DNA from: Chytriomyces cf. hyalinus JEL632
Lineage: Eukaryota > Chytridiomycota > Chytridiomycetes > Chytridiales > Chytriomycetaceae
Reading direction: 5' to 3'
Assembly (NCBI GenBank): GCA_025435555.1
Contig: JAIWWG010000012.1
Location: forward strand, 1-64,000
Length of the DNA: 64,000 bases
A model generated the notes under the pieces. The model saw nothing but the letters and a program-made list of their open reading frames with translations. It did no database searches and was not told the origin of the DNA. How positions within the stretch are numbered: position 1 is the first letter of the stretch; the number at the start of each line of letters is the position of its first letter. A program made the translations under genes and the position numbers. This document shows, piece after piece, positions 1 through 64,000 of this stretch.

Positions 1-356
1 CTTGTTAAGTACATACACCTTGTTTTTATGTGTGCGAGTGTTAGTTTTTGGCCGAGTGAGGAGGTGTCGGATTAAGTTGGGGAGCAATGCATTCGCTGTT
101 GTGTCACCTGAGTCTGAAACAGGATCTTGTTCAAATGATACGCGTTGTAGTACGAATAGAAGGCCCTCTCCGGCTGCTTATGGTCCCACGTCTGCACGCG
201 CGCAAGGATGAAGCATTTTGTCCCTTTCGGCTCCGTATGTTCATGCGCCGCAATCAATTCAGCGAATGTGTCCAAACAAAATGAATCTTCGTAATCGGCG
301 CTGACAGAGTCCAGGACGCAGTCTCCGGTACTATCGAGGAGGTTGATGACTTTCAT
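1..356 (-). CDS. Unknown conserved-looking protein, 5' exon (partial, runs off left edge)
   Basis: Reading leftward from the ATG at 356 gives about 84 residues beginning MKVINLLDSTGDCVLDSV, rich in acidic and aromatic residues (a YSYYNAYHLNKILF stretch near the exon end). The open frame stops at 72, but a donor (GTGACA) right after FQTQ near 105, a CTAAC branch-like motif and an AAAACAAG acceptor near 19 suggest that an intron removes the stop and the gene continues beyond base 1. An in-frame upstream start at 497 would add 47 basic residues; I prefer 356 because the sequence turns protein-like there. I do not recognise the family and propose no function. Confidence 0.5.
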
Positions 357-744
357 GGTAGTGTTCTTTCTCCTGCGAGGGCAACTCCTAGCCGTCAAAG
401 GAGTCGCGTTTTTGGGTTTTTTGGAAGATGTTTTGGAACGTATCGAAGTGATATGGTTGATTGGTGTGTTGCCTGTGTGCAAATTGACTCGCGCCATTGT
501 CTACCTTACCCAGTCAGAATCAGGCCCGCACAGAATACAGAAAAAAAAAACTCCACCAAACACTACTTTCTTTTGACAGCTATTTCAGTTTATTTGCGGT
601 ATAATAAAGAGGCTTTGAAGCTCAAAACCAGCTGCGTGTGTCACAGAAAGAAAAGGGGAGGAATAGGAGGAAGAAAATTCACACCAAAACAAAAAACACG
701 GCCGGAATACGTGAAAAACAAAATGATACAGGAAGACAGTTACA

Positions 745-1879
745 TTAAAGCACCAAGGCCGAGGCCGCAAACACAATCAACGCGCTCACTTCAGCAACAA
801 TGCCGGCAGACTTTGGAGAAGCAGCAGCGGTGGGGCTGGAAGTAGCGGCAGCACCTCCGGTGGTCTTAGCGCCGCCAGAGGCGGAACCAGAAGCAGGGGC
901 AGCAGAGGCGGCAGAGGCTCCTGAGGCGGCGGGTGCGGCAGAGGAGGCGGCAGAGGAGGCGGCGGCTGAGGCAACTGCGTTGGCGAAGTCTGGGAGGAGG
1001 ACCGTGTCAATGACGTGCACAATCATATTGGCGGCAAAGATGTCCGCTGCAACGACCTTGGCTGGTGGATTGTCGTTTTTGGCTCCCGAGATGAGCACAT
1101 TTTCTCCGTCAACCGCGATCTTGAGCGTGTTTTTACCTCCAGCGAGCGTTGGCAAGGCGTCGATGGACTTGGCGGCAAGAATATCAGTGCTGTGGACCAT
1201 GCCTGGGACAACGTGGAGTAGGAGAACTTGCTTGAGTTGGTCGACAGTGAGAGTGTCAGCAACGCTCTTGATGGCGGCAAACGCTTCATCGACAGGAGCC
1301 AGGATAGTCACGTTCTTGAGTCCAGCGACGGTAGAAGCAAGTCCAGCCTTGGTCAAGGCAGCTAGGAGGGCTGTAAGTTTACCAGCCGTAGCAACCATCA
1401 ACAATGTTGGCTGGTGGGATAAGGACAGCATCAATCACGTGCACGACACCATCGTCGAATGGCAGGGACCTGACCACAGTGGCTGGGGAGGCAGCAGCAG
1501 AGCCGATGCTAATGACAGTGCCTTCTTGGGTACCCTTCACCTCACTGCCCTCGAGCGTAGTGAGGAAGGCAGTGTCTCCAGCCTTGAAAGAGGCAGCCGG
1601 GAAGAGACTGGGAACAACATGGTACTGCAAAACGCGCGCGACGTCGGCGGCCTTTGTGGGGTCGAAACCTGCTGCGACGACTGCCTCAAATGCCTTGTCA
1701 GTGGGAGCGAAGAGAGTTCCCTTGAAGCCACCGAGGGCGCCCAGAATGGCAGGCTGACCGGCGACGAGGGTCATGAGTGTCTTGAGGTCGGCGTCGCCTG
1801 AGACGACAGCGGTGAGAGGGGCCGCGTAGACTTGGGAGAGGAGAAGCAGGGCACCGGCAAGGAAGGCTTTCAATTGCAT
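745..1879 (-). CDS. Secreted, GPI-anchored protein with two fasciclin (FAS1) domains, frame-disrupted
   Basis: The start at 1879 opens with a signal peptide (MQLKAFLAGALLLLSQVYA). FAS1 domain 1 follows, with a TLFAPTDKAFEAV H1-like motif and YHVVP/HVIDAVLIPP. The frame then shifts near 1394-1399, where one base appears extra between NIVD and VATAGKL. The second frame carries FAS1 domain 2 (TILAPVDEAFAAI, LHVVPG, VHVIDTVLLPD), an Ala/Ser-rich linker of about 60 residues and a hydrophobic C-terminus typical of a GPI signal. FAS1 proteins are cell-surface adhesion proteins, and fungal ones are usually wall- or membrane-anchored. The downstream frame is intact to its natural end, so a recent indel or assembly error is more likely than old decay. 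No intron of normal size explains the shift. Confidence 0.88.
1394..1399 (-). other. Frame junction inside the fasciclin gene
   Basis: Upstream frame ends ...IPPANIVDGCYGW-stop. The frame shifted by one base continues ...VATAGKLTALLAALTKAG. Removing one G restores a continuous two-FAS1 protein. No GT-AG pair of plausible length spans the point. Confidence 0.7.
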
Positions 1880-2133
1880 TGTGTGTGTTTTTTGGATGTT
1901 TTCTGTTGTTGATGTATGGTTTGTTTTTGGGAGTTTGTTTTGACGGCAAGAAATTTTTCCTTTTTTGACGGGATTCTCAGTTTCTTGACAAACAAAAAAA
2001 AGGCGTGATTGCAAATGCTCTGTTTACTTTTTACAGCACACACCAACTGGGGACATGCAATCGCTGGAAACTCATTCCACGCACTTCCCTCACACGATGC
2101 ACTCCCATCCACTCCGCTCCAACGCCCTCATGC

Positions 2134-2709
2134 TCAAAACTCAAAAGAATCAAAGTCCTCCACGTCCGATATGAAAGGAAGATGCAGCCAACATGACACA
2201 TAAAACATGGCATCCGCAGTGTGCTTCACTTTAAATATGTTCGCAAACAGTTCCGACTTGAGCTGAATTTCCTTTGGAATGCTGCGACTCTGTTCTTTAA
2301 GTCTGCGAGGAAACAAAAAAAAAATGAGTGCAGGCACCTGAAGAAGATCAAATATATACGCACGTGTAGTCTTTTCTGCATGTCCAAACGAATCGACATG
2401 AGAATATCCCGCCATGAGCGACTGCACCACCGTCTGCATATCCACAACAATGCCCTTCATCAACCGCAGGACCGACAGAATCGTTGCCCGGCCATTCGCA
2501 AGATCATCCATAGAAACGGCATTGGTGGTATCCGAGTCGTCTGAATGGAAGCCGTGCTGCGGACTGCCCCACTGCATCCCCTTCTTCTCTTGGCACAGAT
2601 GCCGAGACAGAACCCAGTTTGCGATGGTTTGGAAAGCAGCTTGGCCGTCTGTGTTGAGACGCTGGAATCGCGTGTCGAGGTTGACAAGCGTTTCCAAGCT
2701 TCGTTGCAT
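2134..2709 (-). CDS. Hypothetical protein, about 190 residues
   Basis: The open frame from the ATG at 2709 starts MQRSLETLVNLDTRFQRL and ends with the acidic tail SDVEDFDSFEF. The first 110 residues look like a helical soluble protein. A GTGCGT...CGCAG segment at 2303-2363 is exactly 61 nt, the usual intron size here. Removing it changes the frame and gives a shorter C-terminus, so I cannot tell whether it is spliced. There are no signal peptide, membrane segments or recognisable motifs. The family is unknown to me. Confidence 0.45.
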   Translation of the reverse strand: MQRSLETLVNLDTRFQRLNTDGQAAFQTIANWVLSRHLCQEKKGMQWGSPQHGFHSDDSDTTNAVSMDDLANGRATILSVLRLMKGIVVDMQTVVQSLMAGYSHVDSFGHAEKTTRAYIFDLLQVPALIFFLFPRRLKEQSRSIPKEIQLKSELFANIFKVKHTADAMFYVSCWLHLPFISDVEDFDSFEF

Positions 2710-2914
2710 TTACGATTTTAATAAAATGCTGTGACACCACCACACGCGTGAAATATTCTTGATAACCAGAAAACAAAAGGACCTCATCGCGCACTCACAG
2801 AATTTGCGCGGGAGTAATTAATGCCGCGTTTCAAAGTAAGCAAAATCAGAATTATGAATGAAAGGGGACAAAAAATTAAAGTCTTGAAGCAATCACCCTC
2901 CGCGCTCTTCATTC

Positions 2915-4234
2915 ATGTCATTTTTGACTCAGGCAGCTACGCTGTCAGATGCTTCACCATACCCAGCAACTACCGCATCAGCATCAACACCGCAGGATGC
3001 ACTGCCAGTTACGTCCGGTTTGCTGGAAACTGGTGAAGCCGACCAAATTGACGACGATGAGCCCGGCGATATTTCGGACAACTCGGATTCGGAATCCACA
3101 CAATCCATGACCAGCGCCAGTGCAAGTATCTCGACTGATGTATTCTCCACTCTGACGGTGAACTCAGGGAATGAGAACAGGATGCTGGGGCGTTTGACGG
3201 AGACTGTGCCACCTCCTCAACCGCTAATCTCGCCAGCAGCTGCTGCGGTAAACACACTGGAAAGCTCACATGAAACCAGCCCTTTTGTTATTGCTCTACC
3301 TTTTGTCGTGATTGGTCTTGCCGTACTTTTGGGGATAACGGCGCTGTGCATTGTGAATCGAAGGTCGCATAAGAAGGTGAGGAGAGGTAGTGCAAGTCTG
3401 GAATCGGGGCTCTCTACCATCAACAATGAGAGTAGGGCAAGATTAGCAGTGTCAAATGGTCATGACGGAGAATTGGGGAATGCTACCTATGTGATGGAGC
3501 CAAGTCGGACAGAGCGAATAAGCTCAGTGCCATCAATATCCTCAGAGCACATGGAGCAGGAGTGCATAACGCAGGAAGACATCAGGTCTTCGTTCGAGAC
3601 CATGGTCGCCACGTCTTCTTCACAACCAGTTGCTGCTCGCCCAGGTCAAGTTTTACCAGCTCTCGTGATTCCGTCCATACCAAATCCACCCAAACAAATC
3701 GAATCACCTCCAAAGCATTCAGCGCCGAGTGAATCCGAATACGAAGCGCATTTGGCAGAAATCGACTCATCTCTCGCGTTTGTCGATTCAATGCAAAGGC
3801 GTAATAATGCTATGACAGCTGCTTTCACGGTCAGCCCACAATCTCTTGTACCGTCCGATCTTTCAATGAGCGATGACGCCAGGGAGTGCACTCAAGCACC
3901 TCCACGCAATGGACACGTGCTAGGAAGCGAAGGCCCCATTCCCGGCGCTGTATCCAATGAAACACGCTCAAAGCGAACTCCTGTGAACGTTGAAGGGCAT
4001 TTGATTATTCCCGAGTCAAGCAAGCCGATGGAACCTGGTGAAATTTCTGCGACGTTTATTATACTGAATGGAAGCGGTGACAGTGATGTTCATTCAAGTG
4101 GTGGATCGGGAGGCGACAGTTCCGGGTTTGATTTGCTCTCGCCGGTGGAATCGTTTCATACTGCTGCTGAGAGGAGGTCTATTGGAAGTGGAGATTATAT
4201 TAAGGATGAGTGGAGGTCTGTTCATTACAATTGA
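2915..4234 (+). CDS. Hypothetical single-pass membrane protein
   Basis: A 439-residue single-exon frame. The N-terminal ~120 residues are Ser/Thr/Asp-rich and low in complexity, as in an extracellular or O-glycosylated stalk. One strong membrane span follows at about residues 126-148 (FVIALPFVVIGLAVLLGITA...), then a basic stop-transfer stretch (NRRSHKKVRRG) and a long polar tail of about 290 residues rich in Ser, Glu and Pro. There is no clear cleavable signal peptide, so the span probably acts as the signal anchor. The architecture resembles fungal wall-stress sensors (Wsc/Mid2 type) only in outline. No cysteine-rich WSC motif is present, so I do not assign it to that family. Confidence 0.6.
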   Translation: MSFLTQAATLSDASPYPATTASASTPQDALPVTSGLLETGEADQIDDDEPGDISDNSDSESTQSMTSASASISTDVFSTLTVNSGNENRMLGRLTETVPPPQPLISPAAAAVNTLESSHETSPFVIALPFVVIGLAVLLGITALCIVNRRSHKKVRRGSASLESGLSTINNESRARLAVSNGHDGELGNATYVMEPSRTERISSVPSISSEHMEQECITQEDIRSSFETMVATSSSQPVAARPGQVLPALVIPSIPNPPKQIESPPKHSAPSESEYEAHLAEIDSSLAFVDSMQRRNNAMTAAFTVSPQSLVPSDLSMSDDARECTQAPPRNGHVLGSEGPIPGAVSNETRSKRTPVNVEGHLIIPESSKPMEPGEISATFIILNGSGDSDVHSSGGSGGDSSGFDLLSPVESFHTAAERRSIGSGDYIKDEWRSVHYN

Positions 4235-4390
4235 TGTTTGGGAGTTGAGTGACTAGTGTTTACCCTGCTGCATATGGGGGAATATATTCGTGTTTCTATG
4301 GAGCTCTCGCTTTCCTGGCGTTGTTCTTTAAGCAATCGAATGCCGTCCCGCACAGCTTTCACTACAGTTCAACTGTCAATGACAAATTGT

Positions 4391-5404
4391 TTATTTGGCA
4401 GCTTCTGGCCAGTAGTGCCTCAAGGCAGCATCCTTCTCTTCTTGGCTCATTTGAATCCCAAAATCGCTTTGAATAATCAAATCCAGTTGCTCGAAGCTCT
4501 CGATATCGACCGAGCAGTTCAAGGCGCTTGTTTCAGACGTTTCGCGCCGCCGGAACGCTTTTCCAACGAGCTGTAGTGCTGCACCCGATTTGGAGACGAT
4601 TGAGAGAAACAAGAATCGTTGCAGAAAATGTTTTGGGGAATGTGACACGTAGAAATTCATGACTTCGTAGTCTTGAGGTCTAAGGCAGAACGGTTTAACT
4701 GGGATTCAGCGCGGGGAATAGGGAATCATTTTTTGGTTACCTGCCGCGTTCTAAGGTAAAATAGAAAAGAGGCGTGAACCGCTGTAACGGGTCAGAGCTG
4801 CGGTCGACACCGTCGGCTGGAGCCGCCCATGGAGCCCGTCTGTGCCAGACCATAAAGTTCCCAGGCCCCGTCAATCTGCCGCTTGAATGCGATAAGCCTC
4901 TCCAGCAGGTCCCTCCGATGTTGCCCCCACCCGCACTTGAATCGCTTCCACGAACCGAGTCCCACCCAAATCCACGAGATACGTGTCATTTCCCAATTCG
5001 ACAAAGACAATCATGTGCAGCACAGCGTTAAAGATCCACTTGTCAATGCTCTTTTCGAATGCTGCGAATCGTCCGACGCCACTAGATGCCTTGAAACCGA
5101 GTGCTTTGATGGCACATAAGAAGAGAAGGTTGTTTTGGAGACATGTTCCGCCGCGCTTTTCGGCCACTAAAAGTTGAAAGACCTGAGGCGGATCAAGGGG
5201 CAGCTCTGTCTTTGTGAAGAGAGGGCCGATATTCTCAAATGGGATGGATGTTGCATGCGCATAGACGAGTTGGTTCAGGAGATCCAATGAGGGAAGTTCG
5301 TCCAGCCGTAGGAAGCTGCGACCGATGCGTTTCAAGTATTCGCGAGCTTGTTGAGCGGAGAGAGCTTCGAACTCGTGAGCGGGATTTAAGCTGGTGATGG
5401 TCAT
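4391..5404 (-). CDS. Arylamine N-acetyltransferase (NAT), two exons, frame-disrupted
   Basis: NATs transfer acetyl from acetyl-CoA to arylamines or hydrazines through a Cys-His-Asp triad. The start at 5404 (MTITSLNPAHEF) leads to RLDELPSLDLLNQLVYAH, IPFENI, the catalytic-Cys segment KRGGTCLQNN, the His segment NAVLHMIVFV and the Asp segment YLVDLGG. The usual motif has Glu where this one has Gln after Cys-Leu. Near 4871 the frame stops after AYRIQAAD. Inserting one base there continues into TGPGNFMVWHRRAPW...PLFYFTLERGR, the expected C-terminal half. A 61-nt intron at 4680-4740 (GTAACC...CTTAG) joins this to PQDYEVMNFYVSHSP and the terminal exon 4391-4679. Divergent from the GPCR gene starting 140-200 bp away. 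Confidence 0.85.
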
Positions 5405-5546
5405 GATGCATAAAGATAAAATGCTGCGAAATATGCGTGACCCTTGATCTTGAAGCGGCAGTCCTCCTTCACGGTGATATTTCAGGCTGACTTGCGACTT
5501 ACGACCATTTTTAAAGGATCGCCAAGAACAAAGAACATATATTCGA

Positions 5547-6631
5547 TTGACTCCCGTTCGTGCGCTGAAAATCATGTCCCTGGACTTGACCGCAAATTCC
5601 GTTATGGCCTTGGATACGCTCAGCTATTGGTTCTCCGTAGTGTTTCTTGTCATTGGAAACGTGGCGATTTTGTTCAACTACACTATCGTTCTTCTCAACC
5701 TGAAACACGCTCAACAACTCGCGCCCAGTTCATTTATCATACTGTGGCTGTGTTTCTTTGACGGGACATCAATATTGAGCAATGTCATTGTTTCAGCGCA
5801 GCACCTGCTCCGAAACAATGTCTCAGATGACGTCTTGCCGATACAAGTGCACGGCGCACTCATTGTCTTTGCGCAGTGTTCATCTCTACTGCTGTGTTTC
5901 GGGCTCACTTTTTTCCGCTATCTTGTGATCGTACAAAACTTGCAGTTGTCGAGATACTTTGCGACTATTTACACCTCATCAGTCGCGGTTTTATCATCAT
6001 TAATCGCCGGGATACCATTTTTCCTTGGAACGCAAAGCGAGTCCTATATTCTTCGACCGAGTACTGTTTACTGCTCCCCGGATTGGAGTCTTCGAAATTC
6101 GAAGGAAGTCATTCTCACGTGGGCGTGTTTCGCGGCAGTGTTTTTACCCACCAGCTTTGTCATCTATGCATACGTTGCCATCATGTCTACCGTTCGGCAG
6201 TCTGTTTTGGAAGTGAAAAGCAGCCAAATGATCATTGGTGACACTGCCGGGGCTGCTGGCACTGACCTGGATACATCTGAGGCTGGAGTCACTGCAGGCG
6301 AGAAACTTCGACCAAGACCCAAGATGGAACTCCAGCAAGACAATCTCCTCAAGCAAAGCATCATTATCGTCTGCGCGTTTTTGATTGGTTGGACTCCGTA
6401 TGTCATAAGTGGGTATTACCAGGTTTATTTCAAACACTTGATCTGAATATTCCAACAACAGTGTCAACATACGAGTTCGCAGGTGGGATGCGAGCATCAC
6501 CTATTTTTGACTACGCAGCGGCCATGTGCGTCACAGTTTACGATGTCATCAACCCCATCATTGTTTATAAATACGATCGGGATATTCGTGCCAATTGCAA
6601 CAAAGTCTTCAATAAAGGAACAAGATGTTAG
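5547..6631 (+). CDS. Class A (rhodopsin-family) G-protein-coupled receptor, two exons (GPCR1)
   Basis: Seven hydrophobic helices with class A landmarks: GNVAI in TM1, the TM2 aspartate in LCFFDG, FRY in place of E/DRY at the end of TM3, an ECL2 cysteine in the opsin-like YCSPDW, GWTPY in TM6, and NPIIVY in TM7 followed by an amphipathic helix-8-like DRDIRANCNKVF. Intracellular loop 3 is long and polar. Exon 1 ends at 6408, one base into the codon after YVI, and the donor is GTGGGT at 6409. The acceptor is CAACAG at 6461 or TTCGCAG at 6482, and both keep frame. The position equivalent to the retinal lysine (6 residues before the TM7 Asn) is Thr. The usual TM3 cysteine is replaced by Ile. The best start by alignment to GPCR2 is the Met at 5604; upstream in-frame Mets exist at 5574 and 5547. 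Confidence 0.85.
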
Positions 6632-7122
6632 CAGATATATGCGCTTTTGAAACCTCAGCTTTTTTTTACCCCCCCGCCCCCCCAGTACACGGCCCACACA
6701 CACTTTTCTGTGGAGATTCTCTAATAAATTTTGAATTGTGAGTCTCGCCACTGCGGCAAGTGACGAAATAACTCAACTTTGAATAGTGTGAGGAATTGTC
6801 AACTTGATTCAGTGAGGGATGAGGTGGTTGATTTTAGTGTGTATAAGCGCTTAAAATGTTGTGTTTATTTCAATGAGAGTATTGTGTGTTGTCGTTTCAG
6901 TCAAAAAGTGCACGTGGCTGCATTTTTTGAACTAAAAATAAATTACATTTAAATTTAAAAACAACGGTATTTTTTTTTTTTTCATTACGGCCAAAAAAAG
7001 AACAGCTGAAAGCCAGCACCGTCCAAAAGAAGAGCAAACTGTCCCAAACTGATCAATAAAACATGTAAGAATGTGTTTCATTTGTATGCAGAGTACTGAA
7101 TGATCTTGCAAGCAGGAGTAAC
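6632..7122. other. Intergenic, AT-rich, no gene seen
   Basis: Contains a C-rich run at about 6667-6685 just past the GPCR1 stop, long A/T homopolymers near 6970-6982, and AATAAA-like motifs (about 6722 and 6940). I see no coding exon or RNA gene. Confidence 0.5.
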
Positions 7123-7752
7123 ATGGAACTGGACACTGATACTGAAACCCCCATCGAATCCACCGAATCCACTGTTGAGGACACTATTGACCCCCATGTT
7201 GAAGTCCTGCGCTCGATTCGAATCAATCCTCTCCTCAAACTGACTCCACGGCAGCACACAAACCCCAACAACACTCTTGATAAGTGGATCCTTCGCACAG
7301 CAAATGTGGACACGGCCCGAAAGGATATCTGGAACAAGTTCCGTAACAAGTGAGTCAATGCAATTGACATGTTGTGATGAGACAGTGGTGACCCAAAAAA
7401 CTTACACTACAGTTTAATGCGGCGTGCAATCGTTGATGAAAATGCCAGTCCACACAGCTTCAACATCAGTGATTCAGACCCTACCATTGATGACATCGAC
7501 AGCTACATCTATTTCAAAACCAGCAGTCAAAAATATTGCTTTGGGATGAAGACATCTTTCACCAAAATCTGGTGGTGCTGGTGGTGCTGGTGGTGTATTC
7601 AGGGCAACAACAATGGGCTTCACGCCTTCAGCAAAGACAGAAAGTTCAGATGGAGGTGCCACCAGAGTATGGGAGTGCTTTGGACATTCCCCTACACTTT
7701 CACTGGAGCTGAGAAGAGCAGATACTTTCTTTTGTTGAGTGGCTGTTCATAA
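7123..7752 (+). CDS. Hypothetical protein in the repeat region, two exons
   Basis: Exon 1 (7123-about 7349) gives MELDTDTETPIESTEST... with an acidic start and a basic LDKWILRTANVDTARKDIWNKF end. A GTGAGT donor and a CACTACAG acceptor join it in frame to LMRRAIVDENASPHSF...DDIDSYIYFKTS. The 3' part runs antisense to the last exon of the Myb-like gene on the other strand (the Trp/Cys-rich stretch is the reverse of PAPPAPP codons), so the real end is uncertain. It may be an accessory gene of the local transposon. Family not recognised. Confidence 0.35.
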
Positions 7753-8804
7753 AACAATGTCAGTAGAGGCAAAAAGATTCAGCAACAGGTGAAAACTCAC
7801 TGAAGGCAGCAGAAGGCGTCGCTAAGAAAGGATTTGGGGTTGATACAGTAGATGACAGAATAGGTGAATCCCAGTGACCAATGATCGGAGTAGCTGCATC
7901 TGAGGCTAAGTTTTGCAGCACTGCACTCAACCTGAGGGACCACTCTTTGGGTAGGCAAGAGAAGGCAGGAGTGGTGCAAAGGAGAACATGTTGTTGTTGT
8001 TGACAAGGTCTTGAGAATAGTCAGAGGGTCCCGCAGTAACTGGGTGTTGGCTTGCTGGTATAGTTGTATTCATGGCTGGAGAAGTAGGTGGGGCTGGAGC
8101 AGGAGGGGCTGGAGCAGGAGGGGCTGGGGCTTCAGTGTTCACAGAGCTTCTGGCAAGCCTTCCCGTGGCCATGCTCTCCGTAAACAATGAGTTCAGACAT
8201 TCAAAGTCAGCGAGACCAGAAGTTATCAGCTTGTGCGCCAATGCCTGCTTGTCTTTAGGTAGAGCCTGAACAAAATGGTCAGCAAGGCATGCACGTACAC
8301 ACATAAAAGAAAGCTTACCGCAATGTACACCCTCACAACGTCTTTTTCATTGGTTGGTGCATGAATGGAGAAATTCCAACCCCAACCGCTGAGGTCTCGC
8401 ATCTTCAAAGCAGTGCCGAGCTTGAGCTTGAGGACATTGACCTTGGATTTGATTTGGGTGAGGTCCAACTGGATGTTGAACTCTCGGTTCAGCTTGTCAA
8501 GCACCACCTGCCATGATTCAGGCTTGAACGTTCCCGCAGCTTGTTTGCCATGATCGGCTTCAATCAACAGCAAATGCAGCATGTAGGAGACTTCCTCCTT
8601 GGCCCAAGAGTGCAGTTGCCATACTGGAGTGGTCTGGGCTGGAGCGGTCTGTGTTGGAGGGGTCTGGGTTGGAACGTACCCTTGAGGCTGGGCATGTGTG
8701 TGGGCCGGAGGCTGGGCGTGCGAGTGGATTGGAGGGTGGGCCGGTATCTGGTACGGCTGAGCGTTCTGGCAGGGTGACGTCTGTGGCACTGATCGTGGTG
8801 CCAT
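7474..8804 (-). pseudogene. Myb/SANT-like DNA-binding protein of a PIF/Harbinger-type element (decaying)
   Basis: From the ATG at 8804 a Pro/Gln/Thr-rich leader of repeated PAHTHAQP-type units precedes a Myb/SANT-like domain. That domain has W(AK)EEVSYMLHLLLIE, then FKPESWQVVLDKLNREFN, QIKSKVNVLKLK and LSGWGWN, the trihelix pattern found in the second ORF of PIF/Harbinger transposons. An intron (GTAAGC...TTCAG, about 8262-8316) leads to ALPKDKQALAHKLITSGLADF and a PAPPAPAPP linker. Near 7930-7945 the frame breaks by one base and continues as VLQNLASDAATPIIGHWDSP. A further intron (about 7740-7800) joins TQQKKVSALLSSSESVG to the end at 7474. In Harbinger elements this partner imports and guides the DDE nuclease. 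The nuclease remnant lies divergently at 9.5-10.4 kb. Confidence 0.6.
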
Positions 8805-8992
8805 TGCGTCTTGTTCTTGGAAGAAAAAACGCAAAGATGGTGCCACCCATTCCCCTTATTGCGTCATTGCAATGAGGGGATATGAGTCACAGTATTTCCC
8901 CTCAAGTGGAGGAGAAAAAAGTGCAAGAACTGCACGGCTGCCAACACACTGCCACAACAACACTAACAGCAATGCTCTGCCTCCTCTGCCGA

Positions 8993-9180
8993 GAGCTACT
9001 CTCCCACCACTACCTCCAGCACTGCGCCCTCCAGCACTGCGCCCTCCAGCACTGCGCCCTCCAGCACTGCACCCTCCAGCACCAACACTTCAGCCACCAC
9101 CTCCAACACTCTACCCTCCAGCACTGCACCTCCAGCACTGCACCTCCAGCACTCCACCCTCCAGCACCAACACTTCAGCC
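8993..9180. repeat. Short tandem repeats of about 15 bp (CCTCCAGCACTGC unit)
   Basis: About ten imperfect units of a 15-bp motif built on CTCCAGCACTGC lie in the gap between the Myb-like gene and the DDE nuclease remnant. The plus strand reads open as Pro/Ala/Leu-rich peptide, but this is a consequence of the repeat. It may be subterminal or promoter DNA of the transposon. Confidence 0.7.
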
Positions 9181-9311
9181 CAGCACCAACACAGGCGCTG
9201 CTGTTTCCAGCCACCCATAGTCCCCGCAAACAGCACAGTTGCTACAAAAGGCATCTGCTGCTGTTCCCATCATAAACCTCACAATCACTCAGGCTTGGTC
9301 ACAGTCAACCT

Positions 9312-10362
9312 GCACCCAGGGCATTTGGTATGTTTGAAGCGCCCTTACAGGTTATCAGGACAGCTAATCAACTTGCACCAAACAGTCAAACTGTCACCAA
9401 AATGACCATACCTCCTTTGACTCAAAGGCAGGAGCTTGAATGCACCATCAAGAAAACCTTGTTAATGATGATTCTTCGCATAACTATCTCGCTCATCGAC
9501 AAGAACCTCTGCAGGCAGATCTGAGTCCCATGGCACACTTCCATCCTGAGAGGAAGCATGTGGCTGCAAGAAATCTGCTGCGGACATCCCACTAGAATCC
9601 TCAACGCCCTTCGGATGAACACTAAAACCTTTGAGTAAGTGAGCTTTCATTTTTTTGCTGTTGTTCTTTTATTGAGGCTTTTCTTTTCAGTGGCTTGGTG
9701 CACCTGCTAGTGTCGACTAGAGCACTTCCAACAACTCGGTTCATGCAGCCATTTGAGCAAGTCGCCATTTGCCTGTATGTTGTGGGAGGGAATAACTCCA
9801 ACGGTGCGACGCAAGAGCGATTTCAACGCTCTGCAGATACTGTCAGTTGATCTTTTCAAGGGGTACTGAATGCCCTCCTAAAGCTGCAACTGAAATTCAT
9901 GTGCCTGCTGCAAGCAGATAGTCCAAACCCCCTGAAATTGCACTCAATCCCAAATTCTCCCCATTCTTCGACAGCTGTATTGGAGCATTTGACAGGATGC
10001 ACATCAGTGCCATTGTAGGTGAAACTGAAAGCAACCCATACCGATGTTGTAAAGGCAGATTGCTGACACAGAACATGCTTGGTGTTTGTGGCTTTGACAT
10101 GAAGTTTCAGTTCATTCATGCAGGCTGGGAGGGTTCTGCTCATGACGGCAAAGTGCTTGCAGATGCATACGAAAATGGATTTGTCATTCCAGAAGGGAGA
10201 TTGTATGTTGCAGATGCAAGTTATGCGCAGTGGGACAATGTTCATGTTCCCTACCACGGAGTGAGGTATCATCTGAAGGAGTGGTGCCAAGGCAACCTAG
10301 AGTATGATTCTTTATTTGTTGAATATCAGTCTCAAGTGATGGAGCACTGTTTACTTCAATAA
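9312..10362 (+). pseudogene. PIF/Harbinger (DDE_Tnp_4-like) transposase remnant
   Basis: The C-terminal half is readable from about 9960. It shows FSPFFDSCIGAFD (first catalytic Asp, degenerate from the GALDGTH pattern), LTQNMLGVCGFDMKFQFIHAGWEGSAHD (second Asp region) and YVADASYAQWDNVHVPYHGVRYHLKEW, all typical of Harbinger nucleases. Upstream exons are recognisable: LQEICCGHPTRILNALRMNTKTFE, an intron (GTAAGTG...TTTTCAG, about 9636-9690), then GLVHLLVSTRALPTTRFMQPFEQVAICLYVVG. An in-frame stop lies in the AASR*SK region near 9920, and the C-terminus with the last catalytic Glu region is truncated. The 5' 230 bp (9312-9540) recurs inverted at 55.96-56.19 kb. Non-functional as it stands. Confidence 0.8.
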
Positions 10363-11187
10363 AGGTTAATTCTCCCCAATTCATCTCTTATTCTCTACTG
10401 CAGATAAAGAAGAGTCCTGCACCTCACCATTCCACCAACCTCAATACAAATGGGCATGAATTATGACATTGAGTAGGGTAAACGTCTAGTAGATACTATA
10501 ACAAGGAATGAATACACGAATCCTTGTGTTCTATAAAGGGTGCAGACTTGTAGATGACGATAGCTTATTCTATTACATGATTTCAACTATTCTTGCTCTG
10601 ATCAAGCATAAACATGGTTGGAAAGCAAATGTTTAGAATTTATATGATTCTGGCATAGCTGTTAAGGTTCGCGACCACAGACCTGCAGGTCACTGGTTCA
10701 ACCCACACTGCTGCCAACTTCATGCAGCTATCTTCTGATCTTTATAGGGAAATAAGCAGAAGAAGAGGAAATAGAAATCACCTTAGACAAGTATTCTATT
10801 ACCACTTTTGTATGACTAATATGTCAAGCCAGTCAAGCAATTAATCAATAACCTTACCCACTGTGGGGATATTGATTATAATTGACAAGCCTTTGCTGTC
10901 AGCCCAGTTCTGATTGATGAATCAGCCTGAAAACTGATTTGTGAGCAATGACTCACTTTTTCAGCAATTTCAAACTGGAAAATGACAAATGAGTGATTTC
11001 ACATCCATAATGACTTTTCTGACTGAAAATCTCAATTATGACAAATGAAATGGAAAAAAAGGTGGCTGAGAAGTGAAATTGAAGAAAGCCTAATTAGATT
11101 TTATGGGAGACAAAAATGTATAGAAGGAGAGCTGTTTTGATGTGTTGTGATTCACTCTTAAGATAATAAATACTTATCAGCCCAAGT
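10363..11187. other. Repeat-derived spacer with a tRNA-like A/B-box pair
   Basis: AT-rich, with no coding frame I trust. Contains the SINE-like segment described separately (about 10640-10760) and many short imperfect ATGACAAATGA/TTGACAAG motifs. Confidence 0.4.
10640..10760 (+). repeat. Possible tRNA-derived SINE head
   Basis: TGGCATAGCTGTTAAGG at 10651 fits a pol III A box. GGTTCAACCC at 10695 fits a B box about 45 nt downstream. The flanks do not pair into a good acceptor stem and the T-stem is poor, so it is not a functional tRNA. An A/G-rich tail follows. A single copy is seen in this window. Confidence 0.3.
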
Positions 11188-12467
11188 TCAAAACCAAACA
11201 AGTTCTGAAATGATGCCTTGTAGTGTGGGTAGAATGTGCAACTGACTCCGAATGTGTGGGTTTGCAAAAGCAAGGCGAATAGTTTGCTGGATTGGAATGT
11301 AACAGACTTGCTTGTCACCAATAAGATACATCTGAGGTGAAACCTTCAGCAGAGCTCTCATGTTGCCTGTCAAAGACCGCAGCCTCCCAAGCGTTGGTGT
11401 ACCAGGAATAACCCTGAAAGCCTTGAGAACTCCATCCTGCTGATCTGGGGAGAACGTTGAAGCACCCAAGCTACTGAATAAGGACAGCAGCGTAAATTCC
11501 AGAATGGAACTGAATGGAAGGTGGATCCCATCCTTGAATTTCCCAGCATTGACAGGAAACGCCCACCCTTCATCAGGCTTGCTCTCAGTAACTGTGTCCA
11601 CCTCATAGTCACTGGCTTCAACATCACTGGGATCATCTTCAGAGTACACATGACTGCTTGCACTGAAATCTAAGTCATTGTCAGAGTTTGGAAGGTCAAC
11701 GTCCCAAATCACAGCATTGCCAGAATCAATATTTGCATCATCAGTAGAGTTTGAGCATAGCATCTCCATCAGCATTGCCTTCCATAATCACAAGCTCAGT
11801 GACATCTGTGTTAAGTAGTAAGGGTTTAGAAAATTATTCATGAAACTGCTTACAACTTTTTTAGAGCTTACCTTGCTTGTTCAGCTCAATGGGAGCAGCT
11901 TTCTGGGTAGGATCAATATCCCAAGTTTCAGTGCCCCACAGGTTGTGTCTGTCAACCTTGCAAGTTTCCGAGTTGTGACTGTCAACATTTTCAGTATCCG
12001 AGTTATGACCATCAACATTTTCAGTATCCAAGTTGTGTCCGTCAACATTTTCAGTATCCGAGTTGTGTCTGTCAACATTGCGAGTTTCCGAGTTATGACC
12101 GTCAACATTTTCAGTTTCTGAGTTGTGTCTATCAATGTCAACCTCAGTAACATCTGTGTTGAGTAGAAAAGCATAAGAATGATATGCATGATAAAGTTTA
12201 AACTCTGTGAGTGCACACCTTGGTTGTCATTCAGCTGACTAATAGCAGCAGCTTCCCTTTTCTTGGTGTGATTACTACTCTCAAAGTGCCGGCAAGCAAC
12301 AGAAGGTGGAATTGACGCTTGCTGAAACATGGCACTACAGCTGTGGCATTAAAGCCCTCCATGAACTTGAACAAAATGGTTGTCTTGACTGAATGGTTGC
12401 ATTGGTACTTGGAGACAGGAAGGGGGCAGTGTGTGGAGTTCAATTTTGCTTTAACTGTTTGATGCAA
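11188..12467 (-). pseudogene. Decayed multi-exon gene, possibly a fungal CACTA/Plavaka-like transposase N-terminal region
   Basis: Exons read leftward. An N-terminal Cys/His-containing piece (MHQTVKAKLNSTHCPL... from 12467) comes first, then an exon at about 11880-12156 with six copies of a 12-residue NVDxHNSxTE repeat. An intron with a CTTAACACAG acceptor follows, then an acidic exon (DDANIDSGNAVIWDVDLPNSDNDLD) and a conserved-looking region. The latter has GWAFPVNAGKFKDGIHLPFSSILEF, STFSPDQQDGVLKAFRVIPGTPTLGRLRSL and IPIQQTIRLAFANPHIRSQLHILPT, and ends at 11188. The order Trp-Phe-Pro segment, QQDGVLKAF, then IRLAFANPHIR resembles the pre-catalytic part of fungal CACTA-type (Plavaka) transposases. 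At least one frame break (near 11735-11745) is needed to join exons. The catalytic DDE region is absent. Confidence 0.4.
11936..12156 (-). repeat. 36-bp tandem repeats coding a 12-residue unit
   Basis: Six imperfect 36-bp units (AACATTTTCAGTATCCGAGT-type on the plus strand) translate on the minus strand to NVDGHNSDTE-like repeats. All units keep frame, which indicates selection or recent expansion within a coding exon. Confidence 0.75.
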
Positions 12468-12604
12468 TGTTGAAGAAATATCTGTCCCTTTTATACTTTT
12501 TTGAACACATACTTGGTGATTTTTCAGCTCTCGCTGATTTTTATTGCGTCATCTTTTTCCATCAGCCAGATCAGTTTGGAAAAATTTTCTTTTTTACATC
12601 CAAC

Positions 12605-14161
12605 ATGAATCCATGCCCCAGCTACCTGTCCCTCCTGAATGCCTCAACAGCAAACTCCTCTGGCCCCTCATCAGCCCCTGCAGCTTCACCCCGCCGACCT
12701 CCTCCACATGCCCCCTACAGTGAAACAACCCCCCTCTGCAATCAGACTGCCAGCTCTCACACTTCCAGTTTCACTCAAAGTCCTCAAGGTCAGCCATCAA
12801 GCTTCAACAGCAAAGCAGTCATTGAAGCATTCAGGTTTCCTCTCTCAAAAAGGAGCCGGTTGGACAAGCTGGGCAAGGTTGGTCTCTTAACTTTTACACT
12901 GTCACTGTGACTCCACTCTCACCATGATATTTTGAACACTTCCCTCTCCTTCTGAACAGCTGTCTGAACGTGAACTCACGGCAGGCATCGCTATCCTGGT
13001 GGAATCCCTCAACCCTGCTCGAGAACTGGAGGATTGGGCAGGCACATTCAAAGTTTGTTGGCGTGTTTTTTTTTTATTTTGATTAAATGTTTCAAGCCTG
13101 ATTAAATTTTTTTGCATTCGCATGTCTTCTCATTGCTCAGCTCAAGTCTGTCCCATTCATTACCATCTTCTTCTATGAGATGCTCTGTGTCACTTCCTTC
13201 ACACCCATGTCTGATTTCAAGTCTAGATGTGTGCCTTTCTTTGAGTCTCTGGATATACCACCTGCAACAACTTCAAACTCCACTGAGGATTGCCTGGAGT
13301 ATATTGAAGTAAGTATTTATTCTTTCGCACAAGTTTTTGTGATTTTTTCGCTGATTTCGCTAATTTTGGGTTTTTTTTTCCATCTTTTCTTTCTGCAGGT
13401 ACAGAACACAACCGTAAGTCCAACCACTGCAGCGGAACGGGCTATTGCTGTGGATGTGATAAAAAAAAAATTATCGCTGTTGCGAACAGCGCTCAAAGCC
13501 AATGTAAGAATTTATTTGAGGCACAGTCAACTAGAATTAAAAAAAAAAAATTTAGGTTGCAATCCTTGCGCGGGAACCTTACAGTGATGAGAAAGCCATC
13601 CCATTGATTTACAAAAATGACAGAAGGGAAAATCTCACAGCTAATGATGTAATCAACATGCGCCAAGCCTCCCGCATGCTGGTAAAATTTAGTTTCTATT
13701 TTATTCTGTCTACATGCATAACTTTTTTTGCAGGTCCATTTTGCGAAACACCTTCAAACTCAACAACTGAAAGAAAATTACTGGGATTACTTCTCTGCCC
13801 ATTTTGCCCATTTGAACAGTCTTCCTCCACGTGAATTCCAATCAATATATTCCAAAGTGAAAAGGATCTAAAACTGCCTGCGGATGTTGATGACGCGCCA
13901 ATGGCGCCAATTCTACGAATTTGTGGAGATGATAGTGATGAGGGTGAGGATGATGAGGATGGAACAGGTGAGGATGCTGAGGCGGGTGCGGAGGGTGAAC
14001 AGGGTGAAAAGTGCGAGGATCAGGAGAACCATGAGGATGGTGAGAACTGGGAGAATGGTGTGAAATGGGAATATGGTAAGGGTAAGCAGCTAGTGGAGTG
14101 GGAAGGTAAGGGTAAGCAGGTAGAGGAGTGGGAAGTTGATGATGATGAGGATTACGTGTGA
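12605..14161 (+). pseudogene. Multi-intron gene of the repeat region, function unknown, one frame break
   Basis: The start MNPCPSYLSLLNAS is followed by a Ser/Pro-rich leader to RLDKLGK. At least six exons then join with GT-AG introns (for example 12878-12958, 13051-13140, 13310-13399, 13504-13556 and 13683-13734). They read LSERELTAGIAILVESLNPARELEDWAGTFK, LKSVPFITIFFYEMLCVTSFTPMSDFKSRCVPFFESL, RAIAVDVIKKKLSLLRTALKAN, VAILAREPYSDEKAIPLIYKNDRRENLTANDV and HFAKHLQTQQLKENYWDYF. After PREFQS near 13840 a 2-bp slip is needed to continue into EKDLKLPADVDDAP and an acidic, low-complexity tail (GEDDEDGTGEDAE...) ending DDDEDYV at 14161. Its position among transposon remnants suggests a mobile-element protein. 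I do not recognise the family. Confidence 0.45.
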
Positions 14162-14299
14162 TGGGCGCATGACAGGCAACCTACTTTCACTTCTTCTATT
14201 TTTTTGCTCCTATATCCTGTTTTTATCCTCTTTTTATTCTTCTTATTATTAATAAATGAGTGAATTTATTCAACGATTCTTTGATCATTTGCGCGTAGG

Positions 14300-14625
14300 C
14301 TTGAGGATCAATTCTGCAAGATTTGTGTGGATGAATGTGTGTGCATTCATGTGGATGAATGCCGGCACGCATTCTTGTGTATGAATTCTTAACAACTGCG
14401 TTCTCAAGAAAAATTGGTTTTAGTCTTGTGGATGAATACGGGGCGCATTCTTGTGGATGAATAAAAATCTGGTATTCATCCACAAGAATGTGCCAACATT
14501 CTTCCATAAGACTAAAACCGATTTTTCTTGAGAGCGCGGTTGTTGGGAATTCATACACAAGAATCTCAATGTTATCCACACAAATGCAAAAAGATTCTTG
14601 TGGATGAATCTTATTGCCGGCTGTG
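14300..14625. repeat. Long imperfect palindrome (hairpin) built on ATTCTTGTGGATGAAT
   Basis: The arms meet around an 11-nt loop at 14463-14473. ATTCTTGTGGATGAAT at 14447-14462 pairs perfectly with 14474-14489. Further out, 14402-14437 (CTCAAGAAAAATTGGTTTTAG...) pairs with 14497-14532, and GAATTC blocks pair at about 14384 and 14551. Weaker pairing reaches about 14300 and 14625. The 12-16-bp motif TTGTGGATGAAT recurs at least six times, itself a near-palindrome. It could be a foldback transposon or a long hairpin RNA source. Confidence 0.8.
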
Positions 14626-16379
14626 TAGTGATACTATCAACACAAAAGAACCAAAACACTGCCTCCACCATCCTAGGCCTTGGCCCATCCACACACCACA
14701 ATGGTGTGTGTTTATTACTTCAGGTGCACTGCAGTGCATCTGAGAGATTGCAGGTGGCTAAAGGGTGGAAGTGCTGGTGGCAGTGGTGATTTGCTGAATG
14801 GGACCAGAAATGTGAGAATACATCCAGATAATCAACTGGGCTACTGTGCAACCCTTTAATAGTGGTAATGGTTTGGGTTCACAACTTACTTTCGCGCTAT
14901 GTATATGTCAACAGTTTAACAGGTAGTACAATTGTAAATGAATACAATTTTGATGATGCACCTTACTCCATTGTACTGCATGTCACGCTAGTAACAATAT
15001 CCACACATTTGTTGGCTCATGACACACAGCGTATAGCAGATATGCTCTTGAGAAATTAATTTTTCAATTCAAAACTTTTTAAAAATGAAGATTGTAGTTT
15101 TAGTTGCATGCGTTGCAGTCCTACTACAATTGTTTTTCCATCTTGGTGTCTGACTGTCTTTCTCCAATGGCTTCACATTGTAAGGGTTAACATAGCATTA
15201 TGCATCCTGAATTTCAGCCTGATTGTAAACTGGTGTTGTATATGGTTGGTACTCTTCTTTCCTATACTGCTCTTCCCAGTAAGTACTTATCCTCTGATAG
15301 CATCATAGTTCCCTTGTCCAGCCTGCTACACCACAGGGGAAGCCATTGTCAATCTAGACAATGACCCAGACACAATTGCAGGTGCCATCCAAGTTGAGAC
15401 AGATGATGGTATACAGCCATACCTGATAGCTTGTAAGGGAATCAGTTGCAAGACTTGCCACACGCTTGGAATTATCACCTGACATGACAACTGCCATAAG
15501 TGCAGTGCTGGAATGTTCTGAACACATGGCGCTGACTGCTCTGGTGGCTCTGCCCTTCTTGCTGCAAGACACCCCACACTGGCACTGGTGGCTGAACTTC
15601 AGCTTAATCCAATTTCGCCTTCTGCAAGAGAAATCCTCCATCTGGTTAGATACTCAAGAATTGTGCTTGTTCAAATCGTGTAAATGGAACAAATAGCGCA
15701 TGTCTGAAATGTTTCGTGCCAACATTCAAAATAATGGACCAGTTTTCAATAGAGCTGGAAGGGGGGCAAGGATTTTCCACCAAGTTACGATGTGTTTAAA
15801 ATATTCAGCAACACACACTGGTAGGACAGCATTGGCCTTTGCAAATTGATTGACTCTATGGATAGCAACAGGGACAAGTGCGATTGTCTAATCAGAATGC
15901 AGAAGTGCAGTGGCATGTTATACGCTGCAGTAATTTTAGAATATCATGATCTGGAGGGAAGAAAGCTCTTCAGAGTGACACTGAGATTTACAAAGAAAGA
16001 AAAAGATTGGCAACGTAAATCTATTCATATTCAGCAAGTAATTTCTCACTGGTGGTTCATTTTAAGAGGTTAAAATGCTGCTGAATCAATGACCAAAATT
16101 AATATATTGCATTGTGTATGACATCTGATGTTTGGAAATGCTTCAAAAATGACAAGTTCAAACTCACTTTTTTTTTTCAAGGCAACACAGCAAAAGCAAA
16201 AACCACACTGGTTATGGAACTGAAAACTTGGAGTACGCTACTTCCATTCATGACTTCATCTACTGCAGACAGTACACTTTGTCTGATGCAGTTGACACGC
16301 CTTTATCCACTGCAGATGGCATATACTCTGGTTAATGTTGTTACTCCAAGGAAAACTTGAAAGAGGACCCGAAATCAAA
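14626..16379. other. Repeat-derived DNA without a convincing intact gene
   Basis: Contains short frames that look like decayed exons. On the minus strand at 15354-15641 there is MEDFSCRRRNWIKLKFSHQCQCGVSCSKKG... with Cys pairs and a GTATGG donor after SLTSYQ. On the plus strand at about 16175-16355 there is TGYGTENLEYATSIHDFIYCRQYTLSDAV. Neither has a clear start, end or family. A 22-residue hydrophobic peptide frame begins at 15084. I regard all as remnants. Confidence 0.4.
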
Positions 16380-16720
16380 TTGAATCAAGGGTAAAACTGC
16401 TGGGAACGTGGAAACCGCAGCGAGCACAAAGATGAAATTCAAACAACCTGAGCCGGTCGGATTCCGCAGCATTCAGCAAGAAATTGAGTTGATTCGGTCA
16501 CCCTTGATCCAATCGCAGTCCCCCAATGTCGCGAATGACTTGACCACAAACCCCCGATGATTTTCACAGCGTTCACATTCCTTGTTGTTTTGCCAGCTTC
16601 TCTGCCCGTTCCAGCTTCTGTTTTTGTCTCAGTTCGTGCTTCTCGCCCTTCACCACCTTCAAGATTTCCCTTTCCTTCGCTTTCGTGAATCGCAACAAAC
16701 CCTTTCCTCAAAATCAGACT
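16380..16720 (-). pseudogene. Decayed relative of the K/E/G-repeat secreted protein (52.4-54.5 kb)
   Basis: Reading leftward, a Glu/Gly/Lys/Arg-rich stretch (EGKGNLEGGEGREARTETK) is followed by DNA closely matching the core of the 52394-54513 gene. The string GTGGTCAAGT-ATTCGCGACATTGG, a GGACTGCGATTGGATC block, then the codons for GIRPAQVV (GIRPAHVV in the intact gene) and CTCGCTGCGGTTT are shared. The frame is broken after IGGL and before GIRP. It is therefore a diverged, non-functional duplicate about 36 kb from the intact copy and in the opposite orientation. Confidence 0.7.
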
Positions 16721-17870
16721 CGCAGTCAGTCAATCAATCCAAAAAGCAGGCGTGAACAAAAGCAATACTGAATCTGCGCATTTTGCGCCTTTAGTCGCGG
16801 TTCGTGGTTCGCGCTTTTCTCTTATGCGCATAAACGCAATCCTTCCCATCAGCAAATGATGCGCATTGTTGCGCCATTGGAGCGACTGCTGCGTTGCAAC
16901 TTGAGAAGCTGTGGGGCCGTTTAGAGGCTTCTATTGGAATCGGGCGAATGCTAATTCTGACTGTTGCTGGAAGCGACATTGAAAGTACCCGGACTGCTGC
17001 AAGCGGGTTGATCGATTGCGGACATGCAACAAGACCACATCTGTGTTTGAAGGTGTTTGAAAAAGACAAATATTCGGTCGCACGTCGGCCCATCTGCTGC
17101 AGTGACTTTACAGCAATGCCTTCACCTGCGATAGACGAGATGCTGTGTGTGTTGTTTGCTGAGCGCGCTGAGAATCACGAGCGAGAATAGATGGAGATAT
17201 GCACGATGGAATCCCAGAAACATAGCCGCCTTGAGGGAAATCATGTCGCCATTGATGAAACACCTGAATTCAGATTCTGCTGCTGAAGAGTGGCAATTTG
17301 CAATGCACTGCCGATCTGCGTCTGACTTTCATTCCTGCGACAGCAACACCAGGGTCTCGATGACGATTTGAAGCGTCGTTTCTCATGCTGAATTGCTCGT
17401 CAGAGAGGTTTTCAATACGCAAATTGGCGGGAATGTGGACCAGGGATGGATGGTTTGCCCAGCGTTTCTCGCGATTGGAAACAAAGGGCACGGCTCGAAA
17501 CAGTTCGACCATCAGCCAGTACTGAATTGCTTTACGATTGAGCGAATACGGGGCATGTGCGGGAATGAATGGGCAGGTGTGTCGTGTGGTCTGGTTGTTC
17601 AAAGGTGTCGTTTTGTTGATCTCCCTTTTGACAACAAACGTAAGCATGGTCGACCGCAGCCCCATCAACTCCGCACCCGCATCCCAGCGCACACTCCATC
17701 GACAGTGGCACCAACGCAGCAGCATCGAATAAGACTGGACGAATGATTGGGACTTATCGGGGTTTGGGGTAGACGAGATGGGCTGTTGCGGCTACAGTGC
17801 TGGACTATCAACCTCTCGAATCGCAATCTCTGGAATCGGATCCGCCATCTAACCCGTCTCTTTTGACAGT
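16721..17870. other. Spacer upstream of uS12, no gene seen
   Basis: Several short frames on both strands (for example 16894-17190 plus) show no domain, splice logic or repeat relation I can support. The last few hundred bases probably hold the uS12 promoter and 5' leader. A TTTTGACAG just before the uS12 ATG could be the end of a leader intron. Confidence 0.4.
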
Positions 17871-18375
<505 letters not shown>

Positions 18376-21300
18376 ACGCATCTATCGGCTCCTTCTCTTT
18401 TCTTGATGGGCGCATGGATCGTTCAATGAGACTCTTCTATTCTGCAGTCTCTTCTGTGCGAAGTGGAAACGGAGAAATAGGCTTCCAAATAAATGCAATC
18501 GATGGTTTCTGTGTTCATTCAATTTAAGATTTGCTGTCATTACCGCAATCACTCAACTGAGCTGCCAGCATCGCTGTAGTCGCAATGGCATCATGACAGG
18601 TATGGGAAACAAATACAGACCGTGGCAGTGCAAGCAAAATGCAGACAGTGAATCCCAAGAGCAGCAAAAAAGCGATAATGAGAACAGGCAGATTCATCGC
18701 AGTGATCATTGCACTGTCAGCGTCGCTTACTGAGAGAGTACACGCTGTAGTACGTATATACCAGATACAGTGCTACCACAAAAGAGAGTACTGGTATCTG
18801 GAACGCGATTGAACAAAGCTCGATTGAACAAAGCTCGTCAGGCACGCGTTGCAGAGTATTTCCGACCTAAGCGAGCGCGCATCGCGAGAGCAAGTAAATT
18901 GCGGATCCAGTGTGCGTGATGCGGGATTATAAAGCTTGGGACTTACTTTGAAGGCATCGTGAACTATGAGCAGCTGACTGGGATCCAAATCGAAATATGG
19001 CCGCGAATCTGTGTGTTGACTTCTGTCAAGGCAGAGATTCCGGCAGATATTCTCACGACTGTTAACTTCTGCCAAGGCAAGACAGAGATTCCGGCGAGCA
19101 GTGCCGTCCATCAATTCACCGTTTGATGCGTGAGAGTGATTTTCAAAAATCTTTCCTCTGAACAGGCATTGTCGAATGCCACCAACTTGAACATGCCCTG
19201 GTGATATCCTCGAGTGCTGCGCATCAGGTTGGTTCTGAAGTAAATAGGTCTATTCTAAGTCTTCATACTTCAGGCTTATCCAGTCGCGGGAACATGTTCT
19301 GTTCTGCATCAGTTGTGCAACACTGTGCACCATGACTTCCGCTCACCCGCGCGTTCATGGACGATTCCGACAATGGCAATAACATATGTATTCCATCAAC
19401 CAATTCTCTCGATCTCTGGCCGTCGTCGATCGCCTCTGCCGTATGTATGAAAAGTCTGATTTTCAAGCAGAATCATCTGCGTATGCAAGCAGATTCACGA
19501 TGCTTTATTCCAGTGAGTTTCAGTCACTTGATCGTTCAAAGCTGTTGCACACCATCTCACTGCTCGTAAATATCCGGGAACCTCCTTTTTTATTTCTCGT
19601 GACAGGGACATGGTCAAGCGCCGATTCTTCCAAATTCTATACCCCTTGCTTGATTTCTTTCTGGCTGCTGCTTTGGTTGTGAGAAATACATATCGAATTC
19701 GACAACAACACGTCGGTGATCTGCGCATCGCAATCTTTAACTTCTTCTTCAGACCGTGAATTTCATCGTATTCGCGCAGCTTCTCACCTTGTGGGTGCGG
19801 AGAACAGACCCACAAATTTCCGGCCAGTTGTTTCGAATCCGTCCAAGCGCGCGATGCAACATACAATATGGATCCATTCATGTTCGCCCAAAGCCAGCAA
19901 TAACTTGAGCCACACACAAAACATCAAGAGCAAACTGAGCGGCGCCGATCTGTGCTCATATCACGTGAAAAGACTGTTTTACTGGAGTCGGTCTTCCTGA
20001 CACCGGAACCCACAGATACGCTCTTCTGATATCACCCACTTGCTCTGGGAAAACATGCACGGTTCAGCAGATTTCAGAAACGGTCAGCACTCAAACGAGA
20101 TATATGCTTGCATGGAAAAGCCCAAGTGGCGCAAGTTTTGGGCGTTATTCGAATCAGCCGCAGCATTTCGCAAAAGCTCAGCAGAACTCAATGTAAAACG
20201 CTACTCCAAAGCAACGCATCGTCATCACTTGAAGCATCAGTCAAAGCCTCCTATCGAATCGCGTGCACTGCCGGAATTGGTTTTATTCAATTGCGAACTT
20301 GAGGTTGATGTTGGCAGCAGATTGCACCAATTCTTTTTCGCACGAAACGCTGCGCGTTGAGAATGCAAACTTTTTAGCCGCGAGCAGAGCAAGTAACACG
20401 GACGCTTCAACATCACGAACCGATACACGCGCTGTCGACGTCTGAAAAAAAACGACTGGTCACGTTCGAACGCTGCAACAGAGAATGGATCACTGACTTC
20501 CCATACAACCCTGTACGTCAACCTCCTCCAGTGGCACCAACTGCAGCATCGCTCAATTGCAAATCTAAATTAAGGGTGGGGTGTGACTGGGAGTGAGAGT
20601 GACGAGAGATGATGTACGTTGAGAGGTGCCTGCACGGAGACTTGTGTTGTGATCACAATGTGTAGCATACTGGATGTCAATAAGCGACGGGAGAATCTGT
20701 GTTTTATTCTCACGTTTGAATAAAGCTCTTTTATGCCTGGGACGACGCTTGAATTTTATCACAGACAGAAATCGGACAAATAGAAATACGGGCAGCAACA
20801 CACACAACAGCAACACGACAGTGACGCTTGCCGTGCGTATCCACCCACTCGTGAATGTTAGATGGCGCGTCACATATGTGCGATTTGACGAGCTTTCACA
20901 GATGCAACATTGTTTGCAGTGACGGAATAAATGGAGAAACGCGTGAAGGCGAATCGACATTCATGCTTTTATTTCAAGTGCACCCACGGATGCCAATGGT
21001 TGCACGCGGCAAAAAGATATTTGTGCTGACTCACCTGCGTCTGCTCAGCGCACTCACGCAAATATTACCTTCAGACCATGCGCCTTGTACGTCAACTCAT
21101 GGAACGCGCGATCAAATTATCTCAGTGTGCACAAGTTAACGACATTCAGACTGGTTTTTCAAATAAAACGTGAAACTGATAAAACCTCTCATTTTTTGCG
21201 AAATGCCCCCTCCAGCCTGAAGCAATCGAACAACCACGTCAAGATGAAGTTTCCAAGACGGTGGTGCTGGAGCACATGAGAGCACTGCTTGGTGTTGAGA

Positions 21301-21749
21301 AAAACAACTTATGCGAATTGGTAACACGCACTGACGGCATTGAAAATGAGTTAGCGATGATAAACAGTGCATAGTAAATAAGAAAGAAACACTGAAGAGT
21401 CCTCCCGGCTTCATTATTTAATTGATCAGCGTGACGTTTGATGCATGCGCTTGAAGGAGACATGGGTGGGGCGCAGGATGAGGATGATGCATTTCGAGCC
21501 GCCGTTCAGCATTTCGATGCACCACTTGCCAAACCCGGGATGGAGCATTGCAAGAAAATAAAAACGCGAAGAAACCAAACACCACTCAAAAACTTCAAGA
21601 AAAGATCTAAAATAAATAAAAACTAGATCTACTGTACAAATTTGATGATGCACTGATGGTAAAGAATCACCCAGTGGACGAGGACTGCTTGCTGATGTCA
21701 AATTATTGTTGCTGAGGAGCGGAGATGATGTAGCTGTCAAAGGAGAATG
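18376..21749. other. Long spacer with blocks duplicated at 24.3-27.0 kb; no confident gene
   Basis: Blocks at about 19150-19240, 19540-19740 and 19860-20100 recur, in the same order and orientation, at about 24275-24365, 24590-24800 and 26720-26960. Small frames with a hydrophobic segment occur on the minus strand at 18524-18709 (MITAMNLPVLIIAFLLLLGFTVCILLALP) and 20565-20960 (ASVTVVLLLCVLLPVFLFVRFL). They could be tiny membrane proteins but lack other support. Confidence 0.4.
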
Positions 21750-22586
21750 TCACGCTGCATGGGGGGGGATATAAGCAGGGCTTGATGACAATTCACTTTG
21801 TTCAGAATTGTCAACCATCGAAGGCAGTTTCGGATTGTCGCGATGACCATATGACAAATCTGAAACCCGAGCTAATTCTGAGGGCATGTTAGATGCTTCA
21901 GGAAGGGGAGGAGGGGTAGAAACAGAGGTGTTCAAACCAAGTTCCCGACAAGCGAGTTCAATCTCATTGTCCAAATCCGAATCGTCCACAACGTCATCGA
22001 ATAAAGCATCGATTTCGCTTGAACAGTCTGACAGGGATTGGGAAGTTGGGCAGTATGGCGTGTACAGGTCGTCTGGGCCATAGTCTTCCCGGGCATCCCC
22101 GTCCTGGTAATCAAGATCGTAGCGGCCATGTACAAACAGATCTTCCCTTGTGACAACGTGTGCAAGCGTTTTTCCACCAAATGCTTCGTCCATGAGTGTG
22201 TGGAGAGAGTCGTGGGCTAGATCGACGGATGGTAAGTCATGTCGGGTCACACAGTTGGAAGCACGGGCGGCCATTCGCATGGCTTCTTGAAGCGATTCTC
22301 TGTATGAGGGATAGGAGTGCTTGGCGTGACTGGAGTGGCTGGAGTGGCTGGAGTGGCTGGAGTGGCTGCGCCTGGAGTGGCTGCTGAAGGAGGGTCGGCT
22401 GGGGGTGGCAACGGAGGGACAGCTTATCTCAGGACGGTTACTTCTGTGTCGTTGGGGTCTGTTGTAGTTTCTGCGCTTGTTCTCTCGTTTGGAGTCCTGT
22501 CTGCGGCGTCTTTCTGTGCACTGCTCACGTTGGTGTTGTTGTTGTTGTTGTTTCGACTGCGCATGCATTTTTGTTTTTTCCATCAT
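21750..22586 (-). CDS. Hypothetical low-complexity protein, Gln/Arg- and Ser/His-rich
   Basis: A 278-residue frame. The N-terminus is Gln-rich then strongly basic (ERRRRQDSKRENKRRNYNRPQRHRSNRP). A SHSS repeat follows (codons in the 9-bp repeat around 22325-22365), then a more ordered middle (ESLQEAMRMAARASNCVTRHDLPSVDLAHDSLHTLMDEAFGG) and an acidic tail (EIDALFDDVVDDSDLDNEIELACRELG). No signal peptide or membrane span. The composition suggests a nuclear or RNA-associated protein, but that is inference from composition only. I do not recognise the family. Confidence 0.55.
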   Translation of the reverse strand: MMEKTKMHAQSKQQQQQHQREQCTERRRRQDSKRENKRRNYNRPQRHRSNRPEISCPSVATPSRPSFSSHSRRSHSSHSSHSSHSSHAKHSYPSYRESLQEAMRMAARASNCVTRHDLPSVDLAHDSLHTLMDEAFGGKTLAHVVTREDLFVHGRYDLDYQDGDAREDYGPDDLYTPYCPTSQSLSDCSSEIDALFDDVVDDSDLDNEIELACRELGLNTSVSTPPPLPEASNMPSELARVSDLSYGHRDNPKLPSMVDNSEQSELSSSPAYIPPHAA

Positions 22587-22803
22587 TTTTATGGTCTTAT
22601 TTTATGCAAACACGTGTGCTGACTGATTTGGTACCTTCCTCACTGATCTGATCTGACGGCATCGCTTGTTAGCACCAGTGTGGCAGAAGAAACTGAGGCG
22701 GATTATTGGTGCCGGCCGTCCCTCAATACAATAAAAATATGTAGTTCACGTCTTTGCACGTCTTTGAGTGATTGGTCGAGAAAAACTTCCGTCTGAATCT
22801 AAA

Positions 22804-23590
22804 ATGGTGAGTTACTGAGCTGGAGCTTCACATACCCTTGATGTGAAGGGATCCCTCTCACCTCCTTGATACGCCCTGCAACGACAATGAGCGCAAGTGC
22901 TTGTTGCTTGTCGTTGTTGCAGGGGTCTGGTGTCGGAGCGTGCCTGTTGAATACCCCACTCCCCTTCCCTGCCCTCGGCATCATCAGAGGCACTCTTGCT
23001 CGTCTGAACCATCGAAAGGAACCAATGCATTGCCGCCATGCTGCATAGGGTTGTGTCTGATGGCTGCTGAGGGCTGTGATGGGTTGTTCCTTCCCACCTT
23101 CTGACTCTAATCGTCAACCACGCCAAACTCACAAACCACCTTTTGCTCTACCAATCAGGGTCGCGTGAGAACTAAGACTGTCAAGAAGGCTTCCAGAGTG
23201 CTTATCGAGAAGTACTACCCACGTCTCACCCTCGACTTCCAGACCAACAAGAAGATTGCCGATGAAGTCGCCACCATCGCCTCTAAGCGTCTCCGTAACA
23301 AGATTGCCGGATTCACCACCCACTTGATGAAGCGTATTCAGCGTGGACCCGTTCGTGGAATCTCGTTCAAGCTTCAGGAAGAGGAGCGTGAGCGCAAGGA
23401 TCAGTACGTGCCCGAAGTGTCTGCTCTTGCCGTGGACACGATTGAAGTCGACCCGGACACTGCAGCTCTCCTGAAGGCTCTCAACTTTGAGAACCTCCCA
23501 GGTGTGCAGGTCGTCAACCCACAGGCTGCAGCCGTTGAGCGTGTGCCAGGATTCAACCGTGGCCCTCGCCCAGCGCGCAAGCAGGAGTAA
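22804..23590 (+). CDS. RPS17: 40S ribosomal protein eS17 (S17), two exons with a 352-nt first intron
   Basis: Exon 1 is only the ATG (22804-22806), immediately followed by GTGAGT. The 352-nt intron 22807-23158 ends CCAATCAG. Exon 2 (23159-23590) encodes [32 protein letters not shown]...[46 protein letters not shown], then the acidic [16 protein letters not shown] and tail. Full length (144 residues) fits the family. eS17 is a structural protein of the 40S head/beak. An intron directly after the start codon is common in fungal ribosomal-protein genes. This one is about six times longer than its neighbours here and may carry a regulatory element or small RNA. Confidence 0.97.
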
Positions 23591-26500
23591 GCGGTGTCTC
23601 TATTCGGACATCAGGAACGAGCTTAAATCAATAAAAAAGACTGGATCGAGTCAACTTTGCATAGATGTGTTCACTGTTTCGATATCATAAATGCTCATCC
23701 TTGGTTGAACTCAATTTTTTGGTGGGATGTGGGCTTTATCGCGGCTCTCACTGCAAACGATAGTGATCATGGTTGCTCTCGGCTGACACGAAATCGCTTT
23801 TGCTTTTTGGAGTGTTCTGCTAAGTGTCGCTCTGGGTACGAATGCGACTACTTGGTTGTTTGTCAAGTCGCGAAACCTGCGTCGACTTGTTTAAAACTTC
23901 AAAGCAAGGTGATGGTCATCTGGGCTCTTTTTTGTGCCCTCTCAGATTCGGATTCTTTGACCTGTTGTCGACCGCTGCCTCTTGAGATTTATTATTGTGA
24001 ACGTGCGCCCGCGCCGCCATTTAACCGCGTGTTTGCATTCGCAACGCGGAGTCAGTCAGAATTTCGTATGACAAGAGTTTGTGCAATCTGCGTCTCTGTT
24101 CGATGAAATCACGCGTTGACTTGGAAGAAGTCTATACTGTCGCGTGTATTCTTCAATATTGCTGTTGTCGTTCAAGTATTTGTAAAACGGAACAACTCAT
24201 GAAAGCTGCACATGGAAAGAACAGGATCTGCTTACTTTTGAATGAGCCGCGTTGGTGGCGGAAAAAAAAATCTCTTTGAACAGGCAATCTTCAGATTGTC
24301 CATGCCGCCACCTTGACCCCACCCCCGTTGATATCCTCGAGCACTGAAGAGCAGTTGTTTTCAGGCTATTCCTCAAGTCGAATTGTACGTGGTGTATCCA
24401 GCCAAGGCAACTGCGACGAACGCCCATGACCTCCGCAAACCCCGCACGATCTCAGACTTTCAATAACCCCCCTCAAGGATGCCCCCCAACCGGTTCTCTC
24501 TGTATCTGGTCACTTTATATTGCCGTCCCTTTTTGATAATCGGAGTGTGCAAACATATTCAGTAATGTTTCATTGAGGTGAGGTTTATTTGACGTTTAAA
24601 TGCTGACTGAAACTGTTGTGGACCATCTCACATCCCGCAAAACATCCATGATCCCTTTGTATCTGGAGGAAGTGAATATGATGGAACATCAATATACATG
24701 GTCCACTTGATTTCTTTCTTTGTGCTGCTTGGCGAGCGTGTTGCCGCGTGGCTCCGAGCAATACATATCGAATTCGAAAACACCTCTCTTTGCAGCTGTG
24801 CATCGCAATTTCGGAATCTTTGTTGAATTTATCTCAATCGCATATCTTCTCGCCTGGTGGGGTGGGACGTGCAACCTCCCAACAAGTTTGAAGTCATCGA
24901 AAGTGCCTCGAGATGCGAGATTGACGATCTATGCCTGTCATTATGCTTGGATTCGAATGTACTAATAGGAAAGGACGCGATGATGCTTTGCGTGTGGATG
25001 CTGTGAGTGGGAAAAAACCAAGGGGTAGTGTCACAAAAAAGTAACTCATATGGGTGGAATTCCTGGGAATGTCTGATGGTTTGGACGAATTCCTGTGCAC
25101 CGTCTGGATATCTCTTTGGCGGCTCGTATGTTGTGACCAGAGTTTCTGTGCATGCGTCGCTGCCTCCAAGAAACCAGGCGCACTCAACCTGCAGATCGAA
25201 AGCTGCCCATCCGGCCGCTGGCTCTTTCGAATACTCCTATGAAGTCGTCATTTTGAATCCATACGGCAGAGTGTTGACACCGTGTTAAAACGTTTGTTGT
25301 GGGAGCAGATGTGCCAGCAGTCGAAGAAAACAGCCTTGATGCTCGCAAGGATTCTGCTGCTCGGTCTTGTATCGGCGATGTTTGGTGCTGGCGGTGCTGT
25401 CTGTCCGGGCGTCGGTGTCGGTGTCGGTGTTTGGGGTTGCTGGTGGAGTTGTTGTCGGATGTTTGTAAGTTTGTTATCGATGCTTGGCACTTTTTGGCGG
25501 GAAGGCCAGTTGGCGCATTTCTCTCTCTTGACGACTGCGCACGCACATTTTGACGCGCGTATAAATAGCGCGCTCTTGATGTCAAAAAACACACCCAAAA
25601 ACAAAGTAAGCATCAAACACACTCCCACTCCTTCCCCAACAACGTCTGCTCTAATCGATGACATTGGCTGCTTCTCAGCAGGTGCAGGTGTTCTCTTTTC
25701 GCATCGACGCGGCCTTATCCCAAGTCAAGCCGGCACTCTGCATCTTTGCGGGTCAAGTCCTCGCGTCAACGCCAAGGCATGCCCCCAAGACAGCCTCTCC
25801 CCACGGCCCGTACTCTCGACAAGACCATTGGCTGCAAACTGTACCCACTGACCAGAGCAACAAGTGGTTCTCGCACCGAGGGGGCGGGGTCATGCGGACG
25901 ACGCGTCAAACGGGGATGTCTGGTGCTGTGCAGGAAGGTGGAGCAGGAGGTGAGCGTGGTATGGGTGCAGGGAAACCGCTCGGGCAGCCAACTGAGAGCG
26001 CTCTTTCGCTCATGCCATGTCGTACACCTCTCCTGCTTCACAGCATTCAAGTCAAGTGGAGGCGGCTCTTGGAACTACGCTTGCTTGGATACTAACCTTG
26101 TTGTGTTGATTCTTCCATGTGTTTTGTTTGTTTTCATCCCCCACATTTTGCTTCTAACCCCCGCTTGCTCCCACTGACATTTCGAATAACTTCACCGTCG
26201 ATACGGCTGCTGGACGAACCATGGACACTGGACACTGACCCGGCCATGCTGGCCAACCAAGCACTAACCTTATTTTATAGGCGGTGGGATATGATTCAGG
26301 GCCTCTTCGCGGCTCCCACTGGAAACGAGAGCAATCTCGGCTGACACTGAATCGCTTTTATTTCTGTTTCTTTCTTGTGGAGTCTTGTGAAAATAAAGGT
26401 TCTGATTGTCAATGTACTTGTTGTGCTTGTGGATGTATTGCTTAAAAAAATGCTTGCGAGAATCCCCCACACCCTGCTTTCACAGTCGAAGTTGACCTGT

Positions 26501-27508
26501 CCCGCCCAGTCAAGCGCCTCAAAGACGGCATTCGATCTTAGATCAAGCAGCTCGTCAAGGGCGGTGAAGGAGGACCAACTGCGAGAGAACTAGGCCATGA
26601 ACTCGTCGGAGCGAATCGGCGCCTTTTTCGAATCCATTCCGCCACACGAATCGATTCACATGCATGTGATTTCTTTGGATGCTTGTAAGCTGCGCTCTTC
26701 ATTCATTTGGGACCCTGGTTTTTTGTTATTCAACATGGGATGCATTCATGTTCACCCACAGCCAGCAACAACTTGAGCGGCACACAAAACATCAAGGGCA
26801 AACCGATCGGCGCTCATATCACGTGAAAAGACTAATTTGCTGGAATGGGCCTGCCTGACGCTTGAAACCCAGCCATACGATCCTCTGATATCACCCGCTT
26901 GCTCTGGGAAATCAGCCACGGTTCAGCAGATTTCAGAAACAGTCAACCCTCAAACGAGAACATTGTTGGGCTCGGCATTGTCTCGTGGCAAGGCAAAATG
27001 AAATTGCCCTGACTCGTTGTGATGATTCTTGGTGGAAGAAAAATGCAAATGAGGTATTCCTCCATTATGACGCAGTGTTATTTCCTGGAGCATGTGTTTC
27101 CAGTTCGCTCTGAGTCTGTGCCGGGATCGCTGCGCCGGGATCGCTGCGCTCGCTGATTCAGCATTCAAAACTTGTTGAGCAGCCATCTTGCCTCTTTTAT
27201 TGCGAAAATGTTTGCACTGTTTGCGGGAAAGGCGTGACATTGCCAAGAGAAGTTGGATTCTATCTCAGTGGATCTCTTGGCTGGGTAATTGAAGTGTTGT
27301 GCAGGGACACGGGATATCGAAGCATGATGATAAATTCGGGAGACGGACGCTGTCCTGATCAAAAACAAAGTTTTTCAACACGGGCCAAAACTTTGACCGC
27401 AACGATCCGATTCAACTGAATTTGCTGTTTAACCAGGGAAACGAAATGATTCTTAGTGGCAAGCATCCCTGCACTTTCGAAGAGCGCGGCGCAGTTCTGT
27501 TTCTATGA
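23591..27508. other. Large spacer with duplicated blocks; no confident gene
   Basis: Holds the second copies of the 19-20 kb blocks (see 18376-21749). It also has a decayed three-way-junction element on the minus strand at about 23735-23810 and a good copy at 26293-26353. Longer frames at 25282-25851 and 25658-26177 (plus) are GC-rich and show no domain, plausible start context or splice sites. I leave them uncalled. Confidence 0.45.
26293..26353 (-). repeat. Three-way-junction element, copy 1 (core)
   Basis: Read on the minus strand: GATTCAG...CTGAATC ends, inner CGAGA/TCTCG hairpin with a 4-nt loop, then CCAGTGGGAGCC and GGCCC. Shortest copy (61 nt). Preceded on that strand by AATAAAAGC, shared with the copy at 36.4 kb. 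Confidence 0.75.
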
Positions 27509-29040
27509 ATGTTCATCTTTAAAAAGACCGTCGAACAGGAGAATGTCCGATCACTTGTCTCCTTGTTGAAGGCAGTGCAGCCGCAGAACAGCGGGTCTTC
27601 AAATGCAGCGACGAATAAGCTGCGCATTCTGGTCCAAGCAAGCGAGGAGAGAGGGGGCCTCGCGCTCAGTGTGTTGCTGCCACACAAAGTGAGCATGCAA
27701 TACCTCAAACTGACTAAACCGTGATTCACTGTACCTCTTGAATCCCTGCTCACAGACGTACCAGCTCAACGCTCTCCTGCCCATGAGCGTATTCTCAACG
27801 TTTTCTGTTTCAAACACCTCAGACAACGCCAACAACACCAACAACGCCAAAAACATGAACTCGGATGCACTTGTTCTCTGCGTGGACATGGACTCTCTCA
27901 TCGAATCCGCCTGCATTTTTGGCGGCTCTTCCGCGTCTCCGTTCAGCGCGATCAGCGAATCAGACTCTCAACCGCAACAACGTCACCCACTCAACAGCAA
28001 CAACCAACGAAACCCCATCGGTGCTGCAATGGGAGGATATCCGCCGCGAACCGGTTACCATTCACAAAAAAATGCGAATCCTTCAATGTCCGATTTACAA
28101 GTCGTGTCACTGTCGATGCTGCATGATCCGGCAGAAAGTACTCTTGTCTTGACGTGAGCCAGTTCTTGTTTCGGGATATTCGATAAATCTCTGTGTTGGT
28201 CACTCATTCTTGTTGTTCCCATGGGCAGTCTTCAAAACGCAGGTATCAAGACAGTGGCAAAACTGAAAACAATGGACGTTGAAAGCACACAAGAAGAGTT
28301 GTCTGAGATTGAGACACAATTGATGTTGCTTGTAATGTTCTCATGAAGGTGGTGATTGCCTTTCTTGTCCCCCCTCGCACACATCAAAACATTAATTTAA
28401 AAACAGTCCGTTTGGCTATCACACGCAATCTCCGAGTTGGACGCAACCACAGACACGTTTTGCATTCAAGTGCAAGATAAAACTCCACACTTGCAAATTT
28501 CTTCCAAAGGAACGGCTCAATGGTTGAATATGAAGGAGGGCAAGGAGGACCTGTTTCATCACCAAATGCAGATTAACATGATGCGCTTGAAAGGTTGAAT
28601 GTCCAAATGGAATGGTGTCACAATAGTTGAGAGAATCCTTTGTTGAGTTTTTGCTTTGGTTTTGGATTGACGTTGTTTTTTTGTTTTTTTTTTACGTCAG
28701 ATACAAGTACTCTGCTGTTCAGCCTGTACTCAAGCAATTGCTTCTATTGTCTGCCAAAGTCAGCATGCGTATCAATACAGAAGGAACTCTTTCCATGCAG
28801 GTAGCAAATTTATTTTGAGAGGATTCAGATGCATGTCACTAAAATAACTATCTCTCTTGGAATGAGCAGTTTATGGTTCCAGTTCAAGCAAATGAGCCAA
28901 CAAGTGCTGCTTCGACTGCAGATATGGGCTATGTGAATTTTGTGGTGAGACGTTTTTGCTTTCATTTTGAAGACAGAGTCTGACATGGAAACTAATTCCC
29001 CACTTTTTAACAGTGTCTCCCAGATGTTGGGTCTGCGTAA
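27509..29040 (+). CDS. RAD1: DNA-damage checkpoint clamp subunit RAD1 (9-1-1 complex), multi-exon
   Basis: RAD1 is one of three PCNA-like subunits of the 9-1-1 clamp that recruits checkpoint kinases to damaged DNA. Exon 1 (27509-27688) reads VEQENVRSLVSLLKAVQPQ and GLALSVLLPHK. After a 67-nt intron, TYQLNALLPMSVFSTFSV...ALVLCVDMDSLIESACIFGGSS matches the family's N-terminal PCNA fold. Later exons give STLVLTLQNAGIKTVAKLKT, SHAISELDATTDTFCIQVQDKTPHLQISSKG, YKYSAVQPVLKQLLLLSAKVSMRINTEGTLSMQ and a last exon YVNFVCLPDVGSA. The join before YKYSAV (about 28590-28700) needs either an unusual donor or a one-base correction. Same strand as CFAP65, 333 bp upstream of it. Confidence 0.88.
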
Positions 29041-29373
29041 GAGCTTCCAATTTACTAAAAAAGAGTGAAGCTTGATGAGCCTGTGAGATTGACACAAAAT
29101 GTTATACAGCTGCATGGTGTTTTAAGCAAATAAAAAGATGATATATTTATTGGAATTGTGTCACAATGCTCTGTTCTTTTTTACGTAAAGGGCATCATCC
29201 ATCAATGTGTGAAGTAACGACTTTTATTCACGCGGTTTATCGAAAAATTTAAAAACTTGACAAGTTTCCGTGTTTTGACGGATGAGCAAATCGATGCACG
29301 CAATCCCGCCAGCTGCAGGTCCATACACTCTCGATGCGCAACATGAATCTGGTCACCATGTACGCATTCTGTC
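29041..29373. other. Spacer between RAD1 and CFAP65
   Basis: AT-rich. I see an AATAAA-like motif near 29130 that could end RAD1. No exon or RNA gene seen. Presumably includes the CFAP65 promoter. Confidence 0.4.
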
Positions 29374-32300
29374 ATGAGTAGCACAACACACTCGAATTGC
29401 GATCATCTGACTTTTGTCCTTTCGAAACATCAGGTCCCAAATCCAAACACTTCTCTCGCATCAAAGATTGCTGCAAATCTGGAACCCCGCAAAAGCGTCG
29501 CTGGTTATATCTCGACTCCAAACAGAAGCGATAGGAAGCTTCAATTTGGGATTGACTGTGCAGAGCTGGTGCACTTTAGTCACTGGTGAGAACCCCATCC
29601 AGCTGTTCATGTATCAATGTTCTCATTAGCCTGCTACACTGCTCAAACACACTCTTGTTTCCAGGGAACCAGGCGGCGAACATGTCCAAAACCTGGTCAT
29701 CAAAAACGTGGTCATGAAGACACAGAAAATCAAATACAAACTGCCCAAAACGCGATTCTTTTCGATGGATTTTCCCGAAACAGTAACGCTTTCAGCCGGA
29801 ATGAGTTGGACGATTCCCATCACTTTCCGCCCTGTGGCAAAGGTGACTTGCTGTTTGACAAAAAAAAAACGTCAAATTCTGTGCTGACTTCTCTCAAAAG
29901 GAATGCTACACGGATGCTATTGAATTCACAACTTCGTTTGGGAGATTCTTGCTCCCAATCAAAGCGACGCTGCCTGAACATGTCCTCGAGCACCCGCCGT
30001 CCATCGATTTCACGCTTTGTCCAACTCGCGAGACAGCTCGACGCACGTTTTCGCTCAAAAATGTGGGAGAACTTGCAAGCACGTTTGAATGGGAAATTTC
30101 AAGTCCATTCCGGATTGCTCCGAGGATTGGGACTTTGAACCCTGGACAGGCCGTCACCATTGCGATTGACTTTCACCCGGAGGTTTGTAAATTTGATTTA
30201 TTGATTCGAGTTTCGGTTCAATGCTGAGTTTCGATATCTCGCATGGAATTCATAAAAAAGAACGCGTCTGTATTCACGGCTGTTGCGGTCTGCAACTTTG
30301 GCGACAAGAACCAATGGGAACGATCGAAAGTGACTCAAGCTGTGACGGTGTACGGAATCGGGAAATACTCGCATCTGTCGATCGAGAGCGCATCATCAAA
30401 CTTTAACTTTGGTCGCGTTTTTATTGGAAAGAGGCTCGAAAAACGGTTCAACATTTGGAATGATTCCGATGTGAGTTTTTGTGTTTCTTGATATTCGATC
30501 CCAGATCTGATCCCCAATGCTTATTTCATGCTCTGAATATGTGCGCGCCAGGTTCCGAGCAACTTTCGCATTGTTCGTGCTGAGAAAAACACGGAACCAT
30601 ATTTTCAATTCTCCACAACAGCTGGAACCATTGCGCCCCACAAAAACCTGGAAATATCGGTACCCCAGAGATTTCTCCACCGGATTATGCAGTCGTCCGT
30701 CCGACTTATTCTCTTTCCAGATCACATACATACCTGTCGCTGCAGGGATGGATTCGACGGAATACTTTGACATTGCCACCGTCTCTGGAAACACCATCCA
30801 CATCACATGCAGTGGAGTTGGCGCGGGTGAGACTTGATCGCTGTTTACTTTACGAGTCTCACACCCCTTCCAGGACCCTGCGTATCGCTCAACACTTCGC
30901 TGGTCAACTTCAACGACGTCCAGGCAAACACAACGTGCATGAGACCAATATACATCCAGAATGACGCCGCTGTCACTGCATTTTACCAGGTATGTTTCGC
31001 ATGCGGACCACACTGAACCTTAACCCATTTTTTTATCTTAAAAATAAACGCAGTTCCTGACTGAGCCAAACAGCCTATTTCGCATCGACAAACCCTGGGG
31101 CACCATCGGTCCAAACTCGTCAGTCGCCCTCACAATCCGGTTCACGCCAAAGGAACCCATTAACTACTATCGACGAGTATACTGCCTCGTCGAGCATCAA
31201 GATGCGTTGGTGGGGGGGTTTTCCTATCATCCAGACCCATGAATGCTTACTCGAATTGTCCACAGTACGTTGAGTTTATCGGGACGTGTTACAACGACAA
31301 GCGACGGCCTGCAACGTTTCATCCCAAAATGCTCGAAAATTACCGCCTCCGTGTTCAAAATGGGTTGTGGAGTTTTGGTCCAGAGCATCTGGAGGAGGTG
31401 CGTTATATTGAGTCATTCCTCCGTTTTGTCTCACTTACATTATGTCCCAGATGTTGAAGAGTGGGACTATTCAATGTCGCGATGGTGTCCTCAGTTTCAG
31501 CAACCTGGAGCGACAGAAGGATGTTGAGCGTGAGTGTGTTAAGTGCATATTCCTCGGTGTTGATTATCATCTGATAATGCGTGTTCAGACGAGATCTTGG
31601 ACTATCCATACAACGACGGACTGGTCTCAAGCGAATACTTTTACGAAAATACGGGATCGGACCAAGCCGTGACTCTGATGGACACATACATTGACTTTGG
31701 ATCGTGCTCAAAGTACCGCGTCATTGATCACCAAACGATTCGAATTCGAAACAATACCAGAGGAAAAATGTCGTGCGTCTGGCATATGCCTGGAGAGAAT
31801 CTGAGGTCAGTCTCAGAAGCAGCAGTGCCCCAATGAGCTGAACCCACATTTATCTTCGCAAAGCAGTGAAGAAACCGTGTTCACAGTCACGCCGGCCATC
31901 GCAGACATTGCACCCAAAAGCGCCATCGAATTCCGCGTTCATTTCCGTCCAAGAACCGATAATTCGTTTTTTGGACAACAGCTCGAATGTTTTGTCCATT
32001 TCAAAAGCATGAGAAACTTTCGGCTTGTGAATGACGACACGTTCACTCCGCCGTGGTGTTTGACACCGACTGTAGCTGGGTAATCCTTTAACATTACAAC
32101 TGGCACCAAGTCTGATGCTTTGTATATAGAAACACCTTCCCAGCTGGCCAAGACACGTTTATTCCCAAAATCGAATTTGGCGCAACAAGACTCGAATTCC
32201 CAGCAAGCCACGTGGACAAATCCGCCTACAGAACAGTTCGAATTTCAAACACGGGCGACACTCCCGTCAAGTTTGCGTTTGCAGACACGGACAACAAAAA

Positions 32301-35300
32301 GGATGCAGATATTGGTGGTGGGACTCGTGTTTCGTTTCAGGGCGGGCCGCCATTTTCTGTGAAACCGCGCATCGGGCTTTTGCAAAAGAATGAAAGTCGG
32401 TTGGTTGTGTTTCGTTTTAACCCTGGCGAGCAGAAGTTGTACGAGCAGGCTTTGCGCTGTTGTTTTAACAGTTCGTTGTCAAACTCCTATGTGAGTTGGA
32501 GCGCATTTTTTGTTTAATCGTACCTCTTTGATTTAGATTGTGCGCTTCACTGTATACAGGACTTACAGGTCAAGGGTATCGGGTTTTATCCACAACTTGT
32601 TTTCGAAAACCAAAATACGCTATTCTTCAAACCAACCTGCGTCGGAACCATTGCTCGCAGAAACTTTACAGCGAGAAACACTTCTCGAATCGCCATCATG
32701 TTTGAGGTTCGCCATTTATCCTTTTGTTTCCGCACTAGATAACTTAAACGCGCCAACAAATCGCCAGTGGAAAATTCCTAAGCAATACAGTAATTGCGTC
32801 TCCATTGACCCGATTTCAGGCGTTCTTCCAGCAAACAGTTCCATGTCGCTGACATGCACATTTCTTCCGACTTCTGAGAAGCATTGGTCCCTCAGATTGC
32901 CCTGCTATTACTCTCATGCATTGGAAGGTACGCACAACTTTGAATCAAGGTGAAGGATATCGCTGAATTCGAAGATACACACTCAGAAAACGAAATCACA
33001 CACGAAACCAAAACAAAACGCACAACGCTCATCCTCATTGGCACAGGAACATCTGCAACCATCTCCGCAGACCCAACGCTCCTCAACTTTGAAGCAATTC
33101 TTGTAAACACGATTGTCGAAAAAGAAATTGTTCTCCTCAATCCATCGGATGCAGATTTGTTTTATGACCTCGAAATCTACAAATTGACAAGAGCCGATTC
33201 TTGGGACATGGATTTGGAGGACGACAAAAACAAATTGAAAGAAACGGATCGATGCCCACTGCATATTGAAACGCGCGTCCCAAACAGCATTCGTGACTCA
33301 TTCCTGGAAATTGTTCAAGCGACGGACGTGTTTCCAGCGCGATCGAACCATACTTTGAAAATCCGGGCATGCGTGCAAGAACAAACCATGCATGCATTCC
33401 GAGTTTATTATGTGCTGAAACCGCAGAGTAAATTTGCGCCAGTGATTCCATGGGAGTTGGTTCCAGGCGCAATCACTGGCGGCGAAGACGCCAAAAAGAT
33501 TCATTTGTGCGACATTCGAGCATTGGGTGTGCATCCGATTGTTCAAGTGACGGATATTCGATGTGAAGGCATCAGCAAGTCTTTGCTGTGGAAGTTTTTT
33601 TCGCTGAATGCGTTCAATGAGATGCTCGAGACTGTTCAAGGAGAAGACGCTTCTCTCTCTGTTTCAAATGCAGTTGTGGTGCATCAAAAGTTGGACGAAG
33701 ACTTTGATTTCCCAACGGAAGGTGTCACTGGTGGCGAGTACAAGGAACCGCCGTCTTTGGACTATAATTTTGGTGCTGCTCCTACGGGGACACCTGCGTC
33801 GGTGGTTCACTTTAGTTTGATGAATCCAGGGGTTGTGCCGGTGGAGTGGGTGTACTACTTTCCCAATGATTTGGAGGTTGAGATTGAGAATTGGGCTGGT
33901 GAGAACTGGAATTTGGATAGCTTGGAACTTCAAACTAATGGCTTTGTTGTATCAGATCCGGGCGATTATACGGAGGAGCAGCTTCATACAAACTTGATAT
34001 TGGACAACGGCCTGTTTTCAATAAGCCCGAAAGTAAGTTTCACTGAATGTTGGTGATCGTTGTTTAACCGGCCCTTCGCACAATTTAGATGGGAGTTCTC
34101 AATCCTGGAGAGTCTGCGCACATTAATATGTCGTACAATCACAAGTTTCCAGGCCTGCATAAGCTGCCTGTCGTTTTCAAACTAAAGAACGGAACCACAC
34201 GAGCTGGTAAAGTTTTCAGTTCTATCCAAATACACTGTATTCACCCCCTCCTGCTTCGACAATTCTTGTTCTCAGGAAAGGAGATTATTCTGTACTTTAT
34301 CGGCACAACAATCCCATTTGAGCAGAAATGCCTTCACTTCCATTCAGCACATCACACTTTCGCGCCAGTTTCGATCGGAACCTCACACCCGCCAATCCAA
34401 AGCTTCCGTCTTGCAAACCATGGGCTGTTGCACTTGACTTACACAATCGATACTGCACCGTTGCAAAATTTTAAAGCGGCGGAGCATGATTTTGCAGTTT
34501 TCGCATGTAACAAAGTGACTGGGTCTATTCCGCCTGGAGGGGTTGAATTTGTTCATTGGGTGTTCAGGCCGCTGGAAGCGCGTGAATATTCGGTGATTTG
34601 CTTTCGTATTTCGACGCATTTCTTATCCGTTTTTCACTGACTACGCATTCAGGTCGATGTTTCCATCACGACTGATGATGGCAAAACTTCAATCATTACA
34701 TTTTCAGGACACGGAATCGAAGAGGTAAACGATCTCGCCCTATTCTTCCACTGTTCTAAAAAACAACTCAATCCCTCCACAGCCACCACACATTGCCTCC
34801 TTGAATGCAAAGTCTGAAGACAATGTGCCATCATTGCAAATCCTGTCAACATCAAAACAAATCGCCCGTTTATCAAGAGAACACATCAACTTTGGCGCAG
34901 TTCCGTTGGGTTCGCAATCCCGTGATCTGATTGTTGTGCGAAATACAAGCGCAACCGATAAAATATCCTTTCAGTGGCGCGTTCCTCTGGACGCGCTTTA
35001 CGGGCAAGTGGAGCATCAACAGTGCATCCAGATCACGCCAAGTGAAGGTGTGCTGGAAGCGGGAGAGTCGCGGTTTGTAAAGATGGTGTTTGTGCCAGTC
35101 TCCAATGTTTGTGTGTATGATTTGGATTTGGAGTGTGTTGTTGTGAATGAGACTCAAAAGGTGAGTTTTGCTGAGTTCAATTGCGTTTTAGATTCATCAC
35201 CTAACAACTTTCATATGCGCGTGCAAGGTGGCCTTTGAGCATTTTCAAGAAACTGTGTCAATTGCAATCCGCGAAGGCCGCCTTTCGATGGATCCTCGAA

Positions 35301-36256
35301 CAGTATCGCCATCCACAACAACAGCAAACAAACCGCTTCTTGGCAGCGCTGGAAGTTCGAAACATGCTCTTCGTGGTAGCAAGTACAGTCCGCTTCCGGA
35401 AATATATAATGCGGGAGTGAAAGCGCCTGGGATTTCGGTTCCTGACTTGTTTAACACGCCGCTTGGCGCAGTTTCTCATAAACCTGTGGACACAGGTTTG
35501 ACCTGAAAAGCTGTTTCATTGGTCATACTTCTGTATATATTGACTGGCAAAAGTAGGGATTGATTTCGATGCTGCGCCGATTCAACCAACGCCTCAGTCA
35601 CTGTTCGTTTCTGTGCAAGCGCAATCCTTCACTGCAAACACGTTCCGATGCATCTTTGACGGACAAGAAAAGCTGTATCATCCTCACCGGTCCAATTACG
35701 CGAAAATTCAAAAGGAAAAAGTGGTAAACATTTTTCTTTTATCAGGTGCTCTTTTAGGGTTGGGAAAAACTGATTCAGGTCTGTCAGGTTTTTGCTGATG
35801 GTGACCAGTTGAATCTATTCCAAAGCACGATGGAAGAAATGATGGATGAAATTTTTCAGGACCCAGAAGTACAGGCGTTGGTTGCGCCACCTGGAACTAC
35901 TACACCTGGAAATGATGGCAGTTTCGGGATGTTGCCGTACTTTGCACAGATCTCTACAAACGAAAAGAGAAATGGCATCTTTTTGGCTCCCAGTTTGGAC
36001 GCGTCTGATGAGGGTAAAAATGAAACTCCGACTGGAACAGACGTTCAAGATTTGTTTGCGTCTGAAGTATTGGGGTGAGTCTGTTGGGGTATGATTTCGC
36101 ATTCTCATCGCAACCCCATTGTTTTACAGTGCAAGATACTTTCAAAACTGGGTCGAGAACATTCTCGAAAGCACATTGTACAATTTGATTCAGGAAGCAA
36201 ACGTCGGCGAGTTTGATGTGACCAAAGAATGTTTTCTGCTGTGGCCCAAAGAATGA
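29374..36256 (+). CDS. CFAP65: Cilia- and flagella-associated protein 65 (CFAP65), about 24 exons
   Basis: CFAP65 is a large multi-ASH/MSP-domain protein of the motile-axoneme central pair. Joining exons with short GT-AG introns gives roughly 1,830 residues, close to the family length. Diagnostic stretches are HFSHWEPGGEHVQNLVIKNV near the N-terminus, SLKNVGELASTFEWEISSPFRI, ITYIPVAAGMDSTEYFDI, YVEFIGTCYNDKRRPA, YNFGAAPTGTPASVVHFSLMNPGVVPVEWVYYFPND, LFSISPKMGVLNPGES and HHTFAPVSIGTSHPPIQSF. The last exon is ARYFQNWVENILESTLYNLIQEA. Clear introns include 29586-29664, 29843-29900, 30660-30720, 31210-31265, 32707-32767, 32928-32986, 34033-34088 and 36075-36129. All junctions I tested keep frame with no stop, so the gene looks functional. 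Confidence 0.95.
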
Positions 36257-37134
36257 AATAAACACTTGATAAAGAATGCATGCCCACAACAACAGGTGAG
36301 TTTATCCAGACCCGCTCAACAGTTACGCTATGAACACAATTATTGGCAAGAGAAAGCGAGCATTTATATGTGACAGGAAACGTGGCTTTCTTTATTTTGC
36401 AACAAGAACGAAACAGAATAAAAGCGATTCAGTGTCAGCCGAGAGAAAAGGATTGCCCTTTACTCTCGTTTCCAGTGGGAGCCGCGAGGAGGCCCTGAAT
36501 CATATCCCACCAAAAAATTCATATCGCCAAAGTAACTTGGCTGTGGTAGCACCAATCCGGTGTACATCCCTTCAACATCATAGACACATCCATCCACGTA
36601 TTGATGTCCATCGTGGCCCCGTAGTGCCAATCCGGCAATGTGCTATGTGTCCTGTCAACATACCCCTCATGGCGCCCGTAGTTCAACGGCAGCACAGCCA
36701 TCCACGTATCGATATCCGTCAAGGCCCCGAGGCGTGCTGTGCTATGCGCATTGTTGTGATGGACATTTTGGGATATAAATATAAGTGCGTGATGAAAATT
36801 GTGGGGCAATTTTATTTTCGAAAACCCGCCCAAAAACAACCGCTAAAGTACACAAAATGCTGTGTTCATGTGGTCACTGTAAGAAGCCGCTGTTCTATGA
36901 GAGGGCATGACAGGTTGCTGTGTCTGCCTTCGTGACCTTCCTTATTTCGTCGTCCATCCACAGCAACAGTCCATCCAAATTCACTCCATATCTGCGCGTT
37001 AAATTAAGGAAGCGAATGTCAGTGAATTTGATGTGACCAAAGAATAATAAAACAATTGGTCAAGTATCAAGAGTTCTCGATTACTGGCACTTTATTAAGC
37101 ATGCCCCCTACTGTTTAAATCCTCCCGCCCATCG
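36257..37134. other. Repeat-bearing spacer between CFAP65 and TRM2
   Basis: Holds three-way-junction copy 2 (36426-36501). It also has a segment at about 36570-36700, internally repeated (CATCCACGTATTGATGTCC-type units), that recurs at about 43470-43600. No gene seen. Confidence 0.55.
36426..36501 (+). repeat. Three-way-junction element, copy 2 (core)
   Basis: Outer stem GATTCAG/CTGAATC, hairpin 1 CGAGAG/CTCTCG, then GTTTCCAGTGGGAGCC with GGCCC forming hairpin 2. Core is 76 nt, followed by ATATCCCACC. Confidence 0.8.
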
Positions 37135-39329
37135 TCAAACATGCACTTCGTCTTTGTAAAGGTCCTCCCGAATCAGCGTCGTCACAACCTCAATCCGATG
37201 TGAATGTGGAAACATGTCAAACGGCTTTACATTCAGCACGTTGTATCCCTTCACTTTCAAAAGCGTAACAGGAGCAACACTGGTCCTATCGTTAAATTCC
37301 CGCCGGACAGGATCACTACTCCCAGCCACATCTTCCACACTCACTTCTGCCACTCCATTCACTGAATTCCTCACAATCTTCTTGCCTCCCAAATACAGTA
37401 CTCGCGAATTATCAAGCCCAGACTGCACTCTTCCAGCTTCTTTTTCGCCCTTTAATAACCGCCCCACACTGCCTTTGAAACTTGCTGGCGGGACACCTTC
37501 GAGCGCGCAATTGCGCATGAATTGCAAATCTTTGACTTGCGACGCAGGATTGCAAGACACGTAGACAATAAACGCAGGATTCAGCCGCATGACTTGGTGC
37601 ATGAAATCCAATGAACACCCCTTTTTAGGCGGATCCAACACCAACGCAATATCATCGCCAATTGTTTGTGGATTCACCATCGACTTTGAATGCTGCAGTT
37701 GCTGATGCACCATAGACTCGACAGCGCCTTGAAACAAGTCCGAAACATCCCCGGAAATGAATCGAACAACCGTTTCATCGTGTAACCCGTTATCGAGCGC
37801 ATTTTGGCGGGCCCAGGATATGGAGTCGCGGTCAAGTTCAATTCCAATCACGTTTTTGAAAAGTTTCGCTAGCGTGATTGCAAACAGTCCTGTGCCACAA
37901 TATGCATCGATTAACGTGGATGGTTTCGATTGGAGTTGATGTAGTTGCGACGAAATGTGCGCAATAATGTGCGGCAGAATATGTGAATTGTTTTGGTAGA
38001 ATGCATTGGATGGCGAGCGGAGAATGTGGCCATTGACAACGTCCGTCACAGTTGCTGTTTTCGAAGTGATGGGGTATGCGCGCATGTTGGATGGCGGGTA
38101 AGGCTGGATTGGAGACACAGCTGGAGTGAGATTGAGCGTCGATGCAAGTGTGGGGGGTTTCGCGGCAGGGGTTTGGGCGGCTCGAGGACGCTGCTGCTCT
38201 GCTTTGATGCGTTTTACGAAATCAGACAAGTCCATTGTTTTCGATGCCTTTGGGGTCTTTTCGATTTCGGTTGATGGATTTGATGAAATTGGACGCAGCG
38301 TTTGACGCACTTGGTACGTTGCTCCGAGCCGCCTTTCAGCGGATCTTGATCCAATAATACGCGACCTGTAACAATACAGAAATCAGTCTCTCTTGAACAT
38401 ATATGTATAAAAAAACGAAAAATAGAAGAGTTACTACTACCTCACAATTTGAAGCGCGTCATTGACGGCGTCGGTTGCAATTGGACAATTTTCGACATCC
38501 ACCACAGCCATTGCCCGCCCTCGTTCTAAAAACCCAATCTTGTCCAAAACGGAATCTTCCCAAATGATGGGATGATGCGGCGACAGCTTCGTGCGCACGC
38601 CTTTATCTTTCGGGGACTCCTGAATCGGGAGGAAAGCTGCATCGGGGAGGCTGAGTGGCGCGTAGTATTCTCTGACGCAATTTTCTTTATGTTCGAGTTG
38701 ATATGAGTATGTGAGGTGCTGGTATGAGCATCCAGAGCATGTTGCGTGGAGTTTGCAGAATGGTTCGACTCTGAATTTGCTTTTTTCGTGGACTTGGACC
38801 AGCTCGCACAGCGACGCACCCATTCCATGGCGATATGGCTTGACAGAGACCATCTAGGTAGACAGTTGAAGCATGCGCTGCATGGTCAAACAGCGTTCAA
38901 GAGGTTCCAATGTGCGAACCGACTCACCTCGCCAACAGCCACGGTAGGTACAAGCAGGAGCCATCCATTTTCTGCAACACAGACTCCATATCCTCGTTCA
39001 GATAGGTGCAGCACCTTGAGCGGAGTAGTTTCGATCTGGAGTGGGAATGCGCGCGAGAGAGACAGTAGGTGCATCAGATATTCGTTCTTGGTTGGGTCCT
39101 TCGTATCTTTTTGAGCCTTGCTTCCATCATTCGTGGCGGCATCTTCGAGAGTGTATTCGAGAGGCCTGTCGAGAGTTGACTGGACTCCCAGGACAGGCAA
39201 GACAGGCAGGTAATCTCGCAAGACAAAGGCATGCTTGAGCTGTCTGATGGACCGTGAATCCGATTGGGGAGCAGACGAAGCTTGCGAGAAGAGACGCGCG
39301 CCGTGAAAGCGGATCCTGACTGGCAGCAT
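37135..39329 (-). CDS. TRM2: tRNA (uracil-5-)-methyltransferase, TRM2/TrmA-RlmD family, three exons
   Basis: Makes m5U (usually at position 54 of tRNA) from S-adenosylmethionine. Exon 1 (38928-39329) carries a basic, Ser/Arg-rich N-terminus (MLPVRIRFHGARLFSQ) that could be a mitochondrial targeting signal. Exon 2 (38441-38853) has the iron-sulfur-type cysteines CKLHATCSGCSYQH. Exon 3 (37135-38365) carries SPSNAFYQNN, the SAM motif LIDAYCGTGLFAI, GIELDRDSI, VLDPPKKGC and the catalytic-Cys motif YVSCNPAS, ending MFPHSHRIEVV...LIRED. Introns are 38854-38927 (74 nt) and 38366-38440 (75 nt), both in frame. Its start codon is only 22 bp from that of the divergent F-box-like gene. Confidence 0.95.
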
Positions 39330-39351
39330 CCCTTTGGTTGTCGATAGAAAT

Positions 39352-40677
39352 ATGGAAGAAAAATCAAAAATGCATCTCCCACTCGAAGTGCTTGTGCTTG
39401 TTCTCAGCTGGGTCGACAGCAGCCGAGATGCTGTCCATCTTCTTCTTGCGTACGACTCGCTCTTGTACGCGGTGCTGACAACCCGGACCCTTCAGGCACG
39501 GATGAAACGACTCGTTCTTTGCGAATCTGACTCCACCGACGCTGTGCATTCAACAGAATCGACACTCGAGACTGCGCCTGTGAGGTCCTCTGAATCCTAT
39601 GCATCGGAATCGCAGTTGCGTGCGTTTACTCGGCGACTCCTTCGAATGCATCCAACGCAAGGGCACAGCAACGTAGTCTCATTCTCGCTGGACTGGACCC
39701 TTTTTCTCATTGCGAAACATTTTGGCGCGATCTGCGAAAACTGTCTCGTTGCCAGATTCAACCATTCCGATTTTGCGATTGTGTCTGTTTCGTATTCCGA
39801 AGAATCCATCCCATCCATCAACGTCAACTCTCACTCACTGTCGCTCCATCAGGCAAAAGTCTTGATGGCGTGCTTGCCTTCCGCATCAAAACCTTCATGC
39901 TGTCGAACAACTGTCCCAGCTTCAATCGCTCCTTTAAAACCTGCGAAAGAAGATGAACTCGAATCTACTTCAAAAGTCATAAACGATTGGTGCGCGCGAG
40001 TTATATCCCGACGTAAACAGCGCACCATGCTGCGATCTTCGTGTCTCGAAACGTCAAAAAAGTGGATGGGTGGAACACATATTGAAGGATGGACGCCTGC
40101 TGTTCCGAAATACTCTGCACCAGCTGATTCAGATTCAGATGAAAATGGCGATGAAAACGACCAACCAATCAAAGAAGATGATGAAATCCAGAGTGACCGA
40201 CATGCCAAAGTACCCTCCTCAGCAACAGCAGCCGCACTTTCAGCAAAATGCCCAGGGTGCCAATTCCGATATTGTAACCCATGCATCCAGGCAGTCAATC
40301 CATGTCCTTCTTGCAGTGCTCAACTATGCATGGGTTGTTTTCCTCCAGACATCACATCCGACTCTTTAGCGTTCCTCGCACGGCTTGACCCTGCCACTCC
40401 AGTTTTCTCTGATTCAAGCACTTCTTCCACCCCTCTCGGCAACCCTGCCGCATTTGAAAAACGGCAAGCCGGGCGATCATTGGAATGTTCCTCTTGCAGC
40501 AAGAAATTCTGCGTTGGTTGCGCAAATTTAGAACCATGGCAAATTAAGCAGATGGAGACTCGCGCTGACCCAGAGGCGAATACGAGGCTGCAGGCTTTTT
40601 CGTGCGAACAATGCCGCGATTGGCACGCGTATGCGAATACAGGCACGCATCATGAGTTTGAAGAGGAGTGGAATTGA
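39352..40677 (+). CDS. F-box-like protein with Cys-rich (zinc-binding) C-terminus
   Basis: Single exon, about 441 residues from the ATG at 39352. The N-terminus (HLPLEVLVLVLSWVDSSRDAVHLLLAYDSLLYAVLTTRTLQARM) has the LP...L..IL.W......L.....S...... pattern of an F-box. The middle is variable and acidic (SDSDENGDENDQ). The C-terminus has repeated CxxC pairs: CPGCQFRYCNPCIQAVNPCPSC, CMGC, CSSCSKKFCVGC and CEQC, consistent with several zinc sites. If the F-box is real, the protein would be a substrate adaptor of an SCF ubiquitin ligase with the Cys-rich part as reader. That is inference. Convergent with the desaturase gene, 180 bp apart. Confidence 0.65.
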   Translation: MEEKSKMHLPLEVLVLVLSWVDSSRDAVHLLLAYDSLLYAVLTTRTLQARMKRLVLCESDSTDAVHSTESTLETAPVRSSESYASESQLRAFTRRLLRMHPTQGHSNVVSFSLDWTLFLIAKHFGAICENCLVARFNHSDFAIVSVSYSEESIPSINVNSHSLSLHQAKVLMACLPSASKPSCCRTTVPASIAPLKPAKEDELESTSKVINDWCARVISRRKQRTMLRSSCLETSKKWMGGTHIEGWTPAVPKYSAPADSDSDENGDENDQPIKEDDEIQSDRHAKVPSSATAAALSAKCPGCQFRYCNPCIQAVNPCPSCSAQLCMGCFPPDITSDSLAFLARLDPATPVFSDSSTSSTPLGNPAAFEKRQAGRSLECSSCSKKFCVGCANLEPWQIKQMETRADPEANTRLQAFSCEQCRDWHAYANTGTHHEFEEEWN

Positions 40678-40856
40678 GCCATTCTTTTTTTTTTGGCGGT
40701 CTTATTCTGGGTGATTTGTTGTACAAAATGAAGACAATATGTTGATACACTTAACAAACGTTGCAATCTATCTCTACTATTGATTCTCATTGGATTTTCT
40801 TGTTTCTGTATTCCCTTGTCATCTTCAACTCATAACAAGCCCTTAAAAAATAGAAA

Positions 40857-42651
40857 TCACTCCTTCTTGTCACTATCACCCGCAATCTCAACGCCCCCCT
40901 TCTTTCCCTTCGCAGCCTCCACTTCTTCAACTGTAAACTGCTTTGTCCTCTCCTTCAGCCACGCAACGCGTCCTTCGATGGACGTAATTTTGGCACCGAT
41001 TCCCACATTGTCCACCATTTTACTCGCAATTCGCTCATACCAGTGCGTCATGAGACAAAAGAACATTTCCTCGTAGTCTGTGTTTTGGAGCACGATTGCG
41101 TTTTCGTAGATGCTGCGGTTTGCTAGGAATGTTCGGGGGTGTTCGGTCCAGTGGCCTGCAAGTTTGATTAGTTTTTGAATGAGTGGGGGGTAGTGCATAG
41201 AAGAATTTTTTTGATTCTTACGGTGAGCATTCAGGTGGTGCGATGCGTGGTAGCCGTCATTGAAACATAGCGCGTTAAAACGCGTGCTGATGATGGTGAT
41301 GGAGTTTGAAATTCCGCCGCCCAGAGGTGATTCTCGGTTCAAAAAGGCGTGCTGCGTCCTAGATTGATGAAGCAATAAAATGAGTTTTCTGTCGAAAACA
41401 GGAATATACTGGGAATCACGCACCAGTTTCCACTCATCATAAAAAGTCTAGACAGGTTGAAGGGCACCCATACACAAACAAGCATTGGGTAAAAGTTGAA
41501 ATACGAAAGTGTCCCAAACAACGTCATGCTCAAGGCCTCGCAGCCGAGCGCCGTCAATCCCCGGCTCCTTTGATTGTGGTTCATGAAGTAGACAGTGAGC
41601 TCGTACCACACCAAATAGTAGAATCGTCCAAAGTAGCTGAGGAAAATTCGTATCAGAATCCTTTTGGGAGAAGGGGGTATTTGAGACCAAAAAAACTCAA
41701 CTGCAGAAAGTGAAAGATATTGTCTCTTTGGTAAAAGAGTGTTGAAGAAGTATCTTCGGGGCTGTTGTCTGCGACGTGGTGCATCTGCAGATTTTCGATT
41801 TCGTTCGTGAGCTTATCGAAACAAAACATTCAGGTCCCGCGCCGGGACGACATCCAGAAATATAAATCGACTGTTCGCATTGTTTCTTCCTCGTCCAATC
41901 TCGCCGAATCCGTTTTTGCAGGGCCCGGCGCAATTTATCCGAGAACGACATGTGAGTCAATCTGATGCGGTTTTCTCACCTTAATGTGATGCAGAAAGTA
42001 CGTGTAAAAGGTCTGCCCAAAGAAGGGTCCCACGACAATTGGCAGCCAGTAATCGTTCAGGTAGTCGCTTTTGAAGACTTTTCGGTGGCTGCTGACGTGG
42101 AGTGCGAGATGATAAGGTCCGATTTGGATAATGGTTGCCACAATGTGAGCAATGGTGTGGATCCAGGAGAACGACACAAAGTACAGGTACAGGAACGATG
42201 GGAGAAGCGTGACTGTTGTTGGTGGTGGTGCAAGACTGGGTGAGCACTCGGCAGATTTCGGGAAGCCGCGCATGCAGCGGGATGGAGGAGAGCATTCGAA
42301 CAGGTTTCATTCGGGATCACAGAAAGAGAACGCTGGGGACTGACCCTGGCCCGTCAAAGGCCAGAGCCAACTTTTGCAACCAACACAGCAATAAAAAGAT
42401 GGGTCACCTGTTGCGCAGAGAGCCACGTTAAAGACCTGAACATCCCGCCTGTCTCTGAGAAAGAGGAAGGCAAACTGCTCATACAAGTTGAGCGGGGAAA
42501 TGTTGGCAACGACTGAGAGATGGCTCTTGGGGTACTTGGACAGGACACCGCCTCGGTCGAAGCCGTGTGATACTGTTTGCTCCACCGGCCAGTTGGCAGC
42601 GAGTGCCTCGAGGATGTTGGTGTCGTCCACGAGGATCTTCTTGGCCGTCAT
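40857..42651 (-). CDS. Membrane fatty-acid desaturase/hydroxylase-like protein, about six exons
   Basis: The start MTAKKILVDDTNILEALAANWPVEQTVSHGF (42651) is followed by SKYPKSHLSVVANISPLNLYEQ. Clear exons are 41980-about 42260, 41702-41784, 41424-41636, 41222-41358 and 40857-41155. They give WIHTIAHIVATIIQIGPYHLALHVSSHRKVF, YFLHHIKMHHVADNSPEDTSS, YFGRFYYLVWYELTVYFMNHNQRS, GTLSYFNFYPMLVCVWVPFNLSRLFMMSGNW and the histidine box NDGYHASHHLN. The HHIKMHH and HxxHH clusters are the di-iron ligands of the desaturase superfamily. Introns 41637-41701, 41359-41423 and 41156-41221 keep frame; one donor is GTTGAG. The join between the first exon (ending near 42410) and the TM exon is unclear, and an indel may be present. 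Substrate cannot be read from sequence. Confidence 0.82.
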
Positions 42652-42755
42652 GTTTGATCAAATTGTTTTTTGAAGTTTGAACACAGTTTCACGACTTGCA
42701 CCATCAGCAGCTTTATTGCATACACCTCCCACAAGAACAAAAACGAAATAAACGC

Positions 42756-42831
42756 GATTCAGTGTCAGCCGAGAGCAAAGCATTGTCCTTAACTCTCGTT
42801 TCCAGTGGGAACCGCGAGGAGGCCCTGAATC
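42756..42831 (+). repeat. Three-way-junction element, copy 3 (core)
   Basis: 76 nt, about 90 percent like copy 2. The CGAGAG/CTCTCG stem and both other stems are kept while the hairpin-1 loop differs. Preceded by AACGAAATAAACGC and followed by GTATCCCCCC. Confidence 0.8.
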
Positions 42832-42861
42832 GTATCCCCCCAAAAAATGGAGATTGCCACT

Positions 42862-43385
42862 CAAACAAAGCACCCAGCATCGCAACCATGACCGAAGTCC
42901 ATGTCCAACCAGAACCGGAGTCGTGGCGGGTTGATTGCGAGCGGGTGCTTTGTTTTCGGGACTGTAAAAATATGACATGCCTGGCGCGTCACGAGAATAT
43001 GGAATCACACAGCTTGTTCACTGTTAATAAACCGGAGAATGACAGCAGTTAGTAACGGCACCTACGCGTTAAACAAAAAAGAAGGAAACTTCATCTTCAC
43101 TCCTTCAGACAGCTTCCGTGACCCAGAGTTTTACTGTCGAGACCGTAGCCCAAACCCCAACAAGTACCGACGTAGTGGTGAGCCGACTCAACTCAGACAA
43201 AGCTTGCGACATCGCAACCGTGACCGAAGTCCATGCCCAACCAGAACCGGAGTCGTGGTGGGTTGATTGCGACCGGGTGCTTTGCTATCGGGACTACAAA
43301 TAATGGCATGGCGCGCCACGAGAATATGGAATCACAAAAGATTCACTGGTAAGAAAATTGGAGAATGAGAGTGGTTAGAAACTGC
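42862..43385 (+). repeat. Direct repeat of about 190 bp, two copies
   Basis: Copies at about 42862-43060 and 43196-43385 share CGAAGTCCATG..CAACCAGAACCGGAGTCGTGG, GGTTGATTGCGA..GGGTGCTTTG and ACGAGAATATGGAATCACA, with scattered substitutions. The intervening 135 bp is unrelated. Function unknown. Confidence 0.8.
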
Positions 43386-44199
43386 ATCAACATGTTCACA
43401 AATGAAAAGGAGGGGAGCTGACCTTTGCTCCTTTACATTATGAGTGCCGAGTCAACATACCGTCATGGGCCGTAACACCAATCAGGCGCGCATCCCCTTA
43501 ACATGATAGACACAGCCATCATCATATTGATGTCCCATCGTGGCCCCGCGGCGCCAGTCCAGCACTGTGCCATGGGTCCTGTCAACATGCCAGGGCGCGA
43601 GAAATCAATCGTATGAATACAAGAGAGGTAAAAGAAGAAAATAACTCACATAAACAATACAAAAAAGAATACCTTTGGAAATTCCCGCGTTGATGCCCAG
43701 CGCATCACCACTTGCACTGAGCCGCCTTCCCATGTACATGTGGACATGCATATGGGGAATTACCACGCCTCAACCTGTGCAGTGATGGTTGTTTGGTGAT
43801 GGAGTTTAGAAGACGATCGCATGATTGGAGAGAGGAAAATAAAGGGCTTACTTGAAATTGCCATATTGTTTGCTTGAATCGTTCGCGTTTGAGCTCAATG
43901 CAGCACCACTTGTACTAAGTTCTACCATCCCATAAGACTCGTATGAGTCGATACCCTTCCCCATAATGCACGGATTCTAACGCGGCTGGCATAACTGCAG
44001 ATGCGAGTAACAGAAGGAGGGCACACAAAATAAAAGGGTTCGAAGAAATAAAAGCCCAAAAAGAAGAAGATTGGGCGGATGTGTGCCCAACCCAAGTTAC
44101 CCTCACCATCGTAGCAGCGTGCCCCGTGCTTCGATTTGTCGACCCATGATCCAGCAGCTATGACCCCGTGAAAATATATCCAACTAACCCATAACCAGT

Positions 44200-44274
44200 G
44201 ATTCAGCGTCAGCCAAGTAGGAGTGGTGTCCTCCATTCTTGTTTCCAGTGGGAGCCGCGTGGAGGCCCTGAATC
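44200..44274 (+). repeat. Three-way-junction element, copy 4 (core), with compensatory changes
   Basis: 75 nt. Hairpin 1 is CAAG.../...CTTG instead of CGAG.../...CTCG, so both sides changed and pairing is kept. An extra GGAG/CCTC pair extends the stem. Outer stem GATTCAG/CTGAATC is unchanged. Confidence 0.8.
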
Positions 44275-44353
44275 GTATCCCACCACTGTAAAAGAAAAAG
44301 AAAAAGAAGTTCTGCAGATGGGGCAACGTAGCTGTGCGATAACGCACCTCCAT

Positions 44354-44575
44354 TCATGCAGCCATCATTGGAGTAGTATGTAAATGAGGTGGATCTGACT
44401 GCGATGTGAGAGAAGGCAGTGAAGTAGAAGCAGCAGAGTATGCGTGAGGGACAGGTATAACACCTTCTTTGTTGGAAAGACTCATGTATTCGGAGGATTC
44501 CTTGTTGAGTGGATTGGTTTGACAGGTTAGAAGGACTGATGGAAGAATGAAACTAAGCGTGAAAGTATATCGCAT
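44354..44575 (-). CDS. Possible small secreted protein, 73 residues
   Basis: MRYTFTLSFILPSVLLTCQT looks like a cleavable signal peptide. The rest is Ser/Pro-rich and short (ending HTTPMMAA). There is no family match I recognise, and the surrounding DNA is repeat-derived, so this may be a chance frame. Confidence 0.2.
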   Translation of the reverse strand: MRYTFTLSFILPSVLLTCQTNPLNKESSEYMSLSNKEGVIPVPHAYSAASTSLPSLTSQSDPPHLHTTPMMAA

Positions 44576-46549
44576 ACCTGCGCGAATCTATCACATGGGT
44601 GGGCCTCACAGGGAGCATTGTGGAAGAAGACTTGGGTCGGGCAAGCAGACCTGATCAGTTCAGCACATCGCCACAACCACATCCAAGGATCAAGAGACGC
44701 GCCAAATCAGCCCATTGCATGCCTTGGGTTCATCTGTTTAAAGGGGTGTGAGTAAAGAACGTTCGCAGATGTGCCGTGTTGTGGCTTGAGAAGAGTGAGC
44801 ACCACGCGTTTCCTCAAACTCAGCAGTGCATGCGAGGTTATGAAGACAGTATAGATGTGATGTAGTATCCAGTGTGGGATGAGAGGGGGACAGTTGGTGG
44901 AGAGGGGACTCAACTTGTTGTTTGGCGCTGACTCTGTTTTTTGGATGTTTTTTGTTTGTTTGTTTGAGCCTTGCTTTGCCCGAATTAAAACATTGACGGC
45001 GTCTTCCGAGTCAGCGTCCCTGGTGAGAGAAGGCATCGTGCTCTGTCTCAGTTGTTCTGATGCATCGTATTCGTCATGCGGCATGTCTCAGTGGAAGAGA
45101 TCGGATGGGTTTGTTGGTGAGTGGGACAGCATTTGCTTCGCGCGCAACGTTGGGGGCCAGAAACGAACTTATGTACAGGTACTAACGTGAGATGAAAATT
45201 TAGCCGTGCGATTTCTTTCATGGGAAGTCTCCTCTGTTCGTTCGGCGCGCTCATGGTTGATGCGGCGTATCTCAGTGGGAAAGTGTGCCTTTGCTTCTCG
45301 CGAAGAGCTTCTGAGGAAATCAATCATTCATCAAATGGAGTCGTTTCTCCATGCTGCGACAGCCGTAGTTGATGCAGGGAGCTGAGGAGAGGCAAGTTTC
45401 CAATTTTCGTATTCGGAACAAGGACAAAACTGACAAAATCAGCTTCGAGATCCACAGCTCATTCATACCATCAGCAAAAGTAATTCGAAATCTTTGCTTG
45501 GGCTGGATGCAATCGGTTGTCACAGCAGTTTCGAACGGGCCCGTTTGTTTCGAATGTTGAGCGATAAGTTGGAGTCCCTCAAGTAACAGCCACGGACTGT
45601 GCCAGCGAGTTACCATATTAGCGAATCAGGAATTGAAACAATGACAACTTCGAATTTCGGACGACGTGTTCCCAAAATCCTCTTCGCAGACTTCACAAAC
45701 AGTGCTCCCACAAAAAGCATTCCTGCGTCACGAAACTCATTCGAGGAATCTGTAATTTGATGATGGAATTGCCGAGGACGAAATTTCGATGGTTGAATAC
45801 GGTTTATTGAAGAAAACGCCTTCGTCAAGTCCAAGCAAGTTTTCCTTCAAATTTTTTTTCAGCTGGGTGGCTAAACTTTGACTTTATCTGATTTCTGATC
45901 GCCTTCTTCAGAAGCATAGAGAAGGCAATCGATTCAGCTCAGATATTCTAATAATGAGATGGATCGATTCAAGATGGATGGAGCAAACACCGTCCGTGCC
46001 TGAAATCCTTTGTGCCAACATTCGAAAATTTGTTCAACTTGTCAAGAGCGTCAGCAGAGTGAAGGAGTTTTTCATGTCAGGCATGACGCGTTCGAATCGA
46101 TTTGCTGTCTATCCGGTATTACCGTTCCATCTTCCTGCACTGATTGCCGACTTGGTTTGGCAAGGGCTCTGATTCAACAAGCCTTGTATGTTCTTGCCTT
46201 GAACCATCCACCTCGCGCCTTCCGTATTCGAAGACAAGAAATGGCAGCGGTACGTGACAGATTCGGTGTTATCTGGACTGGAAATAAGAAGACTGTGCTG
46301 AATCGAGGTTGGGATTTACATGCAACAAAAAGAGAATAGGAGGTGTAAATCATTCTGCAAATTGTTGAAAAAGGATTGCCGGATTTATTACGGCTATGCA
46401 TTTCTTCAACGTAAGTGAATGGATTCGTATTCGCGCTTTGTCTAAAACGCGTTTTGAATTTGTTCGAGGCATAAACTATTTTATGAACGGTCAAACGAAT
46501 GGACATGCAGAATAATCAAAAATAGAGATGCAAGCTCAGCTTCCCTCCC

Positions 46550-47986
46550 TCAGAATGCCAGCATTGCGAGGAATAAAGATGCCGTAAGTGTGTTTAGCTT
46601 TGCACCAGACTTGAGAACTGATCCTTCCGGTTTTGCCACAACCGGCTCCGGTTTCTTTGATCCAGTAGCTGCCTCGCCGGCTTTCCCAGCTTCAATTGCC
46701 GCGCCGCCTTCTTTCGCGCCTACTTCTCCGGCTGCTTTTTTGCCAGCTTCCCCTTCCATCGTCATTTCCCCTTCCTCTTTGGTAGCGCCTTCCTGTTTGA
46801 CACCACCTTCTCCCGCTCCACCCTCCATGGCTCCTTTGACTCCAGCCTCCTTATTCTCTGCACCCCCAGCTTTACCCTCACCTTTCATTTCACCTTCCTT
46901 GCCTTCCCCTTTTGGTGCTCCACCCTCCTTTTTCTCACCTCCTTCACTCTTCATCCCTCCTTTCATTTCCCCTTCTTTTCCCTCTGCTTTCTTTTCCCCC
47001 TCCGCTTCGCCTTCTTTCTTTTCTCCTTCAACACCACCTTCTTTCTTCATTTCACCCTCCCCTCCCGCTTCTTTCTTTTCGCCTACTTCACTACCTTCTT
47101 TCTTCTCGCCCTCGCCACCGGCTTCCTTTTTCTCACCCCCTTCAGTCTTCATCTCGCCTTCTTTGCCCTCTCCTTTTTTCTCACTTTCACTGGCTTCTTT
47201 TTTCCCACCTTCAACACCACTTTCTTTCATTTCTCCCTCTCCTCCCTCTTTCTTTTCTCCCTCTCCGCCTACTTTCTTTTCTCCTTCGCCGCCGGCTTCT
47301 TTCTTTTCACCTCCTTCCTTCTCCGCACCCTCTTTCTTTTCTCCGCCTTCTTTCTTCATCTCACCTTCTTTCATGGCACCTTCCTTTTCACCACCCTCCT
47401 TCTTTTCTCCCTCACCGCCAGCTTCTTTCTTGCCACCTTCAGCACCTTCTTTCTTCTCACCACCTTCTTTCTTCTCACCACCTTCTTTCTTCTCACCACC
47501 TTCTTTCTTCTCGCCACCTTCTTTCTTCTCACCACCTTCACCGCCAGCTTCTTTTTCTTTCTTTTCTCCCTCACCGCCAGCTTCTTTCTTTGCACCTTCA
47601 GCACCACCTTCCTTCTGTTCAATTCCGCCTTCTCCCTTCATTTCTCCCTCTTCCTTTTTTCCTTCACCGCTAGCAACGCGAATGCCGCCTTCACCACCAC
47701 CACCTTCACCACGCCCTTCCTGCTCCCCACCTCTTCCAACAGCACAACCAATAAAAGAAAAACTGGTAGAACAAACTTCCGTGACAAGACAGCGTTCAGT
47801 AAGTTTCCAGAAACTCGAGCTGCCCGGTTCAGCGAAGCAAATGTAGAGTGCGTTTCCTTCACATAGGTATTCGCCAATTAAGCAGAACACGGCGCGAGGT
47901 TCGAGGTTGTTGTTGTTGTTGATGGGAGCGGCGGAGGTTGAGAGGGTTAATGTTGTTGCGGCAATGAGGAGAGTGAGTGGATGCAT
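46550..47986 (-). CDS. Secreted K/E/G-repeat protein with CBM19-like Cys module and GPI-type tail (copy A)
   Basis: 478 residues. Signal peptide MHPLTLLIAATTLTLSTSAAP, then a six-Cys module (CLIGEYLCEGNALYICF...W..TERCLVTEVC...IGC). The spacing resembles the CBM19 chitin-binding module. About 330 residues follow of low-complexity Lys/Glu/Gly repeats built on KKEGGE and GGEGEKKE, then EPVVAKPEGSVLKSG and a hydrophobic C-terminus LTASLFLAMLAF as for GPI anchoring. The repeat is hydrophilic with a mix of charges and should be disordered. Predicted location is the cell wall or surface. The opposite strand is open for 418 codons only because GAA/AAG/GGC codons reverse to Ser/Phe/Pro codons. Paralogous to the gene at 49.2-50.5 kb. 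Confidence 0.85.
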   Translation of the reverse strand: MHPLTLLIAATTLTLSTSAAPINNNNNLEPRAVFCLIGEYLCEGNALYICFAEPGSSSFWKLTERCLVTEVCSTSFSFIGCAVGRGGEQEGRGEGGGGEGGIRVASGEGKKEEGEMKGEGGIEQKEGGAEGAKKEAGGEGEKKEKEAGGEGGEKKEGGEKKEGGEKKEGGEKKEGGEKKEGAEGGKKEAGGEGEKKEGGEKEGAMKEGEMKKEGGEKKEGAEKEGGEKKEAGGEGEKKVGGEGEKKEGGEGEMKESGVEGGKKEASESEKKGEGKEGEMKTEGGEKKEAGGEGEKKEGSEVGEKKEAGGEGEMKKEGGVEGEKKEGEAEGEKKAEGKEGEMKGGMKSEGGEKKEGGAPKGEGKEGEMKGEGKAGGAENKEAGVKGAMEGGAGEGGVKQEGATKEEGEMTMEGEAGKKAAGEVGAKEGGAAIEAGKAGEAATGSKKPEPVVAKPEGSVLKSGAKLNTLTASLFLAMLAF

Positions 47987-48569
47987 TTTGATGGTTTTGT
48001 TTTCGTCTGATGCAGTGTGTATGCTATGTATGATGTAGCTGGTAATGCTATGCAGTTGGGTAGTTTGACGGGGTGAGTGGGAAGCTGTCGCTTTTATGGA
48101 AATTAAAGTGCAATGAAAAGTAAATTTAAATTTGTAATTTGTAAAAATTTGGTGGTGTCACGTCACAATGCAAAGTAATAATTGGTTTGGTTTTGTGTGT
48201 GATGGAATTGTTTATCATGAGAATGTGAGAAGAGAGTCGAACGGTGTGTTTTTTGTTCGGGGGGGGGGGGGGAAGCGATGGCAGGGGAGGGTAGTGAGGG
48301 TAGAGAGAATGGGGAGACGGAGTAGCACGCGGGAGGTCAGCAGGATCTGAGACTGGGTCTGTCTGTCTGCTTCCTTCAGATACTACCAGGGAGGGAGGGA
48401 GGGCTTGCTATTGCTCTTTCTCATTGCCATTCGAGCATTATGTCAGAAAAATAAAACCATAATGACGTGTGTCAAGAGAGACACGGCATCACACTAATCC
48501 ATGTCTCGGCAGCTGTGCCGCATTCTAACTGAAAGAATTGTTGAAGTTTTGCATCAGCGCGTCAAGAAT
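47987..48569. other. Spacer, with a G13 run
   Basis: Upstream region of copy A. Contains a 13-nt G homopolymer at about 48259-48271 and GGGA repeats near 48390. No gene seen. Confidence 0.4.
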
Positions 48570-49078
48570 AATAAAGTTGCACGACAATCCCTGTCCACGA
48601 AAATCCCAAAAAATGGTTGAACGCGACACTGAGATCAACTCTGAACTTTCAACTGCGAGCGTTGCAGTTTGCGCCGTATTTTGTGATTGTGAATGGAGCC
48701 CACAAGAGTAACTATACGGGAGACATTTACGCTGTGTTGCAGAGTTTGGATGATAACCTTCAAAGCAACGTTCGCAAAATTATTGTCGTTTCTGTGGGCC
48801 TGTTTGTTGCAATGGTTTTTATAAGTTGTGTTCTTACGTATTTTTCTGTGAGTGTTCCGTTGGCAAAGATAACTTCAATCATGATTGATGTGAGTTTTGT
48901 TTTTCATTGTTTTTCTTTTTGTTGTTCTGACAGCTATTTTTTTCTCAAAACGCAACCAGCTTTGACTTTGCCGCGTACAAAAACATGGAAAAACAGTTTT
49001 GCTCGCACATTACCGAACTCGCGACAATGGAAAAAGTGTTTTACCGTGTGATTGGAAGTTTGCGCATTCGATCCGAAT
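48570..49078 (+). pseudogene. Fragment of a membrane sensor protein (extracellular domain, TM, HAMP-like linker)
   Basis: The frame KKWLNATLRSTLNFQLRALQFAPYFVIVNGAHKSNYTGDIYAVLQSL leads to one membrane span (IIVVSVGLFVAMVFISCVLTYFSV) and VPLAKITSIMID. A GTGAGT...TTCTGACAG intron (about 48889-48940) follows, then LFFSQNATSFDFAAYKNMEKQFCSHITELATMEKVFYRVIGSLRI and a stop. The order (periplasmic-type domain, TM, post-TM helix with DFAAYK...E...ME.VF) is that of chytrid Cache-type receptors that normally carry a cyclase or kinase domain. Both the N-terminal exons and the output domain are missing here, and the 3' end abuts a decayed repeat. I regard it as a gene fragment. Confidence 0.5.
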
Positions 49079-49150
49079 GAATCAGGCCTTGAAAAGTGCG
49101 CCCGGAAACGAGAGCCACATTGGCAGCACGGCGGCGCCGAATCGCAGTCA
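49079..49150 (-). repeat. Decayed three-way-junction element
   Basis: Shares GGAAACGAGAG, an AATCAGGCC-like start and a GAATCGC end with the intact copies read on the opposite strand. Lies directly after the truncated sensor fragment's stop. Confidence 0.45.
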
Positions 49151-49243
49151 GAGAAAGCCGTTATAGAGAGTTATGATGCAAGGGGATACTTTTATTACAA
49201 CCAAAAAATAAAGCTAGGGGGATTATAGAGCAAAGACGTTTTT

Positions 49244-50533
49244 TTACAATGCAAATGCCATGACAAGGCCAGCTAGCGCTGATGCGGATACGAAATGCAA
49301 AGATGGCGTCGCTCCACTGATCAAAACTTGCTTCTTTTCTCCCTCAGGAAGAGCAGCGACAACCTCCTTCTTTGATGCCTTTTCGCCAGCAGCTTCTTTA
49401 CCCGCCATTTCCTTTTCACCAGCTTTACCGCCCGCGGTAAGTTTACCCTCTTCCTTGCCACCACCGACAGCTTCCTTTTTCTCACCGCCTTCTTTCATTG
49501 CTTCCATCTTTTCTCCACCCTCTTTCATTTCGCCAGCTTCCTTCTTCTCGCCCTTGGCTCCTTCTTCTTTTGCTTCACCCTTCTTTTCGCCCATTTCACT
49601 GCCCTCCATCATTCCTTCTCCACCTTCCATTTCTCTTTCTGCTTTGGGACCTTCAGTCTTTTTGCCACCCTTTTCCTTCTCCATTTCTCCCTCTTTTTCC
49701 TTCTCGCCACCTTCCTTCTTCTCGGTACCTTCCTTCTCGCCACCTTCTTTCTTTTCGCCTCCTTCCTTCTCGCCGCCTTCCTTCTTCTCAGCACCTTCAC
49801 TGCCCTCTTTCTTCATGCCTCCTTCCTTCTCGCCACCCTCCTTCTTCTCCGCGCCTTCACCACCTTCTTTTTTCTCCCCACCTTCACCGCCCTCTTTCTT
49901 CTCCCCGGCTTCTTTCCCTTCACCCTTCTCGCCTCCTTCCTTCTTTTCCCCACCTTCCTTGGCACCCTCCTTTTCAGCGCCTTCCTTCTTCTCACCTCCT
50001 GCTTCCTTTTTGCCACCTTCTTCCTTGGCTCCTTTTTCCCCACCTTCTTTGGCACCCTCTTTTTCACCTCCTTCCTTTTTCTCTCCGCCTTCCTTCTCGC
50101 CGGCACCTTCCTTCCTTTCTCCACCCTCCTTGGCACCCTTTTCTCCACCCTCTTTAGCACCTTCCTTGGCACCTTTCTCACCTCCTTCTTTAGCCCCCTT
50201 TTCACCCGCTTCTTTCCCTTCCTTCACACCTCCCTCTTTCGCACCTCTCACACCTCCTTCAACCTGTCCACCTTCAATTCGAGCACCACTGCCACTTGCC
50301 GGCGCACACCCAGCAAACCCATTCGGTCCATTCGCCATACACACAGTCTCAGCCCCGCATTGAGAATTCCTGATCCAAGAGCTCGTGGAATCACAAACGA
50401 GAAGCGCGTTTCCTTGACATGTGTAGCTTCCGGGTCTGCATCCGTCGGCGCGGGCGCCAATGCTGTTTGAGATGGGTCTGGCGTTGGAGGTTGCCGAGAG
50501 AAGGAGGATTGCGAATGCGAGTGGGGATGTCAT
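49244..50533 (-). CDS. Secreted K/E/G-repeat protein with CBM19-like Cys module and GPI-type tail (copy B)
   Basis: The start at 50533 (MTSPLAFAILLLSATSNARP) is preferred to 50581 because it begins the signal peptide directly. The six-Cys module CRPGSYTCQGNALLVCDSTSSWIRNSQCGAETVC...GFAGC matches copy A in spacing (C-x2-G-x3-C-x-GNAL-x2-C). Then come about 290 residues of KEGGEK/GGEKKEGA repeats and the hydrophobic end VSASALAGLVMAFAL. Same orientation as copy A, 1.3 kb apart across the sensor fragment, so a tandem duplication is likely. Repeat number differs. A chitin-bound, charged wall protein is a reasonable but untested inference. Confidence 0.85.
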   Translation of the reverse strand: MTSPLAFAILLLSATSNARPISNSIGARADGCRPGSYTCQGNALLVCDSTSSWIRNSQCGAETVCMANGPNGFAGCAPASGSGARIEGGQVEGGVRGAKEGGVKEGKEAGEKGAKEGGEKGAKEGAKEGGEKGAKEGGERKEGAGEKEGGEKKEGGEKEGAKEGGEKGAKEEGGKKEAGGEKKEGAEKEGAKEGGEKKEGGEKGEGKEAGEKKEGGEGGEKKEGGEGAEKKEGGEKEGGMKKEGSEGAEKKEGGEKEGGEKKEGGEKEGTEKKEGGEKEKEGEMEKEKGGKKTEGPKAEREMEGGEGMMEGSEMGEKKGEAKEEGAKGEKKEAGEMKEGGEKMEAMKEGGEKKEAVGGGKEEGKLTAGGKAGEKEMAGKEAAGEKASKKEVVAALPEGEKKQVLISGATPSLHFVSASALAGLVMAFAL

Positions 50534-51127
50534 TTTTGATGGTTCGATGGTACAGATTGCTGATGGTATTTGGATGTGCACGATGCTTGGGTTCGTTTGT
50601 TTGGGTGGCTGGGAAACGGAGCAGGCTGGCTATATATGGGATTTGGGTGGGAATGAAAGCTGGAATGAAGATGTCAATGAGTCAAGTCACGCTGCGGTTG
50701 AAACCAGGTTCAAAAACAATAAATTTTATTGGACAATTTTTTCACATTTTTTGACGTTTAATAAAATTTTAGCCGATGATTCATTGGCGCAGTTCATTAT
50801 GAACAACAAGAACAGGAAAAGATGTGACCGAAAAAGTGCTTCAATCGATGCCGTTTTGTAATGAGTTTAAACGGGTGTCATTAACTGAAATCGAGTTTAA
50901 ACAGGCTTTCATGAATGCCTAACAGCATCGAATATGGGCATTTACGCGTCTCATTTTCCTTTTTATTGTAAATAATTCGGATATCAAAACACAGAATAAA
51001 ACTTGGGATTTGATCGAAACGATTTCTAATGTCACATGATTCACCATTTCAAATCGACCTATAAATTGGCCCCAACTCCACCAACAACCCACATACAAAC
51101 CTCAACAAAGCAAATCGAAATCACATA
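50534..51127. other. Spacer between copy B and the SDR gene
   Basis: AT-rich, with several AATAAA-like motifs (50728, 50761). Nothing coding that I can support. Serves two divergent genes. Confidence 0.4.
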
Positions 51128-52111
51128 ATGGGATTTCTTCTCAACGCACTTTACAGCCAGTTGTTTGTGACGCCGCCAGCGCCAACCCACGACTTTAGCG
51201 GACAGACCGTGATCATCATCGGCGCCAACATTGGCCTTGGACTCGAAGCCGCCCGTCATATTGCCCGTTTAAATGTTGGACATCTGGTTCTCGGCGTTCG
51301 CACAGCCAGCAAAGGTGAAGCTGCCAAAAAGGACATTGTCTCATCAACCGGCATCAAGGAAGAATCCGTGTCTGTCCGCATTGTCGATCTGTCTTCCAAC
51401 AAGTCCGTGATTACCTTTTCAAACACAATTCAGGCCGAGTTTAAAAAGGTTGATGCTCTCCTTCTCAATGCTTCCATCTTGCCTTTCGAGTTTGCTTTGA
51501 ACGAGGACGGCGTAGAGTTGGGCGTCGCTACAAACGTGATTGGCACGTTTTTGTTGGCCCTGCTGATGCTGCCCCTCCTACGCAGTTCCGCCGCCATTTC
51601 AGGACACCCAGTCCACCTGTCCATCACAGCCTCCGAAGTCCATGGATTCACTACCCTCCCCGAAAAGAAGCATCCACACATCTTCACCGCTCTCAATGCG
51701 AAAGACTCGCCCGACTTTGCAGACCGTTACAACGTGACCAAGTTGATGCAAGTTCTTCTCGCCCGAGAACTCGCAAAAAGCGTGGACAGCGATAAAGTGA
51801 TTCTGAATTTCTTGAACCCGGGATTGTGTCATTCAAACCTGTCAAGCCCTGCCAAAGGATTCTCTTCATTCATGCTTGAAACGATCAAGTACTGGGTCGC
51901 ACGCACCACCGAGGTTGGATCCAGGACGCTGGTGCATGCGCTGACGATTGGAAAGGAGTCGCACGGTCAGTACCTGAGTTCCTGTAAAGTGGAGGAACCA
52001 GCGCCGTTTGTGTTGAGTGCTGAAGGAGCGACAGTGCAGAAGCGGTTGTGGGATGAGCTGAGTGATATTCTTGAAAGCGCGCGTCCTGGCATTCTGAGCA
52101 ACATTGCGTAA
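51128..52111 (+). CDS. Short-chain dehydrogenase/reductase (SDR), retinol-dehydrogenase-like
   Basis: 327 residues, single exon. Rossmann cofactor motif IIIGANIGLGLEAARHIA (GxxxGxG), DLSSNKSV, the NAS of DALLLNASIL (NAG position), NVIGTFLLALLMLPLL, SITASEVHG (catalytic Ser region) and YNVTKLMQVLLARELA with the catalytic YxxxK. NPGLCHSNLS follows as the PG motif. The family oxidises or reduces alcohol/ketone substrates with NAD(P)H. Members of this branch are common in fungi and often unassigned. The first 20 residues (MGFLLNALYSQLFVTPP) are mildly hydrophobic, possibly membrane-associating. Confidence 0.93.
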   Translation: MGFLLNALYSQLFVTPPAPTHDFSGQTVIIIGANIGLGLEAARHIARLNVGHLVLGVRTASKGEAAKKDIVSSTGIKEESVSVRIVDLSSNKSVITFSNTIQAEFKKVDALLLNASILPFEFALNEDGVELGVATNVIGTFLLALLMLPLLRSSAAISGHPVHLSITASEVHGFTTLPEKKHPHIFTALNAKDSPDFADRYNVTKLMQVLLARELAKSVDSDKVILNFLNPGLCHSNLSSPAKGFSSFMLETIKYWVARTTEVGSRTLVHALTIGKESHGQYLSSCKVEEPAPFVLSAEGATVQKRLWDELSDILESARPGILSNIA

Positions 52112-52393
52112 CCATTTTCTGTGATTGCTTTTTTTAGAAACACCTCATAAATCTGATAAAATTTCAATAAATTTTTGCGGCCGAAAAACCTTATTAAGCA
52201 AGAGAAAATTGCATTCATAACAGAAAATGAATGAACCTAAACGACTTGAAACTTACCGTTATTCATGTTGCAAAGAGAGATACAGGGAAAAATAAGCATC
52301 CGCAAAACGCCCCCACTTTCGCATCTTGCATTCCCTACGCCCACAAGCACTGCCATAATTACAACTACTGCATCCAGATACCACAATTCAATC

Positions 52394-54513
52394 ATGAAGT
52401 CGTACGTCATCCTGTTCCTATGCACTCTCGCTAGCCTGGCCCAACATGTTACGAGTGATTCGCTTCTTGATCCGTACACTTTGAATCACAGCCGTGACTT
52501 GCTTTCTTGCCCGACATTATCAAAGCGTGCAGAGGAAGAAAAAGCATCAGAAGTTCGAGGGGAACGAAAAGAAGGAGAAGGAGCCGAGCGAAATCTAGAA
52601 GGTGGCGAGAGAAAAGTTGAGGGTCCCGGTGGAGGCAAAGAGGGTGGCGAAAAAAAGAATGAAGGCGGCAGCGAAGGTAGAGTAACCAGCGATGGAGGCG
52701 AAAGAAAACCTGAAGGTGGTGAAAGGAATGAGGGTGGCGAGAAACGAGTTGGAGGTGGTGAAAGCAGGGAAGGTGGTGAAAGAAAAGCTGAGGGAGCGGG
52801 TGAAATCAAAGAAGGTGGCGAAAAAAAGAACGAAGGCGCCCGGGAAGGAAAGAGAAAAGCAGAAGGCGGTGAAGCGAGAGAGGGTGGGGAGAAAAAAGTT
52901 GGCAGTGAAGCCAAGGAGGGCGGAGAACGAGGCATTGAAAGTGGCGAAAGAAAAGCAGAGGGAGAAAGAAAGGAAGGTGGGGGAAAAAAGGCTGAAGGAG
53001 GTGAAGGCAGAAAGACACAGGAAGGTGGTGAGGGTAGAGAAGCTGGCGAAAAAAGAGTCGGCGGCGAACAGCGTGAACGCAGTGAAAAATCAGTGGGAGA
53101 AGAAAGACCTGGACGTGAGTGCGAGATTTTTAAAGCTCCTTTTGTGATAATTACTGACTATTTGGCACTTCAGTTCCCCTCATTTTGCGCGAAGACTTTA
53201 CTTTCCCAGCCCAAGCCATTTCTCGATTTTCTCAGCAGCTTGGAATTCGAGAATCCATATGTCGCACAGTCATTTCTGACATATCTGTCGGTGCTAGCGT
53301 CCAGCAAATTCAAAGAGAGCGAGGCGTTACACCAGATGTCATCGGCTCGCTGGCGTTTACGTGCTCCCGATTTGTGCCTTTGAACCAGCCTCTTCATTTT
53401 GCATTTTCGAATGCCGTCGCATCCGTCACTGAACGAAATCAGATTGAACGAGGAAATTCAGTGGGAGGACTTGAATGGAGAAATGGCGGAATTTGGTGGA
53501 ACGGGCGTGTTATTGTCGACGGCCCGTTCGTCAACGACATCTCACGCCAAGTCTGTCTTCAGCAACCTGTGTGTGGTCAAGTAATTCGCGACATTGGCGG
53601 ATTGCGAGTTGGATCAAACGTGATCGGTTCAGCGCAAATTCTTGCTCGACGGTATGGAATCCGGCCGGCGCATGTTGTTCAAATTGCATCCCTGTGCTCG
53701 CCGCGGTTTTCGCGTTTCCAGCAATTTTATCCGCGTTTCAATTCGATTTCGCGCCTTCGTTCGAGATTCCCCTGGACCAACAACTTGAACTGCCGCATCG
53801 GAAACGGCGGCCAAGTAATTTCAGGAGGAAGTCAAATCTTCACTGGCGGTCAAATTTCTGGAAACGGTCGAACCATTTTTAGCAGCGGCAGAGGAAGCAA
53901 CAACCCCATCATCATCGTCCAAGAAGGAATTCAACCGCGCGTCAGATACTTTAGCTCACGTCTCTCTATCCCTTACAACAGAGGCTCCGACTGCATCACC
54001 CGCATCCTCAACCAAATCCAATCATACGGGTTCAACCGCCTCGCCGAACCCAACAACACTGACACACAAAACATGTTGATGGACATTATCAGCGAAATCA
54101 CGCTTCAAAACGAAACTTTGAGCAAAGCGACGCCACAAGAATTGCCCAACTTGATTCAACAGGTTGCACTCAAATTCGATGCACCGATTCAGTCAATCCC
54201 GAAAATTTCCAAAAATGTTGCTGAAACCATGGTGGAGGAAAAAGTGGCGAGTGGGCCTGTGTACTTGTCTTTTAAGGCGATTTCAGATTTGATTACTGGC
54301 CCGGCGAAGGATGCAGAGGCTGGGATGAACTTGAATCGCGTTGCGAGCAATCCAAGCAGTGCGTCTGGGACAGGGAATGCAACAAAGTATATGCCATCTG
54401 CAGCAAAAAACGCCACACCATCTGCAGCAGATGAAGCCATGAATGCAAGTAGCGCACTTCGAGTTTGTACGTCCATGGCCAGTGCTGCCTTTGTTTTAGT
54501 GGTGTTGATTTGA
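52394..54513 (+). CDS. Secreted K/E/G-repeat protein with a C-terminal globular domain and GPI-type tail (copy C), two exons
   Basis: The start at 52394 (MKSYVILFLCTLASLAQHVTS) is a signal peptide; an upstream in-frame Met at 52265 would bury it. Residues about 50-240 are Glu/Gly/Lys/Arg repeats (GGERKAEGGE, KEGGEKKNEG). A 59-nt intron (53115-53173) splits a Leu codon. Exon 2 encodes a Cys-containing domain with two related units, FTFPAQAISRFSQQLGIRESICRTVISDISVG...RERGVTPDVIGSLAFTCSRF and ISRQVCLQQPVCGQVIRDIGGLRVGSNVIGSAQILARRYGIRPAHVVQIASLCS. A Gly/Ser-rich RNP-like stretch, a helical region and a hydrophobic C-terminus follow. No CBM19-like module is present. A decayed copy of its core lies at 16.4-16.7 kb. 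Confidence 0.8.
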
Positions 54514-54712
54514 ATTCAGTTTTGGCATTTTCCCATTCTTACATTATGCAATAAACTGCACTTGGTCATCTATTCAGCGTCATCTTGAAAACTCCTGAAA
54601 CGCAGCATGGGTTAGAAATTGCGTATGAATGGATTTACATTTTTTTTGTTGGGTTTGTAAATCTGAGTCTCACCCCGAACAGCCTTCAACACTTTTATCT
54701 TCAGTCCAGATC

Positions 54713-55930
54713 ATGTCGGACTGTAAACACAGCAAGTTGTATTTCTCCGCTGCTATTTTACGTCCTCGGCTGTTGAAAGCAATGCTCACGGCAATACGAA
54801 ATTCGCGCGAGTTGAATCAGACTGTTCGTGCTATCCATCAATGAAACCCATCATCAACACCAGCACTGCAAACGCCTGCATAACTATTTGAAAACGCGTC
54901 ATACCTGAGATGGAGCATTCTCACCTCTCCGCGCTGAAGTAGTTGACCAGTCAATCATTTCCGATGCTCGCTCGAAGCGCCATTTGTTCGTTGAGCTTGA
55001 TTCGAACCAGCGCAATCCTTGAGTATCTAAGGATTTCTCTCACAGAAGACTTTTTCGAAATTGGACCAAGTCAAAGTTTAGCCGCAGCCCTTCTCCCTGT
55101 GGGCAGCGATTGCCAGCAACTCGTTCGATCTGAAGGTGTTGTGCGAGTTGTTGCTGGAAGAGATGTCGTGTGCTGGCGATCGGAAGTTGATGTCTGGCCT
55201 CAATGGACGGATTCATTGAACAAGGTAAGCAGCTCTTTCCATCTGCGACTGATTTAAGCTGTAGGTGTAGTTTTATGATCCAATCGATCAAGAGCGAGAC
55301 ATTGAGATCAAAGGCTGCCACGTGACCAGGTTTCAGAAGTAGATGCCAAAACCAACGGCCCTCATCTCTGTCCGTGATCCTAACGAAACTGCATTCACTC
55401 TTGCAACTGGTGATGTCGTCGCTGTAGATTTGGTCTTGGACTGTATCGCCCAAAAAGTGGAAACCAATGGCAAATTGGGAGTGCATATATCTTGAAGCAA
55501 GATGTTTTGGCCCAATGTTACGAGCAACTGAAGGAAGAGGAACGCCAATAAAAGACTCCATTTTCATACGGTTCTAATTCGGCCGACTTCACGCACTTGA
55601 CCGCTTCCACCGAGCATTGTTCATGTCAGTCTGGACTTGTCTTGTGTTTGCTGTCTCTTCCTTTGGCCAGTTTCACTTTGTGGACATTCATCCATTCGGA
55701 GACGGCAATGGGCGCATCTGCCGCTATTTATCACAGCGAATTCTGGACTGGGTTTTGCCGTTTCGATTCCCGATGTTCAATGATCGCGATCGTCATCTCA
55801 CAACATTGATGACGCAACCTGCCAGCACTTGAGGCGCCAAAGCTGTTATTGGAACTTCTTTTAGACGAAGCCGTAGAATGGTTTAAGGGCATTTTCTTTG
55901 CGCTGAAACTGAGCATGAGTTCAAGGCAGT
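54713..55930 (+). pseudogene. Decayed Fic-domain gene
   Basis: The Fic core is clear at 55671-55800: FHFVDIHPFGDGNGRICRYL (motif HPFxxGNGR) and LPFRFPMFNDRDRHLTTLMTQ. Fic proteins transfer AMP or related groups to hydroxyl side chains. The next expected helix (PKLLLELLLDEAVEWF, about 55835-55880) is in a different frame. Candidate upstream exons (MSDCKHSKLYFSAAILRPRLL from 54713, LHALDRFHRALF near 55590) do not join without breaks. The 3' end runs into the Harbinger fragment. Probably inactive. Confidence 0.6.
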
Positions 55931-55954
55931 TGTGCAGTCACTTTGGGATTCGGT

Positions 55955-56188
55955 TGTCACAGTTGGGGACTCGGATCCTCCTGCAGAGGTTCTTGTCGAT
56001 GAGCAAGATAGTTATGCAAAGAATCATCATTAACAAGGCTTTCTTGATGATGCGTTCAAGCTCCTGCCTTCGGGTCAAAGGAGGCATGGTCATTTTGGTG
56101 ACGATTTGACTGTTCTGTGCGAGTTGATTAGCTGTCGTGAGAACATGTTAGGGCTCTTCTTACATACCGAATGCCCTGGGCATCATTG
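55955..56188 (-). mobile_element. PIF/Harbinger fragment, inverted partial copy of 9312-9540
   Basis: The reverse complement matches 9312-9540 over about 230 bp. Shared strings include CCAGGGCATT, GACAGCTAATCAACT, GTCACCAAAATGACCAT, CAAGAAAACCTTGTTAATGA (one mismatch) and CTCATCGACAAGAACCTCTG. It lies between the Fic remnant and the GPCR2 stop codon (56193). Confidence 0.75.
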
Positions 56189-56192
56189 TTTT

Positions 56193-57253
56193 TTATTTCT
56201 TTCTGCGGCAATGGCCCAACAGGATACGATTGCAATTTGCTCTTAAATCCCGGTCAAAAACAAGAATAATGATTGGGTTCACGGCTTCGTAAAGACTGAC
56301 GACAATGGTTGTCACAAAATCAAACGCAGGTGACGCCTGCGTCCCCGACGCGTACTCCCATAAAGCCACTGTATGAGTTGGAAAATGTCAGCAGGCTCGC
56401 ATGCTTACTGGGACAGTTCTACTCAACTTATAATGTATGGAGTCCATCCAGTGAGAAACGCCCCGACCACCATAATACTCTGCTTCATCAGCTGAGCCTG
56501 CCGCGTGTCCATGTTTGTCTTCTCCAACGTTTTCCACGTCATACTGATGAACGACCCCTCTGTTACCGATCTCGACTCAAGAACATTCTTCACCTCGCCT
56601 TGTTCAGATGGTTTGATGACCCCGGACTCCCTCGTGCTCTCCTTCAATTTGGAAAACACGTCGTGAACCGTGCCAATCATGGCCGCATACGCAAACACAA
56701 TCGATCCACACGTCACAGCAATGACAATGAAACAGAACCAAATCAATACTCCGCTCCTCGAATCATGCTGGCTCCATCGAACGCCGCAATAAATACTACT
56801 GGGACGTAGAATGTAGGTTTGAGTCGTTTGTAGCATGAATGGAAGCGAGGCAACCACCGCCGCCAAACACAGACTTCCGAGGAAATAGAACGAGGCAAAG
56901 TAGTGGGGTGGATTCAGTTGCTGCACGACGACCAAATATCGGAACAGGGTGAGTCCAAAGCAGAGGAGCAAGGAAGTGACATTTCCAAAGACGGAGATGA
57001 ACGCGTGAACTTGACACATAAACAGAGTGTTGTCCATTCCTCCCTCCACTAACGCCTGCACTGTAATGTACAGGTTGTTCGCTATGGCAAAGACATCAAA
57101 GAGACACAGCCAAAACACCAGGAATGAGCTTGGCGCTATTTTGCGGAGGCTGCCTATGTTGGGAACCACCACTAAGAGGTTGAGGCACATTCCAACACCC
57201 AGGATGACGCCGTGTGTGACTAGAAACGCGAGGTTCAGCCCGTCGAGCGGCAT
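56193..57253 (-). CDS. Class A (rhodopsin-family) G-protein-coupled receptor, two exons (GPCR2)
   Basis: The start at 57253 (MPLDGLNLAFLVTHGV) aligns with MALDTLSYWF of GPCR1; an upstream Met at 57358 is possible. Landmarks are LCLFDVFAI (TM2 Asp), MCQVHAF (TM3 cysteine, present here), FRYLVVVQ at the DRY position, YILRPSSIYCGVRW (ECL2 cysteine), AFLTGWTPYII in TM6 and SLYEAVNPIIILVFDRDLRANCNRIL in TM7/helix 8. A 59-nt intron (56369-56427, donor GTTGAG, branch CTGAC) interrupts TM6 at the same codon and phase as in GPCR1. Ser occupies the retinal-lysine position. It likely couples to a heterotrimeric G protein; ligand unknown. ICL3 is long and polar. Confidence 0.87.
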
Positions 57254-57316
57254 TGCGATTATCACCAAATTATCAAGTAATATGCACAGCATTAGTAAAT
57301 CAGACTGAAAAAATAA

Positions 57317-58766
57317 ATGGACCAAAAGACTCTCTTTCCGACAGATGATCCGCACCATGTTTCATTCCAATACGGCGCACCTGGAGAGGCCCTGATGCCG
57401 ACACAAGTGATGGCTGCTGCGTCGGAGGCATTCTGGCGGTGCGTTTACCTGTCACTGTTCTCCACTCGACCCCCCAAAAACTAAACCCACGCAATGATCA
57501 TCACCGCCGTTTGACCCGATTCTCCGTCCCTCATATCGATTGATCGAATCACAGCGACAAGTCCAACTACACGTACCTTCAGTACGGCCCGACTCTCGGA
57601 GACTCTGAATACCGCCGCCATCTTGCCGAATTCTTGTCACTGCGTTATGCGGACACGGTTCGAGAAGAGCGGTTGGCTTTGACGGGCGGAGCAACCGCCT
57701 CGTTTTCAAACATTATTACGCTGTTTACCACAAAGAAAACACGCATTTTGGTCGAGGACCCCACGTACTTTCTTGCCCTCAAGGTGCGTACTTGCCTTTT
57801 CAGAGTCGGATACCATTTAGCGGGCTCATGCCAATCAATCAGGTGCTGCAAGACCACGGCTTTGATCCTTCGAAATTTCTCAGCATCCCAACGGACGAAG
57901 ATGGTCTTGATGTGGCGAAACTTGAGCAAATGCTTGACGCAAACAAAAACACGGGCTTTGACTCTACGGATTCGTCAAAATACTTGTTCCTTCTGTACAT
58001 GGTTCCGACGTACTCGAATCCGACTGGCCGATCAACATCTCTCAAACGCAGGAACCAACTTATCCAACTTGCTCGCAAACACAATGTTTTAATTGTTTGC
58101 GATGACGTGTATCAGCTTCTTCCGCTGGCGCCATCTGCAGTCCCACCAGCCCGCCTCGTCTCACTCGATACAGCGGGTTCAACAGCTTCTGAATCATCTT
58201 TTCGAGGTCACGTTATTTCAAACAACAGTTTCTCGAAAATCATGGCGCCAGGTCTCCGGCTTGGCTGGATTGAAACTCATCCGTCTCTCCTTGCCCACAT
58301 TTCCCGCAGCGGGATCATGAACAGTGGAGGAAGCCCCAACCATATTGTCAGCGGAATTATTACTACAGCGTTGAAACAAGGCGGCGTGGCTGCGCATTTG
58401 GATTTCTTGCAGCGTGAATACGCGGTCCGTTTGGACGCAATGTGTGATGCATTGCAAGCCGGATTGCCCGTGGGAGTTTCCTTTGTCAAGCCGGAGGGTG
58501 GGTTTTTCATATGGCTGGAGTTGCCAGCTGGACACGATGCGTTTGAAATCTTGCACGCGATGCAGACTGGCGGACTGTATCAAGGCAAGAAATTGCTGGC
58601 ACGAGTAAAAATGAGTTTTGCACCAGGAAGGTTGTTTACATCTTCGAGTGACAAAGGCGGACGTTTTTCTAATTGTTTGAGGTTGACGTTTGCGTTTTAT
58701 CCAAAGGAGCAGTTGTTGGTTGGAGTGCAGGGGTTGTGTGCGCTTTTAAAGGAGGCGCTGGCGTAG
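57317..58766 (+). CDS. PLP-dependent class I/II aminotransferase, three exons
   Basis: Exon 1 (57317-57438) reads MDQKTLFPTDDPHHVSFQYGAPGEALMP. The 116-nt intron 57439-57554 splits an Arg codon. Exon 2 gives NYTYLQYGPTLGDSEYRRHLAEFL, LTGGATASFSNIITLF and RILVEDPTYFLALK. A 59-nt intron (57784-57842) follows. Exon 3 gives LYMVPTYSNPTGRSTSLKRR, CDDVYQLLP, the PLP-lysine motif NNSFSKIMAPGLRLGWIE, PEGGFFIWLELP and LRLTFAFYPKEQLL. The pattern fits the AAT-I / 2-aminoadipate-transaminase-like branch (as yeast YER152C). Substrate is not predictable. Its ATG is 63 bp from the likely GPCR2 ATG, on the opposite strand. Confidence 0.93.
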
Positions 58767-58833
58767 ATCAATACATCTTGGACAATGCGTGTGTGTGTAG
58801 AAACTATCAAATGCTCGTGTGCTTTTATCAGCT

Positions 58834-60151
58834 TTATTGCGCAAACAGAGAATCAAAAAACTCATCCATTTCTTCGTCCTTGGACTTTTCAGTCTCCAAA
58901 ACAACGGGTGCGCCCCAAATATCCGACGCAGATATGGACAATGCGGTCGTTTTCAAAGCAGCATCGTTGTCTGCTTTTTCGTTGCTCTCACTTTGGTTGT
59001 CGCTGCTTCCGTCGCTCTCGTCCTCACTTTCCAAGACGACTTTATCCTTTTCATCGTCACCAAGATCTTCACCCGCCTTTTGCCTTTTCTTCTTTCCTTT
59101 CTCTTTCCGTCTTTCGTCGCGTTCCCGCTTTCTTTCTCTTTTCCGCGCAGCTTTAATTTCAGCCTCCTTCCTCTCCAACTCCTTTTTATAATTCAACATC
59201 CAACCACACTCGCCACAAAGCCGAATTTTCACAAGCGCATTTTTCGTTTCGCCGTCTTCCTTGTATACGAAATTGACTTCCCAGCTGCGCAGGTTTGGTT
59301 GATGGTTTCGATGCGCGTTTGGGTTCTGATGCGAGGGGGGTGGCCGCGCAACGGGGAAAGGGTAGCTCGCCGGGATTGGTGGCGGCATGAACGGCGCGCG
59401 GTGTTTGCATTTCGTGTTTGCGCATGTGAATTGTCCTTTCGGAAAAAGAGAGTTATTACTGGATTTCCCAGATTTCGAAATCACAACACAACAGAGTCGC
59501 AAGAGAAAAAGCTGAATGAAAGGAGAAGGGGTATGTGTGTGTACCTATTCCACTGACGACTTCACGCTTGCTGCGCCATCGTAAAGCCACGCGTCCTTCC
59601 TTGTATCGTTCGAGGTTCGCGATTGCAAATTCTTTGAACAGTTTGTCGTAGTATTTTTTCGCGATACGTTGCTCCCAGGTTGAATTTGGATTGGATGCAT
59701 CGGTCGAGTCGGTGGCGTCGTCTTCGTCTGTGCGAAGGAATCTTTTTTTTTTTTTTTTTTTTTTTTTTTGCAATGATGGGTGGATTGATGTTGAAAAGTG
59801 GGACAGTGAAAAAGAAGTTCGCAATAGAGAGTGCGTAACGCACAGTGTTTCTTCATTCAAGTCACTCACTTGTGGTTTTTCCTGAGAATATCCAATTCAG
59901 AGGGTATTGCTGCGGATATGGCTGCCGAGGAGGAATCGTCTTCGTAATGCCTTGCGTATGCATTGACAAAGGCCATGTGTTTCTGGTTGGTTGGTGTTGA
60001 GTTGAGGAACGGGTGTCTGGCAAGACAAGCGGGGCGCAAGTACCTGGTACGCATTCATGCCCGTCATGCTCTTTCTAAAGACGGACGGCGTTTCATTTGC
60101 GATGGGCAGTCGAAGGTATGTGGATGACTGCGCTTTTCTGGCAGCTGACAT
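58834..60151 (-). CDS. FRA10AC1: FRA10AC1-family protein, four exons
   Basis: A nuclear, spliceosome-associated family conserved in eukaryotes. Exon 1 (60044-60151) starts MSAARKAQSSTYLRL and ends MNAYQ. The intron is 59983-60043 (61 nt). Exon 2 (59870-59982) reads KHMAFVNAYARHYE...SELDILRKNH. Intron 59742-59869 ends in a 27-nt A run before AG. Exon 3 (59545-59741) has FLRTDEDD...TWEQRIAKKYYDKLFKEFAIANLERYKEGRVALRWRSKREVVSG. The intron is 59436-59544. Exon 4 gives QFTCANTKCKHRAP...SWEVNFVYKEDGETKNALVKIRLCGECGWMLNYKK, a basic KR-rich segment and an acidic DEEMDEFFDSLFAQ end. The two CxxxxC/CxxC pairs fit the family's zinc site. The start at 60151 is an ATG. Confidence 0.95.
59743..59769. repeat. 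27-nt poly(T) tract (poly(A) on the coding strand) at an intron acceptor
   Basis: Lies in FRA10AC1 intron 2 immediately 5' of the acceptor AG, where a pyrimidine-rich tract would be expected. Length may be uncertain because homopolymers are error-prone. Confidence 0.85.
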
Positions 60152-60173
60152 TTTATGTGCCAATTCTTTTTAT

Positions 60174-61165
60174 TTATTTTACTTGACCTTTTTGAACAAG
60201 TTTGCGACTCTTGTCAATCTCGAGTTTGAGAAAACAGCCTGGACGCGAGTAATTGAATTTCGAATCAATGTTTCCCTGCCTCAGAGTGGGCAGCCCGACC
60301 CAGTACTGCGGAATGAAGCGCGATATGAAACCAACCAGCTGCTGCGAGGACAGTCCCGCTTGTGCGTCATGAAGCCGCACGCGCATCGAGTCTTCCTGCT
60401 GCTGCCGCCATTCAAACACATTCGAAAGGTTGCTCGTGTTAATGTGGATGAACACATCGAGCAGGCTGTGTAGAGCATCAAACGAGGTCAACTCATTCTG
60501 CACTTGAAGCAGGTCCGGCAGTGTGAACTCGGGAATCGGAGGATCGATTTGAAGGGAAGCCTCAAGCTGACGTCTTCCCTCACCCGTGCGTGCGAGGATT
60601 TCTTGTGGATCCAGCACAGGTGTGAACCCCAAACACCAGCCCTCAATCAGAATGACATGAACATGCTCTGTCACCTGCGTCCATTGATCGGGGGGAAGAC
60701 GGTCGCCACGGCCATTATGCAGACTCTTTTCGTAACGCGGAATGAGAACATGTTGTTGGTGACTCTTGAGAGCTTCAACGACCGAGACTGCGAGTGCAAT
60801 ATCGTGTGTGCCTGGGTTGCCTCTGAATTGAAGCAGAGGGTTGTTTGGAGACAAAGAGCTGAGCTGGTTGTGCGGCAGATAAAAATCATCGATCGAGACG
60901 GCAACTGCTGTCAGGCGGTGTTCTCTGAGAGAATGGACCAGCGAAGCCGTAAGTGTTGTTTTGCCTGCTCCTTGTGGGCTGTGTGCATGCAGGTGGATGG
61001 TGAGCCACCCAGCACATGAACAGAATGAACCGACCCGTTGATGCCAACGACGAGCGGCAGCGATAGACTCCCGTGAGCAGCCCGTGCTTTTCCGTTGTGT
61101 TTCACGATAAAGTCGAGCGCAGACGCGTCCATTTCCGACTCAAAAAGTAAACGCTCTTGCCGCAT
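60174..61165 (-). CDS. P-loop kinase of the TDA10 / D-glycerate 3-kinase family, two exons
   Basis: Exon 1 (61035-61165) encodes MRQERLLFESEMDASALDFIVKHNG...SLPLVVGING. A 56-nt intron (60979-61034) interrupts the Walker A loop. Exon 2 resumes PQGAGKTTLTASLVHSLREH, giving GINGPQGAGKTT. AVSIDDFYLPHNQL (Asp-Asp-Phe-Tyr substrate segment), LLQFRGNPGTHDIAL, IPRYEKSLHNGRGDR, VILIEGWCLGF and the C-terminal LEIDKSRKL follow. These are the hallmarks of yeast Tda10 (YGR205W) and plant glycerate kinase (GLYK). In fungi the physiological substrate is not settled. The stop is 22 bp from the FRA10AC1 start, same strand. Confidence 0.93.
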
Positions 61166-61222
61166 AATTTCATTTGCGGACGATTAAAAATAAGAAAAAG
61201 CGCAAACAAACTCCCAACAAAC

Positions 61223-63367
61223 ATGTACAGCATCGAGACTCGAATGCTCGCTCGCAGCATGTCCGTCGGTGCAGCGACTCCTCATGCCCAGCCAGTCCCG
61301 CTGCCCCAGCATGGCCACTCCCACTCCCATGCCTTCCACTCCGCTGCCCCCTCCCTCGGTGGTGTCAAGATGAAGCGCAGCAAGACTGCCCACAACCAGC
61401 ATGCTTCAGCCTCCAAGGGTAGAAAGTTTATGCTTCCACCCCATGTCCTTGCCGCTCAGACACTCCAGAGCTTGAAGGCAAAAAGCCCACCTGCCAACCC
61501 GAATATCAACGAACGTGGATGGCCCGTCCCAGTCAAGAGACCCGCTACAGTCGCAGCCACAACCGTTGCATCCTCTGTTGCATCCTCTGTTGCCGTCACT
61601 ACTGCCGCCGTTGTCGCATCAACCGCCACCTTGCCACCAGTCGTCTTCACCAAAGGAAGATCTGCCATTGCGCTGCAGCAACTGGCCTCTCGTATCGTAC
61701 CTCCCCCCTCCAATGTGATTGGATTGCACCCAAGTGCCACAATCGTATCAGCCTCCATGCCACCAAAGGTGGCCGCCTCTAGAACCTCATATGCTGCAGT
61801 GTCAGCCGCCTCAGCTGTTCCATCCGTCCCTGTGGGTCCATCCAACCCTGCCAGTCCCGCATTCACTCTCATGGCTCCACATGCGCTCGCTGCCATGGGT
61901 CCCTTTGCCCTCTCGACACCTGCAGTCATGGCTCTCTTTGTTGCGCTTGTGGCCGCCACTGCTGCTGGTGTCAGTGCAGTGGCCTCTGCAACCAACGGCG
62001 ATCCTCTCGCTGCACCTCTCTACCCGGACCCTGCTGACTCCGCCTTTGCGAATTCGACCGACCCCACGGATCCTCTCATCAACTTTACAGCTACGTATGA
62101 CCCAGCTTCGTGCGCTTCAATGGAGCAGGCTCTTAAGGATTTGGGCGTTGATCTTGTTTTGTTGCGCAACCAGCTCGCAAAGAATCAAAAGAAGGAACTG
62201 AGAAAGCGTCAATTGCTGCTGAAAAAGAAGGAGTTGGACCAGAAGCGCTGGGATGAATTGCTGGCGTCGCTCGACCCGCGAACTCTTCTTGCCAAGGGAC
62301 TGCTGAGCCACGGATCCGTGCCCTTCGCAGAGGACGTCAAGATGCTCAAGAAGCGCCTGAATCTCTCGTTGGATGTGCAGTCTCGGCGTTTGCTGCTTGA
62401 CATTGTGTCGCAAAAGGTTGGGCTTGCAGACACGTTTTTTTGGTGCTGACTGATAAAGGGTTTGTCTTATCTCATTCCTCTTTCCCAATGACAGACCTTC
62501 AACCCTGTGCCAAGTCTGATGGCGCCAATGGTGTCGCTTTCCCGGGCCCTCCTCTCTACTCTGCACACGCTCACGACTCCGATCCATCCGTCGACCCTGG
62601 CACTTGTTCTCCCCGAATCCCTGCGCGCAGAGCTGTCGTTCCTTCAAAAGTACATTTCACTGTGCATCGAAAACAAAACAGCGCACAACCTTCCATACTT
62701 GTTCAGCAACGAATACGAACTCAACGCTGGCGCCCAGGTCAGCCGCATCCACGTCGATACCACCACGCTCATCCTCCGAAGTCTTGCACGGCTTATCGCG
62801 AAAACATGCGTCGCTGTCGTTACCTTATCGGTCACACGGGATGACGCTGTTCGAACCGCAGCCCCCTCCATGCAGCGTTCCCGCACCGTTTCCAGCGGAT
62901 ACGGCATCACATACAGCCCCCCTGCCAGTGTCCACCATGGCGCTTTCGCACACCGCCGGTTGGTGGGATACCATGAAGCCACTCTTGCAGGTGCAAGCGG
63001 CAATGCGAGTCACTGGAGCCGTGTTGTTTCTGCAATGGCGAACGATGTGGAGTCTGACATGCGCGATTGGATTCGTTCTGAAGGTCCTGGTCTTGCCTCT
63101 GTTCCTGTGGACGCAAGCTGCGATGATGCTGTGAGCGTTGGTTCTAGTGAGGAAGGCTTGGCGCCAGACAGTGCCGTCTTTGTTCATGCAGAGATGAAAC
63201 CAGTTGAAGATGAGAAGGACTCTGACGAGGACGACAAGGCTGCAGCTGCACTTGAAGCCGCCTGGCAAGAATTCCGTATGAAGGATGAAGGCGTTCCTGA
63301 GCACATTTTGAAGCTCGAGTTTGAAGCCTTGTTTGGAGGTGGACAGGATGAGTTGGACATGTGGTAA
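61223..63367 (+). CDS. Large hypothetical protein, two exons
   Basis: The start at 61223 (MYSIETRMLARSMSVG) is chosen over 61157, which would add a basic unstructured leader. Exon 1 (to 62416) has a His/Pro-rich N-terminus, a long Ala/Val/Thr/Pro-rich low-complexity segment, a weak hydrophobic stretch (MALFVALVAATAAGVSAVASA) and a Lys/Leu-rich helical part (LRNQLAKNQKKELRKRQLLLKKKELDQKRWDELLASL). The 78-nt intron 62417-62494 is phase 0. Exon 2 reads FNPVPSLMAPMVSLSRALLSTLHTL...LRAELSFLQKYISLCIENKTAHNLPYLF and ends with an acidic EDEKDSDEDDKAAAALEAAWQEF and FGGGQDELDMW. Family not recognised. Possibly a coiled-coil scaffold. Confidence 0.7.
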
Positions 63368-64000
63368 AATTGGTGGGCTTGGCTTGTGTGTTAGAGACTT
63401 TGAATTTCTTTTCTTTTCCTTCCCCTAAAACCCCCTATACTCTTATTAACATTATCACTAGATTCTATACTGATTTTTTTTTATTCTGCCCCCTTCCTGC
63501 ACGAGTTACAAATCTTTCCACCTCCCCGATATCTCTTCCAAGTTTCTGCCCACAGTTTGGGGTTTTGTCTCACGCCCGAACTGTTGTGGTTTTATCCTTT
63601 TTTCTTTCTTCAATGTTGTTGCTGTTGTAGAGTGGTGTGATTAGGAGAGAGGGAGGGCGGGGTTGGTCATGTTTGGTATCTGTTCGTTTTGCTGTTCTTT
63701 TTTTTTATTTCTCTATTGAGTGCATGTTTCATTCGTACTCCGGCTTTCTATGATGATTTTCTTTTTTCTGTTTGCTGCTGTTGTTGTTTTGCTGTGCTGT
63801 TGGTGCTACCGCTCCTCCCTCCGTTTGGTTTCATTCGTCAATATCGCCATGGTTTCTAAAACGAGTTTTCAAATAAAGGTGCGTTCCACTTGATCCTAAA
63901 ACCTCATCAGTTTGAGGGAACCATGTCCAACTCGTCCCAAAGTCAAAGTCACTGTTGTGCTTTCCTTGAAAACCCAGCAGCCGTTCACATCAAAGCGTGT
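63368..64000. other. Pyrimidine-rich 3' spacer, no gene seen
   Basis: T/C-rich with TGTTGCTGTTG repeats near 63617 and 63775 and an AATAAA near 63873. A final ATG-containing stretch near 63920 is too short to judge. Confidence 0.45.

Follow-up and report, generated by a model that had tools for sequence, protein, structure and literature searches.

HDV-like ribozyme candidates near transcript 3' ends in the genome of Chytriomyces cf. hyalinus JEL632

Introduction

A short element recurs in the first 64,000 nucleotides of contig JAIWWG010000012.1 of Chytriomyces cf. hyalinus JEL632 (this whole stretch is referred to as the window). The locus raises the question of what structure the element encodes and what an RNA of this kind might do at the places where it is found. 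The initial annotation described four good copies and two decayed ones as a three-way junction with compensatory base changes. Here we re-examine the fold, follow the element through the genome and consider its position relative to neighbouring transcripts and genes.

Results and discussion

Structure of the element and its copies in the window

The initial annotation read the element on the wrong strand; on the other one it consists of helices P1 (GGTGGGA/TCCCACT, first pair G·U), P2 (GATTCAG/CTGAATC) and P3 (GCC/GGC), the loop L3 (TCCTCGC), a two-base P1.1 (CC/GG), a variable P4 hairpin and a J4/2 strand holding CTGA, which fits CNRA. This is the arrangement of the HDV-like ribozymes. In that class a P1 of about 7 bp starts with a G paired to U (or C), P2 crosses P1, and P3, a two-base P1.1 and a P4 hairpin of free length follow; J4/2 carries CNRA with the catalytic C, the base at position -1 is not G, and self-cleavage leaves a 2',3'-cyclic phosphate and a 5'-OH. 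We have hardly any doubt that the element has an HDV-like fold. The stems noticed previously are P2, P4 and a part of P3, while P1, P1.1 and J4/2 had been missed because the strand was reversed. Since P1 and P1.1 cross P2, the three-way junction has to be rejected in favour of a double pseudoknot. The four good copies are present, but their functional strand is the plus strand for copy 1 and the minus strand for copies 2-4. They had also been drawn too short; each runs about 10 nt further, because the P1 strand GGTGGGA, the partner of TCCCACT, had been overlooked. The features of the window are as follows (bit scores of model R1 unless another model is named).

23721..23795, plus strand: decayed copy, P2 5' strand deleted (54.2 bits, E 8.9e-14)
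25560..25566, plus strand: TATA-like sequence upstream of copy 1 (sequence)
26264..26280, plus strand: 3' splice-like sequence CTAACCTTATTTTATAG, 2 nt short of copy 1's predicted cut (class assigned by pattern)
26283..26353, plus strand: HDV-like ribozyme copy 1 (91.1 bits; RF02682 33.3 bits)
26392..26397, plus strand: AATAAA, 38 nt past copy 1 (sequence)
36391..36396, minus strand: AATAAA, 29 nt past copy 2 (sequence)
36426..36511, minus strand: HDV-like ribozyme copy 2 (106.6 bits; RF00094 42.4 bits)
36512..36517, minus strand: six-T run up to the predicted cut of copy 2 (sequence, pattern)
42712..42717, minus strand: AATAAA, 38 nt past copy 3 (sequence)
42756..42841, minus strand: HDV-like ribozyme copy 3 (91.3 bits; RF00094 32.4 bits)
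42842..42847, minus strand: six-T run up to the predicted cut of copy 3 (sequence, pattern)
44200..44284, minus strand: HDV-like ribozyme copy 4, compensatory P4 change (88.5 bits)

Model R1 was built from 26 copies, the four good window copies among them, and recovers all four with 88.5-106.6 bits. The decayed copy reported near 23735 is a decayed member on the plus strand; the one reported near 49079 is not a member, since R1, run with its default filters, matches nothing there up to E 10. Copy 1 has a short P4 with a GCAA loop and would be cleaved between 26282 and 26283, copy 2 between 36512 and 36511 on the minus strand, and copy 3 forms six of the seven P1 pairs. An AATAAA-like motif had been reported in front of the element. 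That motif is a TTTATT immediately after the ribozyme, seen on the antisense strand, and a sense AATAAA does lie further downstream of copies 1-3; none occurs within 250 nt downstream of copy 4. The TATA-like sequence is a possible promoter of the copy 1 transcript.

Comparison with Rfam points to the same class at scores under the curated thresholds. The best score of all was obtained by copy 2 with HDV_ribozyme (RF00094; 42.4 bits, E 0.0042, gathering score 50), to which copy 3 gave 32.4 bits (E 0.34). Copy 1 matched HDV-F-prausnitzii (RF02682) with 33.3 bits (E 0.0094, gathering score 44), and copy 4 had no Rfam match up to E 10. All three further ribozyme loci that were compared scored 33.7-39.7 bits to HDV_ribozyme, again under gathering. 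The element is thus outside the curated RF00094 family at its gathering score of 50 bits. Neither the hammerhead nor any other Rfam family reached gathering in the window or in nine fetched loci, in agreement with the earlier remark that the hammerhead core does not fit.

Copies across the genome

The genome searched has 242 contigs with a total of 37.78 Mb. With up to three mismatches, the 21-base 5' strand of the element occurs at 69 places (0 for the reversed control), and a 3'-strand pattern also finds 69 places (2 for the control). We examined 68 copies with their flanks (26 + 42), namely 67 from the 69 places plus C171. Two places were left out of this set: C41:55989, where the copy ran off the end of the stretch (fetched later as L084, it scores 92.5 bits), and C2:493391 (L075), where the 3' half of the ribozyme is lost. 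Seven places found by the 3' pattern and absent from the 5' list were fetched as well; one copy (L088) looks intact, four (L085, L086, L087, L090) are decayed, and two places (L089, L093) hold no clear ribozyme. This follow-up covered seven places; the 3' pattern has several further one-mismatch places. Exact patterns, which would miss diverged relatives, gave 0 matches in viral_contigs (two patterns) and 0 in genome_contigs (one pattern), leaving a viral or prokaryotic source unsupported.

Covariation and the conserved core

Sixty-one of the 68 copies (50 distinct) were aligned; the other seven (L046, L054, L056, L062, L066, L067 and the first copy of L039) were left out as decayed or irregular. 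Standard pairs fill 96.6% of the cells, compared to 27-47% with slid partners, and both-sided changes affect 39 cells, compared to 12.5 in shuffled alignments, which also give a lower covariation score (0.095, observed 0.133). For each of these three measures 0 of 500 shuffles reach the observed value. The two remaining measures do not exceed the shuffles: six pairs show a both-sided change (177/500) and there are 23 further pair types (369/500). Three of the five measures thus exceed the shuffles. The initial annotation's description of a dispersed structured RNA with covariation and freely varying loop lengths holds.

All both-sided changes are confined to P4, where 93.2% of the cells are paired and six of the nine pairs have changed on both sides. 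Among the first 26 copies (23 distinct) eight pairs were changed on both sides, again all in P4 (2/500 shuffles). The change of CGAG/CTCG to CAAG/CTTG that had been noticed in copy 4 is genuine; across the 50 distinct rows of the 61-copy alignment this pair is GC in 38, AU in nine, GU in one and unpaired in two. P1 is paired in 99.1% of the cells, its first pair being GU in 43 and GC in seven of the 50 distinct rows. P2, P3 and P1.1 are paired in 98.0%, 96.0% and 98.0% of the cells, without both-sided changes; L020 and L023 have a broken P3.

Of the 68 copies, 62 carry CNRA at the fixed position of J4/2, with T, A or G as its N, and six do not. The base before the predicted cut is T in 57 copies and C in 11, hence a pyrimidine in all 68, compared to 48 of the 109 other GGTGGG sites in the window and the long loci. 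A comparison of 24 chosen paralogue pairs shows 91-100% identity over the initial 44 bases of the ribozyme and 33-100% over the P4 part, with flank identities of 55-100% upstream and 38-100% downstream. The copies are related by paralogy, therefore the counts for CNRA, the -1 base and placement are not independent. In our judgement, the intact copies are very probably active.

Probable position near transcript 3' ends

AATAAA follows the ribozyme within 100 nt in 51 of the 68 copies. In the long loci this holds for 19 of 26, compared to 0-3 of 25-26 in 14 control windows. The 17 copies that have no AATAAA in these 100 nt include the first copies of the tandem pairs L037, L038 and L039 and copy 4 of the window. 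By pattern, the sequence just before the ribozyme is a T run in 38 copies, 3' splice-like in 18, 5' splice-like in ten and neither in two. Some upstream bodies are tandem exon-intron-like repeats, with a period of 237 in L018 and 230 in L025; such repetitive, spliced-looking bodies, found upstream of copies other than the cyclin-linked ones, look noncoding by eye. It is highly probable that the ribozyme lies on the 3' side of the transcripts in question.

Association with a cyclin-like gene family

The 280-residue core of the protein of L078, used as a query, gave 23 matches at 17 loci. At 15 of the 17 the element follows the matched stretch on its own strand, at a distance of 0.45-1.5 kb; these 15 copies include the decayed ones of L054 and L056, and some of the gene matches contain stop codons. 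The two loci without the element (C207, C216) are fragments, and their fetched stretches hold no ribozyme (best 8.6 bits). Two members of the family are barely over the cut-off of Pfam Cyclin_N (23.6 bits vs 23), and two of the six proteins scanned match Cyclin_C below its cut-off (E 0.002 and 0.067). The other 14 of the 16 Cyclin_N matches have no element alongside among the 69 places (compared by hand). A four-row profile searched against PDB retrieved cyclins E1 and B1 as all 16 listed sequences (best E 5.2e-5), while the single L078 protein retrieved no cyclin, its best match being a UL34 protein (E 0.087). The structure model is poor (pLDDT 46), so that little weight is given to its fold matches, of which the best listed are cyclins and 0 of 135 reach E 0.001. 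From these sequence comparisons the element-linked proteins appear to be a divergent cyclin-like family. A loose literature search with partial coverage yielded no report of HDV-like ribozymes at the 3' ends of cyclin genes.

Alternative explanations

Another reading is that these copies are, or recently have been, the 5' ends of short non-autonomous retroelements of about 110 bp (ribozyme and AATAAA tail), as with R2 or L1Tc/NARTc/SIDER, their placement in transcripts being incidental. In copies with otherwise different flanks homology starts between 0 and about -24 and ends between about +46 and +135, and passages of one report describe trypanosomatid SIDER elements with HDV-like ribozymes in 3' UTRs (PMC4035085). 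However, exact target-site duplications around the 68 copies are no more frequent than in shuffled pairings (9-mers or longer in 2.9% observed and 3.0% in the control). R2-type elements need not make such duplications. Among 150 listed reverse transcriptase matches (150 of 193 candidates scored), the one nearest to the 69 places, by hand comparison, is 7.9 kb away; the decayed copy C2:593015 is 5.6 kb from a listed match. In two tandem arrays that bear RVT_1, a search of roughly one period of each detected no ribozyme, and the upstream sequences fall into few families with splice-like or T-run borders. We consider this explanation unlikely. An old mobile origin of the copies is possible, because where flanks otherwise differ the shared homology starts at the predicted cut or close to it. 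The initial annotation had allowed for the copies being ends of a larger known transposon; the distance to RVT_1, the two arrays and the lack of a duplication excess gave no sign of that. Retrozymes carry hammerheads in direct terminal repeats, and the three tandem pairs found here, 0.84-0.9 kb apart, do not resemble such repeats, sharing the ribozyme and, by eye, having unlike adjoining bases.

The structure might also have ceased to cleave and persist because proteins bind it in the 3' UTR, or as a recent duplicate. There are clearly broken copies, and the flanks of several families, up to 100% identical, mark recent duplication. Yet conservation falls on what catalysis needs (a G·U or G-C first pair, P1.1, CNRA with a free N, a pyrimidine at -1), and we consider this explanation improbable. 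Least probable is that the ribozyme is the start of genes lying downstream and serves to trim their 5' leaders. An ATG frame on the same strand (42651-42307) does begin about 105 nt past copy 3, and an F-box-like frame follows the ribozyme of L079 on the same strand, but most copies are followed by AATAAA and the gene linked at 15 of the 17 cyclin-like loci is the upstream one.

Proposed role

From the fold, the P4 covariation, the conserved core, the -1 pyrimidine, the position before AATAAA and the cyclin-like association we infer a self-cleaving ribozyme in transcript 3' ends, which would sever the body of the transcript from its poly(A) signal; on balance we think this probable, its cleavage, timing, expression and regulatory effect being predictions. 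Each good copy would lie near a transcript 3' end, usually between the body and AATAAA. While the RNA is being made, the double pseudoknot would fold and cut immediately 5' to G1 of GGTGGGA. The RNA on the upstream side, be it the mRNA of a cyclin-like gene or a repetitive noncoding RNA that looks spliced, would then end in a 2',3'-cyclic phosphate and have no poly(A) tail, and the ribozyme with AATAAA and tail would be released as a separate piece. Splice-like sequences at the cut in 28 of the 68 copies suggest that splicing competes with cleavage. If cleavage races against both splicing and polyadenylation, the winner would set the fate of the message. In our judgement, the chances that the ribozymes take part in 3'-end choice seem about even or slightly better.

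In the T-run class the cleaved upstream end would be oligo(U). U6 snRNA ends in the same way, with oligo(U) and a cyclic phosphate, so proteins of the kind that bind the U6 end could stabilise these RNAs. We speculate, with considerable reserve, that the roughly 60-70 HDV-like ribozymes form a dedicated 3'-end module for the divergent cyclin family and for multi-exon noncoding RNAs, in which self-cleavage competes with or replaces polyadenylation and the T-run class (38 of 68) yields oligo(U) cyclic-phosphate ends. If so, ribozymes would take part in ordinary cellular RNA end-making and in cell-cycle gene control. To our knowledge, most genomic HDV-like ribozymes either work for mobile elements or occur as single cases. 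Those of trypanosomatids, as far as the passages of that report go, exemplify service to mobile elements (PMC4035085). A large family whose position and strand link it to the 3' side of one protein family and of spliced-looking noncoding transcripts would show that ribozymes have been recruited for host RNA 3'-end control.

Comparison with known systems

The element shares with the HDV and HDV-like ribozymes of RF00094 and RF02682 the topology of P1, P2, P3, P1.1 and P4 and the core formed by L3 and J4/2. It differs from them in a J4/2 longer by one base, a single unpaired G between P2 and P3, scores below gathering and its many copies in a eukaryotic genome. The position is comparable to that of the hammerheads of rodent Clec2 genes, which lie in the 3' UTR between the stop codon and the poly(A) signal and are expected to lower the amount of tailed message, whereas the fold here is HDV-like. 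The CPEB3 ribozyme belongs to the HDV-like class. It is self-cleaving, resides inside a host gene and is said to act on expression (PMC10919898). Unlike that intronic ribozyme (PMC10919898), the elements described here lie near transcript 3' ends in dozens of copies.

Trypanosomatid HDV-like ribozymes are described, in passages of one report, as accompanying L1Tc/ingi elements, with Leishmania SIDER2 copies found in 3' UTRs (PMC4035085). The SIDER and L1Tc ribozymes of Leishmania and Trypanosoma resemble ours in being HDV-like, dispersed in a protist genome and in part located in 3' UTRs, and exaptation has been proposed for them in those passages (PMC4035085). In those genomes the ribozymes form the 5' end of retroelement-derived sequence (PMC4035085), while here neither an element body nor duplications were found, AATAAA usually lies downstream and the neighbour most often shared is a cyclin-like family. 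Among the systems compared, and on the passages of that report, the trypanosomatid set is the nearest described case (PMC4035085).

Sequence around the ribozymes

The flanks of the predicted HDV-like ribozymes were scored at 29 loci (26 copies in loci fetched with long flanks, plus L077, L078 and L079), each paralogue separately. Within 600 nt upstream, GG[AG][CT]ACTG has 34 sense occurrences, at 16 of the 29 loci and frequently in the form ATGGRYACTGRGG, and no antisense ones; 150-750 nt downstream of the ribozymes, these loci hold no sense and one antisense occurrence. The motif is common to the 3' sides of the cyclin-like genes and the noncoding-looking families.

F-box-like frames lie close to ribozymes at L012 and L079, both from one family; the L079 frame has a Pfam F-box-like match below cut-off (E 0.016), and that of L012 was assigned by eye only.

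Ribozyme pairs and tandem arrays

Three loci (L037, L038 and L039) each carry two same-strand ribozymes spaced 0.84-0.9 kb, the first preceded by 3' splice-like and the second by 5' splice-like sequence. Wider pairs, spaced about 2.4-2.6 kb, are found at four places:

window, 23721 and 26283, one member decayed
L016, 1430 and 4074, one member decayed
L009, one member decayed
L022

RVT_1-bearing elements form tandem arrays at L081 (contig C238, period near 5.9 kb) and L082 (contig C66, period near 5.45 kb).

Protein-coding frames

The window contains:

5547-6446, +, 7tm_1 receptor frame, rhodopsin family
32950-34640, +, CFAP65-like exons
56423-57358, -, 7tm_1 receptor frame, rhodopsin family

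Together, the two receptor frames and the CFAP65-like exons point to a ciliated eukaryote.
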